A DNA stretch of 64,000 nucleotides, taken from the NCBI GenBank assembly GCA_948144175.1, contig CANXME010000212.1:1613501-1677500 (forward strand). The letters run 5' to 3'. The position numbers and the translations under genes are program-made. Each line of letters starts with the position of its first letter. Within the stretch, counting starts at the first letter, position 1. The stretch is from Closterium sp. NIES-65 (taxonomy: Eukaryota; Streptophyta; Zygnematophyceae; Desmidiales; Closteriaceae). Below the pieces are notes generated by a model that saw only the letters and a list, made by a program, of their open reading frames with translations, was not told where the DNA came from and made no database searches. Shown here piece after piece: positions 1-64,000 of this stretch.

Positions 1-42
1 ATCCCTCTGGATGCGGTGCCCAATCCTGCAACTTGTCCTGCA
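1..42. other. Host flank left of element A
   Basis: Short stretch outside the first retrotransposon. Its last five bases (ctgca, 38-42) recur at 26651-26655 on the other side of element A, so it is the left half of the empty target site. No gene is visible. Confidence 0.7.
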
Positions 43-486
43 TGTTGGGAACAAATAATCCTAAGCGCCTCTGTCGTGTCGAAACACCAAGACACAAGCG
101 AAGCAGCACATATCGAGGCACCAGCGAGTCAACCCTCGGAGGTTGATGTAACCGCTGGAGGTTACGCGAAAGTCAAAGGTCAGCGACCTTTGACCTGACA
201 AGAGCAGCGCGACAGCAAGGACACACAACTGACTCGACATTGAGCAGTTGCCCGAGTCACACTGTATCGAACCGCAACAGTTAAGAAGTTATAATTATGT
301 CTCTTCATATTATCTGTATTCATATATATATATATTCTTGTATCTCTTTGCTTTAATCAACTTACTTTGCCCTCATATACTAGCGCAAGGTGGTTCAAAG
401 ACTTAACTCTAAACGCTTCCGCTACTACATCACTTTACTCAGACTTTAACTCTACCAAAGATCCTAAAGGGGCTTTCAGCCCAACA
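43..486 (+). repeat. 5' LTR of element A
   Basis: A 444-bp LTR beginning TGTTGGG and ending CCCAACA, followed at once by the primer site. It contains a perfect 10-bp inverted repeat with a 3-nt loop (172-194) holding two opposed W-box cores (TTGAC), and an AT-rich TATA-like stretch near 325-345. Confidence 0.9.
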
Positions 487-498
487 TGGTATGAGAGC
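487..498 (+). other. Primer binding site of element A
   Basis: TGGTATGAGAGC directly abuts the LTR. It is one base from the common plant copia primer site complementary to the 3' end of initiator tRNA-Met. Confidence 0.8.
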
Positions 499-547
499 AG
501 GTTAGAGTTAAATTATTTCTCCTCAATACTTAATACACCAAGAGATA

Positions 548-653
548 TGTCTACTAGAAAGGAGAGGAGCTCCTCCAACGGCTCTCCTGGCACTACTCCT
601 ACTCCACCTCCTGCCTCTGGCCTACAGACAGAGGAAGGGACAACAACGAGACC
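548..653 (+). pseudogene. Element A gag, 5' part (interrupted by element C)
   Basis: Start-codon-led, serine/threonine/proline-rich beginning of gag (opens MSTRKERSSS) about 60 bp downstream of the primer site. The reading is cut at 653 by the insertion of element C; the duplicated target agacc lies at 649-653 and 13302-13306. The rest of gag lies beyond 13306. There is no recognisable fold in this short N-terminal tail, and its assignment rests on position and on the target duplication. Confidence 0.6.
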
Positions 654-788
654 TGTTGAAACAACGGAACACGAATGGTTGGACTAAGGGTGAAAATAGT
701 ACAAATACCTAACCCTACAATTATGTACCCCCTATACACTAACCCACTGTAGCCTAAATAAGCACAACAATATATATAATGTTTGACA
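654..788 (-). repeat. 3' LTR of element C
   Basis: A 135-bp repeat, TGTTGAAAC to TTTGACA on the plus strand. It is preceded by the target duplicate agacc and followed by the PPT-type sequence shared by all short-LTR copies here (cacccccataggc). Confidence 0.88.
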
Positions 789-1013
789 CACCCCCATAGG
801 CGAAGTGGGGGAGAACTAGGGGTCACAAGACCAGTCAAGGCAAAACAAGCTCACGGTGGATCTCAAGGATGCCACACAAATTTTGAGCACAAGCAAGTGG
901 TCACAAGACCAGTTCACATGTAGGTTTATAATAGAACAAGTGGTACAGTGATCACAACCTAGCAAGAGTAAACATGCAGGTATAAATATATAGAGATCAC
1001 AGTACAAACAGAC

Positions 1014-3332
1014 TCAAGAAGTAAGCAAGTGAGGTACAGTAGGCACAAGGCCTAGAAGAGTGCAAAAGCGCTGATGGTCACAAGGCTGAAGCGCCTTGGT
1101 GAACACATCAGCAGTGTTGGCCTCAGAGGCCACGTAACGCAGACGAAGCTGACCACGCTGCTGCAGCTCTCGAGCAAGGAAGTAGCGCAGAGCAATGTGC
1201 TTCATTCTGTGCTCCAGTCTGTGCTCCTGACACAAGGCAATGGATGCCTTGTTGTCGACGTACAGCACTGGAGGAGAACGAGGCTGCTCTCCAAGGTCGG
1301 TCAGCAAGTAGGTGAGCCAGCGTAGCTCCTGGGCCGCCATGGCTGTGGCGTAGATCTCAGCCTCACAACTGGAGCTGAGAACAGAAGAAGAGCGAGTAGA
1401 ACGCCAAGAAACCGAACCAGAGCCAAGACTGAAGGAGTAACCCTGAGACGACCGCTGAGTAGCCTGATCATCTGCCCAAGAGGCGTCTGAGTGCCCAGTG
1501 AGAACAACTGGGACTCGCCCTCCAAGCACTAGCCCCATGCCCGACGTACTGCACAAGTAGCGCAACACCCTCTTAGTTGCATCCATGTGCTCCTTCTGGT
1601 GACGGTTGGGAGCGACATAGCGTGCAAGAATGCTAAGAGGGTATGCAAGGTCAGGTCGAGTGCAGGTCATCAGGTACATGAGGCAACCCACAAGCTCTGG
1701 ATACGGGCCACTTGGCTCTACGGACTCATCCGAAGGCAGAGCTGAGAGCGAGTGACCGGTAGGCAGAGGAGTGGGCTGAGGCGAGGAGTACGTGAAGCGG
1801 AAGCGCTGAAGGACCTGCTGCACCATGTGTGACTGAGTCAAGGTGATGGTGTGGCGTGCTCTGTCCCGGGTGATCCGCAAGCCAAGATAGCTTGTCAGTT
1901 CACCCAGGTCTGTGCACGTGTGTCTCTTCTGCAGCTCCGACTTCACGTGGGCGAGTGCCACAGTGTCAGCAGTGGCAAAGACCAAGTCGTCGACGTACAC
2001 GAGGATGTAGAACGGCGGCAGTGAGGTGTCGGTGCGTAGAAACAACGATGGGTCAGCAGTAGAAGGCGCGAACCCAAGAGCCGCAAGTGTAGTCCTCAGT
2101 GTGTCGTGCCACTCACGTGGCGCCTGGCGGAGACCGTAGACTGGCCGTCGGAGGCTCCACTGGGTACCAGGAGGGAACGACCCAGTGAAGCCAGGTGGAC
2201 GGCGCAGCCAGATCTCCTCGTGCAGGCTGCCTTGTAGGAAAGCAGTGCTGAAGTAAAGAGAGTGGAGCTCGTAGTCACGCTGAGCGGCGACGTGCAGCAG
2301 AACCCGAAGAGTGGTCATCTTCGGGGTCGGGGAGAAGGTCTGGAAGAAGTCAACTCCCTCTCGCTGTCTGAAGCCTCGTGCAACGTAACGCGCCTTGAAG
2401 ATAGGCGGAGAGCCCGGCGGCCGCTTCACCCTGAAAATCCACATGCCACTGACGATGTTCGCCCCACGCGGGGGAACCTCGTCAACGTAGGTGCCTGTGG
2501 ACTTCCAAGAAGCCATCTCTGTGTCCATGGCTGTCTGCCACTGAGAGGAGTAGGGACCGGCCATCGCCTCTGCGTAAGAGCGTGGGGTCGGGATGTCTGG
2601 TGCATCCGGGTCTCCCTCAGAGGCAACAAGCATGGACACGAGATGGGGCAAAGCAGCAGCAAAGCACTCAAAGTCCTCCTGCCTCTCCTCAAGGACGTTA
2701 GTGCCAAGAGCACACTCACCCCCGACGGACGGAGGACAGACAGACTCAGACTCAGCAACTAGGCTAGCAGCGTAGTCTAGACGACAGGTGGCAGCAAAGT
2801 CGACAAGCTCAGCAACTAAGGCAGACGCAGCAGCGGACTCAAAGGAAGGGTCAGTGACAACAGTAGCCAGGAGACGCGTCACAGTAGGACTGGCAGCACG
2901 AAGGGAGTCTGACCCCGGGTCAGCAAGAGCAGGAAGAGAGGACGCAAGAGGAGACGGCAGTGGGACACGCTGTGGAGCAGTGGAGGGACGAAGCGCCATC
3001 CAGTGAGTGCCTGGGACAGCAGGAAGACGCTGGCGCTCGACACGACTACCAGTGAGAGTAGTACGAACAGGCGATGCACGACGAGACTCAGGCGACGCAG
3101 GACGAGACTCAGGCTCACGACGCTCAGTAAGACCTCCAGTCGGACCAGTGTAAGGAGCAGGACCAGGGAGAGAGGAGGCAGACTGTAGCTGCGACTGCAG
3201 CTTGACAGATGGAGGACACCCTAAGGAGGGAGGAGGACAAGGAGGAGGGAGCTGACCAAGAACCTGCTGAAGGAGCGGAACAAAGTACGGCCGCGGCCGT
3301 GCAGCGACACCAGAACCAGCAGAGACACCCAC
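1014..3332 (-). CDS. Element C reverse transcriptase and RNase H
   Basis: A 772-codon open stretch. A proline-rich linker comes first, then RVT_2 from about 2560 (MWIFRVKRPPGSPP) through KARYVARGF and the YVDD motif at about 1987-1998. RNase H follows, with the TGHSDASWADDQATQRSSQG segment near 1500, YVDNKASIALC near 1260 and the VASEANTADVFTKAL segment near 1100. This is the reverse-transcribing end of the copia polyprotein. It is very similar to the matching parts of F and H. Confidence 0.85.
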   Translation of the reverse strand: MGVSAGSGVAARPRPYFVPLLQQVLGQLPPPCPPPSLGCPPSVKLQSQLQSASSLPGPAPYTGPTGGLTERREPESRPASPESRRASPVRTTLTGSRVERQRLPAVPGTHWMALRPSTAPQRVPLPSPLASSLPALADPGSDSLRAASPTVTRLLATVVTDPSFESAAASALVAELVDFAATCRLDYAASLVAESESVCPPSVGGECALGTNVLEERQEDFECFAAALPHLVSMLVASEGDPDAPDIPTPRSYAEAMAGPYSSQWQTAMDTEMASWKSTGTYVDEVPPRGANIVSGMWIFRVKRPPGSPPIFKARYVARGFRQREGVDFFQTFSPTPKMTTLRVLLHVAAQRDYELHSLYFSTAFLQGSLHEEIWLRRPPGFTGSFPPGTQWSLRRPVYGLRQAPREWHDTLRTTLAALGFAPSTADPSLFLRTDTSLPPFYILVYVDDLVFATADTVALAHVKSELQKRHTCTDLGELTSYLGLRITRDRARHTITLTQSHMVQQVLQRFRFTYSSPQPTPLPTGHSLSALPSDESVEPSGPYPELVGCLMYLMTCTRPDLAYPLSILARYVAPNRHQKEHMDATKRVLRYLCSTSGMGLVLGGRVPVVLTGHSDASWADDQATQRSSQGYSFSLGSGSVSWRSTRSSSVLSSSCEAEIYATAMAAQELRWLTYLLTDLGEQPRSPPVLYVDNKASIALCQEHRLEHRMKHIALRYFLARELQQRGQLRLRYVASEANTADVFTKALQPCDHQRFCTLLGLVPTVPHLLTS

Positions 3333-4025
3333 AGCAACACCCGGGTCCCCAGCACCAGTAGGAGCTCCAACTCCCGGGTCCGCAGCACCAGCAGCAGCTC
3401 CAACACCCGGGTCCGCAGCACCAGCAGCAGCTCCAACACCTGGGTCCTCAGCACCAGCAGCAGCTCCAACGCCCGGGTCCGCAGCACCAGCAGCAGCTCC
3501 AACACCCGGGTCCTCAGTACCAGCAGCAGCTCCAACACCTGGGTCCTAAGCACTAGCAGCAGCACCCACGGCAGCGGGTTCCGCGACACGAGGCGCACCA
3601 CTCCGAAGAGTGGAGTGCCGCTCGTACCACTCACGGATCCGCTCACGGGAGGGGAGCTTCCTACTAGGAGGAGAAGCACCAGTACCAGTCCCAGTAGCAC
3701 GCCTGGCTCCAGAAGTACCTCTCCTTAGGCTGCAGTATTGTAAGTACCACTCACGCAGCTGATCCGAGGAGAGAGCTCCCCCAGGTGTAGGACTCCCAGG
3801 CTCAGCGCCTCCAGACTCAGAACCCCCAGACTCCGGACTCTGCGGCTCAGCACCCCGAAGCTCAGCACCCCCAGGCTCAGCACCCCCAGGCTCCACACCC
3901 CCTGGCTCCGCACCCCTAGGCTCCGCACCCCCAGGCTCCGCACCCCCAGGCTCTGCACCCCCAGGCTCAGCACCCCCAGGCTCAGCACTCCCAGCAGGAC
4001 GAGAGTCGACAGCTACCTCAACAGG
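3230..4025 (-). repeat. Element C low-complexity linker (AEPGG-type repeats and REWY boxes)
   Basis: Between integrase and reverse transcriptase lies a minisatellite of about 15 bp per unit encoding AEPGG-type pentapeptides (about 3780-4000). It is followed by two LREWY segments (near 3750 and 3627) and an alanine/proline-rich stretch with a 30-45 bp periodicity (3330-3550). Confidence 0.75.
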
Positions 4026-4029
4026 CTCA

Positions 4030-5039
4030 ACCGGGTCTACCTGAGACACACCTGAGGGAGCGGCACCCTGAGGGGGAAGGGGGTCTACAACAGCAGCACC
4101 TGGCGCGAGAAAGAGAGGCGGGGGGGGGGGGGAGCGGGGCAGTGCGATAGGGGAAGAGGCGGTAGTAGGGGACGGACTCGTCAAAAGAGACGTCCTGAGA
4201 GGGCAAGACTCGGCGCGAGGTGGCGTGGTAAAACTGCCAACCAGACGCGTCCGGGACAAAGCCGAGGAAGACGCAGGGAACAGCATGGGAGGAGAGCTTG
4301 TCCGCAGACGTATCGCGGACAAAAGCTCGAGATCCCCAGACTCGGAAACACGACGCATCGCCAACCTCCCCCGTCCACAATAGTGTGGGCGATGTCTCTG
4401 GTAAGGAGACACGGGGCCAGAGGTTGAGCTGATGCGCAGCGTACTGGACCACAAACGGCCACAGAAAGTGGGGGGCAGCCGCATGGATCAAGGAGGTACG
4501 AGCGACCTCCATGACCAGGCCAATGCGGCGCTCCGCAACCCCATTCTGCTGTGGAGAGGCCGGAAGCGTGACGACTGCTCAATGCCGTGCTCCGCACAGT
4601 AGGCTGCCAAGAGGTCGGAGGAGAACTCACCACCTCTGTCAGAGTGCAAGCGCAGGACAGGAAAGTCCGAGTGGAAACGCTCGCTGAGTTGGAGACGGGC
4701 TCTGCGGATCCAAGGGATCAAGACATCAGGGACCTCACCCTTGGTGCGCAAGGGGAAGACCGAGGTGTAGCGCGAGTAGTCGTCAACAACTACCAGGAAG
4801 TACCTCTCCTAACCCTGACCACGGACGCGGGCTGGGCCCCACACGTCCATGTGGAGCGTCTGCAAGGGAGCAGTCGTCGAGGGAAACGAGGAGGAGTGAG
4901 GAGCGGTGCGCTGCCGTCCCTCGACATAGGGGAGACAGGTAGGAGCAGGTGAGGGAGGGAGGGGAGGAAGGACCCTGGGAAGGCCAGAGACAAGGTACCG
5001 GGAGTGCATGGCACGAAGCCGCTGCACAGACGGGTGGCC
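4030..5039 (-). pseudogene. Element C integrase
   Basis: Integrase core to the left of the chromovirus insertion. It shows LHMDVWGPARVRGQG (about 4862-4818), LRLHSDRGGEFSS (about 4652-4615) and AAPHFLW (about 4472-4450), then the copia integrase C-terminal segment down to RRVLPSQDVSFDESVPYYRL near 4150. Several frames carry it; it is broken. Confidence 0.75.
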
Positions 5040-5044
5040 AAGGC

Positions 5045-5422
5045 TGTGAGGATCTGGGATCGAGCTCTGAAAAGATGATTCAAATTGAATTGAATTGAAT
5101 GTCCACCTGGGTACAACACGAGGCTATATATAGGCTCGACACAAGGCCCCGTAACCAGGTGTTACGCGAAGGTTCCGCGGGTCGCGAAGCGTCCCGAACA
5201 GATCCTTACCGAATTCGGTAGAAGGCAATTCGGTGGCAACCGAAAAGCCAGAATTCGGTGCACGCAACCTAGCTCGGTGCTATAACTATAATAAAATATA
5301 GGAAAGCACCTAGCCTAGGAAATCAAGCAATTCATGCATGCATATGATTATCCTATGCTAGAAATAGCATGATAAAGTAAAGGCAAGCAAGCATAGCTGG
5401 CATAAGCCGTCGTACTCTCACA
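5045..5422 (-). repeat. 3' LTR of element D
   Basis: A 378-bp LTR. A TATA-like run (gctatatatagg) lies near 5122-5133. A G-rich purine tract (reverse strand, about 5423-5434) abuts it as the likely PPT. Confidence 0.92.
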
Positions 5423-5432
5423 CGTCCCCCCC

Positions 5433-7748
5433 TCAAAGCTGGGTGGCGTGAGATACACCCTGCTTGACAAGATAGTCCTTGAGAGCACGGCGTGCATTGC
5501 CCATATCAGCTTCTGCAACCCAAGTGTCCTCAGTGGGGTCGTATCCCTTCCAGCGTATCAGCAACTTGAGGGTCTTGCCACCGCGGCGCCGATGAGTGAG
5601 AACGCGCTCGATCTCGTACTCGGGTTCATCCTGTATGAGAACAGGTGGTGGTGGCGGTAGTTGCCGTCCCTGGAACTGTTGGTTGGGGTCCTTGTAGGGC
5701 TTCAGGAGTTGGACATGGAAAGCGTTGTGAAGCTTCCATGTATCTGGTAAGCTCAAGCGGAATGTAACTGGTGTCACCTGTGCCTCAACGAGAAAAGGAC
5801 CACAGAAGCGAGGTCGGAGTTTGGATGGGAGGTGAGACAGGTTCAAGTTGCGCGTGTGAAGAATCACCTGATCTCCGACTGCTACTGAGTGATCACGTCG
5901 CTGACGATTGGCATACTGCTTCTGGGAGTTCTGCATCGTGGTGAGACGTCGCCGAGTCTTCTCCCATAGCTGCTGCATGGTGGTGACGAAGTCATGTGCG
6001 GCTTGGACGTATGCCGGTGTGGTTGGTTGCTGTGGTGTGAGTGGTTCCCGTCCGTAACACAGGAAGAAAGGAGTTTTTCCTGTGGCCGCATGTGATGCGT
6101 TGTTGTAAGCGAACTCTAGGGTCGGTAACTGTGTGTCCCAGTGGCTGACGTCGTCCTTGCAAGCTGTGCGCAGTAACTGTTCAACCACTTGATTGAGTCG
6201 CTCTGTCTGTCCGTCAGTCTGGGGGTGGTATGCTGAAGACATTGCAAGCTTTGTCCCCAACAGTCCCATGAGCTCCTTCCAGAACTTACTCGTGAATTTG
6301 GGGTCTCTGTCTGAGATGAGAGTAGCGGGGATGCCGTGGATGGTGATGATGCGGTCGAAGAAGAGTCGAGCAGTTGCTTCAGCTGTAGCTGTGGCGTTGG
6401 TCGGTATGAAGTGACCCATTTTGGAGAACTTATCGATCACCACGAGGATGGAATCATGTCCCCGTGAGGTCGAAGGAAGCCCTGTGATGAAGTCGAGGCT
6501 AACGACCTGCCATGGCTGCTCCGGTACGGGTAGAGGCTGAAGTAACCCTGCTTTTTCCTGCTTGCTGCTCTTCATCCGCTGGCACGTGTCGCAAGAGGTG
6601 ACGAACTGCTGCACGTCTGCTGCCATCCCGGGCCAGTAGTAATACTTCGCTATCCTTGCTAACGTCTTGTTGCTCCCGAAATGTCCCGCGTAAGGTACGT
6701 CGTGAAACTCCTCCAATAGGATTTGCCGTAGCGGGGCGTAATTCGGTACCCAAATCTTTCTTGAACTCTTCCTTACAGCTAAGTCTTTCTCCCACTGTAA
6801 TAGCTTCTTGGTCTGTGCTGTAGCAATCTCTGCGTCCACGGAGTACCCATGTTGGAATAGACCCTTGAGCAGAGGGTTCATCCCGTCGAGGTGGATGCCT
6901 ACTACATGTCCGGGGCGGCTCAATGCGTCTGCCTTGTTGTGTAGCCCGGGCTTGTAGACGATGTCGTAGCGGAAGTGAGTTTCCAGGAAGTCCACCCACC
7001 GCACCTGTCGTCGTGAGAGTGTCGGCTGTGACTTCAGGTATTTGAGGCTGCAGTGGTCAGTATAGACTGTAGTATTGGCTCCCTCCAGGTAACACCTCCA
7101 CGCCTTGAAGGCTATGACTATCGCTAAGGCTTCCTTGTCGTGAATGGGGTAGTTTAGTTCTGCTCCGTGTAGCTTCTTACTGAGGTAGGCGATGGGCTGT
7201 AAACCGCGTCCGTGATCCTGCATCAGTACTGCTCCGACTGCTTGGTCACTAGCGTCTGCTTCCACCACGTAGTCCTTGTCTGGATCCGGTAAGATGAGTA
7301 CTGGCGCTGTAGTCAGTGCTGTCTGTAGCTGCTCCATGGCTTGCTGATGAAGGGTATCCCATTTGTAGGGCGTATCCTTTTTCAGCAGGTCGGTCAGTGG
7401 CGCAGCTATCTTAGCGTACTGCGGCACGAACCTATTGTTATAGTTGGCAAAGCCTAGGAACTGCTGCAACTCCTTTACGTTCTCCAGTAATTTCCACTTC
7501 TTGACGGCTTCGATCTTTCGTGGGTCCACGTGTACGCCCTCGGCACTCACCATGTGCCCGAGAAACTGCACCTTCTTCAGGGCGAAGTCGCTCTTTGTCA
7601 GCTTCACGTAGAACTTGTTTTTCCGCAGGATCTCGAACACCTTCCGCAGATGCTCCACGTGCTCCTTCATGTTCTTGGAGTAGATGAGAATGTCGTCCAG
7701 GTACACCACCACGCACTCGTCCAGCAGGGGTCGTAAGATGTGATTCAT
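5433..7748 (-). CDS. Element D reverse transcriptase, RNase H, integrase and chromodomain
   Basis: A 771-codon open stretch. It starts in the reverse transcriptase palm with the YLDD active site (about 7693-7704) and the thumb. RNase H follows (DASDQAVGAVLM near 7255-7220, ending KADALSR near 6920), then an HHCC-zinc integrase (TCQRMKSS near 6590) with a catalytic triad in SLDFITGLP (about 6495), SDRDPKF (about 6310) and QTDGQTERLNQ (about 6200). A chromodomain (YEIERVLTHR to WKGYDPTEDTW) occupies about 5640-5440. In chromoviruses this module is thought to steer integration to marked chromatin. Confidence 0.9.
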   Translation of the reverse strand: MNHILRPLLDECVVVYLDDILIYSKNMKEHVEHLRKVFEILRKNKFYVKLTKSDFALKKVQFLGHMVSAEGVHVDPRKIEAVKKWKLLENVKELQQFLGFANYNNRFVPQYAKIAAPLTDLLKKDTPYKWDTLHQQAMEQLQTALTTAPVLILPDPDKDYVVEADASDQAVGAVLMQDHGRGLQPIAYLSKKLHGAELNYPIHDKEALAIVIAFKAWRCYLEGANTTVYTDHCSLKYLKSQPTLSRRQVRWVDFLETHFRYDIVYKPGLHNKADALSRPGHVVGIHLDGMNPLLKGLFQHGYSVDAEIATAQTKKLLQWEKDLAVRKSSRKIWVPNYAPLRQILLEEFHDVPYAGHFGSNKTLARIAKYYYWPGMAADVQQFVTSCDTCQRMKSSKQEKAGLLQPLPVPEQPWQVVSLDFITGLPSTSRGHDSILVVIDKFSKMGHFIPTNATATAEATARLFFDRIITIHGIPATLISDRDPKFTSKFWKELMGLLGTKLAMSSAYHPQTDGQTERLNQVVEQLLRTACKDDVSHWDTQLPTLEFAYNNASHAATGKTPFFLCYGREPLTPQQPTTPAYVQAAHDFVTTMQQLWEKTRRRLTTMQNSQKQYANRQRRDHSVAVGDQVILHTRNLNLSHLPSKLRPRFCGPFLVEAQVTPVTFRLSLPDTWKLHNAFHVQLLKPYKDPNQQFQGRQLPPPPPVLIQDEPEYEIERVLTHRRRGGKTLKLLIRWKGYDPTEDTWVAEADMGNARRALKDYLVKQGVSHATQL

Positions 7749-7970
7749 CTCCGCCTAAAACGTTGCTGGTGCGTTGCAGAGTCCGAACGGCATCACCAAG
7801 TATTCGTAGGAGCCGTATCTGGTACGGAACGCTGTCTTGTGGACGGAGTTGTCTGCCATCTTGATCTGCCAGTAGCCCGATCGTAGGTCCAATTTCGAAA
7901 ATACTGTTGCTCCACGCAGTTGATCGAGTAGGTCGTCTATGCGCGGTATGGGATATTTGTTTTTGACTGT

Positions 7971-8749
7971 CTATTTGTTCAGTGCGCGGTAGTCGATGCA
8001 CATCCGTAGACTGTCGTCTGGTTTTGGAGTGAAGAGAACTGGTGCGCCGTAGGGAGAGGTGGATGGGCGGATCAGTTGTCTGTCCAGTAGATACTCTATC
8101 TGTTTTTTCATGTCTGTCAGTTCAGTCGGACTCAGTCGGTATGGTGCACGTGAGACGGGTTTCGCACCTGGTTCCTCCACGATCTCGTGCTCGTGGGTGC
8201 GTGCTGGAGATACGCCTGTGGGTAGGTCGTCGGGCATTATATCCTTGTACTGCTCCAAGACCTCCTCCTCTGCTGCTGCTATAACCAATGCTAAGGAACC
8301 CGTGTTACTCTCGTTCGCTGTCCGTTCGAACCGTGCCAGTGTCGTTTCAGGAACGCTCCCTGTATCCGTCAAGCTTCGCAGCTCCACTCGTTTCCCGTTG
8401 TTGTAGATGCACGTTTTCCGGTTGACCCAGTCGATCTTGGGGTTGAACCGCTTCAGAAAATCTTGCCCCAAGATGAAATCTAATCCCTTGATATTCGTGA
8501 TCGGCAACGTCGGCTTCCACCTCAACGCCCCTATCTGCAGCTGCAGTGTTGACTTTCCGTGGATGGGAAGCTTCGTACCGTCCACCATCGTTGCTGTAAA
8601 CTGGGTTTCTTCTTAGGATTCTCCAATTTTCTCCAACGTCCCGCGGTCGCACACCGAGTGGGACGCACCACTGTCCACCAGGGCCTGGATACGACACCCA
8701 TTCCAAATCACCTCGTGTACTAGTGGTTGCTGCTGCTCCGAGTATCCGT
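7971..8749 (-). pseudogene. Element D protease and start of reverse transcriptase
   Basis: The aspartic protease motif ALVDSGASHSVCD lies near 8690-8650 and the GLDFILGQDFLKR segment near 8490-8450. The RVT_1 N-terminus (YRLSPTELTDMKKQIEYLL to RMCIDYRALNK) runs from about 8150 to 7971. Broken. Confidence 0.8.
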
Positions 8750-9977
8750 AGATGGTATCGCTTATAGGATCGTAGGGTACGTCGAATATGTTATCCATAG
8801 GTCCTGCGCTCAAAGATGCAGCTTCAGTATCAGTTTTCAACTGAGAAAGGTTAGAAGGATTTATCCGAGGCCGATTTGGCTTCTCTTGGGCCTGGAACCT
8901 TCCACTAAGCCTTTGCAGCTGTGTAGGCTTCATCCGTGGGGAACAGGGATCCTTTAAACAGTGCTGCTGGGAGAGAATATTAACTCCTCGGAACGCTCGA
9001 CCCGTATTAGCGCTCTGGAGTAAGGTCCCCATAATACGCGGTATCGGTTTAATTTCTGAATCTCCCTTAATAAAGGCTTGAAACCCACGAGAAGTAATAT
9101 TCTTACTTGTCGGGGTATACGGCTGGAGCTTCCCGGTCGGTGCAGGGTCTTGTTTCGTGGATCCTCCATTAGTCTCGGCGATTTCCCCTGGTGCCGGCTG
9201 GTCGTGACGTTTTAAATTCGCGCCACCATATTCTCCTTTTTTCGCCCTCTCCGAAGTTGCCACGTTGTCCGTTTTCTGCTTCGGGGGTGCCGCACTGTTC
9301 TTGTCCTTCAGCTCCGCACACCTTCTCTTCATTTTCCAAAACGCCAAGATACGATGTCCTGTAGCGCCGCAAAATTTGCACGTCTCATTATTTGCCAGCC
9401 GCTGCTCCACATCGCCCTCGTCGTTCTCCATCGGGTCGGCAGTCGTGGGTGGTGCCAATCGCCCCATGCCACTAGTTGGCTTGTTGCGTCGTGTTCCGTA
9501 GTAGCTACTGTTCAACGTGTCGAACGGTTCGATCAGTGCTGCCGGAACCTGCGCCCACGTCCCCTCGCCTTGGACTATTCTGTTGTTGATCCACTCTAGA
9601 GCTGGGCCACGTAACAGTGTTGCTGCGAGCCGTATGCGCATTGCGTCTTTTGTCGGGGTCGTGCATCTAACGGCTTCGAAGTAAATTGCGAGTTCAGCTA
9701 CAAATCGACGAACGTCGTTCCTTTTTACTGTAGGATTGAACGCCTACGGTAGCCTCAGCTTCACTGCTTCGAGGTTAACTGTAGCTACTGCCGTTGTCGC
9801 ATGTAGAATTGTCGGTGTAGCCGCTGCTGTTGCTGCTACTGTTGTCGCTGCTGCTGTGGCGGTTGCCGACTGGTTCGCAAGGAGTTTTTCAAGTCGTGGG
9901 AGCGCTGCACGTATTTGCTTATGCTCAGCACGTAACTCCGCGATTTTCTGTACTGAAATATCTCCTTTTCCCTCCAT
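8750..9977 (-). pseudogene. Element D gag
   Basis: Starts near 9977 (MEGKGDISVQKIAELRAEHK) with a short coiled-coil-like, then Ala/Thr-rich, N-terminus. The retrotransposon gag core (LRGPALEWINN near 9610-9580) follows, with a CCHC-like knuckle (CKFCGATGHR, near 9380-9350). Broken. The roughly 430-bp leader between gag and the 5' LTR (9978-10407) shows no gene. Confidence 0.75.
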
Positions 9978-10389
9978 TTGGCGATTTACAGGAAGATGCG
10001 CGACGAAAATAATCGAATTCTAGGTGCTGGTCGACTTACTGCGAGTCAAATTGACTGTAGAATCGACGAGCGCGAATTCTGTAGGTTGCGTAAATCTCCC
10101 TTATGCGAAATTCGCGTTCGATCTTGGCCGTTGAGGAGAAAATCGATCTGAGGCTCCAAATTCCAACTTTTTTGGGCGAAATTCTCTGGGCCGTTGGGAT
10201 GAAGCTCGATCGAACGGTCGAAACTCCAACCTTTCCACCAGTAAATCTGAGGGGAGTTCGAAAACCGAATCGAGGGGGACTTAGAAAAATTGCGCGAAAC
10301 TGGTTTTACATACCCGTATCGGCGCTTTCGTCGTCGCCCCCGCGGTTTTTAAAGGCCGGAACTAAGCGGATGAAGACCTCGCGTGTAAA

Positions 10390-10407
10390 CCCGCTCTGAT
10401 TACCAAG
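10390..10407 (-). other. Primer binding site of element D
   Basis: The reverse strand reads TGGTAATCAGAGCGGG soon after the LTR, an initiator tRNA-Met-like primer site. Confidence 0.7.
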
Positions 10408-10783
10408 TGTGAGGATCTGGGATCGAGCTCAGAAAAGATGATTCAAATTGAATTGAATTGAATGTCCACCTGGGTACAACACGAGGCTATATATAGGCTC
10501 GACACAAGGCCCCGTAACCAGGTGTCCGCGAAAGTTCCGCGGGTCGCGAAGCGTCCCGAACAGATCCTTACCGAATTCGGTAGAAGGCAATTCGGTGGCA
10601 ACCGAAAAGCCAGAATTCGGTGCACGCAACCTAGCTTGGTGCTATAACTATAATAAAATATAGGAAAGCACCTAGCATAGGAAATCAAGCAATTCATGCA
10701 TGCATATGATTATCCTATGCTAGAAATAGCATGATAAGTAAAGGCAAGCAAGCATAGCTTGCATAAGCCGTCGTACTCTCACA
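10408..10783 (-). repeat. 5' LTR of element D
   Basis: A 376-bp copy of the left LTR, ending CTCTCACA, followed by the duplicate aaggc. Confidence 0.92.
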
Positions 10784-10788
10784 AAGGC

Positions 10789-11559
10789 GGTGGTGCCAGA
10801 GGACTGTCTCGTGCGCCAGAGAGCGACACGAGCAGGGGGCCGACAGCTGACCTGACGCGGACGCAGACGCAGACGCAGCAACCTGAGGGGACTCAGTAGT
10901 CTGTTTGTACAGGTCCGACCCCGGCTGCCGAGTGAAGGTAGCCAAGTGACGGCCCGTACGAGCACACGTACAGTATGTCACGCGCTCGTAGGCAGGGGTG
11001 AACTGGTGAACACCCCCATCCTGGAGCGCACATCCTGCCACCAAGTTCGTAGAGAACGAGGGGAGATGGAGACCTGCCAGTGTGCCCGACGGGACCGCAG
11101 GACAGGGGAGGACAGTGGAAGAGGTCGCAATGACCGGACCCCCAGAGGGGTCAGTGAGGGAGACAGCAACTGGTCGAGCAAGCAGCTCAAGGGCAGTGCG
11201 GTCACGAAAGAAGCAGCGAGAAGCACCTGAGTCCAGTGTGAAGGTGTGCAGTGCTGCAGTCGACTCAGTACCAGGGGGGGCAGACGCACAAGCACCTAGA
11301 GCAGCTGCCTCACCAGCACCTGGGGTAGCAGACACGCGAGTACCTGGAGCGGCAGACGCACTAGTTCTAATGCCCGGGTCGGGCGGCACACACAGGTACT
11401 CAGCACCCTCTCCACTAGTAGACATCACATAGATAGCAGATATAATAGCATCAAAGTCTAGAGCATAGATATCAATCCCCTTCTTCAGGAGATCAATCCA
11501 GCGAGGCAGCTCAGTGGCTTGAGGGAACTGAACACGCCAAGCGTCGTCGAGACGAGCGA
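10789..11559 (-). pseudogene. Element C protease and pre-integrase region
   Basis: Contains the retropepsin motif (FTLDSGASRCFFRDRT, near 11250-11205) and the copia GAG-pre-integrase segment (HETVLWHHRL, about 10815-10786), where chromovirus D is inserted. The protease cuts the polyprotein in this family. The frames are broken. Confidence 0.75.
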
Positions 11560-12317
11560 AGCAGCGCTGTGTGGCGTGCGGGCGTCCACACTTCTGACCA
11601 GTGCGGTCACCAGTGCGAATGACGTACGTGCAGCTAAAGCCACCCCCCCCCCCCCCGGTGCAGAGATTACCACTCACGGACCTCCTGGGGCGACGGAGTG
11701 TGCTGGTGGCCCTGGCCACCGCCAACGCCTCCACGACCACCCCCGCCGCCGCCACTTTCTCGACCACCCCAACCCCTGCCGCCGCCGCGTCCACCGCCAC
11801 CCCCACCACCGCCTCCGCCCCTGCCACCTCCCCCGCCGCTGCCGCCATCACCCCCACCGCTGCCACTAGCCCCTCCAGTCGCGCCACCACCCCCACCGCC
11901 TCCACCGCCCCCACCACCGCCTCCCCCGCCGTCACCGCCACCACCCTTGCCCCCTTTGCCCTTGCCGCTGCGGTGCCCGCTCGAAGCAAACGCAGTACCG
12001 ACCTTCTCAGCACCAAGGAGGTCGACAGCAGCAGCAGAGGAGACAGAGGGAAGAAGGGGGGAAGGAGAACACCCCTCAAAGAACGGGGTACGGGGGTCGC
12101 CACGAGAGGCACCTACAGCGACTATGCTAGTCTCAGCTGCACGCAGTTCCTTCTCGAGGAGGGCAATGGTGAGCTTAGTGGGGCAGCGAACCAGGAAGTG
12201 GTCCCTGACAGCACGAAGTGTGTCAGGGAGGCGGGTGACTAGGTGGTAGAGAGTGAGCCAGAGCGTGGGGGGATGCGTGGCAAGGAACTCAGCGGGCATG
12301 GCGGCACGGAAGCGGGC

Positions 12318-12459
12318 TGTCAGTAGAGCTACACTGTGAGATCCCCGATCGATCCTAGTGGGGGTTACAGGAGCGTTTGCCTGGGGGGTTATGGGCGCAC
12401 TGACCCGCTACTGAAACAAGCCCTTTTATCCCAATGGTCTAGTGGTTGGGATTCTGACA
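12318..12459 (+). repeat. 5' LTR of TRIM-1
   Basis: A 142-bp LTR beginning TGTCAGTAGAGC and ending GGGATTCTGACA. It has no TATA-like run; an A-box-like TGGTCTAGTGG lies at 12435-12445. Confidence 0.9.
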
Positions 12460-12499
12460 TGGTATCAGAGCGATCTCGGGTTCGAATCCCGGTGTATGC
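12428..12499 (+). promoter_or_regulatory. tRNA-like Pol III-type A/B-box cassette across the LTR/primer-site junction
   Basis: The A box TGGTCTAGTGG (12435-12445) lies in the LTR. The B box GGTTCGAATCC (12479-12489) lies in the internal region. The start-to-start spacing of 44 equals that of a real tRNA. A D-arm-like segment resembles tRNA-Glu. A 5-bp anticodon-type stem (12453-12457 with 12465-12469) has a 7-base loop, and the T arm is 12476-12492. The acceptor arms do not pair and loop position 33 is not U, so this is not a working tRNA gene. The Pol III promoter role is an inference. Confidence 0.6.
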
Positions 12500-12552
12500 A
12501 CATGTTGGCCGTTGCTACTGTGCTCAGTCCTGGGCCTCCTAGTGTTGGGGGG

Positions 12553-12694
12553 TGTCAGTAGAGCTACACTGTGAGATCCCCGATCGATCCTAGGGGGGGT
12601 TACAGGCGCGTTTGCCTTGGGGGTTATGGGCGCACTGACCCGCTACTGAAACAAGCCCTTTTATCCCAATGGTCTAGTGGTTGGGATTCTGACA
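12553..12694 (+). repeat. 3' LTR of TRIM-1
   Basis: A second 142-bp copy, followed by the target duplicate cgggc. Confidence 0.9.
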
Positions 12695-13136
12695 CGGGCC
12701 TCACTAGTACGGAGGTGCGTGATGAGGTCAGCGACTGTGTGGAACGAGGCCAGGTCGGGAAACAGGTAGGGGAGGGAGAGCCGGCCTAGCGCGGCAGAGG
12801 CAGGTGAGGAGTAGCGAGCAACGACAGCTGTGTACAGTGCGTGTGCAGTCTTGTGCTGGCCAAAGTGCTCGCGTTTGTCTATCAGCAGGGAGTTGCGAAT
12901 AGCGAAGCGAGCGTGGGCATTACGAGTTTGCCACTGTGAGCGGGCAGTGCTGTCAGCAGCAGCAGCAGGAGCAGTAGCATGGCCTAGGGCGTGATCGTAC
13001 AGTGAGATGTCCTCCTTGGCAGTGAGCTGTAGGAAGAGGTGTAGGTCATCTAGCCAGGTATCAAACTTCACTGGGCGGCCCTCAGCATCGAAAGTTAGCA
13101 CAGAATAGCTAGCCATAGCAGCAGTAGAGTAGCAGA

Positions 13137-13138
<2 letters not shown>

Positions 13139-13179
<41 letters not shown>
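13139..13179 (+). repeat. Homopolymer T run (41 bases)
   Basis: Forty-one consecutive T lie between the 5' LTR and the gag start of element C. Sister elements have a GC-rich leader array at this place. It may be a real feature or an assembly effect. Confidence 0.85.
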
Positions 13180-13180
<1 letters not shown>

Positions 13181-13301
13181 AACAGGAATGGTTGGACCAA
13201 GGGTGAAAACCGTACAGATACCTAACCCTAGAATTGTGTACCCCCTATAGACTAACCCACTGTAGCCTAAACAAGCACAACAATATATATAATGTTTGAC
13301 A
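13180..13301 (-). repeat. 5' LTR of element C
   Basis: Matches the left LTR over about 120 bp and ends TTTGACA at 13301, followed by the duplicate agacc. Its inner edge adjoins a 41-base T run. Confidence 0.85.
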
Positions 13302-13306
13302 AGACC

Positions 13307-14645
13307 GGCAGCTGGGTCTACTGAAACACCCGCAAACCAAGGCGTGGGCTTCGATCCAAGCATGATGGAGAAATTCTTCTCCTTCATGTCCTTCTACGAG
13401 CAGCATCAGCAAGGAGGACCTGCTCAATCACACAACAGCAACAACAGCGGAGCAACACCCATGAGTCTCGACGGCTCATCATATGCACGGGGAAACCAGC
13501 AACAACAGCCTACCTTTGCTCCATACGAGCGCGGATCCATCAGCTTCATGCCACAACCACAGCCCTCACCTAGACAAGAAAAACAACTGGACGCACTGCA
13601 AGTTCAGTCGCAGTTCGCACATGTTCTAAAGATGCAGACGTCAAGACCTTTCGATGGAAAGGATTTCTTCACCTGGTCGTTCGAGTTTGAACTGATGATG
13701 GAAGGCGCGCAGATACTCGGGTTCTTCGACGGGACCCTGCCATATCCAACAAACGGTACACAGTACGAGAAGCAGCAGTACACCTATCAGTCAATGATGG
13801 CGTACACGATCCTACTGAGAAATATCACCCCGACTCAACATCAGAACATAAGGACCTACCGAGGTTACGGTAACCCCGCGGAGCTTGCGTACAACCACCT
13901 GAAGAGCCTGTATCAAGCAACAGACAGTGTAAGTCAAAGTCGGTTAATGGCGCAACTAACAACAGTTGAAATGAAACCAGGGGAGAAAGGACTGGCGTAT
14001 ATCAGTCGATGTCGCGAATTGCGCGACAAGCTTCTTCGATGCGGAGGGTCGATCTCTGAAGACGCCTTCGTGACAATCATCATCGGTGGCCTCGGTCCTC
14101 AATGGCGCGCCACAAAGGCCATCCTCCAAGCTCACGGAAGAATCTCCGAAGCAGCGCTCTGCGCCGAAATCCATGCCGAGCAGCAAGACATGGACCTGCA
14201 AGAAGAACGACATAAAAAGAAGACGTCAGTACCAGAGTTCGCGTTCCACACCCAGCGACGCTACAACAACAATAACAATCGGCAGCAACAACTGAAGCCA
14301 GTACCTCCGTTCTGCCACATCTGCAAGACTTCAGGGCATCCCCGTACGCAATGCCCAAATCGACAATGCCAACTTCGTCCTTCAAGTAGTCAAGTCGCTT
14401 CAACGCAAGCAAACCCGACAACCTCAGTCCACGTCTCAACAACATCAACGGGACAACCTGCAAAAGAAACAAGAAACATTGCCAGCTGCATGGCAAGGCT
14501 GAGTGACTCCTGCGTAACTGAGTCACCACCATATTACTCACCAGAAGAACAACTCGACAACAGTACGCCTCGCCGCGAGTCACTCCAACCAAACCCGACG
14601 TACGCCGCCATCGCCCAAAGCGAGCCGTCTGAGAAGGATACATAG
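13307..14645 (+). CDS. Element A gag (copia-type nucleocapsid precursor)
   Basis: Long open stretch to the right of element C. It has a Gln/Asn-rich lead, then the copia-type gag fold (UBN2-like; FDGKDFFTWSFEFELMMEGA near 13650-13715) and a CCHC zinc knuckle, CHICKTSGHPRTQC, near 14313-14354. Gag assembles virus-like particles around the RNA in this family. It differs from the gags of the reverse-strand copia elements in this window, which have a glycine tract and an unusual knuckle, so A belongs to a separate lineage. Confidence 0.85.
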
Positions 14646-14648
14646 TTC

Positions 14649-16797
14649 TTGGACAGTTGCTGCGGACAACACATGTGCTCTTCAGGACGTTTCGTTCAAC
14701 GCGAGCACCAACTTCAACGAGAAATCGTCATCACTATCGCCAATAATCAGAACCTACGCACACGACGACAAGGGGTAGTGCAACTTCAGTCACGGGAGAC
14801 GAATGTCGTACTACAAATGTCAAAAGTCCTAATAGCAGAAGGACTCGGCTACAACCTACTGAGCGTCAGTCAGTTGATGGCGAAAGGCATACATCTGGAA
14901 GTCGACAGTACCACCCAGGAGTTCAAGCTGTACCATGGGAAGGGCAGCCTCTACATCAGAAAGGCGATCCTGAAGAACAATGTCTTCGTCCTCGACTTCG
15001 TTCCAGACCTGGGCACCGCAGACAGTGACGGGATCGTCACCTTCACATCCTGGACGCACCCGCCGGATCTCGACCCCGACTTCAGTCTGGAAGGCTTCTG
15101 GTATTCACATACCATTCCTGAAGCAGAACGAACACGTGCGTTAGTAACAATACAACATTCGGCAGCAGCAGAGACAACATCAGCAGCAGCAGAGACAACA
15201 TCGGCAGCAGCAGAATCATCATCGGCAGCAGCAGAAACATCGTCAGCAGCAGAAACATCGTCAGCAGCAGCAGGAACAACGACACCAGTCCTCATTGACG
15301 AAGCACCACCAACACCTGCATAGCAGCTGAATCCGACTCAACGGGAAGTCCACAGAAGCGCAAACTTCGTCGCCAGCTTCTACTCCAACTCCGACGCGTA
15401 TCGACGCTCACCCAAACACCGCGCCTCCGAAGACATCTGGCACGCACACATGGGACATCCAAGCAACACTGTGTTAAACAACACAATAAGAGCAGGATTC
15501 CTTGACAAGGACTCATTACTACTACCCGACGGCAGAGAACTTCAATGGGCACGAGGAACTTGCCTTACCTGCCCCGAAGCCGACTTACCACACCGGCCGT
15601 TCATTCCTCATCACAACCCGAGCGCACCCGCGTACGCACCACTCGAGAAGGTGTACAACGATATCCTATTCAATCGGGAACCAGGACAATTTACATACAA
15701 CTACACGATCACCTTCATCGACGCCGCCACCCGTTACGTCTGGCACCTAAACCTACCCAGCCGCGACATGGCACTCGCAGCCTTCGCTGCCTGGCTACCA
15801 GTAGCAGAGAGATAGTCAGGCGGACAACTGAAAAGCTTCCAGTCAGACGGAGGGGGAGAATACACCTCTCAGCGATTCAAGCAGTACCTGGCGGAAAGGG
15901 GAATCAAGCAGCTCCTCTCTCTTCCCTACGCCCATCAGCAGCAAGGTGTGGCAGAAAGAATGAAAAGGACTCTGCAGAACAGCATGCGCAAACTGTTACG
16001 TGGCATGCGGCTACCCAACCACCAGTGGCCTGCAGCAATGGACCACGCTGTCATGTTGCACAACTTGATGTCGTCGTCTTCACTTTCGAACAACGCGTCA
16101 CCGCATCTGCTGTGGACAGGGAAACAGGGCAGCACAAAAATGTTACGAGTTTTCGGGTGCATGGTACAGTACCGACCCCCAGAAGCACGAGCGGGAAGAT
16201 TTTCACAGCGCGCACAGTGGGGACTACACCTCGGCATCGAAAAGAACTACAACGCGTGGAAAATCTTCGACGTCCACTCCAAGGAAACAGTAGCAGCACG
16301 TGACGTAATCTTCTACGAACGACTCACGCTTCAGACGTACCTTGCCAACTTGCACGAAAATGAAGATCCCACAAGTGGCTTTCGTGGTGACCGAGCCTTC
16401 GCCTCAGCAGCGGACGAAGCAGACTGGGACGAGCAGAATGTGGACAACACATTAGAAGAAGCTGGACCTCTCCCGTTCTGCTCCGGCAACGTCCCTATGG
16501 ACGAAGACAACCCTCGCGAAAGCGCCAACGCCGAAGTCTTCTACCACTTCGCCGACAACAGTTACGTAACACCTGCGAGAGTCAACACCAACGAAGAAGA
16601 ACGGATAGGGCCGAAATTCATACCCGACCCAGAAGCGGGAGATGAAGCAGCTTATCCCGAGGACGCAACTCTTCCCCGCTACTCACAGACTGGACTGCAG
16701 ATTCTCGGCCTCGTCACCGCAGTCCACGGCAACATTCTCCCTAAAGAGCCTGCGACGGTTCAGCAGGCTCTTAGGGGGGAACACAGGGAAAAATAGC
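14649..16797 (+). pseudogene. Element A protease and integrase region
   Basis: The region directly follows gag. A protease-like segment comes first. The GAG-pre-integrase zinc motif (HMGHPSN...CLTC) lies near 15447-15570. The integrase core has acidic positions in FIDAATRYVW (about 15715), DGGGEY (about 15848) and QGVAERM (about 15943), followed by the copia integrase C-terminal segment (ASPHLLWTG to WKIFDV, about 16096-16275). The family uses this enzyme to insert the cDNA. The coding is broken in several places. Confidence 0.8.
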
Positions 16798-16805
16798 GTG
16801 AAGCC

Positions 16806-17481
16806 ATGGACAAAGAGTTAAAGGCGCTGGAGGAACGGAACACCTGGAAAGTTGTACCCATCGGCGTGGCAAGGAACAAGACCATTCTCACCGAGAAATG
16901 GGTCTTTCGCATTAAAACGAAAGCAGACGGCACAATTGAGAAATTCAAAGCACGCTGGGTTGTGCGTGGATTCGATCAGGAGCACGGACGGGACTTCACC
17001 GAGACATTCGCCCCGGTCAGCCGACATACCTCACTTCGAATCCTCCTCGCGATCGCCGCTATGAAGAAGAAGAAGCTACGGCAAATTGATGTCGCCAATG
17101 CGTTCCTCTACGCACCCGTCGACGCGGAAATCTTCGTCGAGCTCCCACACGGTACCCACAGGGAACCTAACCAAGTCTGTCAACTGCTAAAATCACTCTA
17201 CAGGATCAAGCAAGCTCCGCGGCTATGGCAACAGTACCTTCACGCTCGCCTCACTCGCATCGGATTCCGCCAACTGCCTCACGACCAAGGGATGTACCGA
17301 CTCACCAAAGACACCGACTACCTTCTGCTGATCCTACGTAGACGACTTACTCTACATCGGCTCTACTGGCGACATCACCACCTGGTTCGAAGGGGAGCTA
17401 CAGAGGGACCTCACACTCACGGTCTCCTCTACCGTCACACAGTACCTCGGCCTAAACATTCGGGAGGAAGAAGGCGCGATC
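16806..17481 (+). pseudogene. Element A reverse transcriptase, N-terminal part
   Basis: Copia-type reverse transcriptase (RVT_2). Visible motifs are WVFRIKTKADG near 16899, KARWVVRGFDQEHG near 16948, QIDVANAFLYAPVDAEI near 17083, and the YVDD active-site motif at about 17336-17347. The region is interrupted at 17481 by the TRIM array; the target duplicate cgatc is at 17477-17481 and 18103-18107. The remainder of the domain lies to the right of the array. Broken. Confidence 0.8.
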
Positions 17482-18102
17482 TTTCAGAATCCCAACCACT
17501 AGACCATTGGGATAAAAGGGCTTGTTTCAGTAGCGGGTCAGAGTGCGCCCATAACCCCCCAGGCAAACGCGCCTGTAACCCCCCGTAGGATCAATCGGGC
17601 ATCCACAGTGCAGATCTACTGACACCCCCCCACACTGAGAGGCCCAGAACTGAGCACAGCGGCAACGGCAACGGCCTACATGTGCATACACCGGGATTCG
17701 AACCCGAGACCACTCTGACACCATGTCAGAATCCCAGTCACTAGACCACTGGGATAAAAGGGCTTGTTTCAGTAGCGGGTCAGAGTGCGCCCATAACCCC
17801 CCAGGCAAACGCGCCTGTAACCCCCCGTAGGATCAATCGGGCATCCACAGTGCAGATCTACTGACACCCCCCCACACTGAGAGGCCCAGAACTGAGCACA
17901 GCGGCAACGGCCTACATGTGCATACACCGGGATTCGAACCCGAGACCACTCTGACACCATGTCAGAATCCCAGTCACTAGACCACTGGGATAAAAGGGCT
18001 TGTTTCAGTAGCGGGTCAGAGTGCGCCCATAACCCCCCAGGCAAACGCGCCTGTAACCCCCCGTAGGATCAATCGGGCATCCACAGTGCAGATCTACTAA
18101 CA
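17482..18102 (-). mobile_element. TRIM-2: tandem TRIM array (three LTRs, two internal regions)
   Basis: Same family as TRIM-1, reverse strand, flanked by cgatc (17477-17481 and 18103-18107). The LTRs are 17482-17624, 17724-17866 and 17960-18102, each 143 bp. The internal regions are 17625-17723 and 17867-17959 (99 and 93 bp). Each internal region carries a primer-site variant beginning TGGTGTCAGAG, a perfect B box and a short G-rich tract. The LTR-internal-LTR-internal-LTR form fits unequal recombination between copies or template switching during reverse transcription. It sits inside the reverse transcriptase of element A. Confidence 0.9.
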
Positions 18103-18107
18103 CGATC

Positions 18108-18925
18108 TACCTCAACGCCGCTAAATACGCCGACACCATCGCCAAACGTTTCGCGCTCACACCTACCACCATCTCTACGCCCTACCGCTACACGACAGGA
18201 AACCACAATGAAGGATCCTCTTTACTCAAATCCGCCGGGATACGCGACTACCAGAGAAAGCTGGGCTGCCTTCTCTTCGCAGCCGTCACATGCCGCCCAG
18301 ATCTATCCTACTCCGCAAGTCAACTCGCCACCTACCTCAAAAGACCTGAAGCAGAACACTTGGCGGAGCTCGACCGCGCTCTCCACTACTTTGTCAGCAC
18401 CTCAACGATCGGTCTGACATACTACAAGAACACAACTACACCGACGAAATTAATCGGCTACGTCGACGCCGATCACGCTGGCAACTCAGACAATAGGCGC
18501 TCCCGCACTGGCTGCATCGACCGCCTCGAACCTATCGGACCGATCTACTGGCAATCAAGCAAGCAGGAACTTATCGCTCTCTCGTCAGCTTAAGCAGAAT
18601 ATATTGCACTCTGCTCAGCCACCAAGGAAGGACTCTATCTTTGCGAGCTGCTGGAAGAAGCAAAGATAGCTGAGTTACCCAACTTCACTCTGTTCTGCAA
18701 CAACCAATCTGCGATTCGCATCGCCAACAAAAGCGGATTCGCGAACAGAACAAAGCATATCGCTCTGCGATATTTCTTCGTGAAAGACGAGATCGAGAAG
18801 GGGAAACTTGAACTATCCTACTGTCCTACGTCCGAGATGGCAGCTGACTACTTAACCAAGAAGCTCGGAAAACAGAAGTTCGAGTACTGCATGCTGCTGA
18901 CTGGACAAAGCCACGTCACCATCAG
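18108..18925 (+). pseudogene. Element A reverse transcriptase end and RNase H
   Basis: Continues to the right of the TRIM array. The copia RNase H region shows IGYVDADHAGNSDNRRSRTG near 18450, an ELIALSSA segment near 18570, CNNQSAIRIA near 18700, RTKHIALRYFFVK near 18748 and the terminal DYLTKKL segment near 18847. The RNase H removes template RNA during cDNA synthesis. A purine tract (about 18936-18949) and the 3' LTR follow directly. Confidence 0.8.
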
Positions 18926-18935
18926 CGACACTCCA

Positions 18936-18949
18936 GAAGCGAAGGGGAG
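18936..18949 (+). other. Polypurine tract of element A
   Basis: A purine-rich run (gaagcgaagggga type) ends directly at the TGTTGGG start of the 3' LTR, the usual plus-strand priming position. Confidence 0.65.
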
Positions 18950-19278
18950 TGTTGGGAACAAATAATCCTAAGCGCCTCTGTCGTGTCGAAACACCAAGAC
19001 ACAAGCGAAGCAGCGCATATCGAGGCACCAGCGAGTCAACCCTCGGGGGTTGATGTAACCGCTGGAGGTTACGGAAAGGTCAAAGGTCAGCGACCTTTGA
19101 CGTGACAAAAGCAGCGCGACAGCAAGGACACACAACTGACTCGACATTGAGCAGTTGCCCGAGTCGCACTGTATCAAACCGCAACACTAAAGTAGTTATA
19201 ATTATGTCTCTTCATATTCTCTGTATTCATATATATATAAATATATATTCTTGTATCTCTTTGCTTTAATCAACTTAC
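18950..19278 (+). repeat. 3' LTR of element A, left part
   Basis: Matches the 5' LTR from its first base to position 19278, where element B is inserted. The opposed W-box hairpin of the 5' LTR is conserved here (about 19079-19101). Confidence 0.9.
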
Positions 19279-19410
19279 TGTGAAAGAAAGAACGAGAATG
19301 AATTGACTATGAACGAAGTGAGTACAAATAGGAAACCCTAATTGGGTTGTACCCCCTATGGGATACCCCACTATAGCCTACACAAATAAGTAAGCTATAA
19401 TGTTCTGACA
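19279..19410 (-). repeat. 3' LTR of element B
   Basis: A 132-bp LTR, TGTGAAAG to TTCTGACA. It adjoins the shared PPT-type motif (19411-19432). Confidence 0.92.
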
Positions 19411-19622
19411 CACCCCCATAGGCAAAGTGGGGGAGAACAAGGGGTCACAAGACCAGTCAAGTAAAGCAAAGCAAAGCTCAGGGTGGATCACAAAGTCACC
19501 ACACATTCCGAGCACAAGTTCAAAGGCCACAAGGCCAGTTCACATGCAAGATCATATATAGAGATATACAAGAGTCAAGCAAGCAAGAACAAGAGTATAT
19601 ATAGGTGAAGGTACAAGCAAGG

Positions 19623-22600
19623 TCAAGAAGTGAGCAAGTGAGGCAAGACAGGCACAAGACCCAGCTGCGTGCAGCAACGCTGATGATCACAAGGCGCAAG
19701 TGCCTTGGTGAAGACATCAGCAGTGTTGGCCTCAGAGGCCACGTACGCAAGTCGCAACTGTCCACGCTGCTGTAGCTCACGAGCAAGAAAGTAGCGGAGA
19801 GCAATGTGCTTTGTCCTGTGCTCCAGTCGCTGCTCTCGACAGAAGGCCAGCATGGCCTTGTTGTCTACGTACAGGACTGGAGGAGAACGAGGCGGCTCTC
19901 CAAGGTCGGTCAGCAGGTAGGTGAGCCAGCGTAACTCCTGTGCAGCCATAGCCCCAGCGTAGATATCAGCCTCACAACTGGAGCCGAGAACAGAAGACGA
20001 GCGAATAGCCCGCCACGAAACAGAGCCAGAACCAAGGCCGAAGGAGAGACCCTGTGACGACCGCTGCGTAGCCTGGTCGTCAGCCCAAGAAGCGTCCGCG
20101 TGCCCAGTGAGGACCACTGGACTGCGCCCTCCAAGCACTAGCCCCATGCCAGATGTACTGCACAAGTAGCGCAACACCCTCTTCGCTGCAGCCATGTGCT
20201 CTGGTCGGTGTCTCCCAGGAGCAACATAGCGTGCGAGAATGCTGAGAGGGTATGCAAGGTCAGGTCGTGTGCACGTCATCAGGTACATGAGGCAGCCAAC
20301 AAGCTCTGCATACAGGCCACTCGACTCTACGGACTCATCCGAAGGCAGAGCTGAGAGCGAGTGGCGAGTAGGCAGAGGAGTGGCCTGAGGCAAGGAGTAC
20401 GTGAAGCCGAAGCGCTGAAGGACCTGCTGCACCATGTGTGACTGAGTCAGGGTAATGGTGCGGCGTGCTCTGTCTCGGGTGATCTGCAAGCCAAGGTAGC
20501 TGCGCAGTTCACCCAGGTCAGTGCACGTGTGTCTCTTCTGCAGCTCGGACTTCACGTAGGCGAGTCCAGCAGTGTCCGCTGTGGCAAAGACCAAGTCGTC
20601 GACGTACACGAGGATGTAGAACGGCGGCAGAGAGGTGTCGGTGCGCAGAAACAGCGACGGGTCGGCAGTAGAAGGAGCAAACCCAAGTGCCGCAAGCGTA
20701 GTCCTCAGTGTGTCGTGCCACTCACGTGGCGCCTGGCGGAGACCGTAGACTGGACGCCGGAGACTCCACTGGGTACCAGGAGGGAAAGACCCAGTGAAGC
20801 CAGGTGGGCGACGCAGCCAGATCTCCTCGTGCAGGCTGCCCTGCAAGAAAGTTGTGCTGAAGTCGAGAGAGTGCAGCTCGTAGTCGCGGTGAGCAGCAAC
20901 GTGCAGCAGTACCCGAAGAGTGGTCATCTTCGGGGTGGGGGAGAAGGTCTGAAAGTAGTCAACTCCCTGCCGCTGACTGAAGCCACGAGCCACGTAACGC
21001 GCCTTGAAGACGGGCGGAGAGCCCGGCGGCCGCTTCACCCTGAAGATCCACATGCCACTGACGATGTTCGCCCCAGGAGGGGGAACAGCGTCAACGTAGG
21101 TGCCTGTGGACTTCCAGGAAGCCATCTCTGCATCCATAGCTGCCTGCCACTGAGAGGAGTAGGGACCCTCTATCGCCTCCGCGTAAGAGCGTGGAGTCGG
21201 GATGTCTAGTGCATCCGGGTCTCCCTCAGGGGCGAGCACTACAGACGCGAGATGAGGTGAAGCGGCGGCCAGACACTGGAACTCTTCCTGCCTGTCCTCA
21301 AGGACGTCCGTGCCTAGGGCACACTCACCCCCGACGGACGGAGGACAGGCAGACTCAGACTCAGCGACAAGACTAGCAGCGTAATCTAGACGACAGCACG
21401 CAGCAAAGTCGACAAGCTCAGTGACAAGGGCAGACACAGCAGAAGACTCGAAGGAAGGGTCAGTGACAGCAGTAGCAAGGAGACGCGTGACAGTGGGACT
21501 GGCAGCACGAAGAGAGTCCGACTCCGGGTCGGCAAGAGCAGGAAGAGAGGAAGCAGGAGGAGAAGGCAAAGGGGCACGCAGAGGAGCAGTGGACGGACGC
21601 AGAGACATCCGGTGCGTGCCAGGGACAGGAGGAGGACGCTGACGCGAACCGCGACCACTAGTGCGTGCAGTGCGAACAGGCGACGCAGGACGAGACGCAG
21701 GCTCACGACGCTCAGTAAGACCTCCAGTCGGACCAGCGTAGGGAGAAGGAGCAGTCAAGGGGGAGGCAGGCTGTAGCTGTGACTGTGACGGGACTGGCTG
21801 TGGACCCTCTAAGGGAGGAGGAGGAGGACCAGGAGAAGGTGTCAGACCAAGAACCTGCTGCAGGAGCGGAACGAAGTACGGTCGGGGCCGCGTGGCGACG
21901 CCAGAAACAGCAGGGATAGCACCAGTACCCCCAGCAGGAGTACCCGCTCCAGCAGCACCTCCAGCAGCACTTCCAGCACCCCCAGTAGCACCAGGAGCAC
22001 TGCCAGTCGGACAGCCAGCAGTAGTCTCAGCGCCAACACCCGCAGCAGTACCAGCTGCAGGAGAACCCTCAGGCCCAGCACCCACAGCATGAGCACGTCC
22101 GAGACGCGCGGCAGCAGCACCCTCTGCAGCCGAAGAACCTCCAGCACCAGCAGCACGCCTCCAGCGCCGGGCAAACCACTCACGCAGCTCCTGTGGGGAG
22201 AGTGGCTCTCGGCGAGACGAAGCACCTCCAGGCGGAGAACCTCCAGGCTCAGCACCCTCAGGCAAAACACCTCCAGGCGGAGCACCCCCAGTCTCAGCAC
22301 CCCCAGGCTCAGCACCCCCAGGCTCAGCACCCCCAGGCTCAGTACCCCCAGGCTCAGCACCCCCAGGCTCAGCACCCCCAGGCTCAGCACCTCCAGGCTC
22401 AGCACCCCCAGACTCCGCACCCCCAGGCTCAGCTCCTGCAGCAGCACCAGAGTCACCAGTGACCTCGACAGGCTCGACCGCGTCTACCTGGGACACACCT
22501 GAAGGGGCACGACCCTGAGGGGGGAGGGGGTCTACCGGGGGGGGACCTGGTACCAAGAAGAGCGGGGGCGGGGGAAGGGAAGGAGTGCGGTAGGGGAAGA

Positions 22601-23102
22601 GGCGGTAGTAGGGTACCGACTCATCGAACGTGACGTCCTGGGAGGACAGAACACGTCGAGAGGTGGGGTGGTAGAACTGCCACCCAGGGGCGTCGGGGGG
22701 GAACCCCAGGAAGACGCAGGGAGCAGCGCGAGGAGACAGCTTGTCCGCAGACAAGTCGCGGACAAACGCCCGAGATCCCCAGACCCGGAACGCCGACGCA
22801 TCGCCAACCTTCCCCGTCCACAGCAGGGCTGGGGAGGTCTCCGGCCTGGAGACCCTGGGGTGGAGGTTGATCTGATGCGCTGCGTACCTGACCGCAAACG
22901 GCCACAAAAAATGGGGGGCAGCCGCATGCATCATAGACGTACGAGCGACGTCCATGACCATGCCAATGCGGCGCTCTGCAATCCCATTTTGCTGCGGTGA
23001 GTCCGGAAGCGTGAAGGTCTGGCGGATGCCTCGCGCACGACAGAAGGCACGCAGAAGGCCAGAGGAGAACTCTCCGCCTCTGTCCGAGTGCAGACGCAAC
23101 AC
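19623..23102 (-). CDS. Element B integrase end, linker, reverse transcriptase and RNase H
   Basis: A 1159-codon open stretch. It begins at the second integrase acidic motif (LRLHSDRGGEFSSG), with PQQNGIAERR following near 22990. The linker is an AEPGG-type repeat (22430-22240) and a Pro/Ala-rich tract with one REWF box (about 22180). RVT_2 has its YVDD motif at about 20596-20607. RNase H includes HADASWADDQATQRSSQG (about 20105-20050) and ends ANTADVFTKAL near 19690. It is one of the better preserved frames in the window. Confidence 0.9.
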   Translation of the reverse strand: MLRLHSDRGGEFSSGLLRAFCRARGIRQTFTLPDSPQQNGIAERRIGMVMDVARTSMMHAAAPHFLWPFAVRYAAHQINLHPRVSRPETSPALLWTGKVGDASAFRVWGSRAFVRDLSADKLSPRAAPCVFLGFPPDAPGWQFYHPTSRRVLSSQDVTFDESVPYYRLFPYRTPSLPPPPLFLVPGPPPVDPLPPQGRAPSGVSQVDAVEPVEVTGDSGAAAGAEPGGAESGGAEPGGAEPGGAEPGGAEPGGTEPGGAEPGGAEPGGAETGGAPPGGVLPEGAEPGGSPPGGASSRREPLSPQELREWFARRWRRAAGAGGSSAAEGAAAARLGRAHAVGAGPEGSPAAGTAAGVGAETTAGCPTGSAPGATGGAGSAAGGAAGAGTPAGGTGAIPAVSGVATRPRPYFVPLLQQVLGLTPSPGPPPPPLEGPQPVPSQSQLQPASPLTAPSPYAGPTGGLTERREPASRPASPVRTARTSGRGSRQRPPPVPGTHRMSLRPSTAPLRAPLPSPPASSLPALADPESDSLRAASPTVTRLLATAVTDPSFESSAVSALVTELVDFAACCRLDYAASLVAESESACPPSVGGECALGTDVLEDRQEEFQCLAAASPHLASVVLAPEGDPDALDIPTPRSYAEAIEGPYSSQWQAAMDAEMASWKSTGTYVDAVPPPGANIVSGMWIFRVKRPPGSPPVFKARYVARGFSQRQGVDYFQTFSPTPKMTTLRVLLHVAAHRDYELHSLDFSTTFLQGSLHEEIWLRRPPGFTGSFPPGTQWSLRRPVYGLRQAPREWHDTLRTTLAALGFAPSTADPSLFLRTDTSLPPFYILVYVDDLVFATADTAGLAYVKSELQKRHTCTDLGELRSYLGLQITRDRARRTITLTQSHMVQQVLQRFGFTYSLPQATPLPTRHSLSALPSDESVESSGLYAELVGCLMYLMTCTRPDLAYPLSILARYVAPGRHRPEHMAAAKRVLRYLCSTSGMGLVLGGRSPVVLTGHADASWADDQATQRSSQGLSFGLGSGSVSWRAIRSSSVLGSSCEADIYAGAMAAQELRWLTYLLTDLGEPPRSPPVLYVDNKAMLAFCREQRLEHRTKHIALRYFLARELQQRGQLRLAYVASEANTADVFTKALAPCDHQRCCTQLGLVPVLPHLLTS

Positions 23103-23153
23103 AGGAAAGTCGGAGCCAAAGCTCTGCCTGAGCTGGAGACGAGCTGCGCGGAT

Positions 23154-24191
23154 CTAGTCGATCAGCACCTCAGTGACATCACCCTTGCTGCGCAAGGGGA
23201 AGACTGTGGTGTAACGCGAGTAGTCGTCAACCACCAACAGGAAGTAGCGCTCGTGACCGAGTCCACGGACGCGGGCAGGGCCCCACACGTCCATGTGAAG
23301 TGTCTGCAACGGAGCCTCTGTCGGAGGAAACTGGGAGGAGTGAGGGGCAGCATGCTGGCGCCCCTCGACACAGGGGACACAGGCAGGGCCAGGGCCCTGA
23401 GGAAGGGGAGGGAGGGACCAGGGGAGACCAGACACAAGAAGACGGGAGGCCATGCCTCTGAGCCGAAGCAGAGAGGGGTGGCCAAGGCGGTGGTGCCAGA
23501 GGAGAGTCTCGTGAGACAGACGGCGACACGAACAGGGGGCAGACTCAGGACCAGACCTGGACGCTGCAGCAAACACCTGACCAGACGAAGGGACTCTACC
23601 AGACTCAGCACCGGGAGGAGAAGCAGTGGTCAGTGTGTACAGGCTCGACCCTGGCTGACGTCTAAACGTAGCCAGGTGGCGACCTGTGCTAGCCTCTGTG
23701 CAGTGTGTCACCCGCTGACGAGCAGGAGTGAACTGGTGGACCCCCACATCCTGTAGGTCAGCACCACTCACCAGGTTCGTAGAGAACGAAGGGAGGTAAA
23801 GACCAGTAAGGGTGCCAGAGGGAGCCGCCGCACACGGGAGGACTGTGGAGAAACGAGACAGGACAGGACCCCCAGAGGGGTCAGCCAGGGACACCGCAAC
23901 CGGCCGACTAAGCGGCGTGAGAGTGGTGCGGTCCCGAAAGAAGGAGCGAGACGCCTCAGAGTCAAGGGTGAAGGTGTGGGAGGCAGAAGCCGACACAGTA
24001 CCTGAGAGGGCACACTCACTAGCACTTGAGAGCACAGACGCACTGGCACCTAGAGCAGCAGCCTCACTGGCACCTGACACAGCAGTACCAATGCCCGGGT
24101 CGGGCGGAAAGCACCGGTAACACTCACCATCATCACTAACAGTCACAGCATACATGGCAGCAAGGATAGCATCAAAGTCAAGATCAAACAC
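23154..24191 (-). CDS. Element B protease and start of integrase
   Basis: A 345-codon open stretch. The retropepsin-like segment LDSEASRSFFRDRT lies near 23970-23930. The GAG-pre-integrase motif (SHETLLWHHRLGHPS) lies near 23510-23470. The integrase N-terminal core (LHMDVWGPARVRG, VVDDYSRYTTVF) runs from about 23310 to 23190. Integrase continues in the next block. Confidence 0.85.
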   Translation of the reverse strand: MFDLDFDAILAAMYAVTVSDDGECYRCFPPDPGIGTAVSGASEAAALGASASVLSSASECALSGTVSASASHTFTLDSEASRSFFRDRTTLTPLSRPVAVSLADPSGGPVLSRFSTVLPCAAAPSGTLTGLYLPSFSTNLVSGADLQDVGVHQFTPARQRVTHCTEASTGRHLATFRRQPGSSLYTLTTASPPGAESGRVPSSGQVFAAASRSGPESAPCSCRRLSHETLLWHHRLGHPSLLRLRGMASRLLVSGLPWSLPPLPQGPGPACVPCVEGRQHAAPHSSQFPPTEAPLQTLHMDVWGPARVRGLGHERYFLLVVDDYSRYTTVFPLRSKGDVTEVLID

Positions 24192-24199
24192 ATCTACAC

Positions 24200-25510
24200 C
24201 AGCCCTAGACAGCTCTCCCCAGCGGGGGATCTCAGAGGCTTCTGGAAACTGCTGGCGCCAAGCGTCGGTCAGGCGGGCAAAGCAGCGGCGAGCGGTGTGG
24301 GTGCCCCCACACTGCTCACCCGCGCGGTCGCCGGTGCGAAGGACGTAGGCGCAGGGACCGAACGCCCCACCACGCTGACGCTGGGAGTACCACTCACGCA
24401 GCTGCTGAGGGGCGGGGACGTCGCGAGAGCGCTGTTGCTGCTGCTGCTGCTGGCGCTGACCACCCCCAGTGGCGCTCCTCTGGGACGAGCCACTCCGACC
24501 ACCTCCACCACCGCCACCCCCGCCTCCGCCGCCACCGCCGCCACCGCCACCCTCGCCCCCGCCGCTCCCACTGCCTCCTCCGCCACCACCTCCGCCGCCA
24601 CCTCCGCCTCCACCGCCGCCACCAGGACCTCCACCCCCTCCTCCACCCCCACCTTCACCCCCACTCCCCCCGCCGCCTCCACCTCCTCCGCCACCGCCCC
24701 CGCTAGCTCCACCCGCGCCCTTGCCCCCTTTGCTCCTGCCAGAGCGGCGCCTACCGCTGGGGGCAGACGCCGCACCGACCGACTCTAAACCAACAAGGTC
24801 GGCCGCAGCAGCAGAGGCGACAGAGGGTAGCAGGGGGGAAGGAGAACACCCTCAAAGATGGGGGTGCGCGGGTCACCACGAGAGGCCCCTACAGCGACTA
24901 TGCTCTTCTCGGCCGCTAGCAGGGACTTCTCAAGGAGGTCGACAGTGAGGGTGGTGGGACAGACAGAGAGAAACTGGTCCCTAACAGCACGAAGGGACTC
25001 AGGGAGACGGGTGACTAGAAAGTAGAGGGTGATGTACATGGGAGGGGGGTTTTCGGCGAGGAAGGCAGCAGGAAGCGCAGCTCGGTAGCGAGTGTCACTA
25101 GCGCGAAGGTGGGTAAAGAGGTCAGTGACTCTGGGAAAGGCAGCAAGGTCAGGGAAGAGGTACGGTAGCATGAGGCGGCTCAGTGTAGCAGTGGAAGGGG
25201 AGGAGTAGCGCGCAACTACAGCGTCGTACAAGGCCTGAGCGGTCTTGCACTGACTAAAGTGTGCACGCTCGGAGGAAGGGAGGTGGCGATGCACAGCAAG
25301 ACGTGCAGCAGCATCGCGTGTGGCCCACTTGGAGCGAACAGTGGGGTCAGCATCAGCAGGAGGGGCAGGGACAGCGCCAGAGACAAAGTCAAAGAGAGAA
25401 ACCTCATCGATCGCATCGCACAGTAAGTACAGCTGCAGGTCCTCAACCCAGACTGCAAAGTCAATGGCGCGACCCTCAGCGTCAAAAGTCAGGACACTGG
25501 GGGTGGCCAT
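24200..25510 (-). CDS. Element B gag
   Basis: Starts at 25510 (MATPSVLTFDAEGRAIDFAVW). The copia-type gag domain runs to about 24860, followed by a glycine tract (about 24730-24490), a REWY-type segment near 24390, and a knuckle-like segment with C-X13-C-X3-H-X4-C spacing followed by CFARLTDAWR (about 24360-24250). The antisense proline-rich reading at 24469-24948 is a shadow. Confidence 0.8.
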
Positions 25511-25599
25511 TGTAGCAGCTGACAGTCTCACCGGGCAGGAAGAGTCGGGTAGCACAGCGACACAGCAACACGGCAGCACAGCAGTTGCGCCGGCCCAGG

Positions 25600-26340
25600 A
25601 GCAGTAGGAGCCCCACAGGAGCAGAAGATCGGCTCCTCGGGCGGCTAGGGCGGCACGGGCGGCTCGGGCGGCTCGGGTGGCGCGGGCGTCTCGCGGGCGG
25701 CTCAGGCGGCTCGGGCGGCTCGGGCGGCGCGGGCGTCTCGCGGGCGGCTCGGGCGGCGCGGGCGTCTCGCGGACGGCTCGGGCGGCTCGGGCGGCACGGG
25801 CGTCTCGCGGGCGACTCACGGGCGGCCGCACGGGCGGCTGGGACGGCTCGCGGGCGGCTGCACGGGCGGCTGGGCACGGGCGGCTGCACTGGCGGCCGTA
25901 CGGGTAGGTGCACGGGTGGGTGCACGGGCAGGTGCACGGGCGACGCGGCGGCGAGGCGGCGTAGCAGAGGGCGGCAGGGCCGCGTGAGCAAGGCGGCGGG
26001 GCCGCTTAGCAGAGGGCGGCGGGTCCGCGATCGAAGGGCGGCGGGGCCGCTTAGCAGAGGGCGGCGGGGCCGCGATCGAAGGGCGGCGGGGCCGCTTAGC
26101 AGAGGGCGGCGGGGCCGCGATCGAAGGGCGGCGGGGCCGCTTAGCAGAGGGCGGCGGGGCCGCAATCGAAGGGCGGCGGGGCCGCTTAGCAGAGGGCAGC
26201 GGGGCCGCTAAGGAAGGGCGGCGGAGCCGCGATCGAAGGGCGGCGGGGCCGCTAAGGAAGCGCGGCGGAGCCGCGATCGAAGGGCGGCTGGGCCGCTAAG
26301 GGAAGGGCGGCGCGACGGGCCGCTGGGGGCGACACAACTG
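25600..26340 (-). repeat. GC-rich leader array of element B
   Basis: The untranslated leader between primer site and gag. It contains gcggctcgg-type short repeats (25630-25900) and then 33-66 bp units built from gaagggcggcggggccgctt (25970-26300). Long open frames on both strands arise from the repeats and are not genes. Confidence 0.75.
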
Positions 26341-26374
26341 CTTCTAGGGCCCACCGAAGCGCGTCCCTAGGAGG

Positions 26375-26392
26375 GAACCTGCTCTGATTCCA
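26375..26392 (-). other. Primer binding site of element B
   Basis: The reverse strand reads TGGAATCAGAGCAGGTTC immediately after the LTR, close to the initiator tRNA-Met complement. Confidence 0.75.
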
Positions 26393-26524
26393 TGTGAAAG
26401 AAAGAACGAGAATGAATTGACTATGAACGAAGTGAGTACAAATAGGAAACCCTAATTGGGTTGTACCCCCTATGGGATACCCCACTATAGCCTACACAAA
26501 TAAGTAAGCTATAATGTTCTGACA
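26393..26524 (-). repeat. 5' LTR of element B
   Basis: Identical by eye to the left copy; the target duplicate cttac follows. Confidence 0.92.
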
Positions 26525-26529
26525 CTTAC

Positions 26530-26650
26530 TTTGCCCTCACATACTAGCGCAAGGTGGTTCAAAGACTTTACTCAAAACGCTTCTGCTACTACATCACTTT
26601 ACTCAGACTTTAACTCTACCAAAGATCCTAAACGGGCTTTCAGCCCAACA
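26530..26650 (+). repeat. 3' LTR of element A, right part
   Basis: Resumes to the right of element B after the duplicate cttac (26525-26529) and ends CCCAACA at 26650. It is followed by the target duplication ctgca of element A. Confidence 0.9.
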
Positions 26651-26666
26651 CTGCACTCGTCCCACA

Positions 26667-27168
26667 ACAGATTTAGGGACTATATTTCGGGATGCTGGTT
26701 TTTGTCATGTATACGCGACCATTTTGGGTGCAAAGATACCGAGTTACGTTCGACTCGACGTAATACACTTTATTTCTAAAAAACTTATGTATAAGTTTGA
26801 ATACATATATGTATATATGTATATATATTGCTAGAGTTCACAATTAATTGAATATGCCTAAATGTTTATCAAAATGTGTATATGCATCTTGATATAGATT
26901 TCGGCATGTGAACATTCCAAGTTATGTTTTTTTTTAGAGTATCTTGATAAACATTTAGGCAGATTCAATAATGTGTGAACTCTATAAATATATATGTATA
27001 TATATATAAATATATGTATGATACATATATGCGCTCAAATGCATGTAAACAATTTTTAAAACTAACGTGTGTTACTTCGATTCGAACGTAACCATGTATC
27101 TTTGCACCCAAAATGGTCGCGTATACAGGACAAAAACCAGCATCCCGAAATATAGTCCCTAAATCTGT
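26667..27168. mobile_element. AT-rich foldback MITE-like element (502 bp)
   Basis: The two ends are reverse complements (ACAGATTTAGGGAC to GTCCCTAAATCTGT). The first 100 bp of each arm match with few differences, and pairing continues at lower identity to the centre (for example cctaaatgtttatcaa near 26848 against its complement near 26945). A possible 3-bp duplicate aca flanks it (26664-26666 and 27169-27171). It is far more AT-rich than its surroundings and encodes nothing. A non-autonomous DNA transposon is the simplest reading; the superfamily is undetermined. Confidence 0.8.
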
Positions 27169-27282
27169 ACAGTGTTACAAGGCGAGTCGACGAAATAATG
27201 AGAAGGTTCATCTGTGATAGCAAAGTTTCGACTGTGACTACCCGTGATAGAATTTAGTGCCTTTTGAGTGACGGCGAATGAT
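27169..27282. other. Host spacer with degenerate ~31-bp repeats
   Basis: Between the MITE and element E. It contains degenerate units with the pattern tgtgac...cgtgatag..., which continue on the other side of element E at 56488-56600. No gene is visible. Confidence 0.5.
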
Positions 27283-27287
27283 ACCCG

Positions 27288-27413
27288 TGTGAAGAAATGA
27301 GGAATGAATGAACTAGCAAGCAGGTGGGTACAAGTAGGAGAACCTAGAAGTGTTGTACCCCATATTGTCTACCCCACTATAGCCTACACAGACTACAGCA
27401 TATAAGTTTGACA
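27288..27413 (-). repeat. 3' LTR of element E
   Basis: A 126-bp LTR, TGTGAAGAAATG to AGTTTGACA, followed by the shared PPT-type motif. Confidence 0.9.
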
Positions 27414-27610
27414 CACCCCCATAGGCAAAGTGGGGGAGAACAAGAGGTCACAAGACCAGTCAAGCAAAGCAAAGCAAGCTCAGGGTGGATCACAACGTCA
27501 CCACACAATCCGAGCACAAGAGCAAGGCCAAAAGGCCAGTTCACATGCAAGATCATATATAAAGGTAAACAAGCAAGTGCAGGTATAGAAAGATCACAGT
27601 ACAAGCAAGG

Positions 27611-27813
27611 TCAAGAAGTGAGCAAGTGAGGCCAAGTAGGCACAAGACCTAACATCGTACAGAAGTGCTGATGATCACCAGGCGGGAGTGCCTTGGTAAA
27701 GATATCAGCAGTGTTGGCCTCAGAGGCCATGTAAGCAAGGCGCAGCTGACCACGCTGCTGCAGCTCACGAGCAAGGAAGTAGCGAAGAGCAATGTGCTTC
27801 GTTCTGTGCTCCA
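27611..27813 (-). pseudogene. Element E RNase H C-terminal part
   Basis: Encodes the end of the copia RNase H region (EHRTKHIALRYFLARELQQRG, then EANTADIFTKALPPGDH). Element F is inserted at 27818, so the rest of the domain lies beyond 49866. Confidence 0.75.
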
Positions 27814-27818
27814 GTCTG

Positions 27819-27950
27819 TGTTGAAATGAACAAACAGGAATGATTGAACTAACAGTGAAATCAGTACAAGTACCTAACCCTAGAACTGTGTACCCCCTAT
27901 AGGCTAACCCACTGTAGCCTAAACAAGCACAACATATATAATGTTTGACA
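27819..27950 (-). repeat. 3' LTR of element F
   Basis: A 132-bp LTR, TGTTGAAATGAAC to TGTTTGACA; the PPT-type motif follows at 27951. Confidence 0.92.
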
Positions 27951-28122
27951 CACCCCCATAGGCGAAGTGGGGGAGAACTAGGGGTCACAAGACCAGTCAA
28001 GGCAAAGCAAGGCAAAACAAGCTCAAGGTGGATCTCAAGGATACCACACAAATTCCGAGCACAAGCAAGTGGTCACAAGACCAGTTCACATGCAGGTTTA
28101 TAATAGAACAAGAGGTACAATG

Positions 28123-28248
28123 TGAGAAAACTGAAACGAGAATGAAATGACTAAGTGAAAGTTGGGTACAAATACAACCCTAGAAAGCTGTACCCCATAT
28201 GTGCTACCCCACTATAGCCTACAACAGCTATGTCATACAAATCTGACA
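28123..28248 (-). repeat. 3' LTR of element G
   Basis: A 126-bp LTR beginning TGAGAAAACTG and ending CTGACA; the PPT-type motif follows. Confidence 0.92.
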
Positions 28249-28450
28249 CACCCCCATAGGCAAAGTGGGGGAGAACAAGGGGTCACAAGATCAGTCAAGC
28301 AAAGCAAAGCAAAGCTCAGGGTGGATCACAAAGTCACCACACATTCCGAGCACAAGTTCAAGACCAGTTCACATGCAGGAGCACACACATATATATAAAA
28401 GGCTAAACAAGCAAGAGCAGGAGTATATATATGTGACAGTACAAGTAAGG

Positions 28451-29866
28451 TCAAGAAGTGAGCAAGTGAGGCAAGACAGGCACAAGACCAAGCTGAGTAC
28501 ATAAGCGCTGATGATCACAGGGCGCAAGAGCCTTAGTGAAGATATCAGCAGTGTTGGCCTCAGAGGCCACGTACGCAAGTCGCAACTGACCACGCTGCTG
28601 CAGCTCACGAGCAAGAAAGTAGCGGAGAACAATGTGCTTCGTTCTGTGCTCCAGGCGCTGCTCCCGACACAAGGCCAGCATGGCCTTGTTGTCTACGTAC
28701 AGCACTAGAGGAGAACGAGGCGGCTCTCCGAGGTCAGTCAACAGGTAGGTGAGCCAGCGTAGCTCCTGAGCAGCCATGGCTCCGGCGTAGATCTCAGCCT
28801 CACAACTGGAGCCGAGAATAGAAGAAGAGCGGGTAGCCCGCCACGAAACAGAGCCGGAACCAAGGCTGAAGGTGTAACCCTGTGATGACCGCTGCGTAGC
28901 CTGGTCGTCAGCCCAAGAAGCGTCTGCGTGCCCAGTGAGGACCACTGGACTCTGCCCTCCAAGCACAAGCCCCATGCCCGACGTACTGCACAAGTAGCGC
29001 AACACCCTCTTCGCTGCAGCCATGTGCTCTGGTCTGTGTCTCCCAGGAGCAACATAGCGTGCAAGAATGCTAAGAGGGTATGCAAGGTCAGGTCGTGTGC
29101 AGGTCATCAGGTACATGAGGCAGCCAACAAGCTCTGGGTACGGGCCACTCGACTCTACGGACTCATCCGAAGGCAGAGCTGAGAGCGAGTGGCGAGTAGA
29201 CAGAGGAGTGGCCTGAGGCGAGGAGTACGTGAAGCCGAAGCGCTGAAGGACCTGCTGCACCATGTGTGACTGAGTCAAGGTAATGGTGCGGCGTGCTCTG
29301 TCCCGGGTGATCTGCAAGCCAAGGTAGCTGCGCAGTTCACCCAGGTCTGTGCACGTGTGTCTCTTCTACAGCTCGGACTTCACGTGGGCGAGTCCAGCAG
29401 TGTCAGCTGTGGCAAAGACCAAGTCGTCGACGTACACGAGGATGTAGAACGGCGGCAAAGAGGTGTCGGTGCGTAGAAACAGCGACGGGTCGGCAGTAGA
29501 GGGAGCAAACCCAAGAGCCGCAAGCGTAGTCCTCAGTGTGTCGTGCCACTCACGCGGTGCCTGGCGGAGACCGTAGACTGGCCGTCGGAGGCTCCACTGG
29601 GTGCCAGGAGGAAAAGTCCCAGTGAAGCTAGGTGGACGGCGCAGCCAGATCTCCTCGTGCAGGCTACCCTGCAAGAAAGCAGTGCTGAAGTCAAGGGAGT
29701 GAAGCTCGTAGTCACGTTGAGCGGCTATGTGCAGCAGCACCCGAAGAGTGGTCATCTTCGGGGTGGGGGAGAAGGTCTGAAAGTAGTCAACTCCCTGCCG
29801 CTGACTGAAGCCACGAGCCACGTACCGCGCCATGAAGACAGGTGGAGAACCTGGCGGCCACTTCAC
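28451..29866 (-). pseudogene. Element G reverse transcriptase (C-terminal part) and RNase H
   Basis: Contains RVT_2 from KARYVARGFSQRQG-like sequence through the YVDD motif at about 29424-29435. RNase H follows (HADASWADDQATQRSSQG near 28930, YVDNKAMLALC near 28700, ending EANTADIFTKAL near 28530). Carried in two open frames with few breaks. Confidence 0.85.
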
Positions 29867-29875
29867 CCTGAAGAT

Positions 29876-32800
29876 CTACATGCCACTGACAATGTTCGCC
29901 CCAGGTGGGGGAACCGCGTCAACGTAGGTGCTTGTGGACTTCCAGGAAGCCATCTCTGCATCCATAGTTGCTTGCCACTGAGAGGAGTAGGGACCCTCTA
30001 CGGCCTCCGCGTAAGAGCGCGGAGTCGGGATGTCAAGTGCATCCGGGTCTCCCTCAGGGGTAAGCAGTACGGATACGAGATGAGGTGAAGCAGCAGCCAG
30101 ACACTGGAACTCCTCCTGCCTGTCCTCAAGGACGTCCGTGCCAAGAGCACAATCACCCCCGACGGACGGAGGACAGACAGACTCAGACTCAGCAACGAGA
30201 CTAGCAGCGTAGTCGAGACGACAGCGAGCAGCAAAGTCGACGAGCTCAGCAACAAGATTAGACGCAGCAGTGGACTCAAAGGAGGGGTCAGTGACGACAG
30301 TAGCAAGGAGACGCGTGACAGTAGGACTCGCAGCACGAAGCGAGTCCGACCCCGGGTCGGCAAGTGCAGGAAGAGAGGACTCAGGAGGAGAAGGCAAAGA
30401 GGCACGCAGAGGAGTAGTGGACGGACGCAGAGACATCCAGTGCGTGCCAGGGACAGGAGGAGGACGCTGACGCGAACCGCGACCACTAGCGCGAGCAGCA
30501 CGAACAGGCGAAGCAGGACGAGACGCAGGCTCACGACGCTCAGCAAGACTTCCAGTAGGACCAGTGTAGGGAGAAGGAGCAGGCAGTGGGGAGGTCGGCG
30601 GTAACTGTGGCTGTGACTGGACAGGCGGTGGACACTCTAAGGGAGGAGGATGACCAAGAACCTGCTGAAGGAGCGGAACGAAGTACGGCCGAGGCCGCGC
30701 GACGACTCCAGACACAGCAGGGACAGCACCAGCACCCTCCGCAGCAGCACCAGCGCCAACAGCACCTCCAGCTGCAGTACCTCCAGCAGCACCAGCAGCA
30801 CCCGCAGCAGGACCGCCGCCAGGACTGACAGTAGTAGCCTCATCGCCAACACCCTCAGCAGCTCCAGCTCCAGTCGTACCCGCAGGCCCAGTAGCTCCAG
30901 CACTCCCAGTACGAGTACCTCCGGGATCGGCGGTACCAGCACCCTCAGCGGCCGAAGAAGCTCCAGCTCCAGCAGTACGCCTCCAGCACCTGGCAAACCA
31001 CTCGCGCAGCTCCTGTGGAGAGAGTGGCTCCCGCCGAGACGAAGCACCTGGAGAACCTCCAGGCCCAGCACCGTCAGACGCCACACGAGCAGGTCCAGCG
31101 GCAGCTGGCTCCGCACCTCCAGGCTCAGTAGCTCCAGACGTAGCACCCCCAGGCTCAGCAGCTCCTGACGTAGCACCCCCAGGCGTAGCACCCCCAGGCT
31201 CAGCACCCCCAGGCGTAGTACCCCCAGGCTCAGCACCCCAAGTCTCAGCACCCCCAGGCTCAGCACCCCCAGTCTTAGCACCCCCAGGCTCAGCACCCCC
31301 TCGCGCAGCACCCCCAGAGTCAGCACCCCCAGGCTCAGCACCCGTAGCAGTACCAGAGTCACCAGCAACCTCGACCGGCTCGACTGCGTCTACCTGGGAC
31401 ACACCTGAAGGGGCAGGACTCTGAGGGGGGAGGGGGTCTACCGGGGGGGGACCTGGCACAAGGAAGAGCGGAGGCGGGGGGAGGGAAGGAGTGCGATAGG
31501 GGAAGAGACGGTAGTAGGGTACCGACTCGTCAAACGTGACGTCCTGGGAGGACAGAACACGTCGAGAGGAGGGGTGGTAGAACTGCCACCCTGGCGCGTC
31601 AGGGGGGAAGCCAAGGACGATACAAGGAGCAGCACGAGGGGACAGCTTGTCCGCAGACAAGTCGCAGACAAACGCCCGAGATCCCCAGACATGGAACGCA
31701 GACGCATCGCCTTCCTTCCCCGTCCACAGCAAAGGTGGGGAGGTCTCCGGCATGGAGACCCTGGGGTGAAGGTTGATCTTATGTGCCGCGTACCGAACCG
31801 CAAACGGCCACAGAAAATGGGGGGCAGCCGCATGCATCATGGACGTATGGGCGACGTCCATGACCATGCCAATGCGGCGCTCAGCAATCCCATTTTGCTG
31901 TGGAGTGTCCGGAAGCGTAAAGGTCTGGCGGATGCCTCGCGCACGGCAGTAGGCTCGCAGAAGGCCAGAGGAGAACTCTCCGCCTCGGTCAGAGTGCAGA
32001 CGCAGAACAGGAAAGTCCGAGCCGAAGCTCCTCCTGAGCAGGAGACGAGTTGCGCGGATCCAGTCGATCAACACCTCAGGGACATCGCCTTTGCTGCGCA
32101 AGGGGAAGACTGTGGTGTAACGCGAGTAGTCGTCAGCCACCAGCAGGAAGTAGTGCTCGTGACCCTGTCCAAGGACGCGGGCCGGGCCCCACACGTCCAT
32201 GTGAAGCGTCTGCAACGGGGCCTCTGTCCGGGGAAACTGAGAGGAGTGAGGGGCAGCCCGTAGCCGCCCCTCGACACTGGGGACGCAGGAAGGACCAGGC
32301 CCCGGAGGAAGGGGAGGGAGGGACAGGGGAAGACCAGAGACAAGGACACGGGAAGCCATGCCTCGGAGACGAGGCAGGGAGGGGTGACCAAGACGGTGGT
32401 GCCACAGGAGAGTCTCGTGAGACAAGAGGCGACACGAGCAGGGGGAAGACTCAGGACCAGACCTGGACGCTGCAGCAAGCACCTGACCCGACGCAGCTAC
32501 CTGGCCAGACGCAGGGACAGGAGGAGACCCAGTGGTCACGGTGTAGAGGCTCGACCCCGGCCGACGCGTAAACGTGGCCAGGTGCCGGCCTGTGCGAGCG
32601 TCCGAGCAGTGGGTCACCCGCTGACTCGAAGGAGTAAACTGGTGAGCCCCCGCATCCTGCAGGTCAGCACCACTCACCAAGTTCGTAGAGAACGAGGGGA
32701 GGTAAAGGCCAGACAAGGTGCCAGAGGGGGCCGCCGGACACGGGAGGACAGTGGAGAAGTGAGAGAGGACAGGACCCCCATAGGGGTCTGCCAGGGAGAC

Positions 32801-34142
32801 TGCAACCGGCCGACCAAGCGGCGTGAGTGTGGTGCGGTCTCTAAAAAAGGAGCGAGAAGCCCCTGAGTCAAGTGTGAAGGTGAGGGAGGCCGAAGCCGAC
32901 GTGGTACCTGAGAGCGCAGACTCACCAGCACATGAGGACGCAGACGCACTGGCACCTAGAGCAGCAGCCTCACCAGCACCTAGAGCAGCAGTTCCAATGC
33001 CTGGGTCAGGCGGGAAACACCGGTAACTGTCACCCTCATCACTAATAGTCACAGCATACATGGCAGCAAGGATAGCATCAAAGTCAAGATCATAGATAGC
33101 TACACCCGCCCTAAACAGCTCTCCCCAGCGGGGGATCTCAGTAGCCTCTGGGAACTGCTGATGCCAAGCGTCCGTCAGGTGGCCAAAGAAGCGCTTGGTG
33201 GGGTGGGCACCCCCACACTGCTCACCCGCGCGGTCGCTGGAGCGAAGGACGTAGGTGCACGGACCAAAACCCCCACCACGCTGACGCTGCGCGTACCACT
33301 CACGGAGCTGCTGAGGGGGGGGGATGTCCCGAGAACGCTGCTGCTGCTGCTGCTGCTGGCGCTGACCACCACCGGAGTTGATTTGGTGTGAAGCGCCACC
33401 CCGACCAGCTCCACCTTCTCCACCACCGCCTCCTCCACCTCCGCCACCACCGCCGCCTCCGCTCCCACCGCTACCGCCTCCGCCGCCTCCGCCTCCACTG
33501 CTGCCACCGACACCTCCACCCCTGCCTCCACTCCCACCGCAACCCCCACTCCCTCCGCCGCCTCCACCGCCACCTCCACCAGCCCCGCTAGCTCCACCCG
33601 CGCCCTTGCCCCCCTTGCCCTTGCTAGAGCGGCGTCTCCCGCTAGGGGCAGACGCCGCACCGACCGGCTCAAGACCAATGAGGTCGGCCGCAGCAGCAGA
33701 GGCGACAGAGGGCAAAAGGGGGTAAGGGGAACACCCCTCAAAGATGGGGGTGCGAGGGTCACCACGAGAGGCTCCTACAGCGACTATGCTCTTCTCCGCT
33801 GCTAGGAGGGCCTTCTCTAGGAGGTCAACAGTGAGAGTGGTGGGACAGACTGAGAGGAAGTGGTCCCTGACTACACGAAGGGAGTCAGGGAGGCGGGTGA
33901 CTATGTAATAGAGATTGATGTACATGGGGGGGGGGGGGTTCTTGGCGCAGAACTCAGCAGGAAGCGCAGCGCGGTAGCGAGTGTCACTTGTGCAGAGGTG
34001 CGTAATGAGGTCAGCGACTGTGGGAAAGGCAGCAAGGTCAGGGAAGAGGTACGGTAGCATGAGGCGGCTCAGTGCAGCAGTGGCAGGGGAAGAGTAGCGC
34101 GCAACTACAGCGTCGTACAAGGTCTGAGCACTCTTGTACTGA
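29876..34142 (-). CDS. Element G gag (C-terminal part), protease, integrase, linker and RT start
   Basis: A 1414-codon open frame to the left of element H. The gag C-terminal half has a glycine tract (33620-33400), a REWY box near 33290, and a C-X13-C-X3-H knuckle with FFGHLTDAWHQQF near 33260-33160. The retropepsin motif LDSGASRSFFRDRT lies near 32870-32830, pre-integrase near 32400, and integrase 32210-31480. AEPGG repeats follow (31350-31100), then a REWF box near 31000, a Pro/Ala linker and the first RVT_2 residues (NIVSGM). It is unusually long and open. Confidence 0.88.
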
Positions 34143-34147
34143 CTAAA

Positions 34148-34282
34148 TGTCAGAATGAGAAACGAGAATGAGGAGTGACTAGCAGGAACAACAGTACAAA
34201 TATGTCAAACCCTAATCTGGTGTACCCCTTATGGTGTGACCCACTACAGCCTAGAACCACACAAACATATAAATGTTTGACA
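34148..34282 (-). repeat. 3' LTR of element H
   Basis: A 135-bp LTR, TGTCAGAATGAG to TGTTTGACA, followed by the PPT-type motif at 34283. Confidence 0.93.
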
Positions 34283-34513
34283 CACCCCCATAGGCAAAGT
34301 GGGGGAGACCTAGGGGTCACAAGACCAGTCAAGGCAAAACAAGGCAAACAAGCTCAGGGTGGATCTCGAGGATTCCACACAAATTCCGAGCACAAGCAAG
34401 CGGTCACAAGACCAGTTCACATGCAGTTTTATAATACAGCAAGAGGTACAATGATCACAACCTAACAAGGCAAACATGCAGGTATATATATAATGATCAC
34501 AGTACAGGTAAAG

Positions 34514-37500
34514 TCAAGAAGTAAGTAAGTGAGAAACAGTCGGCACAAGACCTAGAAGAGTGCAAAAACGCTGATGGTCAACAGGCGGAAGCGCCTTGGT
34601 GAACACATCAGCAGTGTTGGCCTCAGTGGCCACGTAACGCAGAAGAAGCTGACCACGCTGCTGTAGCTCTCGAGCTAGAAAGTAACGCAGAGCAATGTGC
34701 TTCGTCCTGTGCTCCAGTCTGTGCTCCTGGCACAAGGCAATGGTTGCCTTGTTGTCGACGTACAGTACTGGAGGAGAACGAGGCTGCTCTCCAAGGTCAG
34801 TCAGCAGGTAGGTGAGCCAGCGAAGCTCCTGGGCAGCCATGGCCGTGGCGTAGATCTCAGCCTCACAGCTGGAGCTGAGAACAGAAGAAGAACGAGTAGA
34901 ACGCCAAGAGACAGAGCCAGAGCCAAGACTGAAGGTGTAACCCTGAGACGACCGCTGAGTAGCCTGGTCGTCTGCCCAAGAAGCGTCTGAGTGCCCAGTG
35001 AGAACAGGCCGGTCTCGCCCTCCAAGCACTAGCCCCATGCCCGACGTACTGCACAAGTAGCGCAACACCCTCTTAGCTGCATCCATGTGCTCCTTCCGGT
35101 GACGGCCGGGAGCAACATAGCGTGCTAAGATGCTGAGAGGGTATGCTAGGTCAGGTCGAGTGCAGGTCATCAGGTACATGAGGCAGCCCACAAGCTCTGG
35201 ATACGGACCACTCGACTCTACGGACTCATCCGAAGGCAGAGCTGAGAGCGAGTGACCCGTAGGCAGAGGAGTGGACTGAGGCGAGGAGTACGTGAAGCCG
35301 AAGCGCTGAAGGACCTGCTGCACCATGTGTGACTGAGTCAGGGTAATGGTGCGGCGTGCTCTGTCCCGGGTGATCCGCAAGCCAAGATAGCTTGTCAGTT
35401 CACCCAGGTCTGTGCACGTGTGTCTCTTCTGCAGCTCGGACTTCACGTGGGCGAGTGCGGCAGTGTCCGCAGTGGCAAAGACCAAGTCGTCGACGTACAC
35501 GAGGATGTAGAACGGCGGCAGCGAGGTGTCGGTGCGCAGAAACAGCGACGGGTCAGCAGTAGAAGGAGCAAACCTAAGAGCCGCAAGTGTAGTCCTCAGT
35601 GTGTCGTGCCACTCACGCGGCGCCTGGCGGAGACCGTAGACTGGCCGCCGGAGGCTCCACTGGGTGCCAGGAGGGAACGACCCAGTGAAGCCAGGTGGGC
35701 GGCGCAGCCAGATCTCCTCGTGCAGGCTGCCCTGCAAGAAAGCAGTGCTGAAGTCAAGAGAGTGGAGCTCGTAGTCACGCTGAGCGGCGACGTGTAGCAG
35801 AACCCGAAGAGTGGTCATCTTCGGGGTCGGGGAGAAGGTCTGGAAGAAGTCAACTCCCTCTCGCTGACTGAAGCCTCGTGCAACGTAACGCGCCTTGAAG
35901 ACAGGCGGAGAGCCTGGCGGCCGCTTCACCCTGAAAATCCACATGCCACTGACGATGTTCGCCCCAGGTGGGGGAACGTCGTCGACGTAGGTGCCTGTGG
36001 ACTTCCAGGAAGCCATCTCTGTGTCCATGGCTGACTGCCACTGAGAGGAGTAGGGACCGGCCATCGCCTCTGCGTAAGAGCGTGGGGTCGGGATGTCTGG
36101 TGCATCCGGGTCTCCCTCAGGGGCAACAAGCATGGACACGAGATGGGGCAAAGCAGCGGCAAGGCAACCAAACTCCTCCTGCCTGTCCTCAAGGACGTCC
36201 GTGCCAAGAGCACACTCACCCCCGACGGACGGAGGACAGGCAGACTCAGACTCAGCAACAAGACTCGCTGCGTAGTCTAGACGACACGCAGCTGCAAAGT
36301 CGACAAGCTCAGTGACTAGGGCAGACGCAGCAGCGGACTCAAAGGAAGGGTCAGTGACAACCGTAGCCAGGAGACGTGTGACAGTAGGACTGGCAGCGCG
36401 AAGGGAGTCTGACTCCGGGTCAGCAAGAGCAGGAAGAGAGGACGCAGGAGGCAACGGGAGAGCAACACGCTGCGGAGCAGTGGACGGACGAAGCGCCATC
36501 CGGTGCGTGCCTGGGACAGCAGGAGGACGCTCACGCGGGACACGACTACCAGTGGTAGCAGCTCGAACAGGCGACGCTCGACGAGACGCAGGTGACACTG
36601 GACGTGACGCAGGCTCACGTCTCTCAGCAAGACCGTCAGTCGGACCAGTGTAAGGAGCAGGCACAGGGAGTGGGGAGGCAGGCGGTAACTGTGGCTGTGA
36701 CTGGACAGACGGCGGACACTCTAAGGCGAGAGGAGAACAAGTAGGAGGAGGCTGACCAAGAACCTGCTGAAGGAGCGGAACGAAGTACGGTCGTGGCCGT
36801 GCAGCAGCTGTCGAACCAGCAGAGGCACCAGCGGCAGCAGCAGCACCTCCAGCACCAGGGTCCGCAGTACCTCCAGCAGCACCTCCAGCAGCACCGCCAG
36901 CAGCAGCAGTACCTCCAGCAACACCGCCAGCAGCAGCTGCACCTCCAGTACCAGGGTCCGTAGCACCCGCAGCAGCTCCAACGCCCGGGTCCTCAGTACG
37001 AGCAGCACCTCCAGCAGCACCGCTAGCAGCAGCAGTACCTCCAGCAGCACCGCCAGCAGCAGCAGCACCTCCAGCACCAGGGTCCGTAGTACTCGCAGCA
37101 GCGTCAACTCCGGGGACCCCAGCACCAGCAGCTCCACTACGGAGACTGATGTGCCGAGCGTACCACTCTCGAAGCTGAGGGGAAGAGGGCGGCTCCCGCC
37201 GTGGTGGGGAAGCACGAGTACCAACTCCAGCAGTACCACGAGCCCGAGACTCACCCCGCCGGAGGCTGCAGTACCGTGAGTACCACTCACGCAGCTGCTG
37301 CGAAGAGGGAGGTCCTCCAGGCGCCTCACAGTCAACTGCAACACCACCAGGCTCAGCACCCCCAGGCTCAGCAACACCAGGCGCAGTACCCCTAGACTCA
37401 GCAACGCTAGGCTCATTACCCCCAAACCCAGCACCCCCAGGCTCAGCACCCCCAGGATCAGCACCCCCAGACTCGGCACCCCCAGGCTCCGCCCGCTCAG

Positions 37501-39241
37501 GCTCCGCACGCTCAGGCTCCGCACGCTCAGGCTCAGCACCTCCAGCAGGACGCGAGTCGACAGCTACCTCGGCAGGCTCAACCGGGTCTACCTGAGAGAC
37601 ACCTGAGGGAGCGGCACCCTGAGGGGGAAGGGGGTCTACCACTGCAGCACCTGGCGCGAGGAAGAGAGGCGGGGGAGGGAGTGGGGCAGTGCGGTAGGGG
37701 AAGAGGCGGTAGAAGGGCACGGACTCGTCAAAAGTGACGTCCTGAGAGGGGAAGACTCGGTGCGAGGCGGGGTGGTAAAACTGCCAGCCAGACGCATCCG
37801 GGACAAAGCCAAGAAAGACACAGGGAGCAGTGCGGGAGGAGAGCTTGTCCGCAGACGTGTCGCGAACAAAAGCTCGGGATCCCCAGACACGGAAGCGTGA
37901 CGCATCGCCAACCTCCCCCGTCCACAGCAGTGTGGGCGAGGTCTCCGGAGCGGAGACACGGGGCCAGAGGTTGAGCTGATGCGCAGCGTACCGGACCGCA
38001 AACGGCCACAGAAAGTGGGGGGCAGCCGCGTGGACTAAGGAGGTACGAGCGACCTCCATGACCAAGCCAATGCGGCGCTCAGCAACCCCATTCTGCTGTG
38101 GAGAGGCCGGGAGCGTGAACGACTGGCGAATGCCATGCTCGGCACAGTAGGCTGCCAAGAGGTCGGAGGAGAACTCGCCACCTCTGTCAGAGTGCAAGCG
38201 CAGAACAGGAAACTCCGAGCGAAAACGCTCTCGCAGCTGAAGACGTGCACTGCTGATCCAGGGGATCAGAACATCAGGGACTTCACCCTTGGTGCGCAAG
38301 GGGAAGACCGTGGTGTAGCGCGAGTAGTCGTCAACGACGATCAAGAAGTACCTCTCCTGGCCCTGACCACGGACGCGGGCTGGGCCCCACACGTCCATGT
38401 GGAGCGTCTGCAAAGGAGCAGTCGTCGGGGGGAACGAGGAGGAGTGAGGGGCAGCACGCTGCCGCCCCTCGACACAAGGAAGACAAGGAGGAGCAAGGGA
38501 GGGTGGGAGGGGAGGGAGTACCCGAGGAAGACCAGAGACTAGGTACCGGGAGTGCATGCCCCGAAGGCGCTGCACTGACGGGTGACCAAGTCGGTGGTGC
38601 CAGAGGACAGTCTTGTGCGCTAGAGAGCGACACGAGCAGGGGACAGAGAGCTGACCTGACGCAGACGCAGACGCAGACGCCGCTACCTGAGGGGACTCAG
38701 TGGTCAGTGTGTACAAGTCCGACCCCGGCTGCCGAGTGAAGGTAGCCAGGTGACGGCCCGTCCGAGCACACGTGCAGTGTGTCACACGCTCGTAGGCAGG
38801 GGTGAACTGGTGAACACCCCCATCCTGAAGCGCACAACCCGCCACCAAGTTCGTAGAGAACGAGGGGAGGTGGAGACCTGACAGTGTGCCCAACGGGACA
38901 GCAGGACAAGGAAGGAGGGTGGAGGAGGTCGCAATGACCGGACCCCCAGAGGGGTCAGCGAGCGAGACAGCGACTGGTCGAGCAAGGGGCTCAAGAGCAG
39001 TGCGGTCACAAAAGAAATAGCGCGAAGCGCCTGAGTCTAGAGTGAAGGTGTGCAGTGCCTCAGTGGACTCAGTAGCACCTGGGGTGGCGGACACACACGC
39101 ACCTAGAGCAGTAGCCTCACCAGTACCTGGGGCAGCAGACACGCAAGCACCTAGGGCGGCAGCCTCACTCGTGCGGATGCCTGGGTCAGGCGGAACACTC
39201 AGGTACTGGTCCTCCTCTCCACTAATAGTCAATGCATACAT
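34514..39241 (-). CDS. Element H protease, integrase, linker, reverse transcriptase and RNase H
   Basis: A single 1575-codon frame. Retropepsin LDSGASRYFFCDRT lies near 39040-39000 and GAG-pre-integrase HKTVLWHHRLGHPS near 38620-38580. The integrase core has LHMDVWGPARVRGQG (about 38400), LRLHSDRGGEFSS (about 38190) and PQQNGVAERR (about 38090). The linker has AEPxx repeats (37540-37340), two REWY boxes (near 37275 and 37165) and long Ala/Gly repeats (37100-36830). RVT_2 has YVDD at about 35487-35498. RNase H runs from about 35010 to 34560, ending TEANTADVFTKAL. The domain order is that of copia polyproteins. Confidence 0.92.
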   Translation of the reverse strand: MYALTISGEEDQYLSVPPDPGIRTSEAAALGACVSAAPGTGEATALGACVSATPGATESTEALHTFTLDSGASRYFFCDRTALEPLARPVAVSLADPSGGPVIATSSTLLPCPAVPLGTLSGLHLPSFSTNLVAGCALQDGGVHQFTPAYERVTHCTCARTGRHLATFTRQPGSDLYTLTTESPQVAASASASASGQLSVPCSCRSLAHKTVLWHHRLGHPSVQRLRGMHSRYLVSGLPRVLPPLPPSLAPPCLPCVEGRQRAAPHSSSFPPTTAPLQTLHMDVWGPARVRGQGQERYFLIVVDDYSRYTTVFPLRTKGEVPDVLIPWISSARLQLRERFRSEFPVLRLHSDRGGEFSSDLLAAYCAEHGIRQSFTLPASPQQNGVAERRIGLVMEVARTSLVHAAAPHFLWPFAVRYAAHQLNLWPRVSAPETSPTLLWTGEVGDASRFRVWGSRAFVRDTSADKLSSRTAPCVFLGFVPDASGWQFYHPASHRVFPSQDVTFDESVPFYRLFPYRTAPLPPPPLFLAPGAAVVDPLPPQGAAPSGVSQVDPVEPAEVAVDSRPAGGAEPERAEPERAEPERAEPGGAESGGADPGGAEPGGAGFGGNEPSVAESRGTAPGVAEPGGAEPGGVAVDCEAPGGPPSSQQLREWYSRYCSLRRGESRARGTAGVGTRASPPRREPPSSPQLREWYARHISLRSGAAGAGVPGVDAAASTTDPGAGGAAAAGGAAGGTAAASGAAGGAARTEDPGVGAAAGATDPGTGGAAAAGGVAGGTAAAGGAAGGAAGGTADPGAGGAAAAAGASAGSTAAARPRPYFVPLLQQVLGQPPPTCSPLALECPPSVQSQPQLPPASPLPVPAPYTGPTDGLAERREPASRPVSPASRRASPVRAATTGSRVPRERPPAVPGTHRMALRPSTAPQRVALPLPPASSLPALADPESDSLRAASPTVTRLLATVVTDPSFESAAASALVTELVDFAAACRLDYAASLVAESESACPPSVGGECALGTDVLEDRQEEFGCLAAALPHLVSMLVAPEGDPDAPDIPTPRSYAEAMAGPYSSQWQSAMDTEMASWKSTGTYVDDVPPPGANIVSGMWIFRVKRPPGSPPVFKARYVARGFSQREGVDFFQTFSPTPKMTTLRVLLHVAAQRDYELHSLDFSTAFLQGSLHEEIWLRRPPGFTGSFPPGTQWSLRRPVYGLRQAPREWHDTLRTTLAALRFAPSTADPSLFLRTDTSLPPFYILVYVDDLVFATADTAALAHVKSELQKRHTCTDLGELTSYLGLRITRDRARRTITLTQSHMVQQVLQRFGFTYSSPQSTPLPTGHSLSALPSDESVESSGPYPELVGCLMYLMTCTRPDLAYPLSILARYVAPGRHRKEHMDAAKRVLRYLCSTSGMGLVLGGRDRPVLTGHSDASWADDQATQRSSQGYTFSLGSGSVSWRSTRSSSVLSSSCEAEIYATAMAAQELRWLTYLLTDLGEQPRSPPVLYVDNKATIALCQEHRLEHRTKHIALRYFLARELQQRGQLLLRYVATEANTADVFTKALPPVDHQRFCTLLGLVPTVSHLLTS

Positions 39242-39299
39242 GGCTTTGAGAATAACATCAAAATCAAGAGCATAGATATCGATATCCTTCTTGAGGAGA

Positions 39300-40537
39300 T
39301 CAGCCCACTGAGGGAGCTCAGGAGCGTCAGGAAACTGAGCACGCCAAGCGTCATCTAGGCGAGAGAAGCAGCGCTGCGAAGTGTGCGCCCTCCCGCACGT
39401 CTGTCCCTTGCGGCGACCAGTGCGGATGACGTACGTGCAGCTAAGGCTACCCCCCCCACCCCCGTGCTGTAAGTACCACTCACGAAGCTCCTGGGAGGAC
39501 TGAGGGTGCTGCGCACTCTGGCCAGTGCCAGAGCCTCCACGACCACCACCGCCGCCTCCACCACGACCACCACCGCCCCTGCCGCCGCCACGTCCACTGC
39601 CGCCACCACCACCGCCCCCACCGCGGCCACCGCCGCCGCCGCTGCCTCCACCACTCCCACCGCTGCCACTAGCCCCTCCAGCCCCGCCACCACCCCCGCC
39701 GCTGCCACCACCCCCACCACCACCTCCCCCGCTGTCACCCCCACCGCCCTTGCCTCCCCTGCCCTTGCCGCTGCGGCGCCCGCTGGGAGCGGACGCAGAG
39801 CCGACCTACTCAGCACCAAGAAGGTCGACAGCAGCAGCAGAGGCGACAGAGGGGAGGAGGGGGGAGGGGGAACACCCCTCGAAGAAAGGGGTGCGGGGGT
39901 CGCCACGAGAGGCACCTACAGCTACAATACTCTTCTCAGCTGCAAGTAGTTCCTTCTCTAGGGCGGCAATGGTGAGCTCAGTGGGACAGCGAGCTAGGAA
40001 GTGGTCCCTGACTGTACGCAGAGTGTCAGGGAGGCGGGTGACTAGGTGGTAGAGAGTGAGCCAGAGTGGGGGAGGGTTGGAGGCAAGAAACTCAGCGGGC
40101 ATGGCTGCACGGAAGCGGGCATCACTAGTACCGAGGTGAGTGATGAGGTCAGCGACTGTCTGGAAAGCGGACAGGTCGGGGAACAGGTAGGGAAGGGAGA
40201 GACGGCCTAGTGCAGCTGAAGCCGGGGAGGAGTAGCGCGCAGCTACAGCAGTGTACAGGGCCTGCGCAGTCTGATGCTGGCCGAAGTGCTCACGCTCATC
40301 GACTGGCAGGGAGTTGCGAATGGCAAAGCGGGCGTGGGCATCGCGAGTCTGCCACTGCGAGCGAGCAGTAGCGGTAGCAGTAGTAGCAGGAGCAGGGACT
40401 GTGCCTAGTGCGTGATCGTACAGCGAAATATCCTCTCTGGCAGTGAGCTGGAGGAACAGGTGCAGGTCATCGAGCCAGGTATCAAACTTAATCGAGCGGC
40501 CCTCAGAATCGAACGAGAGAACTGTAGGGCTAGCCAT
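39300..40537 (-). CDS. Element H gag
   Basis: The chosen start is 40537 (MASPTVLSFDSEGRSIKFDTW), which aligns with the gag starts of C and F. The alanine/threonine-rich in-frame extension to 40609 is a leader triplet repeat. The gag domain runs to about 39800, a glycine tract lies at 39770-39530, a REWY-type box near 39470, and a knuckle-like CTYVIRTG...C segment near 39445-39370. Confidence 0.8.
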
Positions 40538-40559
40538 AGCTGAAGTAGCAGTAGCAGCA

Positions 40560-41190
40560 GTGGTGATAGTAGCAGTAGCAGTAGCAGTAGCAGTAGCAGT
40601 GCTGTGCACAGGTAAGTAGGGCGTGGCTCGGTTAGGGCGGCGCGGCTCGGCTAGGGCGGCGCGACTCGGCTAGGGCGGCGCGACTCGGCTAGGGCGGCGC
40701 GGCTCGGCTGGGGCGGCGCGGCTCGGCTGGGTCGCGCGGTTCGGTTCGGGTCGCGCCGTGCGGCTCAGTCGTAGAGGGGCGAGCACGGGAGGGCCGGTCG
40801 GGGCTAGCGCGGGGCCTGCAGGGGCCGTGGGAGGCTAGCGCGGGGCCGACGGGGGCCTTAGGAGGCTAGCGCGGGGCCGATCGGGGGCATAAGGAGGCTA
40901 GCGCGGGGCTAGCGTGGGGCCGACGGGGGCTTAGGAGGCTAGCGTGGGGCCGACGGGGGCCTTAGGAGGCTAGCGCGGGGCCGATCGGGGGCCTTAGGAG
41001 GCTAGCGCGGGGCTAGCGTGGGGCCGACGGGGGCCTTAGGAGGTTAGCGCGGGGCCGATCGGGGGCCGTGAGAGGCTAGCGCGGGGCCATACGGGGCCTT
41101 GAGAAGGAGGCGCTCGAGGCGCAGGAAAAAGAACGGCGGCGCACGAGGGCGCGGCTAGTGGAAACGGTGGGCCCTATCGTTTCGGTCCTA
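40560..41190 (-). repeat. GC-rich leader array of element H
   Basis: A cagtag triplet run (40562-40600), ggctagggcggcgcg repeats (40625-40720), then units of roughly 30-60 bp with the core gaggctagcgcggggccga (40810-41090). Untranslated leader; no gene seen. Confidence 0.8.
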
Positions 41191-41215
41191 GGTGGAACCT
41201 AGGCTCGTAATACCA

Positions 41216-41350
41216 TGTCAGAATGAGAAACGAGAATGAGGAGTGACTAGCAGGAACAACAGTACAAATATGTCAAACCCTAATCTGGTGTACCCCTTAT
41301 GGTGTGACCCACTACAGCCTAGAACCACACAAACATATAAATGTTTGACA
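41216..41350 (-). repeat. 5' LTR of element H
   Basis: Identical by eye to the left copy. The primer site next to it (41198-41215) reads TGGTATTACGAGCC on the reverse strand, a variant of the usual initiator tRNA-Met site. Confidence 0.93.
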
Positions 41351-41355
41351 CTAAA

Positions 41356-41606
41356 GTGTGCGCGCTCAGTAGTAGGCAGGTGGCGACGCACAGCAAGACG
41401 TGCAGCAGCATCGCGCGTGGCCCACTGGGAGCGAACAGTGGCGTCAGCGTCAGTAGCAGGGGCAGGGGAAGCGCAGAGGTGAGGTCAAAGAGGGAGAGAC
41501 CGTCTGCCCTATTGCAGTGTAGGAAAAGCTGCAGGTCATCTACCCAGACCTCAAAGTCAATGGCCCGACCCTCAGCGACAAAAGAGAGAACAATGGGGGT
41601 AGCCAT
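41356..41606 (-). pseudogene. Element G gag N-terminal part (cut by element H)
   Basis: Starts at 41606 (MATPIVLSFVAEGRAIDFEVW), the same N-terminus as element B gag. It is interrupted by the insertion of H (target duplicate ctaaa at 34143-34147 and 41351-41355). Confidence 0.8.
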
Positions 41607-41639
41607 GACAACAGTAGACTAGCAGCACAAACTGTAGGA

Positions 41640-42640
41640 CAGGGGCAGTGCAGTGACAGAAGCGCTGCTCTCACCAGATAGGGCGGTTCGGGCAGCTCAG
41701 CAGCACAGCAGCTCGGCAACACGGCGGCTCGGGCGACTCGGACGGCTCAGTAGCAACTGCGGCTCTGCGGCACCAGCGGCTCGGCTCCTCAGCGGCTCAG
41801 GCGGCTCGGGCGGCTCGGACGGCTCGGGCGGCTCGGGCGGCTCGGGCGGCTCGGGCGGCTCGGGCGCCTCTGGCGGCTCGCGCGCCTCAGCAGTGCGGGC
41901 GGCTCGGTGGCGTATTGCTGCCGGGCCGCTGGTAGGGCGGCAGAGCCGCTGGTAGGGCGGCGAGGCCGCAAGGTAGGTGGCAGGGCCGCAGCGGGAGGGG
42001 CGGCGGGGCCGCAGCGAGGGGCGGCGGGGCCGCAAGGTAGGTGGCGGGACCGCAGCGAGAGGGGTGGCGGGGCTGCAGCGAGAGGGGCCGCGAGGCCGCA
42101 GCGAAGGGCGGCGGGGCCGCAAGGTAGGCGGCGGGGCCGCAGCGAGAGAGGCGGCGAGGCCGCAGCGAAGGGCGGCGGGGCCGTAGAGAAGGGCGGCGGG
42201 GCCGCAGAGAAGGGCGGCGGGGCCGCAGCAAAGGGCGGCGGGGCCGCAACGAAGGGGGGCGGGGTCGCAGCGAAGGGCGGCGGGGCCGTAGTGAAGGGCG
42301 GCGGGGCCGCAGCGAAGGGTGGCGGGGCCGCAGCGAAGGGCGGCGGGGCCGCAGCGAAGGGCGGCGGGGCCGCAGAGAAGGGTGGCGGGGCCGCAGTGAA
42401 GGGCGGCGAGGCCGCAGCGAAGGGCGGCGGGGCCGGGACAGGGCGGCGCATGGGCCGTAGGGCTAGGCGACGGGTCCGTAGGGCTAGGCGACGGGGCCGC
42501 TAGGGCGATGAGGCCGCTAGGGCGACGGGGCCGCTAGGGCGACGGGGCCGCTAGGGCGGCGCGACGCAGTCGCTAGGGCGGCTCGACGAGATGAGAGAGA
42601 GGAGCGCGACTCGGGCTGAGCGCGCTCCGGTCAGAAAAAA
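41640..42640 (-). repeat. GC-rich leader array of element G
   Basis: Gcggctcgg repeats (41800-41870) are followed by tandem 18-21 bp units with the core gcgaagggcggcggggccgc (41930-42440) and a gctagggcgacggggcc variant (42470-42560). No gene; the long open frames on both strands are repeat-driven. Confidence 0.85.
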
Positions 42641-42698
42641 AAGTTTCGACTTGGTGGGCCCTAGACACAGTTCCCACTAGGGAACCTGCTCGATACCA

Positions 42699-42824
42699 TG
42701 AGAAAACTGAAACGAGAATGAAATGACTAAGTGAAAGTTGGGTACAAATACAACCCTAGAAAGCTGTACCCCATATGTGCTACCCCACTATAGCCTACAA
42801 CAGCTATGTCATACAAATCTAACA
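42699..42824 (-). repeat. 5' LTR of element G
   Basis: The matching copy. The primer site lies at 42681-42698 (reverse strand TGGTATCGAGCAGGTTCC) and the target duplicate caatg follows. Confidence 0.92.
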
Positions 42825-42892
42825 CAATGATCACAACCTAGCAAGAGTAAACATGCAGGTATATATATATAGAGATCATAGTACAAACAGAC

Positions 42893-45289
42893 TCAAGAAG
42901 TAAGCAAGTGAGGTCCAGTAAGCACAAGGCCTAGAAGAGTGCAAAAGCGCTGATGGTCACAAGGCTGAAGCGCCTTGGTGAACACATCAGCAGTGTTGGC
43001 CTCAGAGGCCACGTAACGCAGACGAAGCTGACCACGCTGCTGCAGCTCTCGAGCAAGGAAGTAGCGCAGATCAATGTGCTTCGTTCTGTGCTCTAGTCTG
43101 TGCTCCTGACACAAGGCAATGGCTGCCTTGTTGTCGACGTACAGCACTGGAGGAGAACGAGGCCGCTCTCCAAGGTCGGTCAGCAAGTAGGTGAGCCAGC
43201 GTAGCTCCTGGGCCGCCATGGCTGTGGCGTAGATCTCAGCCTCACAACTGGAGCTGAGAACGGAAGAAGAGCGAGTAGAACGCCAAGAAACAGAACCAGA
43301 GCCAAGACTGAAGGTGTAACCCTGAGACGACCGCTGAGTAGCCTGGTCGTCTGCCCAAGAAGCGTCTGAGTGCCCAGTGAGAACAACTGGGTCTCGCCCT
43401 CCAAGCACTAGCCCCATGCCTGACGTACTGCACAAGTAGTGCAACACCCTCTTAACTGCATCCATGTGCTCCTTCCGGTGACGGCCGGGAGCGACATAGC
43501 GCGCAAGAATGCTAAGAGGGTATGCAAGGTCAAGTCGAGTGCAGGTAATCAGGTACATGAGGCAACCCACAAGCTCTAGATACGAGCCACTCGGCTCTAC
43601 GGACTCATCCGAAGGCAGAGCTAAGAGCGAGTGACCGGTAGGCAGAGGAGTGGGCTTAGGCGAGGAGTACGTGAAGCCGAAGCGCTGAAGGACCTGCTGC
43701 ACCATGTGTGACTGAGTCAAGGTGATGGTGCGGCGTGCTCTGTCCCGGGTGATTCGCAAGCCAAGATAGCTTGTCAGTTCACCCAGGTCTGTGCACGTGT
43801 GTCTCTTCTGCAGCTCCGACTTCATGTGGGCGAGTGCTACAGTGTCAGCAGTGGCAAAGACCAAGTCGTCGACGTACACGAGGATGTAGAACGGCGGCAG
43901 TGAGGTGTCGGTGCGTAGAAACAGCGACGGGTCAGCAGTAGAAGGCGCGAACCCAAGAGCCGCAAGTGTAGTACTCAGTGTGTCGTGCCACTCACGTGGC
44001 GCCTGGCGGAGACCGTAGACTGGCCGTCGGAGGCTCCACTGGGTACCAGGAGGGAACGACCCAGTGAAGCCAGGTGGGCGGCGCAGCCAAATCTCCTTGT
44101 GCAGGCTGCCCTGTAGGAAAGCAGTGCTGAAGTCAAGAGAGTGGAGCTCGAAGTCACGCTGAGTGGCGACGTGTAGCAGAACCCGAAGAGTGGTCATCTT
44201 CGGGGTCGGGGAGAAGGTCTGGAAGAAGTCAACTCCCTCTCGCTGTCTGAAGCCTCGTGCAACATAACGCGCCTTGAAGACAGGCGGAGAGCGCGGCGGC
44301 CGCTTCACCCTGAAAATCCACATGCCACTGACGATGTTCGCCCCAGGCGGGGGAACCTCATCGACGTAGGTGCCTGTGGACTTCCAAGAAGCCATCTCTG
44401 TGTCCATGGCTGTCTGCCACTGAGAGGAGTAGGGACCGGCCATCGCCTCTGCGTAAGAGCGTGGGGTCGGGATGTCTGGTGCATCCGGGTCTCTTTCAGG
44501 GGCAACAAGCATGGACACGAGATGGGGCAAAGCGGTAGCAAAGCACTCAAACTCCTCTTGCCTGTCCTCAAGGACGTTAGTGCCAAGAGCACACTCACCC
44601 TTGACGGACGGAGGACAGACAGACTCAGACTCAGCAACTAGGCTAGTGGCGTAGTTTAGACGACAGCGAGCAGCAAAGTCGACAAGCTCAGCAACTAAGG
44701 CAGACGCAGCAGCGGACTCAAAGGAAGGGTCAGTATCAACAGCAGCCAGGAGACGCGTGACAGTAGGACTGGCAGCACGAAGGGAGTCTGACCCCGGGTC
44801 AGCAAGAGCTGGAAGAGAGGACCCAGGAGGAGACGGCAGTGGGACACGCTGTGGAGCAGTGGAAGGACGAAGCGCCATCCGGTGAGTGCCTGGGACAGCA
44901 GGAAGACACCGACGCGGGACACGACTACCAGTGAGAGCAGCACGGACAGGCGACGCACGACGAGACTCAGGCGACGCAGGATGAGACTCAGGCTCACGAC
45001 GCTCAGTAAGACCTCCAGTCGGACCAGTGTAAGGAGCAGGACCAGGGAGAGAGGAGGCAGACGGTAGCTGCGACTGCAGCTGGAAAGACGGAGGACACCC
45101 TAAGGAGGGAGGAGGACAAGGAGGAGGGAGCTGACCAAGAACCTGCTGAAGGAGCGGAACGAAGTACGGCCGCGGCCGTGCAGCGACTCCAGAACCAGCA
45201 GAGACACCAGCGCCAGGGTCCACAGTACCAGCAGCAGCTCCAACTCCCGGGTCCGCAGCACCAGCAGCAGCTCCAACGCCCGGGTCCAC
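42893..45289 (-). CDS. Element F reverse transcriptase and RNase H
   Basis: A 798-codon open stretch. An Ala/Pro linker precedes RVT_2 (MWIFRVKRPPRSPP near 44330, YVDD at about 43866-43877). RNase H follows (HSDASWADDQATQRSSQG near 43370, DNKAAIALCQE near 43130, ending SEANTADVFTKAL near 42970). It matches element C domain for domain. Confidence 0.88.
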   Translation of the reverse strand: MDPGVGAAAGAADPGVGAAAGTVDPGAGVSAGSGVAARPRPYFVPLLQQVLGQLPPPCPPPSLGCPPSFQLQSQLPSASSLPGPAPYTGPTGGLTERREPESHPASPESRRASPVRAALTGSRVPRRCLPAVPGTHRMALRPSTAPQRVPLPSPPGSSLPALADPGSDSLRAASPTVTRLLAAVDTDPSFESAAASALVAELVDFAARCRLNYATSLVAESESVCPPSVKGECALGTNVLEDRQEEFECFATALPHLVSMLVAPERDPDAPDIPTPRSYAEAMAGPYSSQWQTAMDTEMASWKSTGTYVDEVPPPGANIVSGMWIFRVKRPPRSPPVFKARYVARGFRQREGVDFFQTFSPTPKMTTLRVLLHVATQRDFELHSLDFSTAFLQGSLHKEIWLRRPPGFTGSFPPGTQWSLRRPVYGLRQAPREWHDTLSTTLAALGFAPSTADPSLFLRTDTSLPPFYILVYVDDLVFATADTVALAHMKSELQKRHTCTDLGELTSYLGLRITRDRARRTITLTQSHMVQQVLQRFGFTYSSPKPTPLPTGHSLLALPSDESVEPSGSYLELVGCLMYLITCTRLDLAYPLSILARYVAPGRHRKEHMDAVKRVLHYLCSTSGMGLVLGGRDPVVLTGHSDASWADDQATQRSSQGYTFSLGSGSVSWRSTRSSSVLSSSCEAEIYATAMAAQELRWLTYLLTDLGERPRSPPVLYVDNKAAIALCQEHRLEHRTKHIDLRYFLARELQQRGQLRLRYVASEANTADVFTKALQPCDHQRFCTLLGLVLTGPHLLTS

Positions 45290-45399
45290 AGCACCAGCAG
45301 CAGCACCAGCGCCAGGGTCCTCAGCACCAACAGCAACTCCAACGCCCGGGTCCTCAGCACCAGCAGCAGCTCCAACGCCCGTGTCCTCAGCACCAGTAG

Positions 45400-45780
45400 C
45401 AGCACCAGCGCCTGGGTCCTCAGCACCAGCCGTAGCTCCAACGCCCGGGTCCGCAGCACCAGAAGCAGCTCCAACCTCTGGGGCTACAGCACCAGCAGCA
45501 CTAGTAGAGTCTCCAGCACCAGCAGCACCACCAGCAGTAGCGGGGTCCGCGACACCAGGCGCGCCACTCCGAAGAGTGCAGCGCCGCTCGTACCACTCAC
45601 GGATCCCCTCACGGGAGGGGAGCTCCCGACTAGGAGGAGAAGCACTAGCACCAGTCCGAGTAGTACGCCTGGCTCCAGAGGTACCTCTCCTAAGGCTGCA
45701 GTACTGTAAGTACCACTCACGCAGCTGCTCCGAGGAGAGGGCTCCTCCAGGCGGAGGACTCCCAGGCTCAGCACCTCTAG
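45400..45780 (-). repeat. Element F linker with REWY boxes
   Basis: Two LREWY-type boxes (near 45720 and 45590) and Ala/Thr repeats separate integrase from reverse transcriptase. An Ala/Val-rich repeat of about 30 bp continues to 45200. Confidence 0.65.
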
Positions 45781-48700
45781 ACTCAGAACCCCCAGACTAC
45801 GGACTCTGCAGCTCAGCACCCCCTGGCCCAGCACCTCCAGGCTAAGCACCTTCAGGCTCCGCACCCCCAGGCTCCGCACCCCTAGGCTCAGCACCCCCAG
45901 GCTCCGCACCCCCAGGCTCCGCACCCTCTGGCTCAGCACCCCCAGGCTCTGCACCCCCAGGCTCCGCACCCGCAGCAGGACGAGAGTCGACATCTACCTC
46001 AACAGGCTCAACCGGGTCTACCTGAGACACACCTGAGGGAGCGGCACCCTGAGGGGGGAGGGGGTCTACGACAGCAGCACCTGGCGCGAGGAAGAGAGGC
46101 GGGGGGGGGAGCGGGGTAGTTCGGTAGGGGAAGAGGCGGTAGTAGGGGACGGACTCGTCAAAAGTGACGTCTTGAGAGGGCAAGACTCGGCGCGAGGTGG
46201 CGTGGTAAAACTGCCAACCAGGCGCGTCCGGGACAAAGCCGAGGAAGACGCAGGGAACAGCACAGGAGGAGAGCTTGTCCGCAGACGTATCGCGGACAAA
46301 AGCTCGAGATCCCCAGACCTGGAAATGCGACGCATGGCCAACCTCCCCCGTCCACAGCAGTGTGGGCGAGGTCTCCGGCAAGGAGACACGGGGCCAGAGG
46401 TTGAGCTGATGCGCAGCATACCGTACTGCAAACGGCCACAGAAAGTGGGGGGCAGCCGCATGGATCAAGGAGGTACGGGCGACCTCCATGACCAGGCCAA
46501 TGCGGCGCTCCGCAACCCCATTCAGCTGTGGAGAGGCTGGAAGCGTGAACGACTGCTCAATGCCGTGCTCAGCACAGTAGGCTGCCAAGAGGTCGGAGGA
46601 GAACTCACCACCTCTGTCAGAGTGCAAGCGCAGGACAGGAAAGTCCGAGTGGAAACGCTCGCTGAGCTGGAGACGGGCTCTGCGGATCCAAGGGATCAAG
46701 ACATCAGGGACCTCACCCTTGGTGCGCAAGGGGAAGACCGTGGTGTAGCGCGAGTAGTCGTCAACAACTATCAGGAAGTACCTCTCCTGACCCTGACCAC
46801 GGACGCGGGCTGGGCCCCACACGTCCATGTGGAGTGTCTGCAAGGGAGCAGTCGTCGGGGGAAACGAGGAGGAGTGAGGAGCGGCGCGCTGCCGCCCCTC
46901 GACACATGGAAGACACGGAGGAGCACGTGAGGGAGGGAGGGGCGGAAGGACCCTGCGAAGGCCAGAGACAAGGTACCAGGAGTGCATGGCATGAAGCCAC
47001 TGCACAGACGGGTGGCCAAGGCGGTGGTGCCAGAGGACAGTCTCGTGTGCAAGAGAGCGACACGAGCAGGGGGGCGACAGCTGACCTGACGCGGACGCAG
47101 ACGCAGACGCAGCGACTTGAGGGGGCTCAGTGGTCAGTGTGTACAGGTCCGACCCCGGCTGCCAAGTGAAGGTAGCCAAGTGACGGCCCGTACGAGCACA
47201 CGTGCAGTGTGTCATGCGCTCGTAGGCAGGGGTGAACTGGTGAACACCCCCGTCCTGGAGCGCACAGCCTGCCACCAGGTTCGTAGAGAACGAGGGGAGG
47301 TGGAGACCTGACAGTGTGCCCGACGGGACCGCAGGACAGGGGAGGACAGTGGAGGAGGTCGCAATGACCGGACCCCCAGAGGGGTCAGTGAGGGAGACAG
47401 CAACTGGTCGAGCAAGCAACTCAAGGGCAGTGCGGTCACGAAAGAAGCAGCGAGAAGCACCTGAGTCCAGTGTGAAGGTGTGCAGTGCTGCAGTCGACTC
47501 AGTACCAGGGGGGGCAGACGCACAAGCACCTAGAGCAGCTGCCTCACCAGCACCTGGGGTAGCAGACACGCGAGTACCTGGAGCGGCAGACGCACTAGTC
47601 CTAATGCCTGGGTCGGGCGGCACACACAGGTACTCAGCACCCTCTCCACTAGCAGACATCACATACATAGCAGTGAGAATAGCATCAAAGTCTAGAGCAT
47701 AGATATCAGTCCCCTTCTTCAGGAGATCAATCCAGCGGGGCAGCTCAGTGGCGTGAGGGAACTGAACACGCCAAGTGTCATTGAGACGAGCGAAGTAGCG
47801 CTGTGTGGCGTGCGGTCCCCCACACGGCTGACCAGTGCGGTCACCAGTGCGAATGACGTATGTGCAGCTAAAGCCACCTCCCCCCCCCCCCCCCCCGTGC
47901 TTAGAGTACCACTCACGGACCTCCTGGGGCGACGGAGTGTGCTGCTGGCCCTGGCCACCGCCAGCGCCTCCACGACCACCACCGCCTCCGCCACCTCCTC
48001 GACCACCCCAACCCCTGCCGCCGCCGCGTCCACCGCCACCCCCACCACCGCCTCCGCCCCTGCCACCTCCCCCGCCGCTGCCGCCACCACCCCCACCGCT
48101 GCCACTAGCCCCACTAGTCCCACCACCACCCCCACCGCCGCCACTGCCCCCACCACCGCCTCCCCCGCCGTCACCGCCACCTCCCTTGCCCCCTTTGCCC
48201 TTGCCCGCTCGAAGCAGACGCAGTACCGACCTTCTCAGCACCAAGGAGGTCGACAGCAGCAGCAGAGGCGACAGAGGGAAGAAGGGGGGAAGGAGAACAC
48301 CCCTCAAAGAACGGGGTACGGGGGTCACCACGAGAGGCACCTACAGCTACTATACTAGTCTCAGCTGCAAGCAGTTCCTTCTCGAGGAGGGCAATGGTGA
48401 GCTCAGTGGGGCAGCGAGCTAGGAAGTGGTCCCTGACAGCACGCAGAGTGTCAGGGAGGCAGGTGACTAGGTGGTAGAGAGTGAGCCAGAGTGGGGGGGG
48501 GTGCGTGGCAAGGAACTTATCGGGCATGGCAGCGCGGAAGCGGGCCTCACTAGTACGGAGGTGCGTGATGAGGTCAGCGACTGTGTGGAACGAGGCCAGG
48601 TCGGGAAACAGGTAGGGGAGGGAGAGACGGCCTAGCGCGGCAGAGGCAGGTGAGGAGTAGCGAGCAACGACAGCTGTGTACAGTGCCTGTGCAGTCTTGT

Positions 48701-48962
48701 GCTAGCCAAAGTGCTCGCGCTCGTCTATCAGCAGGGAGTTGCGAATAGCGAAGCGAGCGTGGGCATCACGAGTCTGCCACTGTGAGCGGGCAGTGCTGTC
48801 AGCAGTAGAAGCAGGGGCAGTGACATGGCCTAGGGCGTGGTCGTACAGTGAGATGTCGTCCTTGGCTGTGAGTTGTAGATAGAGGTGCACGTCATCTAGC
48901 CAGGTGTCAAACTTCACTGGGCGACCCTCAGTATCGAAAACTAGCACATGTGGGCTAGCCAT
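45780..48962 (-). CDS. Element F gag, protease and integrase
   Basis: Gag starts at 48962 (MASPHVLVFDTEGRPVKFD). Its N-terminal domain runs to about 48250, a glycine tract is at 48180-47950, a REWY box near 47910, and a C-X13-C-X3-H knuckle at 47865-47800. Protease (LDSGASRCFFRDRT) lies near 47480, pre-integrase near 47040, integrase from about 46850 (LHMDVWGPARVRGQG) to about 46120, then AEPGG repeats (45970-45840). A large part (45842-48340) is one open frame. A few breaks. Confidence 0.85.
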
Positions 48963-48974
48963 AGGAGCAGTAGG

Positions 48975-49700
48975 AGCAGCAGTAGGAGAAGGAGGATGAG
49001 GTAGGTAGGGCAGCTCGGTTCAGGTAGGGCGGCGCGGCTCGGGTAGGGCGGCGCGGTTCGGTTCGGGTCGCGCGGCTCGGCTCGGGTAGCGCGGCTCGGC
49101 TCGGACTGGGCGGCTCGGTTCGGTCGCGCGGCTCGGCTCGGTCCTGGAGAGGGTGTGTCGGTCACAGGCCGTTCGGGGCCTCTAGGGGCGAGCGCGGGGC
49201 CGTTCAGGGCCTCTAGGGAGGAGCGCGGGGCCGTAAGGGGCCGCTAAGGGCGAGCCCGGGGCCATTCGGGGCCAGTAGGGGCGAGCGCGGGGCTGTAGAA
49301 GGGCCGCTAGGGGCGAGCGTGGGGCCGATCGGGGCCTTTAGGGGCGAGCGCGGGGCCGTAAAGGGGCCTCTACGGGCAAGCCCGGGGCCGTTCGGGGCCT
49401 TTAGGGGCGAGCGAGGGGCCATAAGGGGCCTCTAGTGGCGAACGCAGGGCTGACGAGGGGCCTCTAGGGAGGTGAGCGCGGGGCCGACAGGGCTGTTAGG
49501 GGCGATCGCGGGGCCGACGGGGTCGCTAAGGGGCGAGCGCGGGGCCGTAAGGGGCGAGCGCGTGGGCCGACGGGTCTTAAGGGGCGTCGCGCAGGTCGCT
49601 AAGGGGCGGGTCGCGGGTCGCGGGGCCTTAGGGGGCCGTGAAAAACGAGGCGCCCTAGGGTGCAGGTAGGTAGGTAGGTAAGGGTGGGCCCTAAAAAAAC
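48975..49700 (-). repeat. GC-rich leader array of element F
   Basis: Short ggcgcggctcggg repeats (49010-49140) are followed by 30-60 bp units with the core ggggcgagcgcggggccg (49150-49620). Untranslated leader; no gene seen. Confidence 0.8.
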
Positions 49701-49729
49701 GGTCCTAGTGAAGGACCTCCTCTATACCA

Positions 49730-49861
49730 TGTTGAAATGAACAAACAGGAATGATTGAACTAACAGTGAAATCAGTACAAGTACCTAACCCTAGAATTGT
49801 GTACCCCCTATAGGCTAACCCACTGTAGCCTAAACAAGCACAACATATATAATGTTTGACA
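49730..49861 (-). repeat. 5' LTR of element F
   Basis: The matching copy. The primer site lies at 49712-49729 (reverse strand TGGTATAGAGGAGGTCC) and the target duplicate gtctg follows. Confidence 0.92.
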
Positions 49862-49866
49862 GTCTG

Positions 49867-51925
49867 TGCTCCCGACACAAGGCCAGCATGGCCTTGTTGT
49901 CTACGTACAGAACTGGAGGAGAACGAGGCGGCTCTCCTAGGTCAGTCAGCAGGTAGGTGAGCCAACGTAGCTCCTGTGCAGCCATGGCCCCAGCGTAGAT
50001 CTCAGCCTCACAGCTGGAGTCGAGAACAGAAGACGAGCGGGTAGACTGCCACGAAACAGAGCCGGAGCCAAGGCTGAAGGTGTAACCCTGTGACGACCGC
50101 TGCGTAGCCTGGTCGTCAGCCCAAGAAGCGTCTACGTGACCTGTGAGGACCACTCGACGTCGCCCTCCAAGCACTAGCCCCATCCCCGACGTACTGCACA
50201 AGTAGCGCAACACCCTCTTCGCTGCAGCCATGTGCTCTGGTCGGTGTCTCCCAGGGCAACATAGCGATCCAAGGTGCTAAGAGGGTATGCTAGGTCAGGT
50301 CGTGTGCAGGTCATCAGGTACATGAGGCAGCCAACTAGCTCTGGGTACGGGCCACTCGGCTCTACGAACTCATCCGAAGGCAGAGCTGAGAGCGAGTGGC
50401 GAGTAGACAGAGGAGTGGCCTGAGGCGAGGAGTACGTGAAGTAGAAGCGCTGAAGGACCTGCTGCACCATGTGTGACTGAGTCAGGGTAATGGTGTGCTG
50501 TGCTCTGTCCCGGGTGATCTGCAAGCCAAGGTAGCTGCGCAGTTCACCCAGGTCTGTGCACGAGTGTCTCTTCTGCAGCTCGGACTTCACGTGGGCGAGT
50601 GCAGCAGTGTCAGCAGTGGCAAAGACCAAGTCGTCAACGTACACGAGGATGTAGAACGGCAGCAAAGAGGTGTCGGTGTGCAGAAATAGCGACGGGTCGG
50701 CTGTAGAAGGAGTAAACCCAAGAGCCGCAAGTGTAGTCCTCAGTGTGTCGTGCCACTCACGGGACGCCTGGCGGAGACCGTAGACTGGCCGCCGGAGGCT
50801 CCACTGGGTACCAGGAGGAAACGACCTAGTGAAGCCAGGAGGGCGGCGCAGCCAGATCTCCTCGTGCAGGCTGCCCTGCAGGAAAGGTGTGCTGAAGTCA
50901 AGAGAGTGAAGCTCGTAGTCGCGCTGAGCGGCTATGTGTAGCAGCACCCGAAGAGTGGTCATCTTCGAGGTGGGAGAGAAGGTCTGAAAGTAGTCAACTC
51001 CCTGCCGCTGACTGAAGCGTCGAGCCACGTAACGCGCCTTGAAGACAGGCGGAGAACCCGGCGGCCGCTTCACCCTGAAAATCCACATGCCACTGACGAT
51101 GTTCGCCCCAGGTGGGGGAACCTCGTCGTGGTAGGTGCCTGTGGACTTCCAGGAAGCCATCTCTGCGTCCATGGCTGACTGCCACTGTGAGGAGTAGGGA
51201 CCCTCGATCGCCTCAGCGTACGATCGAGGACTCGGGATGTCTGGTGCATCCGGGTCTCCCTCAGGGGCAATCAGCATGGACACGAGATGAGGCAAAGCAG
51301 CAGCAAAACACTGGAACTCCTCCTGCCTGTCCTCAAGGACGTCCATGCTAAGAGCACACTCACTCCCGATGGATAGAGGACAGACAGACTCAGACTCAGC
51401 AACAAGACTAGCAGCGTAGTCTAGACGACAGCGAGCAGCAAAGTCGACAAGCTCAGTAACTAGGGCCGACGCAGCAGTGGACTCAAAAGAAGGGTCAGTG
51501 ACAACAGTAGCCAGGAGACGCGTGACAGTAGGACTGGCAGTACGAAGAGAGTCAGACTATGGGTCAGCAAGGACAGGAAGAGAGGACTCTGGAGGAGACG
51601 GCAACGGGACACGCAGAGGAGGAGTGGAAGGACGCAGTGCCATCTGGTGTGTGCCTGGGACCGCAGGAGGACGCGGACGCGGAGCACGACGACTAGTGCG
51701 AGCAGCACGAACTGGCGACACAGGACGAGACGCAGGCTCACGACGCTCAGCAAGACCTCCAGTAGGACCTGTGTAAGGAGAAGGAGAAGGTAGGGGGGAG
51801 GCGGGCTGTAACTGGGACTGCGACTGGACAGGCTGTGGACACTCTAAGGGAGGAGCAGGAGTAGTAGAGGGCGGGAGACCAAGAACCTGCTCAAGGAGCG
51901 GAACGAAGTACGGCTGCGGCTGCAC
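49867..51925 (-). pseudogene. Element E reverse transcriptase and RNase H, main part
   Basis: RVT_2 begins near 51200 (MASWKSTGTYHDEVPPPGAN) with the YVDD motif at about 50629-50641. RNase H (HVDASWADDQATQRSSQG segment) lies near 50140-50080 and continues to the element F insertion. Upstream is the proline-rich linker (51925-51560). Broken in several places. Confidence 0.8.
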
Positions 51926-51939
51926 AGCGCCTCCAGATT

Positions 51940-52690
51940 AAGCAGGGAAAGCACCTGTACCCCCAGCGGCAGCACCAGTACCAGTAGCACCTCCAGCTCC
52001 AACACCGCCATCTCCAGCACCCTTAGACGCACTAGCGCCAGTAGAACCACCAGCGCCAACACCCCCAGCAGCTCCAGCTCCAGCTGCTCTAGCTCAAGCA
52101 GCACCAACTCCAGCAGGACCGGGAGCTCCAGCACCGCCAGTAGCTCCAGCAGTACCACCAGCAGGACTAACTCCAGCAGCCCCAGCAGCACCCCTAGTCC
52201 TAGCAGCTCCAGCAGCTCCAGCAGCACCAACTCGAGTCGGACCGGCAGCTCTAGTACCGCCAACAGCTCCAGCAGGACCTCCAGCAGCACCCGCAGCCCC
52301 AGCAGCTCCAGTACCGCCAGTACGAGCACCTCCGGGACCAGCAGCAACAGTAGTACCTCCAGCTCCAGCAGCACGGCTCCAATGCCGGGCAAACCGCTTG
52401 CGCAGCTCCTGCAGAGAGAGTGGCTCCCGCCTCGACGAAGCACCGCGAGAGGCCACACGAGCAGACCCAGCACCCCCAAGCTCCGCACCCCTAGGCTCAG
52501 CACCCCCAGGCTCAGCACCCCCTGACTCAGCACCCCCAGGCTCAGCACCCCCAGGCTCCGCACCCCTGGACTCAGCACCCCCAAACCCGGCACCCGCAGG
52601 CTCAGCACCTCTAGCAGCACCAGAGTCAACAGCTACCTCGACAGGCTCGACTGCGTCTACCTGGGACACACCTGACGGGGCAGGACCCTA
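51940..52690 (-). repeat. Element E linker repeats
   Basis: Pro/Gly/Ala low-complexity coding. AEPGG-type pentapeptide units lie at 52450-52615, one REWY-like box (reading RKRFA) near 52400, and Ala/Gly/Thr repeats at 51960-52360. Several frames stay open because of the repeats. Confidence 0.65.
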
Positions 52691-54898
52691 AGGGGGGAGG
52701 GGGTCTACCGGGGGAGGACCTGGCGCAAGGAAGAGCGGCGGCGGGGGGAGGGGAGCAGTGCGATAGGGGAAGAGACGGTAGTAAGGCACTGACTCGTCAA
52801 AGGTGACGTCCTGGGAGGACAGAACACGGCGCGAGGTGGGGTGGTAAAACTGCCACCCAAGCGCGTCAGGGGGGAAGCCAAGGAAGAGGCAGGGAACAGC
52901 ACGGGGGGACAGCTTGTCCGCAGACAAGTCGCGGACAAACGCCCGAGATCCCCAGACCCGAAACGCAGACGCATCGCCAACCTTCCCCGTCCACCGCAAG
53001 GTGGGGGAGGTCTCTAGCAAGGAGACCCTGGGCTGAAGGTTGAGCTGATGCGCTGCATACTGAACCGCAAACGGCCACAGAAAACGGGGAGCAGCCGCAT
53101 GCATCATGGACGTACGAGCGACGTCCATGACCATGCCAATGCGACGCTCAGCAATCCCATTTTGCTGTGGAGAGGCCGGAAGCGTGAAGGTCTGGCGGAT
53201 GCCCTGTGCTCGACAGACGGCTCCCAGACGGGCAGAGGAAAACTCCCTGCCTCTGTCAGAGTGCAGACGCAGAACAGGAAAGTCCGAGCCGAAACTCTCT
53301 CTGAGCTAGAGAAGAGCTGCGCGGATCCAGTCGATCAACACCTCAGTGACGTCACCCCTGCTACGCAAGGGGAAGACTGTGGTGTAACGCGAGTAGTCGT
53401 CAACCACCAACAGGATGTAACGCTCGTGCCCCTGGCCACGGACGCGTGCGGGGCCCCACACGTCCATGTGGAGAGTCTACAGAGGAGCCTCTGTCGGAGG
53501 AAACTCGGAGGAGTGAGGGGCGGCGCGCTGTCGCCCCTCGACGCAGGGGACGCAGGTAGGGGCAGGCCCCGGAAGTAGGGGAGGGAGAGACCGGGGGAGA
53601 CCAAAGACAAGGACACGGGAGGCCATGCCTCGGAGATAAGGCAGGGAGGGGTGACCAAGGCGGTGGTGCCAAAGGAGAGTCTGGTGGGACAGGAGACGAG
53701 ACGAGCAGGGAGCAGACTCAGGACCAGACCTGGACGCTGCAGCAAACACCTGACTCGACGCAGCTACCTGACTAGACTTAGTAGCCGGAGGAGACTCAGT
53801 AGTAAGTGTGTACAAGCTCGACCCCGGCCGACGGGTGAACGTGGCCAAGTGTCGGCCTGTCCGAGCACACGTGCAGTGGGTCACCCGCTGACTCGCAGGA
53901 GTGAACTGGTCAACCCCCCTATCCTGTGGATCAGCTCCACTCACCAAGTTCGTAGAGAACGAGGGGAGGTAGAGACCTGACAGGGTGCCAGAGGGGGCTG
54001 CCGGGCACGGTAAGACAGTGGAGAAGCTAGCAAGGACAGGATCCCCAGAGGGCTCCGCCAGGGAGACCGCAACCGGCCGTCTAAGCGGCGTAAGTGTGGT
54101 GCGGTCTCGAAAGAAGGAGCGGGAAGCACCCGAGTCAAGGGTGAAGGTGTGTAAGGCCTGAGCTGACGTAGTACGTGAGAGAGCAGACTCACCATCACCT
54201 GGGGCAGCAGACGCACTAGCACCTAGAGCAGCAGCCTCACCAGCACCTAGAGCAGTAGCCTCAATGCCCGGGTCAGGCGGAACACACAGGTAACAGTCAC
54301 CCTCATCACTAGTAGGCAATGCATACATGGCAGTGAGGATAGCATCATAGTCAAGAGCATAGATATCGACCCGCAGCCGAAGCAGCTCCACCCAGTCGGG
54401 GAACACAGCCGCATCGCCAAACTCCGTACGCCAGGTGTCGCTCAGATGGGCGAAGAAGTGGGACGCTGCGTGACCGAACGTCTCGCAAGGCTGACTAGTC
54501 CGAGCACTAGTGCGAATGACGTACGGACAGCGAGCAGTACCCCGTGACCCGTCACGCTGCGCATACCACTCACGAAGCTGCTGGGGCGAGAGGACCACTC
54601 GCGGACGACGCTGAGGCTGCACTTGGCCACTACAAGTAGCTGCCGAACCACTCACTCCAGGATGACTCCCACTACGGCCACCCCGACAACCCCAACTAGC
54701 GTACCACTCACGAAGCTGTTGGGGGGTGAGGGACTCACGCGAGCGACGTTGCAGCTGCACGTGGCCACTACAAGCAGCTGAGGAACGACTCATTCTAGGA
54801 CGACTCCCACTACGGCCACCCCGACAACCCCAACTAGCGTACCACTCACGAAGCTGTTGGGGGGTGAGGGACTCACGCGGACGACGCTGGAGCTGCAT
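52688..54898 (-). pseudogene. Element E nucleocapsid-like region, protease and integrase
   Basis: On the gag side, three tandem LTPQQLREWYA-type modules (near 54840, 54700 and 54560) precede a knuckle-like segment (CPYVIRTSARTSQPC, about 54540-54490). The protease motif LDSGASRSFFRDRT lies near 54145-54105, pre-integrase HQTLLWHHRLGHPS near 53690-53650, and integrase from about 53460 to 52700. Broken. Confidence 0.75.
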
Positions 54899-55029
54899 CT
54901 GGCCACGCCAGGAGCAGCAGTAGCAGTAGAAAGAGCAGCAGCAGTAAGAGCAGGATTAACAGCAGTACGGGCAGGGCAGTGCTCACCAGTGGCGAGAAGG
55001 GCAGGCGTACGACGGCGGCAACGGCGATG

Positions 55030-56230
55030 CCGCTACCACTGTAGAGCGAGAGCTCCGCGGCAGCTGCAGTGGCGGCTGCTCCAGGGGCGGCTGCTGCAGT
55101 GGCGGCTGCTCCGGGGGCGACTGCTGCAGTGGCGGCTGCTCCGGGGGCGGCTGCTGCAGTGGCGGCTGCTCCAGGGGCGGCTGCTGTAGTGGCGGCTGCT
55201 CAAGGGGCGGCTGCTGCAGTGGCGACTGCTCAAGGGGCGGCTGCCGCACTGGCGGCTGCTCCAGGGGCGGCTGCTGCAGTGGCGGCTGCTCCAGGGGCGG
55301 CTGCTGCTGCTGGGCGGCTCGGCGGCTCGGCTGCCCGCTAGGGGCGGCGACGGGGCCGGGTAGGGGCGGCGACGCGGCCGCTAGGGGCGGCGACGGGGCC
55401 GCGTAGGGAGGGGAGCGGCGACGGGGCCGCTAGGGGCGGCGACGGGGCCGCTAGGGGCGGCGACGGGGCCGCGTAGGGGCGGCTACGAGGCCGCGTAGGG
55501 GCGGCGACGGGGCCGCGTAGGGAGGGGAGCGGCGACGGGGCTGCTAGGAGCGGCGACGGGGCTGCTAGGAGCGGCGACGGGGCCGCGTAGGGGCGGCGAC
55601 GGGGCCGCGTAGGGGCGGCAACGGGGCCGCGAAGGGAGGTCAGCGGCGACAGGGCCGCTAGGGGCGGCGGCGGGGCCGCGTAGGGGCGGCGACGGGGCCG
55701 CGTAGGGGCGGTGACGGGGCCGCGTAGGGGCGGCGACGGGGCCGCGTAGGGAGGGGAGCGGCTACGGGGCCGCTAGGGGCGGCGACGGGGCCGCGTAGGG
55801 GCGGCGACGGGGCCGCGTAGGGGCGGCAACGGGGCCGTGTAGGGAGGTCAGTGGCGACGGGGCCGCTAGGGGCGGCGACGGGGCCGCTAGGGGCGGCTAC
55901 GGGGCCGCGTAGGGAGGGAAGCGGCTACGGGGCCGCTAGGGGCGGCGACGGGGCCGCGTAGGGGCGGCGACGGGGCCGCTAGGGGTGGCTACGGGGCCGC
56001 GTAGGGGCGGCAACGGGGCCGCGTAGGGAGGGAGGCGGCAATGGGGCCGCTAGGGGCGGCGACAGGGCCGCTAGGGGCGGCAACTGGGCCGCTAGGGGCG
56101 GCGACAGGGCCGCTAGGGGCGGCGACTGGGCCGCTAGGGGCCGCGAGGGGCCTGGAAGGGCGGCTACGGGGCCGCTAGGGGCGGCGACGGGGCCGCTGAG
56201 GGTGGCGCGAGGGGCCGTGAGAGGGGCCTC
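55030..56230 (-). repeat. GC-rich leader array of element E
   Basis: Two tandem arrays. A 30-bp unit (ggggcggctgctgcagtggc core) repeats about eight times at 55060-55310. A roughly 21-bp unit (ggggcggcgacggggccgc core) then repeats to about 56230, with larger blocks of about 200 bp recurring. It lies between the 5' LTR and the coding region and contains no gene. Confidence 0.85.
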
Positions 56231-56361
56231 TAAGAGAGGTCGACAAAAGGGCAGCCCACAAGGCGCGCCTCGGGCAGGAGCGACTGTCGCTCTGGTCGGA
56301 AAAAAAAGTTTCAGTGGTGGGCCCCAGGAAGCGTTCCCACTAGGGAACCTGCTCTATACCA

Positions 56362-56487
56362 TGTGAAGAAATGAGGGATGAATGAACTAGCAAGCAGGTG
56401 GGTACAAGTAGGAAAACCTAGAAGTGTTGTACCCCATAGTGTCTACCCCACTATAGCCTACACAGACTACAACATATAAGTTTGACA
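56362..56487 (-). repeat. 5' LTR of element E
   Basis: The matching copy, preceded at 56344-56361 (reverse strand TGGTATAGAGCAGGTTCC) by the primer site and followed by the duplicate acccg. Confidence 0.9.
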
Positions 56488-56640
56488 ACCCGTGTGATGG
56501 TTCGTGATAGATTTGGTAGAACATGTGACCGTTCATGATAGATTTTGTGGAACATGTGACTGCTCGTGATAACTACGAAATGTTTTATGACGGCCCGTAT
56601 AAAAAAAAAAAAAAAAAATCGCCTCAGGCAAATTGGGGGA
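56488..56640. repeat. Host degenerate ~31-bp tandem repeats at the element E insertion site
   Basis: Successive units acatgtgac.gttc.tgatagatttt.tgga have a period of about 31 bp. They continue the pattern seen at 27200-27287 across element E. An 18-base A run (about 56601-56618) closes the block. Confidence 0.6.
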
Positions 56641-56789
56641 GTGGGTCTAGGTAGGTCTAGCGCCCGAGCCGCGCCCTTCCCCGTGGCCGTTTACATCTAT
56701 TTCGGGTTATCCATACAAACCAGCATTCTCCATTAGCGTGTGGTTATATTACCATTTTTTGTTTGGGGCGAGCCCGGTACAGTGCCATG

Positions 56790-57400
56790 GGACATTTGAA
56801 TGTGGGTTTCTTGTTTTCCCGGAAGGCTTACTGTAGCTTCTTTTCTTTCAAGGGACTTTCATCTCAACTTGCACACACTTTCCGCTGATCCGCTTCTAAG
56901 GCGGAAGATTTATTGTGCTAACACAGAACTCGGCTTTTTCGCACGTCTCGCATGCACTGTTTTTCATCGGGTTTCTTCTGCCAGGAACCACAAAACTAAG
57001 TACCTCTCGGATGGAAAGTTTTCAAGGGCATCAACCCTAAACACCACGCGACAAGGTGTTTAGGGTTGATGCCATACATTAGCATGCCAGCCAAGAGGGA
57101 TGTAGTTTTGGCATCAACCCTAAACACTTAGTCGCAAGGTGTTTAGGGTTGATGCCCCTTAACACCTGCCAGCCGAGAGGGATTTAGTTTAGTGCGGATA
57201 GAAAGGCAAAACACCGAGATGATGACACGTGGGTAAATGTTGAGTCGAGTTCTGTCTTCACGCAATAAGTCTTCTGTCTAGGCCGCAAAACCTGGAAAAC
57301 TGTGTGCAGGTAGAAAAGAAGGTCCCTAAAAAGCGCAGGTTCGGAAGTACCTCTTCCGCCGTAGCTAAAAACCCTTTGAATGTCCAGGCAAATGTGCCTA
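56790..57400. repeat. Old foldback element with inner telo-box hairpins
   Basis: The left arm (about 56790-56940) and the reverse complement of the right arm (about 57240-57400) share alignable blocks. Both carry ggacatt...gggttt, tttagggac-like and gaaga.ttattg...acagaactcg segments in the same order. Between them are two internal hairpins. The open frames at 56800-57063 and 57184-57435 are two readings of these arms, so I do not call them genes. It may be a decayed foldback or MITE-type transposon. Confidence 0.5.
57027..57156. repeat. Tandem pair of telo-box hairpins
   Basis: Hairpin 57027-57073 has a perfect 19-bp stem and a 9-base loop. Hairpin 57110-57156 has a perfect 18-bp stem. The period is 83 bp. 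Each stem contains AACCCTAAAC, the plant telo-box/telomere-like motif, in both orientations. Confidence 0.85.
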
Positions 57401-57502
57401 CACATGCGGTGCTGTTTGCCAACCTCCCCCTCCAATCTGCGCCAGCTCCCCCATGGCGCAGGTTTTCCGCGGAGCAGTCAATCCAGAGATATTTTTCGTT
57501 GA

Positions 57503-57679
57503 CACTGGTTTGACGCGCGCCTCACCGTCCTGAAATTTTGCTTCCGCCTGGCTGCCGAACTGGGCCTGGAGTGCCACTTCCTGGATGCGTTAATTTGCCG
57601 CGGATTAGGCCCTGAAAGCGTGCTCAAAGTGCTGCAAATTTCCGACGTAAATCGACGTCGAGGTTGTCGGGCATGGTAG
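57503..57679 (+). other. Unassigned GC-rich open stretch without a start codon
   Basis: Fifty-eight open codons with high third-position GC, reading like a helical protein (ARLTVLKFCFRLAAELGLE, then HFLDALICRGLGPESVLK). There is no ATG. It could be an exon or a gene relic. I recognise no family. Confidence 0.3.
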
Positions 57680-58070
57680 GTAGGCTGAGGGGTGCCATTT
57701 TTGTGTTCGAAGTACGCTTCAGAAATTGCTCACGCCAGCATCAACACTTGTACGGAATTCAGCGCATCTGTACAGTGATGACGAGACCACATCAGACAGA
57801 ACAACAACAAAACAAGAATTGAATTCTCGAAATTAACGAGCCTGTACGATTCGTACTGCGGGCTTCGCAGCCATTAGTGGCACTGTCTACGCATGCGAAA
57901 CGGCCTTGCGATTTCCAAAATTCGTTTGAATTCAATTGTTTTACTATTTAGGCCGGCATTTGTCCTGAGCGGAAGTTCGTCGCCGGCGTTGTGTTCAAAG
58001 TGCCGCGTTCGACGTCGATCGACGTCGAGCCCGACGTCTGCCGACGTTGAGCCTCCGACGTCGGAGGATA
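57640..58070. promoter_or_regulatory. ACGT-core cluster upstream of the host gene
   Basis: Repeated cgacgt/gacgtc cores lie at 57642-57662 and more densely at 58007-58067, embedded in two diverged copies of a segment starting gtg(c/t)tcaaagtgc. ACGT cores are bZIP-type binding sites in plants; a regulatory role is inferred only. Confidence 0.35.
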
Positions 58071-58228
58071 TATGAAATTACTGTGAACACGCTTCTAGTG
58101 CTGTCAAGAAGGAGTGTAATGTCAAGATGGGAGTTGGGCGAACCGCTGCATACGTGGCGAACAGCCAATGGCGTCACGAAAGAGAAGTGCATCGGCGACT
58201 TTCGCGACTGTAAACTTCGGCCGCACAT

Positions 58229-58300
58229 CTGGTCAAGTAACCCTATCCCCTGCCCCCCCAGCTCGCAAGCCCTTGGATGGGGATAGGGTTACTTGACCAG
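58229..58300. repeat. Perfect 22-bp inverted repeat upstream of the host gene
   Basis: CTGGTCAAGTAACCCTATCC and two further C (58229-58250) pair perfectly with 58279-58300 around a 28-base loop. The repeat lies about 100 bp upstream of the predicted start codon. It could form a cruciform or an RNA hairpin, or be a small MITE relic. Confidence 0.8.
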
Positions 58301-58403
58301 TGTCAAGTACAGTAAACACCGCGCCGTTGGCCCTATACATATGCACAAGGGATAGGGGCTGGTAAATTTATGACTCTGAACTTCAGTTTTTTCGTCATAA
58401 GGT

Positions 58404-58710
58404 ATGGCTGGAATCATCATCACTCTGAGCGGAGGGTCCGGCCCGTCAGTTGCAACCATAGCCGCGCTCGCCGCCGCAGCGACAGCTGTCGGCCTCTCCT
58501 TGGTCGGACTGCGCGGTCTGTTTCAATGGGCCAAACGCGCACACAAATGCGCGCGGCAACGCTTGACGTGGCGCAGCGTGTTTACTGGCGAGAAGCACGG
58601 CGGCGGCGCGGAAAGGGAAAGGGAGCGCGTGGCTCATCTGATTCCGCTAATAGAACGATCGGCGAGTTCGGGGAAAGTGAAACGGATCGAGCGATTCGGC
58701 GAATACGTAG
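58404..58710 (+). CDS. NADKc: NADKc-like exon 1
   Basis: ATG at 58404 in a fair context (aaggtATGG). Encodes [11 protein letters not shown], the membrane helix, a basic loop and [10 protein letters not shown]. The chosen donor is 58711 (GTGCGT), because with the acceptor at 59148 it gives GEYV-VRQLGL, which fits the family's YVARQIG segment. Reading on past the donor hits a stop at 58740-58742. Confidence 0.7.
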
Positions 58711-61700
58711 GTGCGTGCGCGGCGTCCGAGTCGCTGACGTAGTAGGGAATGGAGATTAATCGCTAACTTAGTGGGCATAAATATCAGCAAGCCATTGTTT
58801 TATATTTCGTTCAGCATTTGTTTTGCTCTAGAGGCATTGGTTCACGTGTCCCTTTTTCACGACGGTCGTGCAACGGTCAGTGCGCAAAGGTGGGGACACC
58901 TCAAAATTGGGCATGCATTGTGTCGTATATTTTTTTGCAGAGATATCCCTACCCGGGCCGGCAGTCTCCAACCCACTGTCCTTCGCCTCTCCTTTTTTCC
59001 CAATCCATATCCTTCGCCTCTCCTTTTTTCCCTTCTCCCTTCCGCCCCTCTCCTCCCCCTTCTGCCGCGCGCCTTTCCCCTCCACACGCCCCGTCCCCGT
59101 TCCGCCACTCCCCCTTTTCCCGTCCGCCTCCGCTTCCCCCGCCGCCAGTGCGCCAGCTGGGCCTGCCCACGGACCTGGCGGCGGCGGCGCTACTGGCGCA
59201 GGCGGCGGACGACTACGTGCGGGGCGAGAAGAACACATCCGATAAGAGCCGCGCCAACCTGCTCGCGCTCGTCGCGCAGACGGGGGGCGGGCGCGTGGCG
59301 TGGAAGGGGGAGGCGGGAGCGGAGGCGGAGGCGGAGGCGGAGGCGGGAGACGAGGGGGGGCCGGGGGAGGCGGCGGGATTAATGCGGGGTTCAGAGGCGG
59401 AGGTGGAGCAGGTGGGGGAGGAGCTGAGCGCAGAGCTGGACGCGTGCATGCTGTCCTACTTTGGCTTCCACTGGCCGCACTCCGCGCTCATGATCGAACA
59501 GGTGCGTGGGAGGGGGAGAGGGAACGGGAGGGGAGGAGCAGTGGGGTGGTTGGGGTGGGAGGGTAGAGTAATCTATGATGCTTCCACTGGGCGCACTCGG
59601 CGCTCATGATCGAACAGGTGCGTGGGAGGGCACGGGGTGGGGAGAGGGGAAATGGGAGGGGAGGAGGGGGCAAGAGGAGGGGAAGAATGAGACTCAATTG
59701 AGTTACTTGCATTAGCCAATGCGTACTTGCGTGGAACAAAAACTCACCTGCTTTGCGCATAACTGGATCAGCGAGCGTAGAGCGTCAGAAGGTAGCGTCA
59801 TCGCAAGTTTCGTGCAGCCTGGGCGAAGTTCACAGCTGAAATCGTCCGCCACAACGGCTTTTTTTATATCCTGCTGGAGGGAGGATGTACGAACAGAATA
59901 AAGACACATATTTTAGGAATATGTACGTAAGGAAGGAACGGCTAGACTGCAGCGGCCATTGTCACGTGCGATCCAGTGTGCGAGGAAAATAGAGCATGTA
60001 AAATTTTCCAAGTGAAAATGAACATGTGCTGAACTGTCAGAGGATTTTGAGTTGTGAGGGAGAGAGGTATGTGTTGCGTTGTGTGGTGTGGTGTTAGGTC
60101 GCACGTGAAGATTGTCGAAATGTTGACGAATGAGCTAGCGAGGTCGTCGAAACCTGGTGTTGATTACAATAATTCAATCCTACGGATTCAGAGGCACCAT
60201 GACGATGCCTAGCGAATACATGGAAACCCTAACATTTTGAGCTATTGTTCGCCCACGCTAGTCCAAATCAAATCCGTGCTGTCACATCTGATGGTGACAA
60301 CGCACCTTCAGAAGTGTCGCAGTTTGGTCAGACTGCACTGCTAACCCTCCTAAACACTGTTCCAAGTGACCTCAGCCATTGCTCGTGGGATGGTCGGGGC
60401 GCATAGATGGGGAAAACCCATATTTGGGCATGGTATGTGGGCTCGCGAAATTCGTAGAGAACTGAATTGCCACTGGCCGGACCATGCGGTCATGTTGGAA
60501 CACAGTGGGCGGGAGGCAAGGGAAGGCAAGGCAGGGGATGAATTTTCAAGACAACTAAAAATATTGGCAGCACATGCATCTCTACCATCCCTGTGCGCCC
60601 ATCCCTGTGCGCCCATCCCTGTGCGCCCATCCCTGTGCGCCCATCCCTGTGCGCCCATCCCTGTGTTCCCATCCCTGTCTTCCCATCCCTGTGCGCCCAT
60701 CCCTGTGCGCCCATCCCTGTGCGCCCATCCCTGTGCGCCCATCCCTGTGCGCCCATCCCTGTGCGCCCATCCCTGTGCGCCCATCCCCGTGCGCCCATCC
60801 CCGTGCGCCCATCCCTGTGCGCCCATCCCTGTGCGCCCATCCCCGTGCGCCCATCCCCGTGCGCCCATCCCCGTGCGCCCATCCCTGTGCGCCCATCCCT
60901 GTGCGCCCATCCCTGTGCGCCCATCCCTGTGCGCCCATCCCTGTGCGCCCATCCCTGTGCGCCCATCCCTGTGCGCCCATCCCTGTGCGCCCATCCCTGT
61001 GCGCCCATCCCTGTGCGCCCATCCCTGTGCGCCCATCCCTGTGCGCCCATCCCTGTGCGCCCATCCCTGTGCGCCCATCCCTGTGCGCCCATCCCTGTGC
61101 GCCCATCCCCGTGCGCCCATCCCCGTGCGCCCATCCCCGTGCGCCCATCCCTGTGCGCCCATCCCCGTGCGCCCATCCCCGTGCGCCCATCCCTGTGTTC
61201 CCATCCCTGTGCGCCCATCCCTGTGCGCCCATCCCTGTGCGCCCATCCCTGTGCGCCCATCCCCGTGCGCCCATCCCCGTGCGCCCATCCCTGTGCGCCC
61301 ATCCTCGTGCGCCCATCCCCGTGCGCCCATCCCCGTGCGCCCATCCCTGTGCGCCCATCCCTGTGCGCCCATCCCTGTGCGCCCATCCCCGTGCGCCCAT
61401 CCCTGTGCGCCCATCCCCGTGCGCCCATCCCTGTGCGCCCATCCCCGTGCGCCCATCCCGGTGCGCCCATCCCCGAGCGCCCATCCCCGTGCGCCCATCC
61501 CCGTGCGCCCATCCCTGTGCGCCCATCCCTGTGCGCCCATCCCTGTGCGCCCATCCCCGTGCGCCCATCCCCGTGCGCCCATCCCCGTGCGCCCATCCCT
61601 GTGCGCCCATCCCTGTGCGCCCATCCCTGTGCGCCCATCCCTGTGCGCCCATCCCTGTGCGCCCATCCCTGTGCGCCCATCCCTGTGCGCCCATCCCTGT

Positions 61701-64000
61701 GCGCCCATCCCTGTGCGCCCATCCCTGTGCGCCCATCCCTGTGCGCCCATCCCTGTGCGCCCATCCCTGTGCGCCCATCCCCGTGCGCCCATCCCCGTGC
61801 GCCCATCCCCGTGCGCCCATCCCTGTGCGCCCATCCCCGTGCGCCCATCCCCGTGCGCCCATCCCTGTGTTCCCATCCCTGTGCGCCCATCCCTGTGCGC
61901 CCATCCCTGTGCGCCCATCCCTGTGCGCCCATCCCCGTGCGCCCATCCCCGTGCGCCCATCCCTGTGCGCCCATCCTCGTGCGCCCATCCCCGTGCGCCC
62001 ATCCCCGTGCGCCCATCCCTGTGCGCCCATCCCTGTGCGCCCATCCCTGTGCGCCCATCCCCGTGCGCCCATCCCTGTGCGCCCATCCCCGTGCGCCCAT
62101 CCCTGTGCGCCCATCCCCGTGCGCCCATCCCCGTGCGCCCATCCCCGAGCGCCCATCCCCGTGCGCCCATCCCCGTGCGCCCATCGTCGTGCGCCCATCA
62201 CCCTGCAGGTATTCCGGGGACCAAGCAAAAAACTGCAATTGAGGGACGCTGTCAATGCTGTCATTCGGTGAGCCACCTCTGTCTGTCTGTCTGTGTGTCT
62301 CTGTGTGTGTCTGTCTGCCTGTTTGTCTCTGTGTGTGTCTGTCTGTCTGTGTGTCTCTGTGTGTGTCTGTCTGCCTGTTTGTCTCTGTGTGTGTCTGTCT
62401 GTCTGTGTGTCTCTGTGTGTGTCTGTCTGCCTGTTTGTCTGTGCGTCTCTCCATCCTCTTATCCAAATAGCTGCTATTCCCAACCCCACCTCAGCGCTAA
62501 ACAAGGATGGAAAAAACAGAGTGCGACCTAATGTTCTCTCTCCCTTCCTCCCCACCTTGCCATTCTTCTCCATGCACCCAGCGCCGGTTCACCGAGGCCA
62601 TAGCGTGTCTGCGCCCGCAGCAGTGGTCTTCATCTCCTCCTCACTTCCCCCCCTCCCTCCACTCCCCCCCCCTCCCTCCACTTCCCCACCTCCCTCCACT
62701 TCCCCCCACCCCCCTGTGCAGCCAGCGCCGGTTCAACGAGGCCATAACGTGTCTGCGCCCGCAGCAGCGCTTCTCCCAGCTTCTGCACAAGATGCAGATC
62801 CTCGGCTGCGGCCCCCGCCCTGGGGGAGCGGGGGGAGCGGGGGGAGAGGGAGAAGCGGGGGGAGCAGCTGGAGTGGAGGGGGCGGGAGGAGCGGGGAAAG
62901 TGGGGCAAGCAGGAGAGAGCAAAGGGGGACCGGGGCAAGGGGAAGCGAGGCAAGGGGGAGTGGGTGAGGAGGGCAGTAAGCTAGCGCGTGCTGGCTCTAA
63001 GAGTGAGATTGGCCGTGACGGTGACCCTCACTCTGTCTTCCATTTCCCCACTTCCTCCCCTTCTCACTCCCCTTCTCACTCCCCCTCTAACTCTCCCTCT
63101 CACTCCCCGTCTCATGCTCGCTCGCCCTCCCGCCCGCGCGCCTCAAGTGTGGAGGTCCCGAGGGAGGGGGAGGTGATGGTGCCGGCAGCAGTGCCGGCAG
63201 CAGCGGCGGCGCGCTCCCCCGTGCTGCTGCTGATTGGGGGAGGCGCGGGCGCTGGCAAGTCAACTGTTGTGAAAGAAATCATGAAACGGTGAGTTGAGGG
63301 ATAGGGTGAGTGTGTGTGCAAAGGCGGCGCGCTCCCCCGTGCTGCTGCTGATTGGTGGAGGCGCGGGCGCTGGCAAGTCAACGGTGGTCAAGGAGATCAT
63401 GCAACGGTGAGGGGAATGAATGACTGCCGTGAGAGACAGTGAGGGCGGGGCATGGGTGCTGCAGGCAAGTCAACGGTGGTCAAGGAGATCATGAGACGGT
63501 GAGGGGAATGAATGACTGCCGTGAGAGACAGGGTAATGGAGTGGGGTGTTGAGGGATGGAGTGGGGTGTACAAAGATACAGTGTTTGTGCTACCTATCAT
63601 GGATTATTGTGATGCAATGGCTATGCGCCACATGCGGTGGTTGTTGTCGAGGCTGGTGTCTTCAAGGAAAAATATTCAATCTTCTCAGCGCTCTCCTTTG
63701 CTTCTTCTCTTCTCCTTCCGCCCCTCCCCTCTCCCCCTTCCCCCTCCCCCCCTCAGCACCTTTTGGGCGCGCATGGCGCCACATGCGGTGGTTGTCGAGG
63801 CCATCCGCACCCCCCTCAGCACCTTTTCCTTGGATGGTTGTCTTGAAGAAAAAGGGCGGAATCTTCCCAGAGCTCTCTCTTCTGCTTCACTCTTCTCCTT
63901 TCTCCTCCCACCGTCCTCCCTCTGTCCGCCCTTCCTCGCCTGCTCCCCCCCTCAGCACGTTTTGGGCGCGCATGGCGCCACACGCGGTGGTGGTTAATTG
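58404..64000 (+). CDS. NADKc: NADKc-like calmodulin-dependent NAD kinase with zeta-toxin-fold P-loop domain (partial)
   Basis: Host gene, cut by the window edge. Predicted exons are 58404-58710, 59149-59501, 62209-62267, 62722-63288 (possibly with a further intron) and one beginning 63757 or 63956. All introns described are GT-AG and phases agree. The N-terminus has one hydrophobic helix (residues about 15-36) followed by a basic stretch, as in plant NADKc, which is anchored at the outer mitochondrial membrane. Middle segments ([36 protein letters not shown]) and the Walker [11 protein letters not shown] match my memory of Arabidopsis At1g04280. That enzyme phosphorylates NAD to NADP when bound by Ca-calmodulin. 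The basic region made by exons 3 and 4 is the likely calmodulin-binding area. Function is inferred from similarity; the rest of the kinase domain is outside the window. Confidence 0.72.
58711..59148 (+). other. NADKc-like intron 1
   Basis: A 438-bp GT-AG intron with a strong pyrimidine tract from about 58970 to the acceptor. A second possible acceptor (tttttttgcag) lies at 58931-58941. The long open frames on both strands in this region are pyrimidine-tract shadows. Confidence 0.6.
59149..59501 (+). CDS. NADKc: NADKc-like exon 2
   Basis: Encodes [20 protein letters not shown] through a Glu/Ala/Gly-rich insert and ends in the conserved [22 protein letters not shown] segment. The donor at 59502 reads GTGCGTGG. 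The acidic low-complexity insert (about residues 60-100 of the exon) is not in the Arabidopsis protein as I recall it. Confidence 0.72.
59579..59617 (+). other. Partial duplicate of the exon 2 end and donor
   Basis: Cttccactgggcgcactcgg, then the same 18 bases as the exon 2 end, and again a gtgcgtggga donor. It lies about 114 bp downstream of the original, inside intron 2. Confidence 0.85.
60585..62200. repeat. 14-bp minisatellite, about 115 units
   Basis: Unit cccatccctgtgcg, with frequent ccccgtgcg variants and rarer ones (gtgttc, cctcgtg, ccgagcg). Markers at 61195-61200, 61301 and 61471 recur exactly 672 bp later (48 units), showing a recent block duplication. Because 14 is not a multiple of 3 and no unit frame has a stop, open frames of 550-720 codons appear on both strands; they are not genes. 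Confidence 0.95.
62209..62267 (+). CDS. NADKc: NADKc-like exon 3
   Basis: A short 59-nt exon (acceptor ccctgcag, donor GTGAGC) encoding [19 protein letters not shown] plus two bases. It joins in phase to exon 4 and aligns with the VPKLKDFVMAATRKQRF region of the Arabidopsis protein as I recall it. Confidence 0.68.
62278..62450. repeat. CTGT/GTGT microsatellite with a 56-bp superunit
   Basis: Ctgtctgt and gtgtgtgt runs are arranged in a 56-bp repeat (gcctgttt at 62317, 62373 and 62429), just after exon 3 in intron 3. Confidence 0.9.
62570..62628 (+). other. Partial duplicate of the exon 4 start, without its acceptor
   Basis: Ccagcgccggttcaccgagg and following bases copy the start of exon 4 about 150 bp upstream. 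It is preceded by gcac where the real exon has gcag, so the splice acceptor is absent. Confidence 0.75.
62722..63288 (+). CDS. NADKc: NADKc-like exon 4 (P-loop)
   Basis: The acceptor ctgtgcag gives [20 protein letters not shown] and then [14 protein letters not shown] Gly/Glu-rich and SPSH-repeat low-complexity insert follows, then [20 protein letters not shown] and KEIMK. Walker A lies at about 63233-63265 and the donor at 63289 is GTGAGT. An extra intron within the low-complexity part (about 62850-63190) is possible and cannot be excluded. Confidence 0.68.
63323..63406 (+). other. Second copy of the P-loop exon end
   Basis: Repeats the [20 protein letters not shown]-coding sequence plus KEIMQ, with its own gtgagg donor. 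A possible acceptor (gtgcaaag) lies just upstream. Confidence 0.85.
63464..63498 (+). other. Third, shorter copy of the P-loop exon end
   Basis: Begins at [10 protein letters not shown] after a tgctgcag acceptor-like site and ends with the same gtgagg donor and 33 bases of downstream intron. Copies 2 and 3 are 92 bp apart. Confidence 0.85.
63610..63705 (+). other. Diverged copy of the exon 5 start (HAVVVEA)
   Basis: Reads [20 protein letters not shown]-like sequence in mixed frames and resembles the family's DAVVIEADAFKE segment. No clean acceptor precedes it. Confidence 0.55.
63757..63822 (+). CDS. NADKc: NADKc-like exon 5 candidate, first clean copy
   Basis: The acceptor ccctcag (to 63756) joins in phase with exon 4 to give [16 protein letters not shown], matching the family's SFWSEAEADAVVIEA segment. 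The end is unclear. An equivalent copy begins at 63956. Confidence 0.5.
63956..64000 (+). CDS. NADKc: NADKc-like exon 5 candidate, second clean copy (cut by window edge)
   Basis: The same acceptor (ccctcag) and the same [14 protein letters not shown] coding run to the end of the window. Which of the copies is used cannot be judged here. Confidence 0.45.

Follow-up and report, generated by a model that had tools for sequence, protein, structure and literature searches.

The LTR/PBS junction of TRIM-1, a 377-bp TRIM at positions 12318-12694 on the plus strand of the window (the whole 64,000-nucleotide stretch of Closterium DNA analysed here), contains an A box inside the 5' LTR and a B box inside the internal region, with the PBS (12460-12471) lying between them and a start-to-start distance of 44 nt. 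This placement of the two boxes, put forward in the original prediction, is borne out by the coordinates, and the observation of split boxes at the junction is confirmed. The presence of both boxes at tRNA spacing in TRIM-1 is beyond chance. There is good support for a tRNA-type promoter divided by the LTR/PBS junction, as an arrangement of sequence that a large mobile family has kept; that the junction acts as the Pol III promoter of a TRIM mobilised by Copia is, judged from sequence, a probable reading that we favour with some reserve. The two LTRs of TRIM-1 (142 bp each) differ from each other at three positions and flank an internal region of 93 bp.

12313..12317, no strand: left TSD CGGGC, 5 bp
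12318..12459, plus: 5' LTR, 142 bp, TGTCAG...CTGACA
12418..12427, plus: putative R region AAGCCCTTTT, with a candidate start after the C of CAA (12417-12419) and the T4 run at its end
12424..12427, plus: sole T4 run in the LTR + internal unit, a candidate Pol III terminator in its 3'-LTR copy (12659-12662)
12428..12452, plus: 8-bp hairpin (12428-12435/12445-12452) enclosing the A box; two pairs changed on both sides
12435..12445, plus: A box TGGTCTAGTGG, inside the LTR; strict in 69 of 78 copies
12453..12469, plus: 5-bp stem with a 7-base loop, its 3' strand within the PBS (sequence and fold)
12460..12552, plus: internal region, 93 bp, of insufficient length to encode mobilisation proteins
12460..12471, plus: PBS TGGTATCAGAGC, its letters equal to those given for the Cassandra PBS
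12476..12492, plus: T-arm-like hairpin enclosing the B box (fold and pair count)
12479..12489, plus: B box GGTTCGAATCC, inside the internal region; strict in 64 of 78 copies
12547..12552, plus: polypurine tract (PPT) GGGGGG adjoining the 3' LTR (sequence)
12553..12694, plus: 3' LTR, with an A box at 12670 and no B box downstream
12695..12699, no strand: right TSD CGGGC

TRIM-1 manifests the features of a TRIM, namely short LTRs, a PBS, a PPT, a length below 1 kb without a coding region, 5-bp TSDs, and dispersed copies. We take its PBS to be of the tRNA-iMet type. The LTR contains no TATA, in agreement with the prediction that it lacks a TATA-like run. Given that the B box lies outside the LTR, both boxes occur only where an LTR precedes an internal region, and 3' and solo LTRs are without a B box. 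As a chance control, A+B pairs at 25-75 nt were counted in dinucleotide shuffles of the whole window: the mean was 0.043 pairs per shuffle, with any pair in 13 of 300, and the real window contains one, that of TRIM-1. Shuffles of the TRIM-1 element yielded an A+B pair in 4 of 20,000.

A second element, TRIM-2, is an array on the opposite strand.

17482..18102, minus: array of LTR-internal-LTR-internal-LTR, TSD GATCG
18102-17960, 17866-17724 and 17624-17482, minus: LTRs
17930..17984, minus: junction 1, with A-box variant TGGTCTAGTGA at 17984-17974 and B box at 17940-17930
17694..17748, minus: junction 2, with the A-box variant at 17748-17738 and B box at 17704-17694

The claim that the arrangement is kept in TRIM-2 is correct as regards the B box and its distance of 44 nt from the A box; the last G of the A box, however, is replaced by A, and the strict A pattern therefore fails at both TRIM-2 junctions. 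Tandem arrays of LTR + internal units were observed in four genomic loci (L053, L079, L090, and L102) as well as at 17482-18102 of the window.

Genomic copies and subfamilies

The Closterium assembly (874 Mb, 2,400 contigs) was searched with the 377-bp element, which yielded 1,688 preliminary candidates (40 were scored), and with patterns from the junction. A 19-mer spanning the LTR end and the PBS had 12,526 matches with up to two mismatches, the exact 19-mer was followed within 24 nt by a full B box (GGTTCGANNCC) at 2,342 junctions, and the exact A-box LTR end had 5,855 matches; reversed-pattern controls gave 0 for all three. The genome-wide search suggested with the original prediction thus uncovered thousands of matches to the junction. 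No copy was matched in viral_contigs, and the junction pattern had no match in the bacterial contigs of genome_contigs. A single Flavobacterium match, which by eye lies within a tRNA stretch, was rejected as unrelated.

For closer comparison, 100 exact 19-mer places on low-numbered contigs were taken as a non-random draw from the 12,526; 95 of these gave loci, with the other five lying within stretches already taken. Among 98 distinct junctions in 93 of the sampled loci, both strict boxes were present in 56, only the A box in 16, only the B box in 14, and neither in 12. By likeness, 78 junctions were of TRIM type on both sides, three on the LTR side, eight on the internal side (some of them just under the LTR cut-off or incomplete), and nine on neither. 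The 78 TRIM-type junctions showed a strict A box in 69 cases, a strict B box in 64, both in 56, and the upstream T4 in 72, so that conservation of the boxes across copies is not refuted by this sample. The spacing of A and B boxes in the 56 junctions with both was 44 nt in 34 and 47 nt in 22. A B box stood behind an LTR of non-TRIM type in 3 of the 98.

In the 78 copies, variation within the B box is greatest at a position where the consensus is itself degenerate. Minor letters amounted to 2.2% at the invariant box positions, 3.15% in the other columns of the cassette, and 6.0% in a set of 23 columns of U3. The extra conservation of the boxes relative to the rest of the cassette was not significant in these copies (permutation P = 0.31). 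Selection specific to the boxes was therefore not demonstrated, and the conservation is that of the whole cassette. A TATA was present in 6 of 81 TRIM-type LTRs versus 8 of 16 LTRs of other, mostly Copia-like, types, after one of the 98 junctions had been set aside for its shortness; this distribution mildly favours a promoter other than that of Pol II.

The copies fall into two subfamilies, alpha, with a period of 233-236 as in TRIM-1, and beta, with a period of 203-209. A comparison of 34 alpha units, to which TRIM-1 was added, with 32 beta units from the sample gave identities of 75% for the 5' part of U3, 35% for the internal tails, which are unrelated, and 87-89% for the stretches corresponding to 12388-12417 and 12490-12501. 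Identity was 96% for the proposed R, 95% for the A box, and 90% for the B box; the values for the rest of U5 (99%) and the PBS (99.8%) were raised at the U5 end and PBS because sampling required an exact match to the 19-mer, outside of which both boxes lie. The cassette is kept as a block between alpha and beta by either selection or recombination.

The same junction was encountered in 54 predicted proteins of Closterium NIES-53/54, corresponding to 30 distinct junction readings, one of which has a long insert. In this set, which is biased to open frames and to the query words, the letters GFES covering the B box were kept in 26, 29, 28, and 29 of the 30 readings, respectively, and the A-box end was of TRIM-2 type in 10 of 30. 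These gene models (P0121-P0174) contain translated TRIM sequence, in some of them with repeated or spliced-looking pieces. For the annotation of Closterium genomes, this means that pieces of the element stand within predicted proteins.

Mobility and the link to Copia

All eight loci taken from the search with the 377-bp element have a TSD, one of them being TRIM-1 and another (L003) lying between the same flanks. The LTRs are identical in six of the eight, and together with the TSDs these six loci indicate that the family moved recently. In the larger sample of 73 elements, six without a recognisable LTR start were dropped, and a perfect TSD was found in 46 of the remaining 67. Fifteen of the 21 elements without a TSD are flanked by PBS-like or G-run sequence and look like members of arrays.

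The window also contains two Copia elements.

19279..26525: full-length Copia element, 5-bp TSD, LTR stretches 100% identical
34147..41351: full-length Copia element, 5-bp TSD, LTR stretches 100% identical

Their identical LTR stretches mark both elements as recent. The LTRs are approximately 135 bp (identical stretches of 133 bp in the former and 137 bp in the latter) with TGTCA...CA ends, and the PBS is TGGTATTACGAGC or TGGAATCAGAGC. Among 6,905 relatives of a Copia protein from the window, the 120 listed all come from Closterium, and protein relatives of this kind place the host in that genus. The resident Copia elements resemble the TRIM in their TGTCA...CA termini and in a PBS of the same type, and two Copia-like loci (L013 and L042) have TTCTGACA and TGGTATCAGAGC exactly in common with it. 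The window elements further resemble the TRIM in their 5-bp TSDs and G-rich polypurine tract, whereas they differ from it in full-length coding, TATA-bearing LTRs, and the lack of an A or B box.

One genomic locus (L043, positions 1-1419) joins a Copia-like 5' LTR to a beta internal region and beta 3' LTR, with GTATC at both flanks, and is best explained as the product of recombination during shared transposition. Similar joints occur in L034 and L057, without a matching TSD. The TSDs, the recent copies, and the TSD-flanked chimera point to mobilisation of the TRIM by Copia-like elements.

Candidate Pol III promoter and competing readings

If the junction is a tRNA-type promoter, TFIIIC would span the PBS, in contact with the A box on its 5'-LTR side and the B box on its internal side. 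Initiation by Pol III would fall near 12418, approximately 17 nt before the A box, at a CAA triplet; CAA is a start motif of plant tRNA genes. The polymerase would then transcribe through the PBS and the internal region as far as the T4 run of the 3' LTR (12659-12662), with the product being an RNA of approximately 245 nt that carries the 10-nt repeat R at both ends for strand transfer, an arrangement reported for Cassandra. A primer of the tRNA-iMet type would begin cDNA synthesis, Copia proteins would copy and insert the TRIM cDNA, and this promoter would be inactive in the 3' LTR and in solo LTRs.

The T4 run lies just upstream of the A box in each TRIM-1 LTR. At least one T4 per unit is found in approximately one-third of shuffles, and the run was rejected as a striking signal because such an occurrence is not unusual by chance. 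The copy in the 5' LTR falls at +7 of the predicted transcript and would need to be read through by Pol III. An inner T4 is lacking from the predicted transcripts of 25 of 26 alpha units and of 28 of 29 beta units; given that the transcripts are likewise without A4 in 21 of 26 and 24 of 29, respectively, the absence of an inner T4 says little. In a search of the Closterium genome with RF00005, for which 63 of 18,457 candidates were scored, two tRNA-Ile genes on large contigs were followed by T runs of 8 and 6, and T4 may therefore be a weak terminator.

The RNA of the junction folds into three hairpins, at 12428-12452, at 12453-12469 on the PBS, and in the T-arm-like region, with unremarkable z-scores of -0.27 for TRIM-1 and -1.46 for TRIM-2. 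Two of the tRNA-like arms described in the original prediction are present in this fold: an anticodon-type stem in which the LTR end (TCTGA, 12453-12457) pairs with the PBS (TCAGA, 12465-12469) around the 7-base loop CATGGTA, and a T arm with its stem at 12476-12480/12488-12492 and loop TTCGAAT. The proposed D arm, whose resemblance is presumably to that of tRNA-Glu, was not upheld, its letters folding instead as the 8-bp hairpin 12428-12435/12445-12452. A cloverleaf was accordingly rejected, there being no acceptor stem in addition to the different fold of the D-arm region.

Pairing was counted in 38 sequences, consisting of 36 of the 81 TRIM-type junctions, hand-picked with near-identical ones left out, and the two window junctions; the PBS stem, being within the 19-mer anchor, is invariant in the genomic rows. 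The hairpin at 12428-12452 was paired in 98.4% of cells and had changes on both sides at two pairs, in six such cells. In a shuffle control that keeps relatedness among the sequences in place, the paired percentage and the number of two-sided cells were each reached by 2 of 500 shuffles and the covariation score by 3 of 500, yet the number of two-sided pairs was matched by 141 of 500. The T-stem was paired in 91.6% of cells without any compensatory change, losing pairs while most B-box letters stay. A divergent copy (L031) has a further compensatory pair in the hairpin, with the letters GGTCTAGTGGCTAGGATTC, which we take to recall the D arm of tRNA-Glu. The data for the hairpin at 12428-12452 give a hint that the RNA, too, has a role.

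These hairpin data are an argument for the strongest alternative, according to which the TRIM is transcribed by Pol II, the junction is kept as an RNA structure for Copia priming or packaging, and its likeness to tRNA boxes is a relic or by-product. It is also in keeping with the spread of conservation over the cassette without a focus on the boxes, with the joints to Copia-like LTRs, which have a B box without an A box, and with the window Copia elements, in which a small hairpin is seen by eye directly after the PBS. The B-box letters, however, are kept more than the T-stem, as a DNA promoter would require, the Copia stretches examined downstream of the PBS contain no B box, 75 of the 81 TRIM-type LTRs are without a TATA, and such hairpins need no two perfect boxes at tRNA spacing. 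We regard this alternative as possible but rather unlikely.

The boxes and their spacing are tRNA-like, and a tRNA gene, or a Helenus element with a whole tRNA-like sequence in its LTR, would account for them. The B box is internal, however, rather than in the LTR, and there is no acceptor stem. ARAGORN called no tRNA in the window or in 103 genomic loci, and the Rfam tRNA model gave no match in 20 loci at E values up to 10, a limit that a 16.4-bit match would exceed in that larger search. Covariance scoring of the TRIM-1 junction, proposed as a check of its tRNA likeness, did not lend support, with the Rfam tRNA score of 16.4 bits being below the gathering score of 29; tRNA models thus do not score a cloverleaf in TRIM-1. 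The whole window had no Rfam match at the gathering threshold, and two other weak matches in the TRIM-1 stretch, both to plastid families and on the minus strand, fell far short of their thresholds. A tRNA gene or whole-LTR Helenus element is consequently quite improbable.

We consider it similarly far-fetched that reverse transcriptase ran past its usual stop and, in doing so, took the letters beyond the PBS from the T arm of the primer tRNA. The sequence there is T-arm-like, and T arms are near-palindromic; a T arm copied in this way, however, would be antisense and adjoin the PBS, whereas the B-box letters are in sense and further away (12472-12489), and the A box on the LTR side would be left unexplained. 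Chance resemblance in one element, with which the covariance score below the gathering score would agree, is scarcely credible given the shuffles, the thousands of genomic matches, and the two subfamilies with the cassette.

Relation to known elements and implications

tRNA-derived SINEs insert by target priming, and the TRIM differs from them in its LTRs, PBS, PPT, and integrase-type TSDs. It resembles them in having internal A and B boxes and in being a short non-coding retroelement, as SINEs are described in the available text of Kojima 2024 (PMC10886601).

In the same available text, TRIMs with tRNA-like sequences in their LTRs are named Helenus, and TRIMp3 covers those of all Pol III types (PMC10886601). 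The promoter interpretation in the original prediction therefore stands in part: the split arrangement is conserved in a large family, but a tRNA-type counterpart of Cassandra is not new, since Helenus TRIMs, as described there, already are that. Fungal and plant Helenus families share with the Closterium TRIM the LTRs, PBS, PPT, and 5-bp TSDs, as well as tRNA-like A and B boxes as a presumed Pol III promoter, and in fungi Copia is the likely driver, with tandem arrays in one family (PMC10886601, available text). Both boxes of Helenus are described as lying within the LTR (PMC10886601, available text), whereas in the Closterium TRIM only the A box does so and the B box lies beyond the PBS, which it follows in the 2,342 exact genomic junctions. 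Fungal Helenus elements, according to this source, inflate predictions of tRNA genes, whereas ARAGORN calls none in the Closterium loci. The A and B letters themselves are conserved as in Helenus, being strict in 69 and 64 of 78 copies, though not significantly more so than neighbouring columns (P = 0.31). Membership in Helenus as defined fails on one tested feature, the presence of both boxes in the LTR, which leaves a Helenus-like manner of working unaffected. The sole plant Helenus family in the host table of that source, which includes no alga, is from Selaginella, with a 120-bp LTR and an 85-bp internal portion (PMC10886601); in that family, too, the two boxes may be split.

Cassandra, in the available texts, is a TRIM of the 5S type with a 5S rRNA promoter in its LTR (PMC10886601, PMC7215508, PMC10853983) and an R of 18 bp (PMC10886601). 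Like the Closterium element as we read it, it is described as a streptophyte TRIM of Pol III type with the PBS TGGTATCAGAGC, tandem arrays, and a short R between start and terminator. Its promoter is nevertheless 5S-type and within the LTR, whereas the candidate promoter of the Closterium TRIM is tRNA-type and split. No 5S rRNA was matched in 12300-12720 by Rfam at E values up to 10, and a 5S rRNA with its boxes A and C is accordingly absent from the LTR of TRIM-1.

In the literature searched, which takes in few subscription papers, we found no recognisable description of an A box in the LTR combined with a B box beyond the PBS, and the available text of the Closterium genome paper (PMC10407611) contains no mention of 'LTR' or 'retrotransposon'. 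The Pol III-type TRIM promoters in the literature examined, as far as its available text goes, lie inside the LTR; the logic would be a different one if the promoter became complete only where LTR and PBS meet. Both LTRs would carry half a promoter, which would be whole only at the 5' end of an intact element. The full form of this reading, in which a Pol III promoter extends across the PBS with its A box on the LTR side, its B box on the internal side, and the landing site of the primer tRNA as the spacer, so that each element has one start and solo and 3' LTRs are mute, is to our minds evenly balanced. If it is true, solo and 3' LTRs would be unable to fire into flanking host DNA, and the spacer between the boxes would be recopied from the primer tRNA in each round of transposition. 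Such a lock would explain how a Pol III TRIM multiplied into the thousands in an alga close to where land plants arose, and it leads to a testable prediction, wide spread without outward firing from every LTR.

Three other features of the window were noted. An open frame at 5433-7754 on the minus strand appears by eye to be part of a Gypsy-type polyprotein (reverse transcriptase and integrase). Nested inverted repeats with arms of 148 and 75 bp, 85 and 84% complementary, respectively, lie at 26667-27168. A long tandem array with 14-bp spacing at 60445-62340 is open in several frames on both strands.
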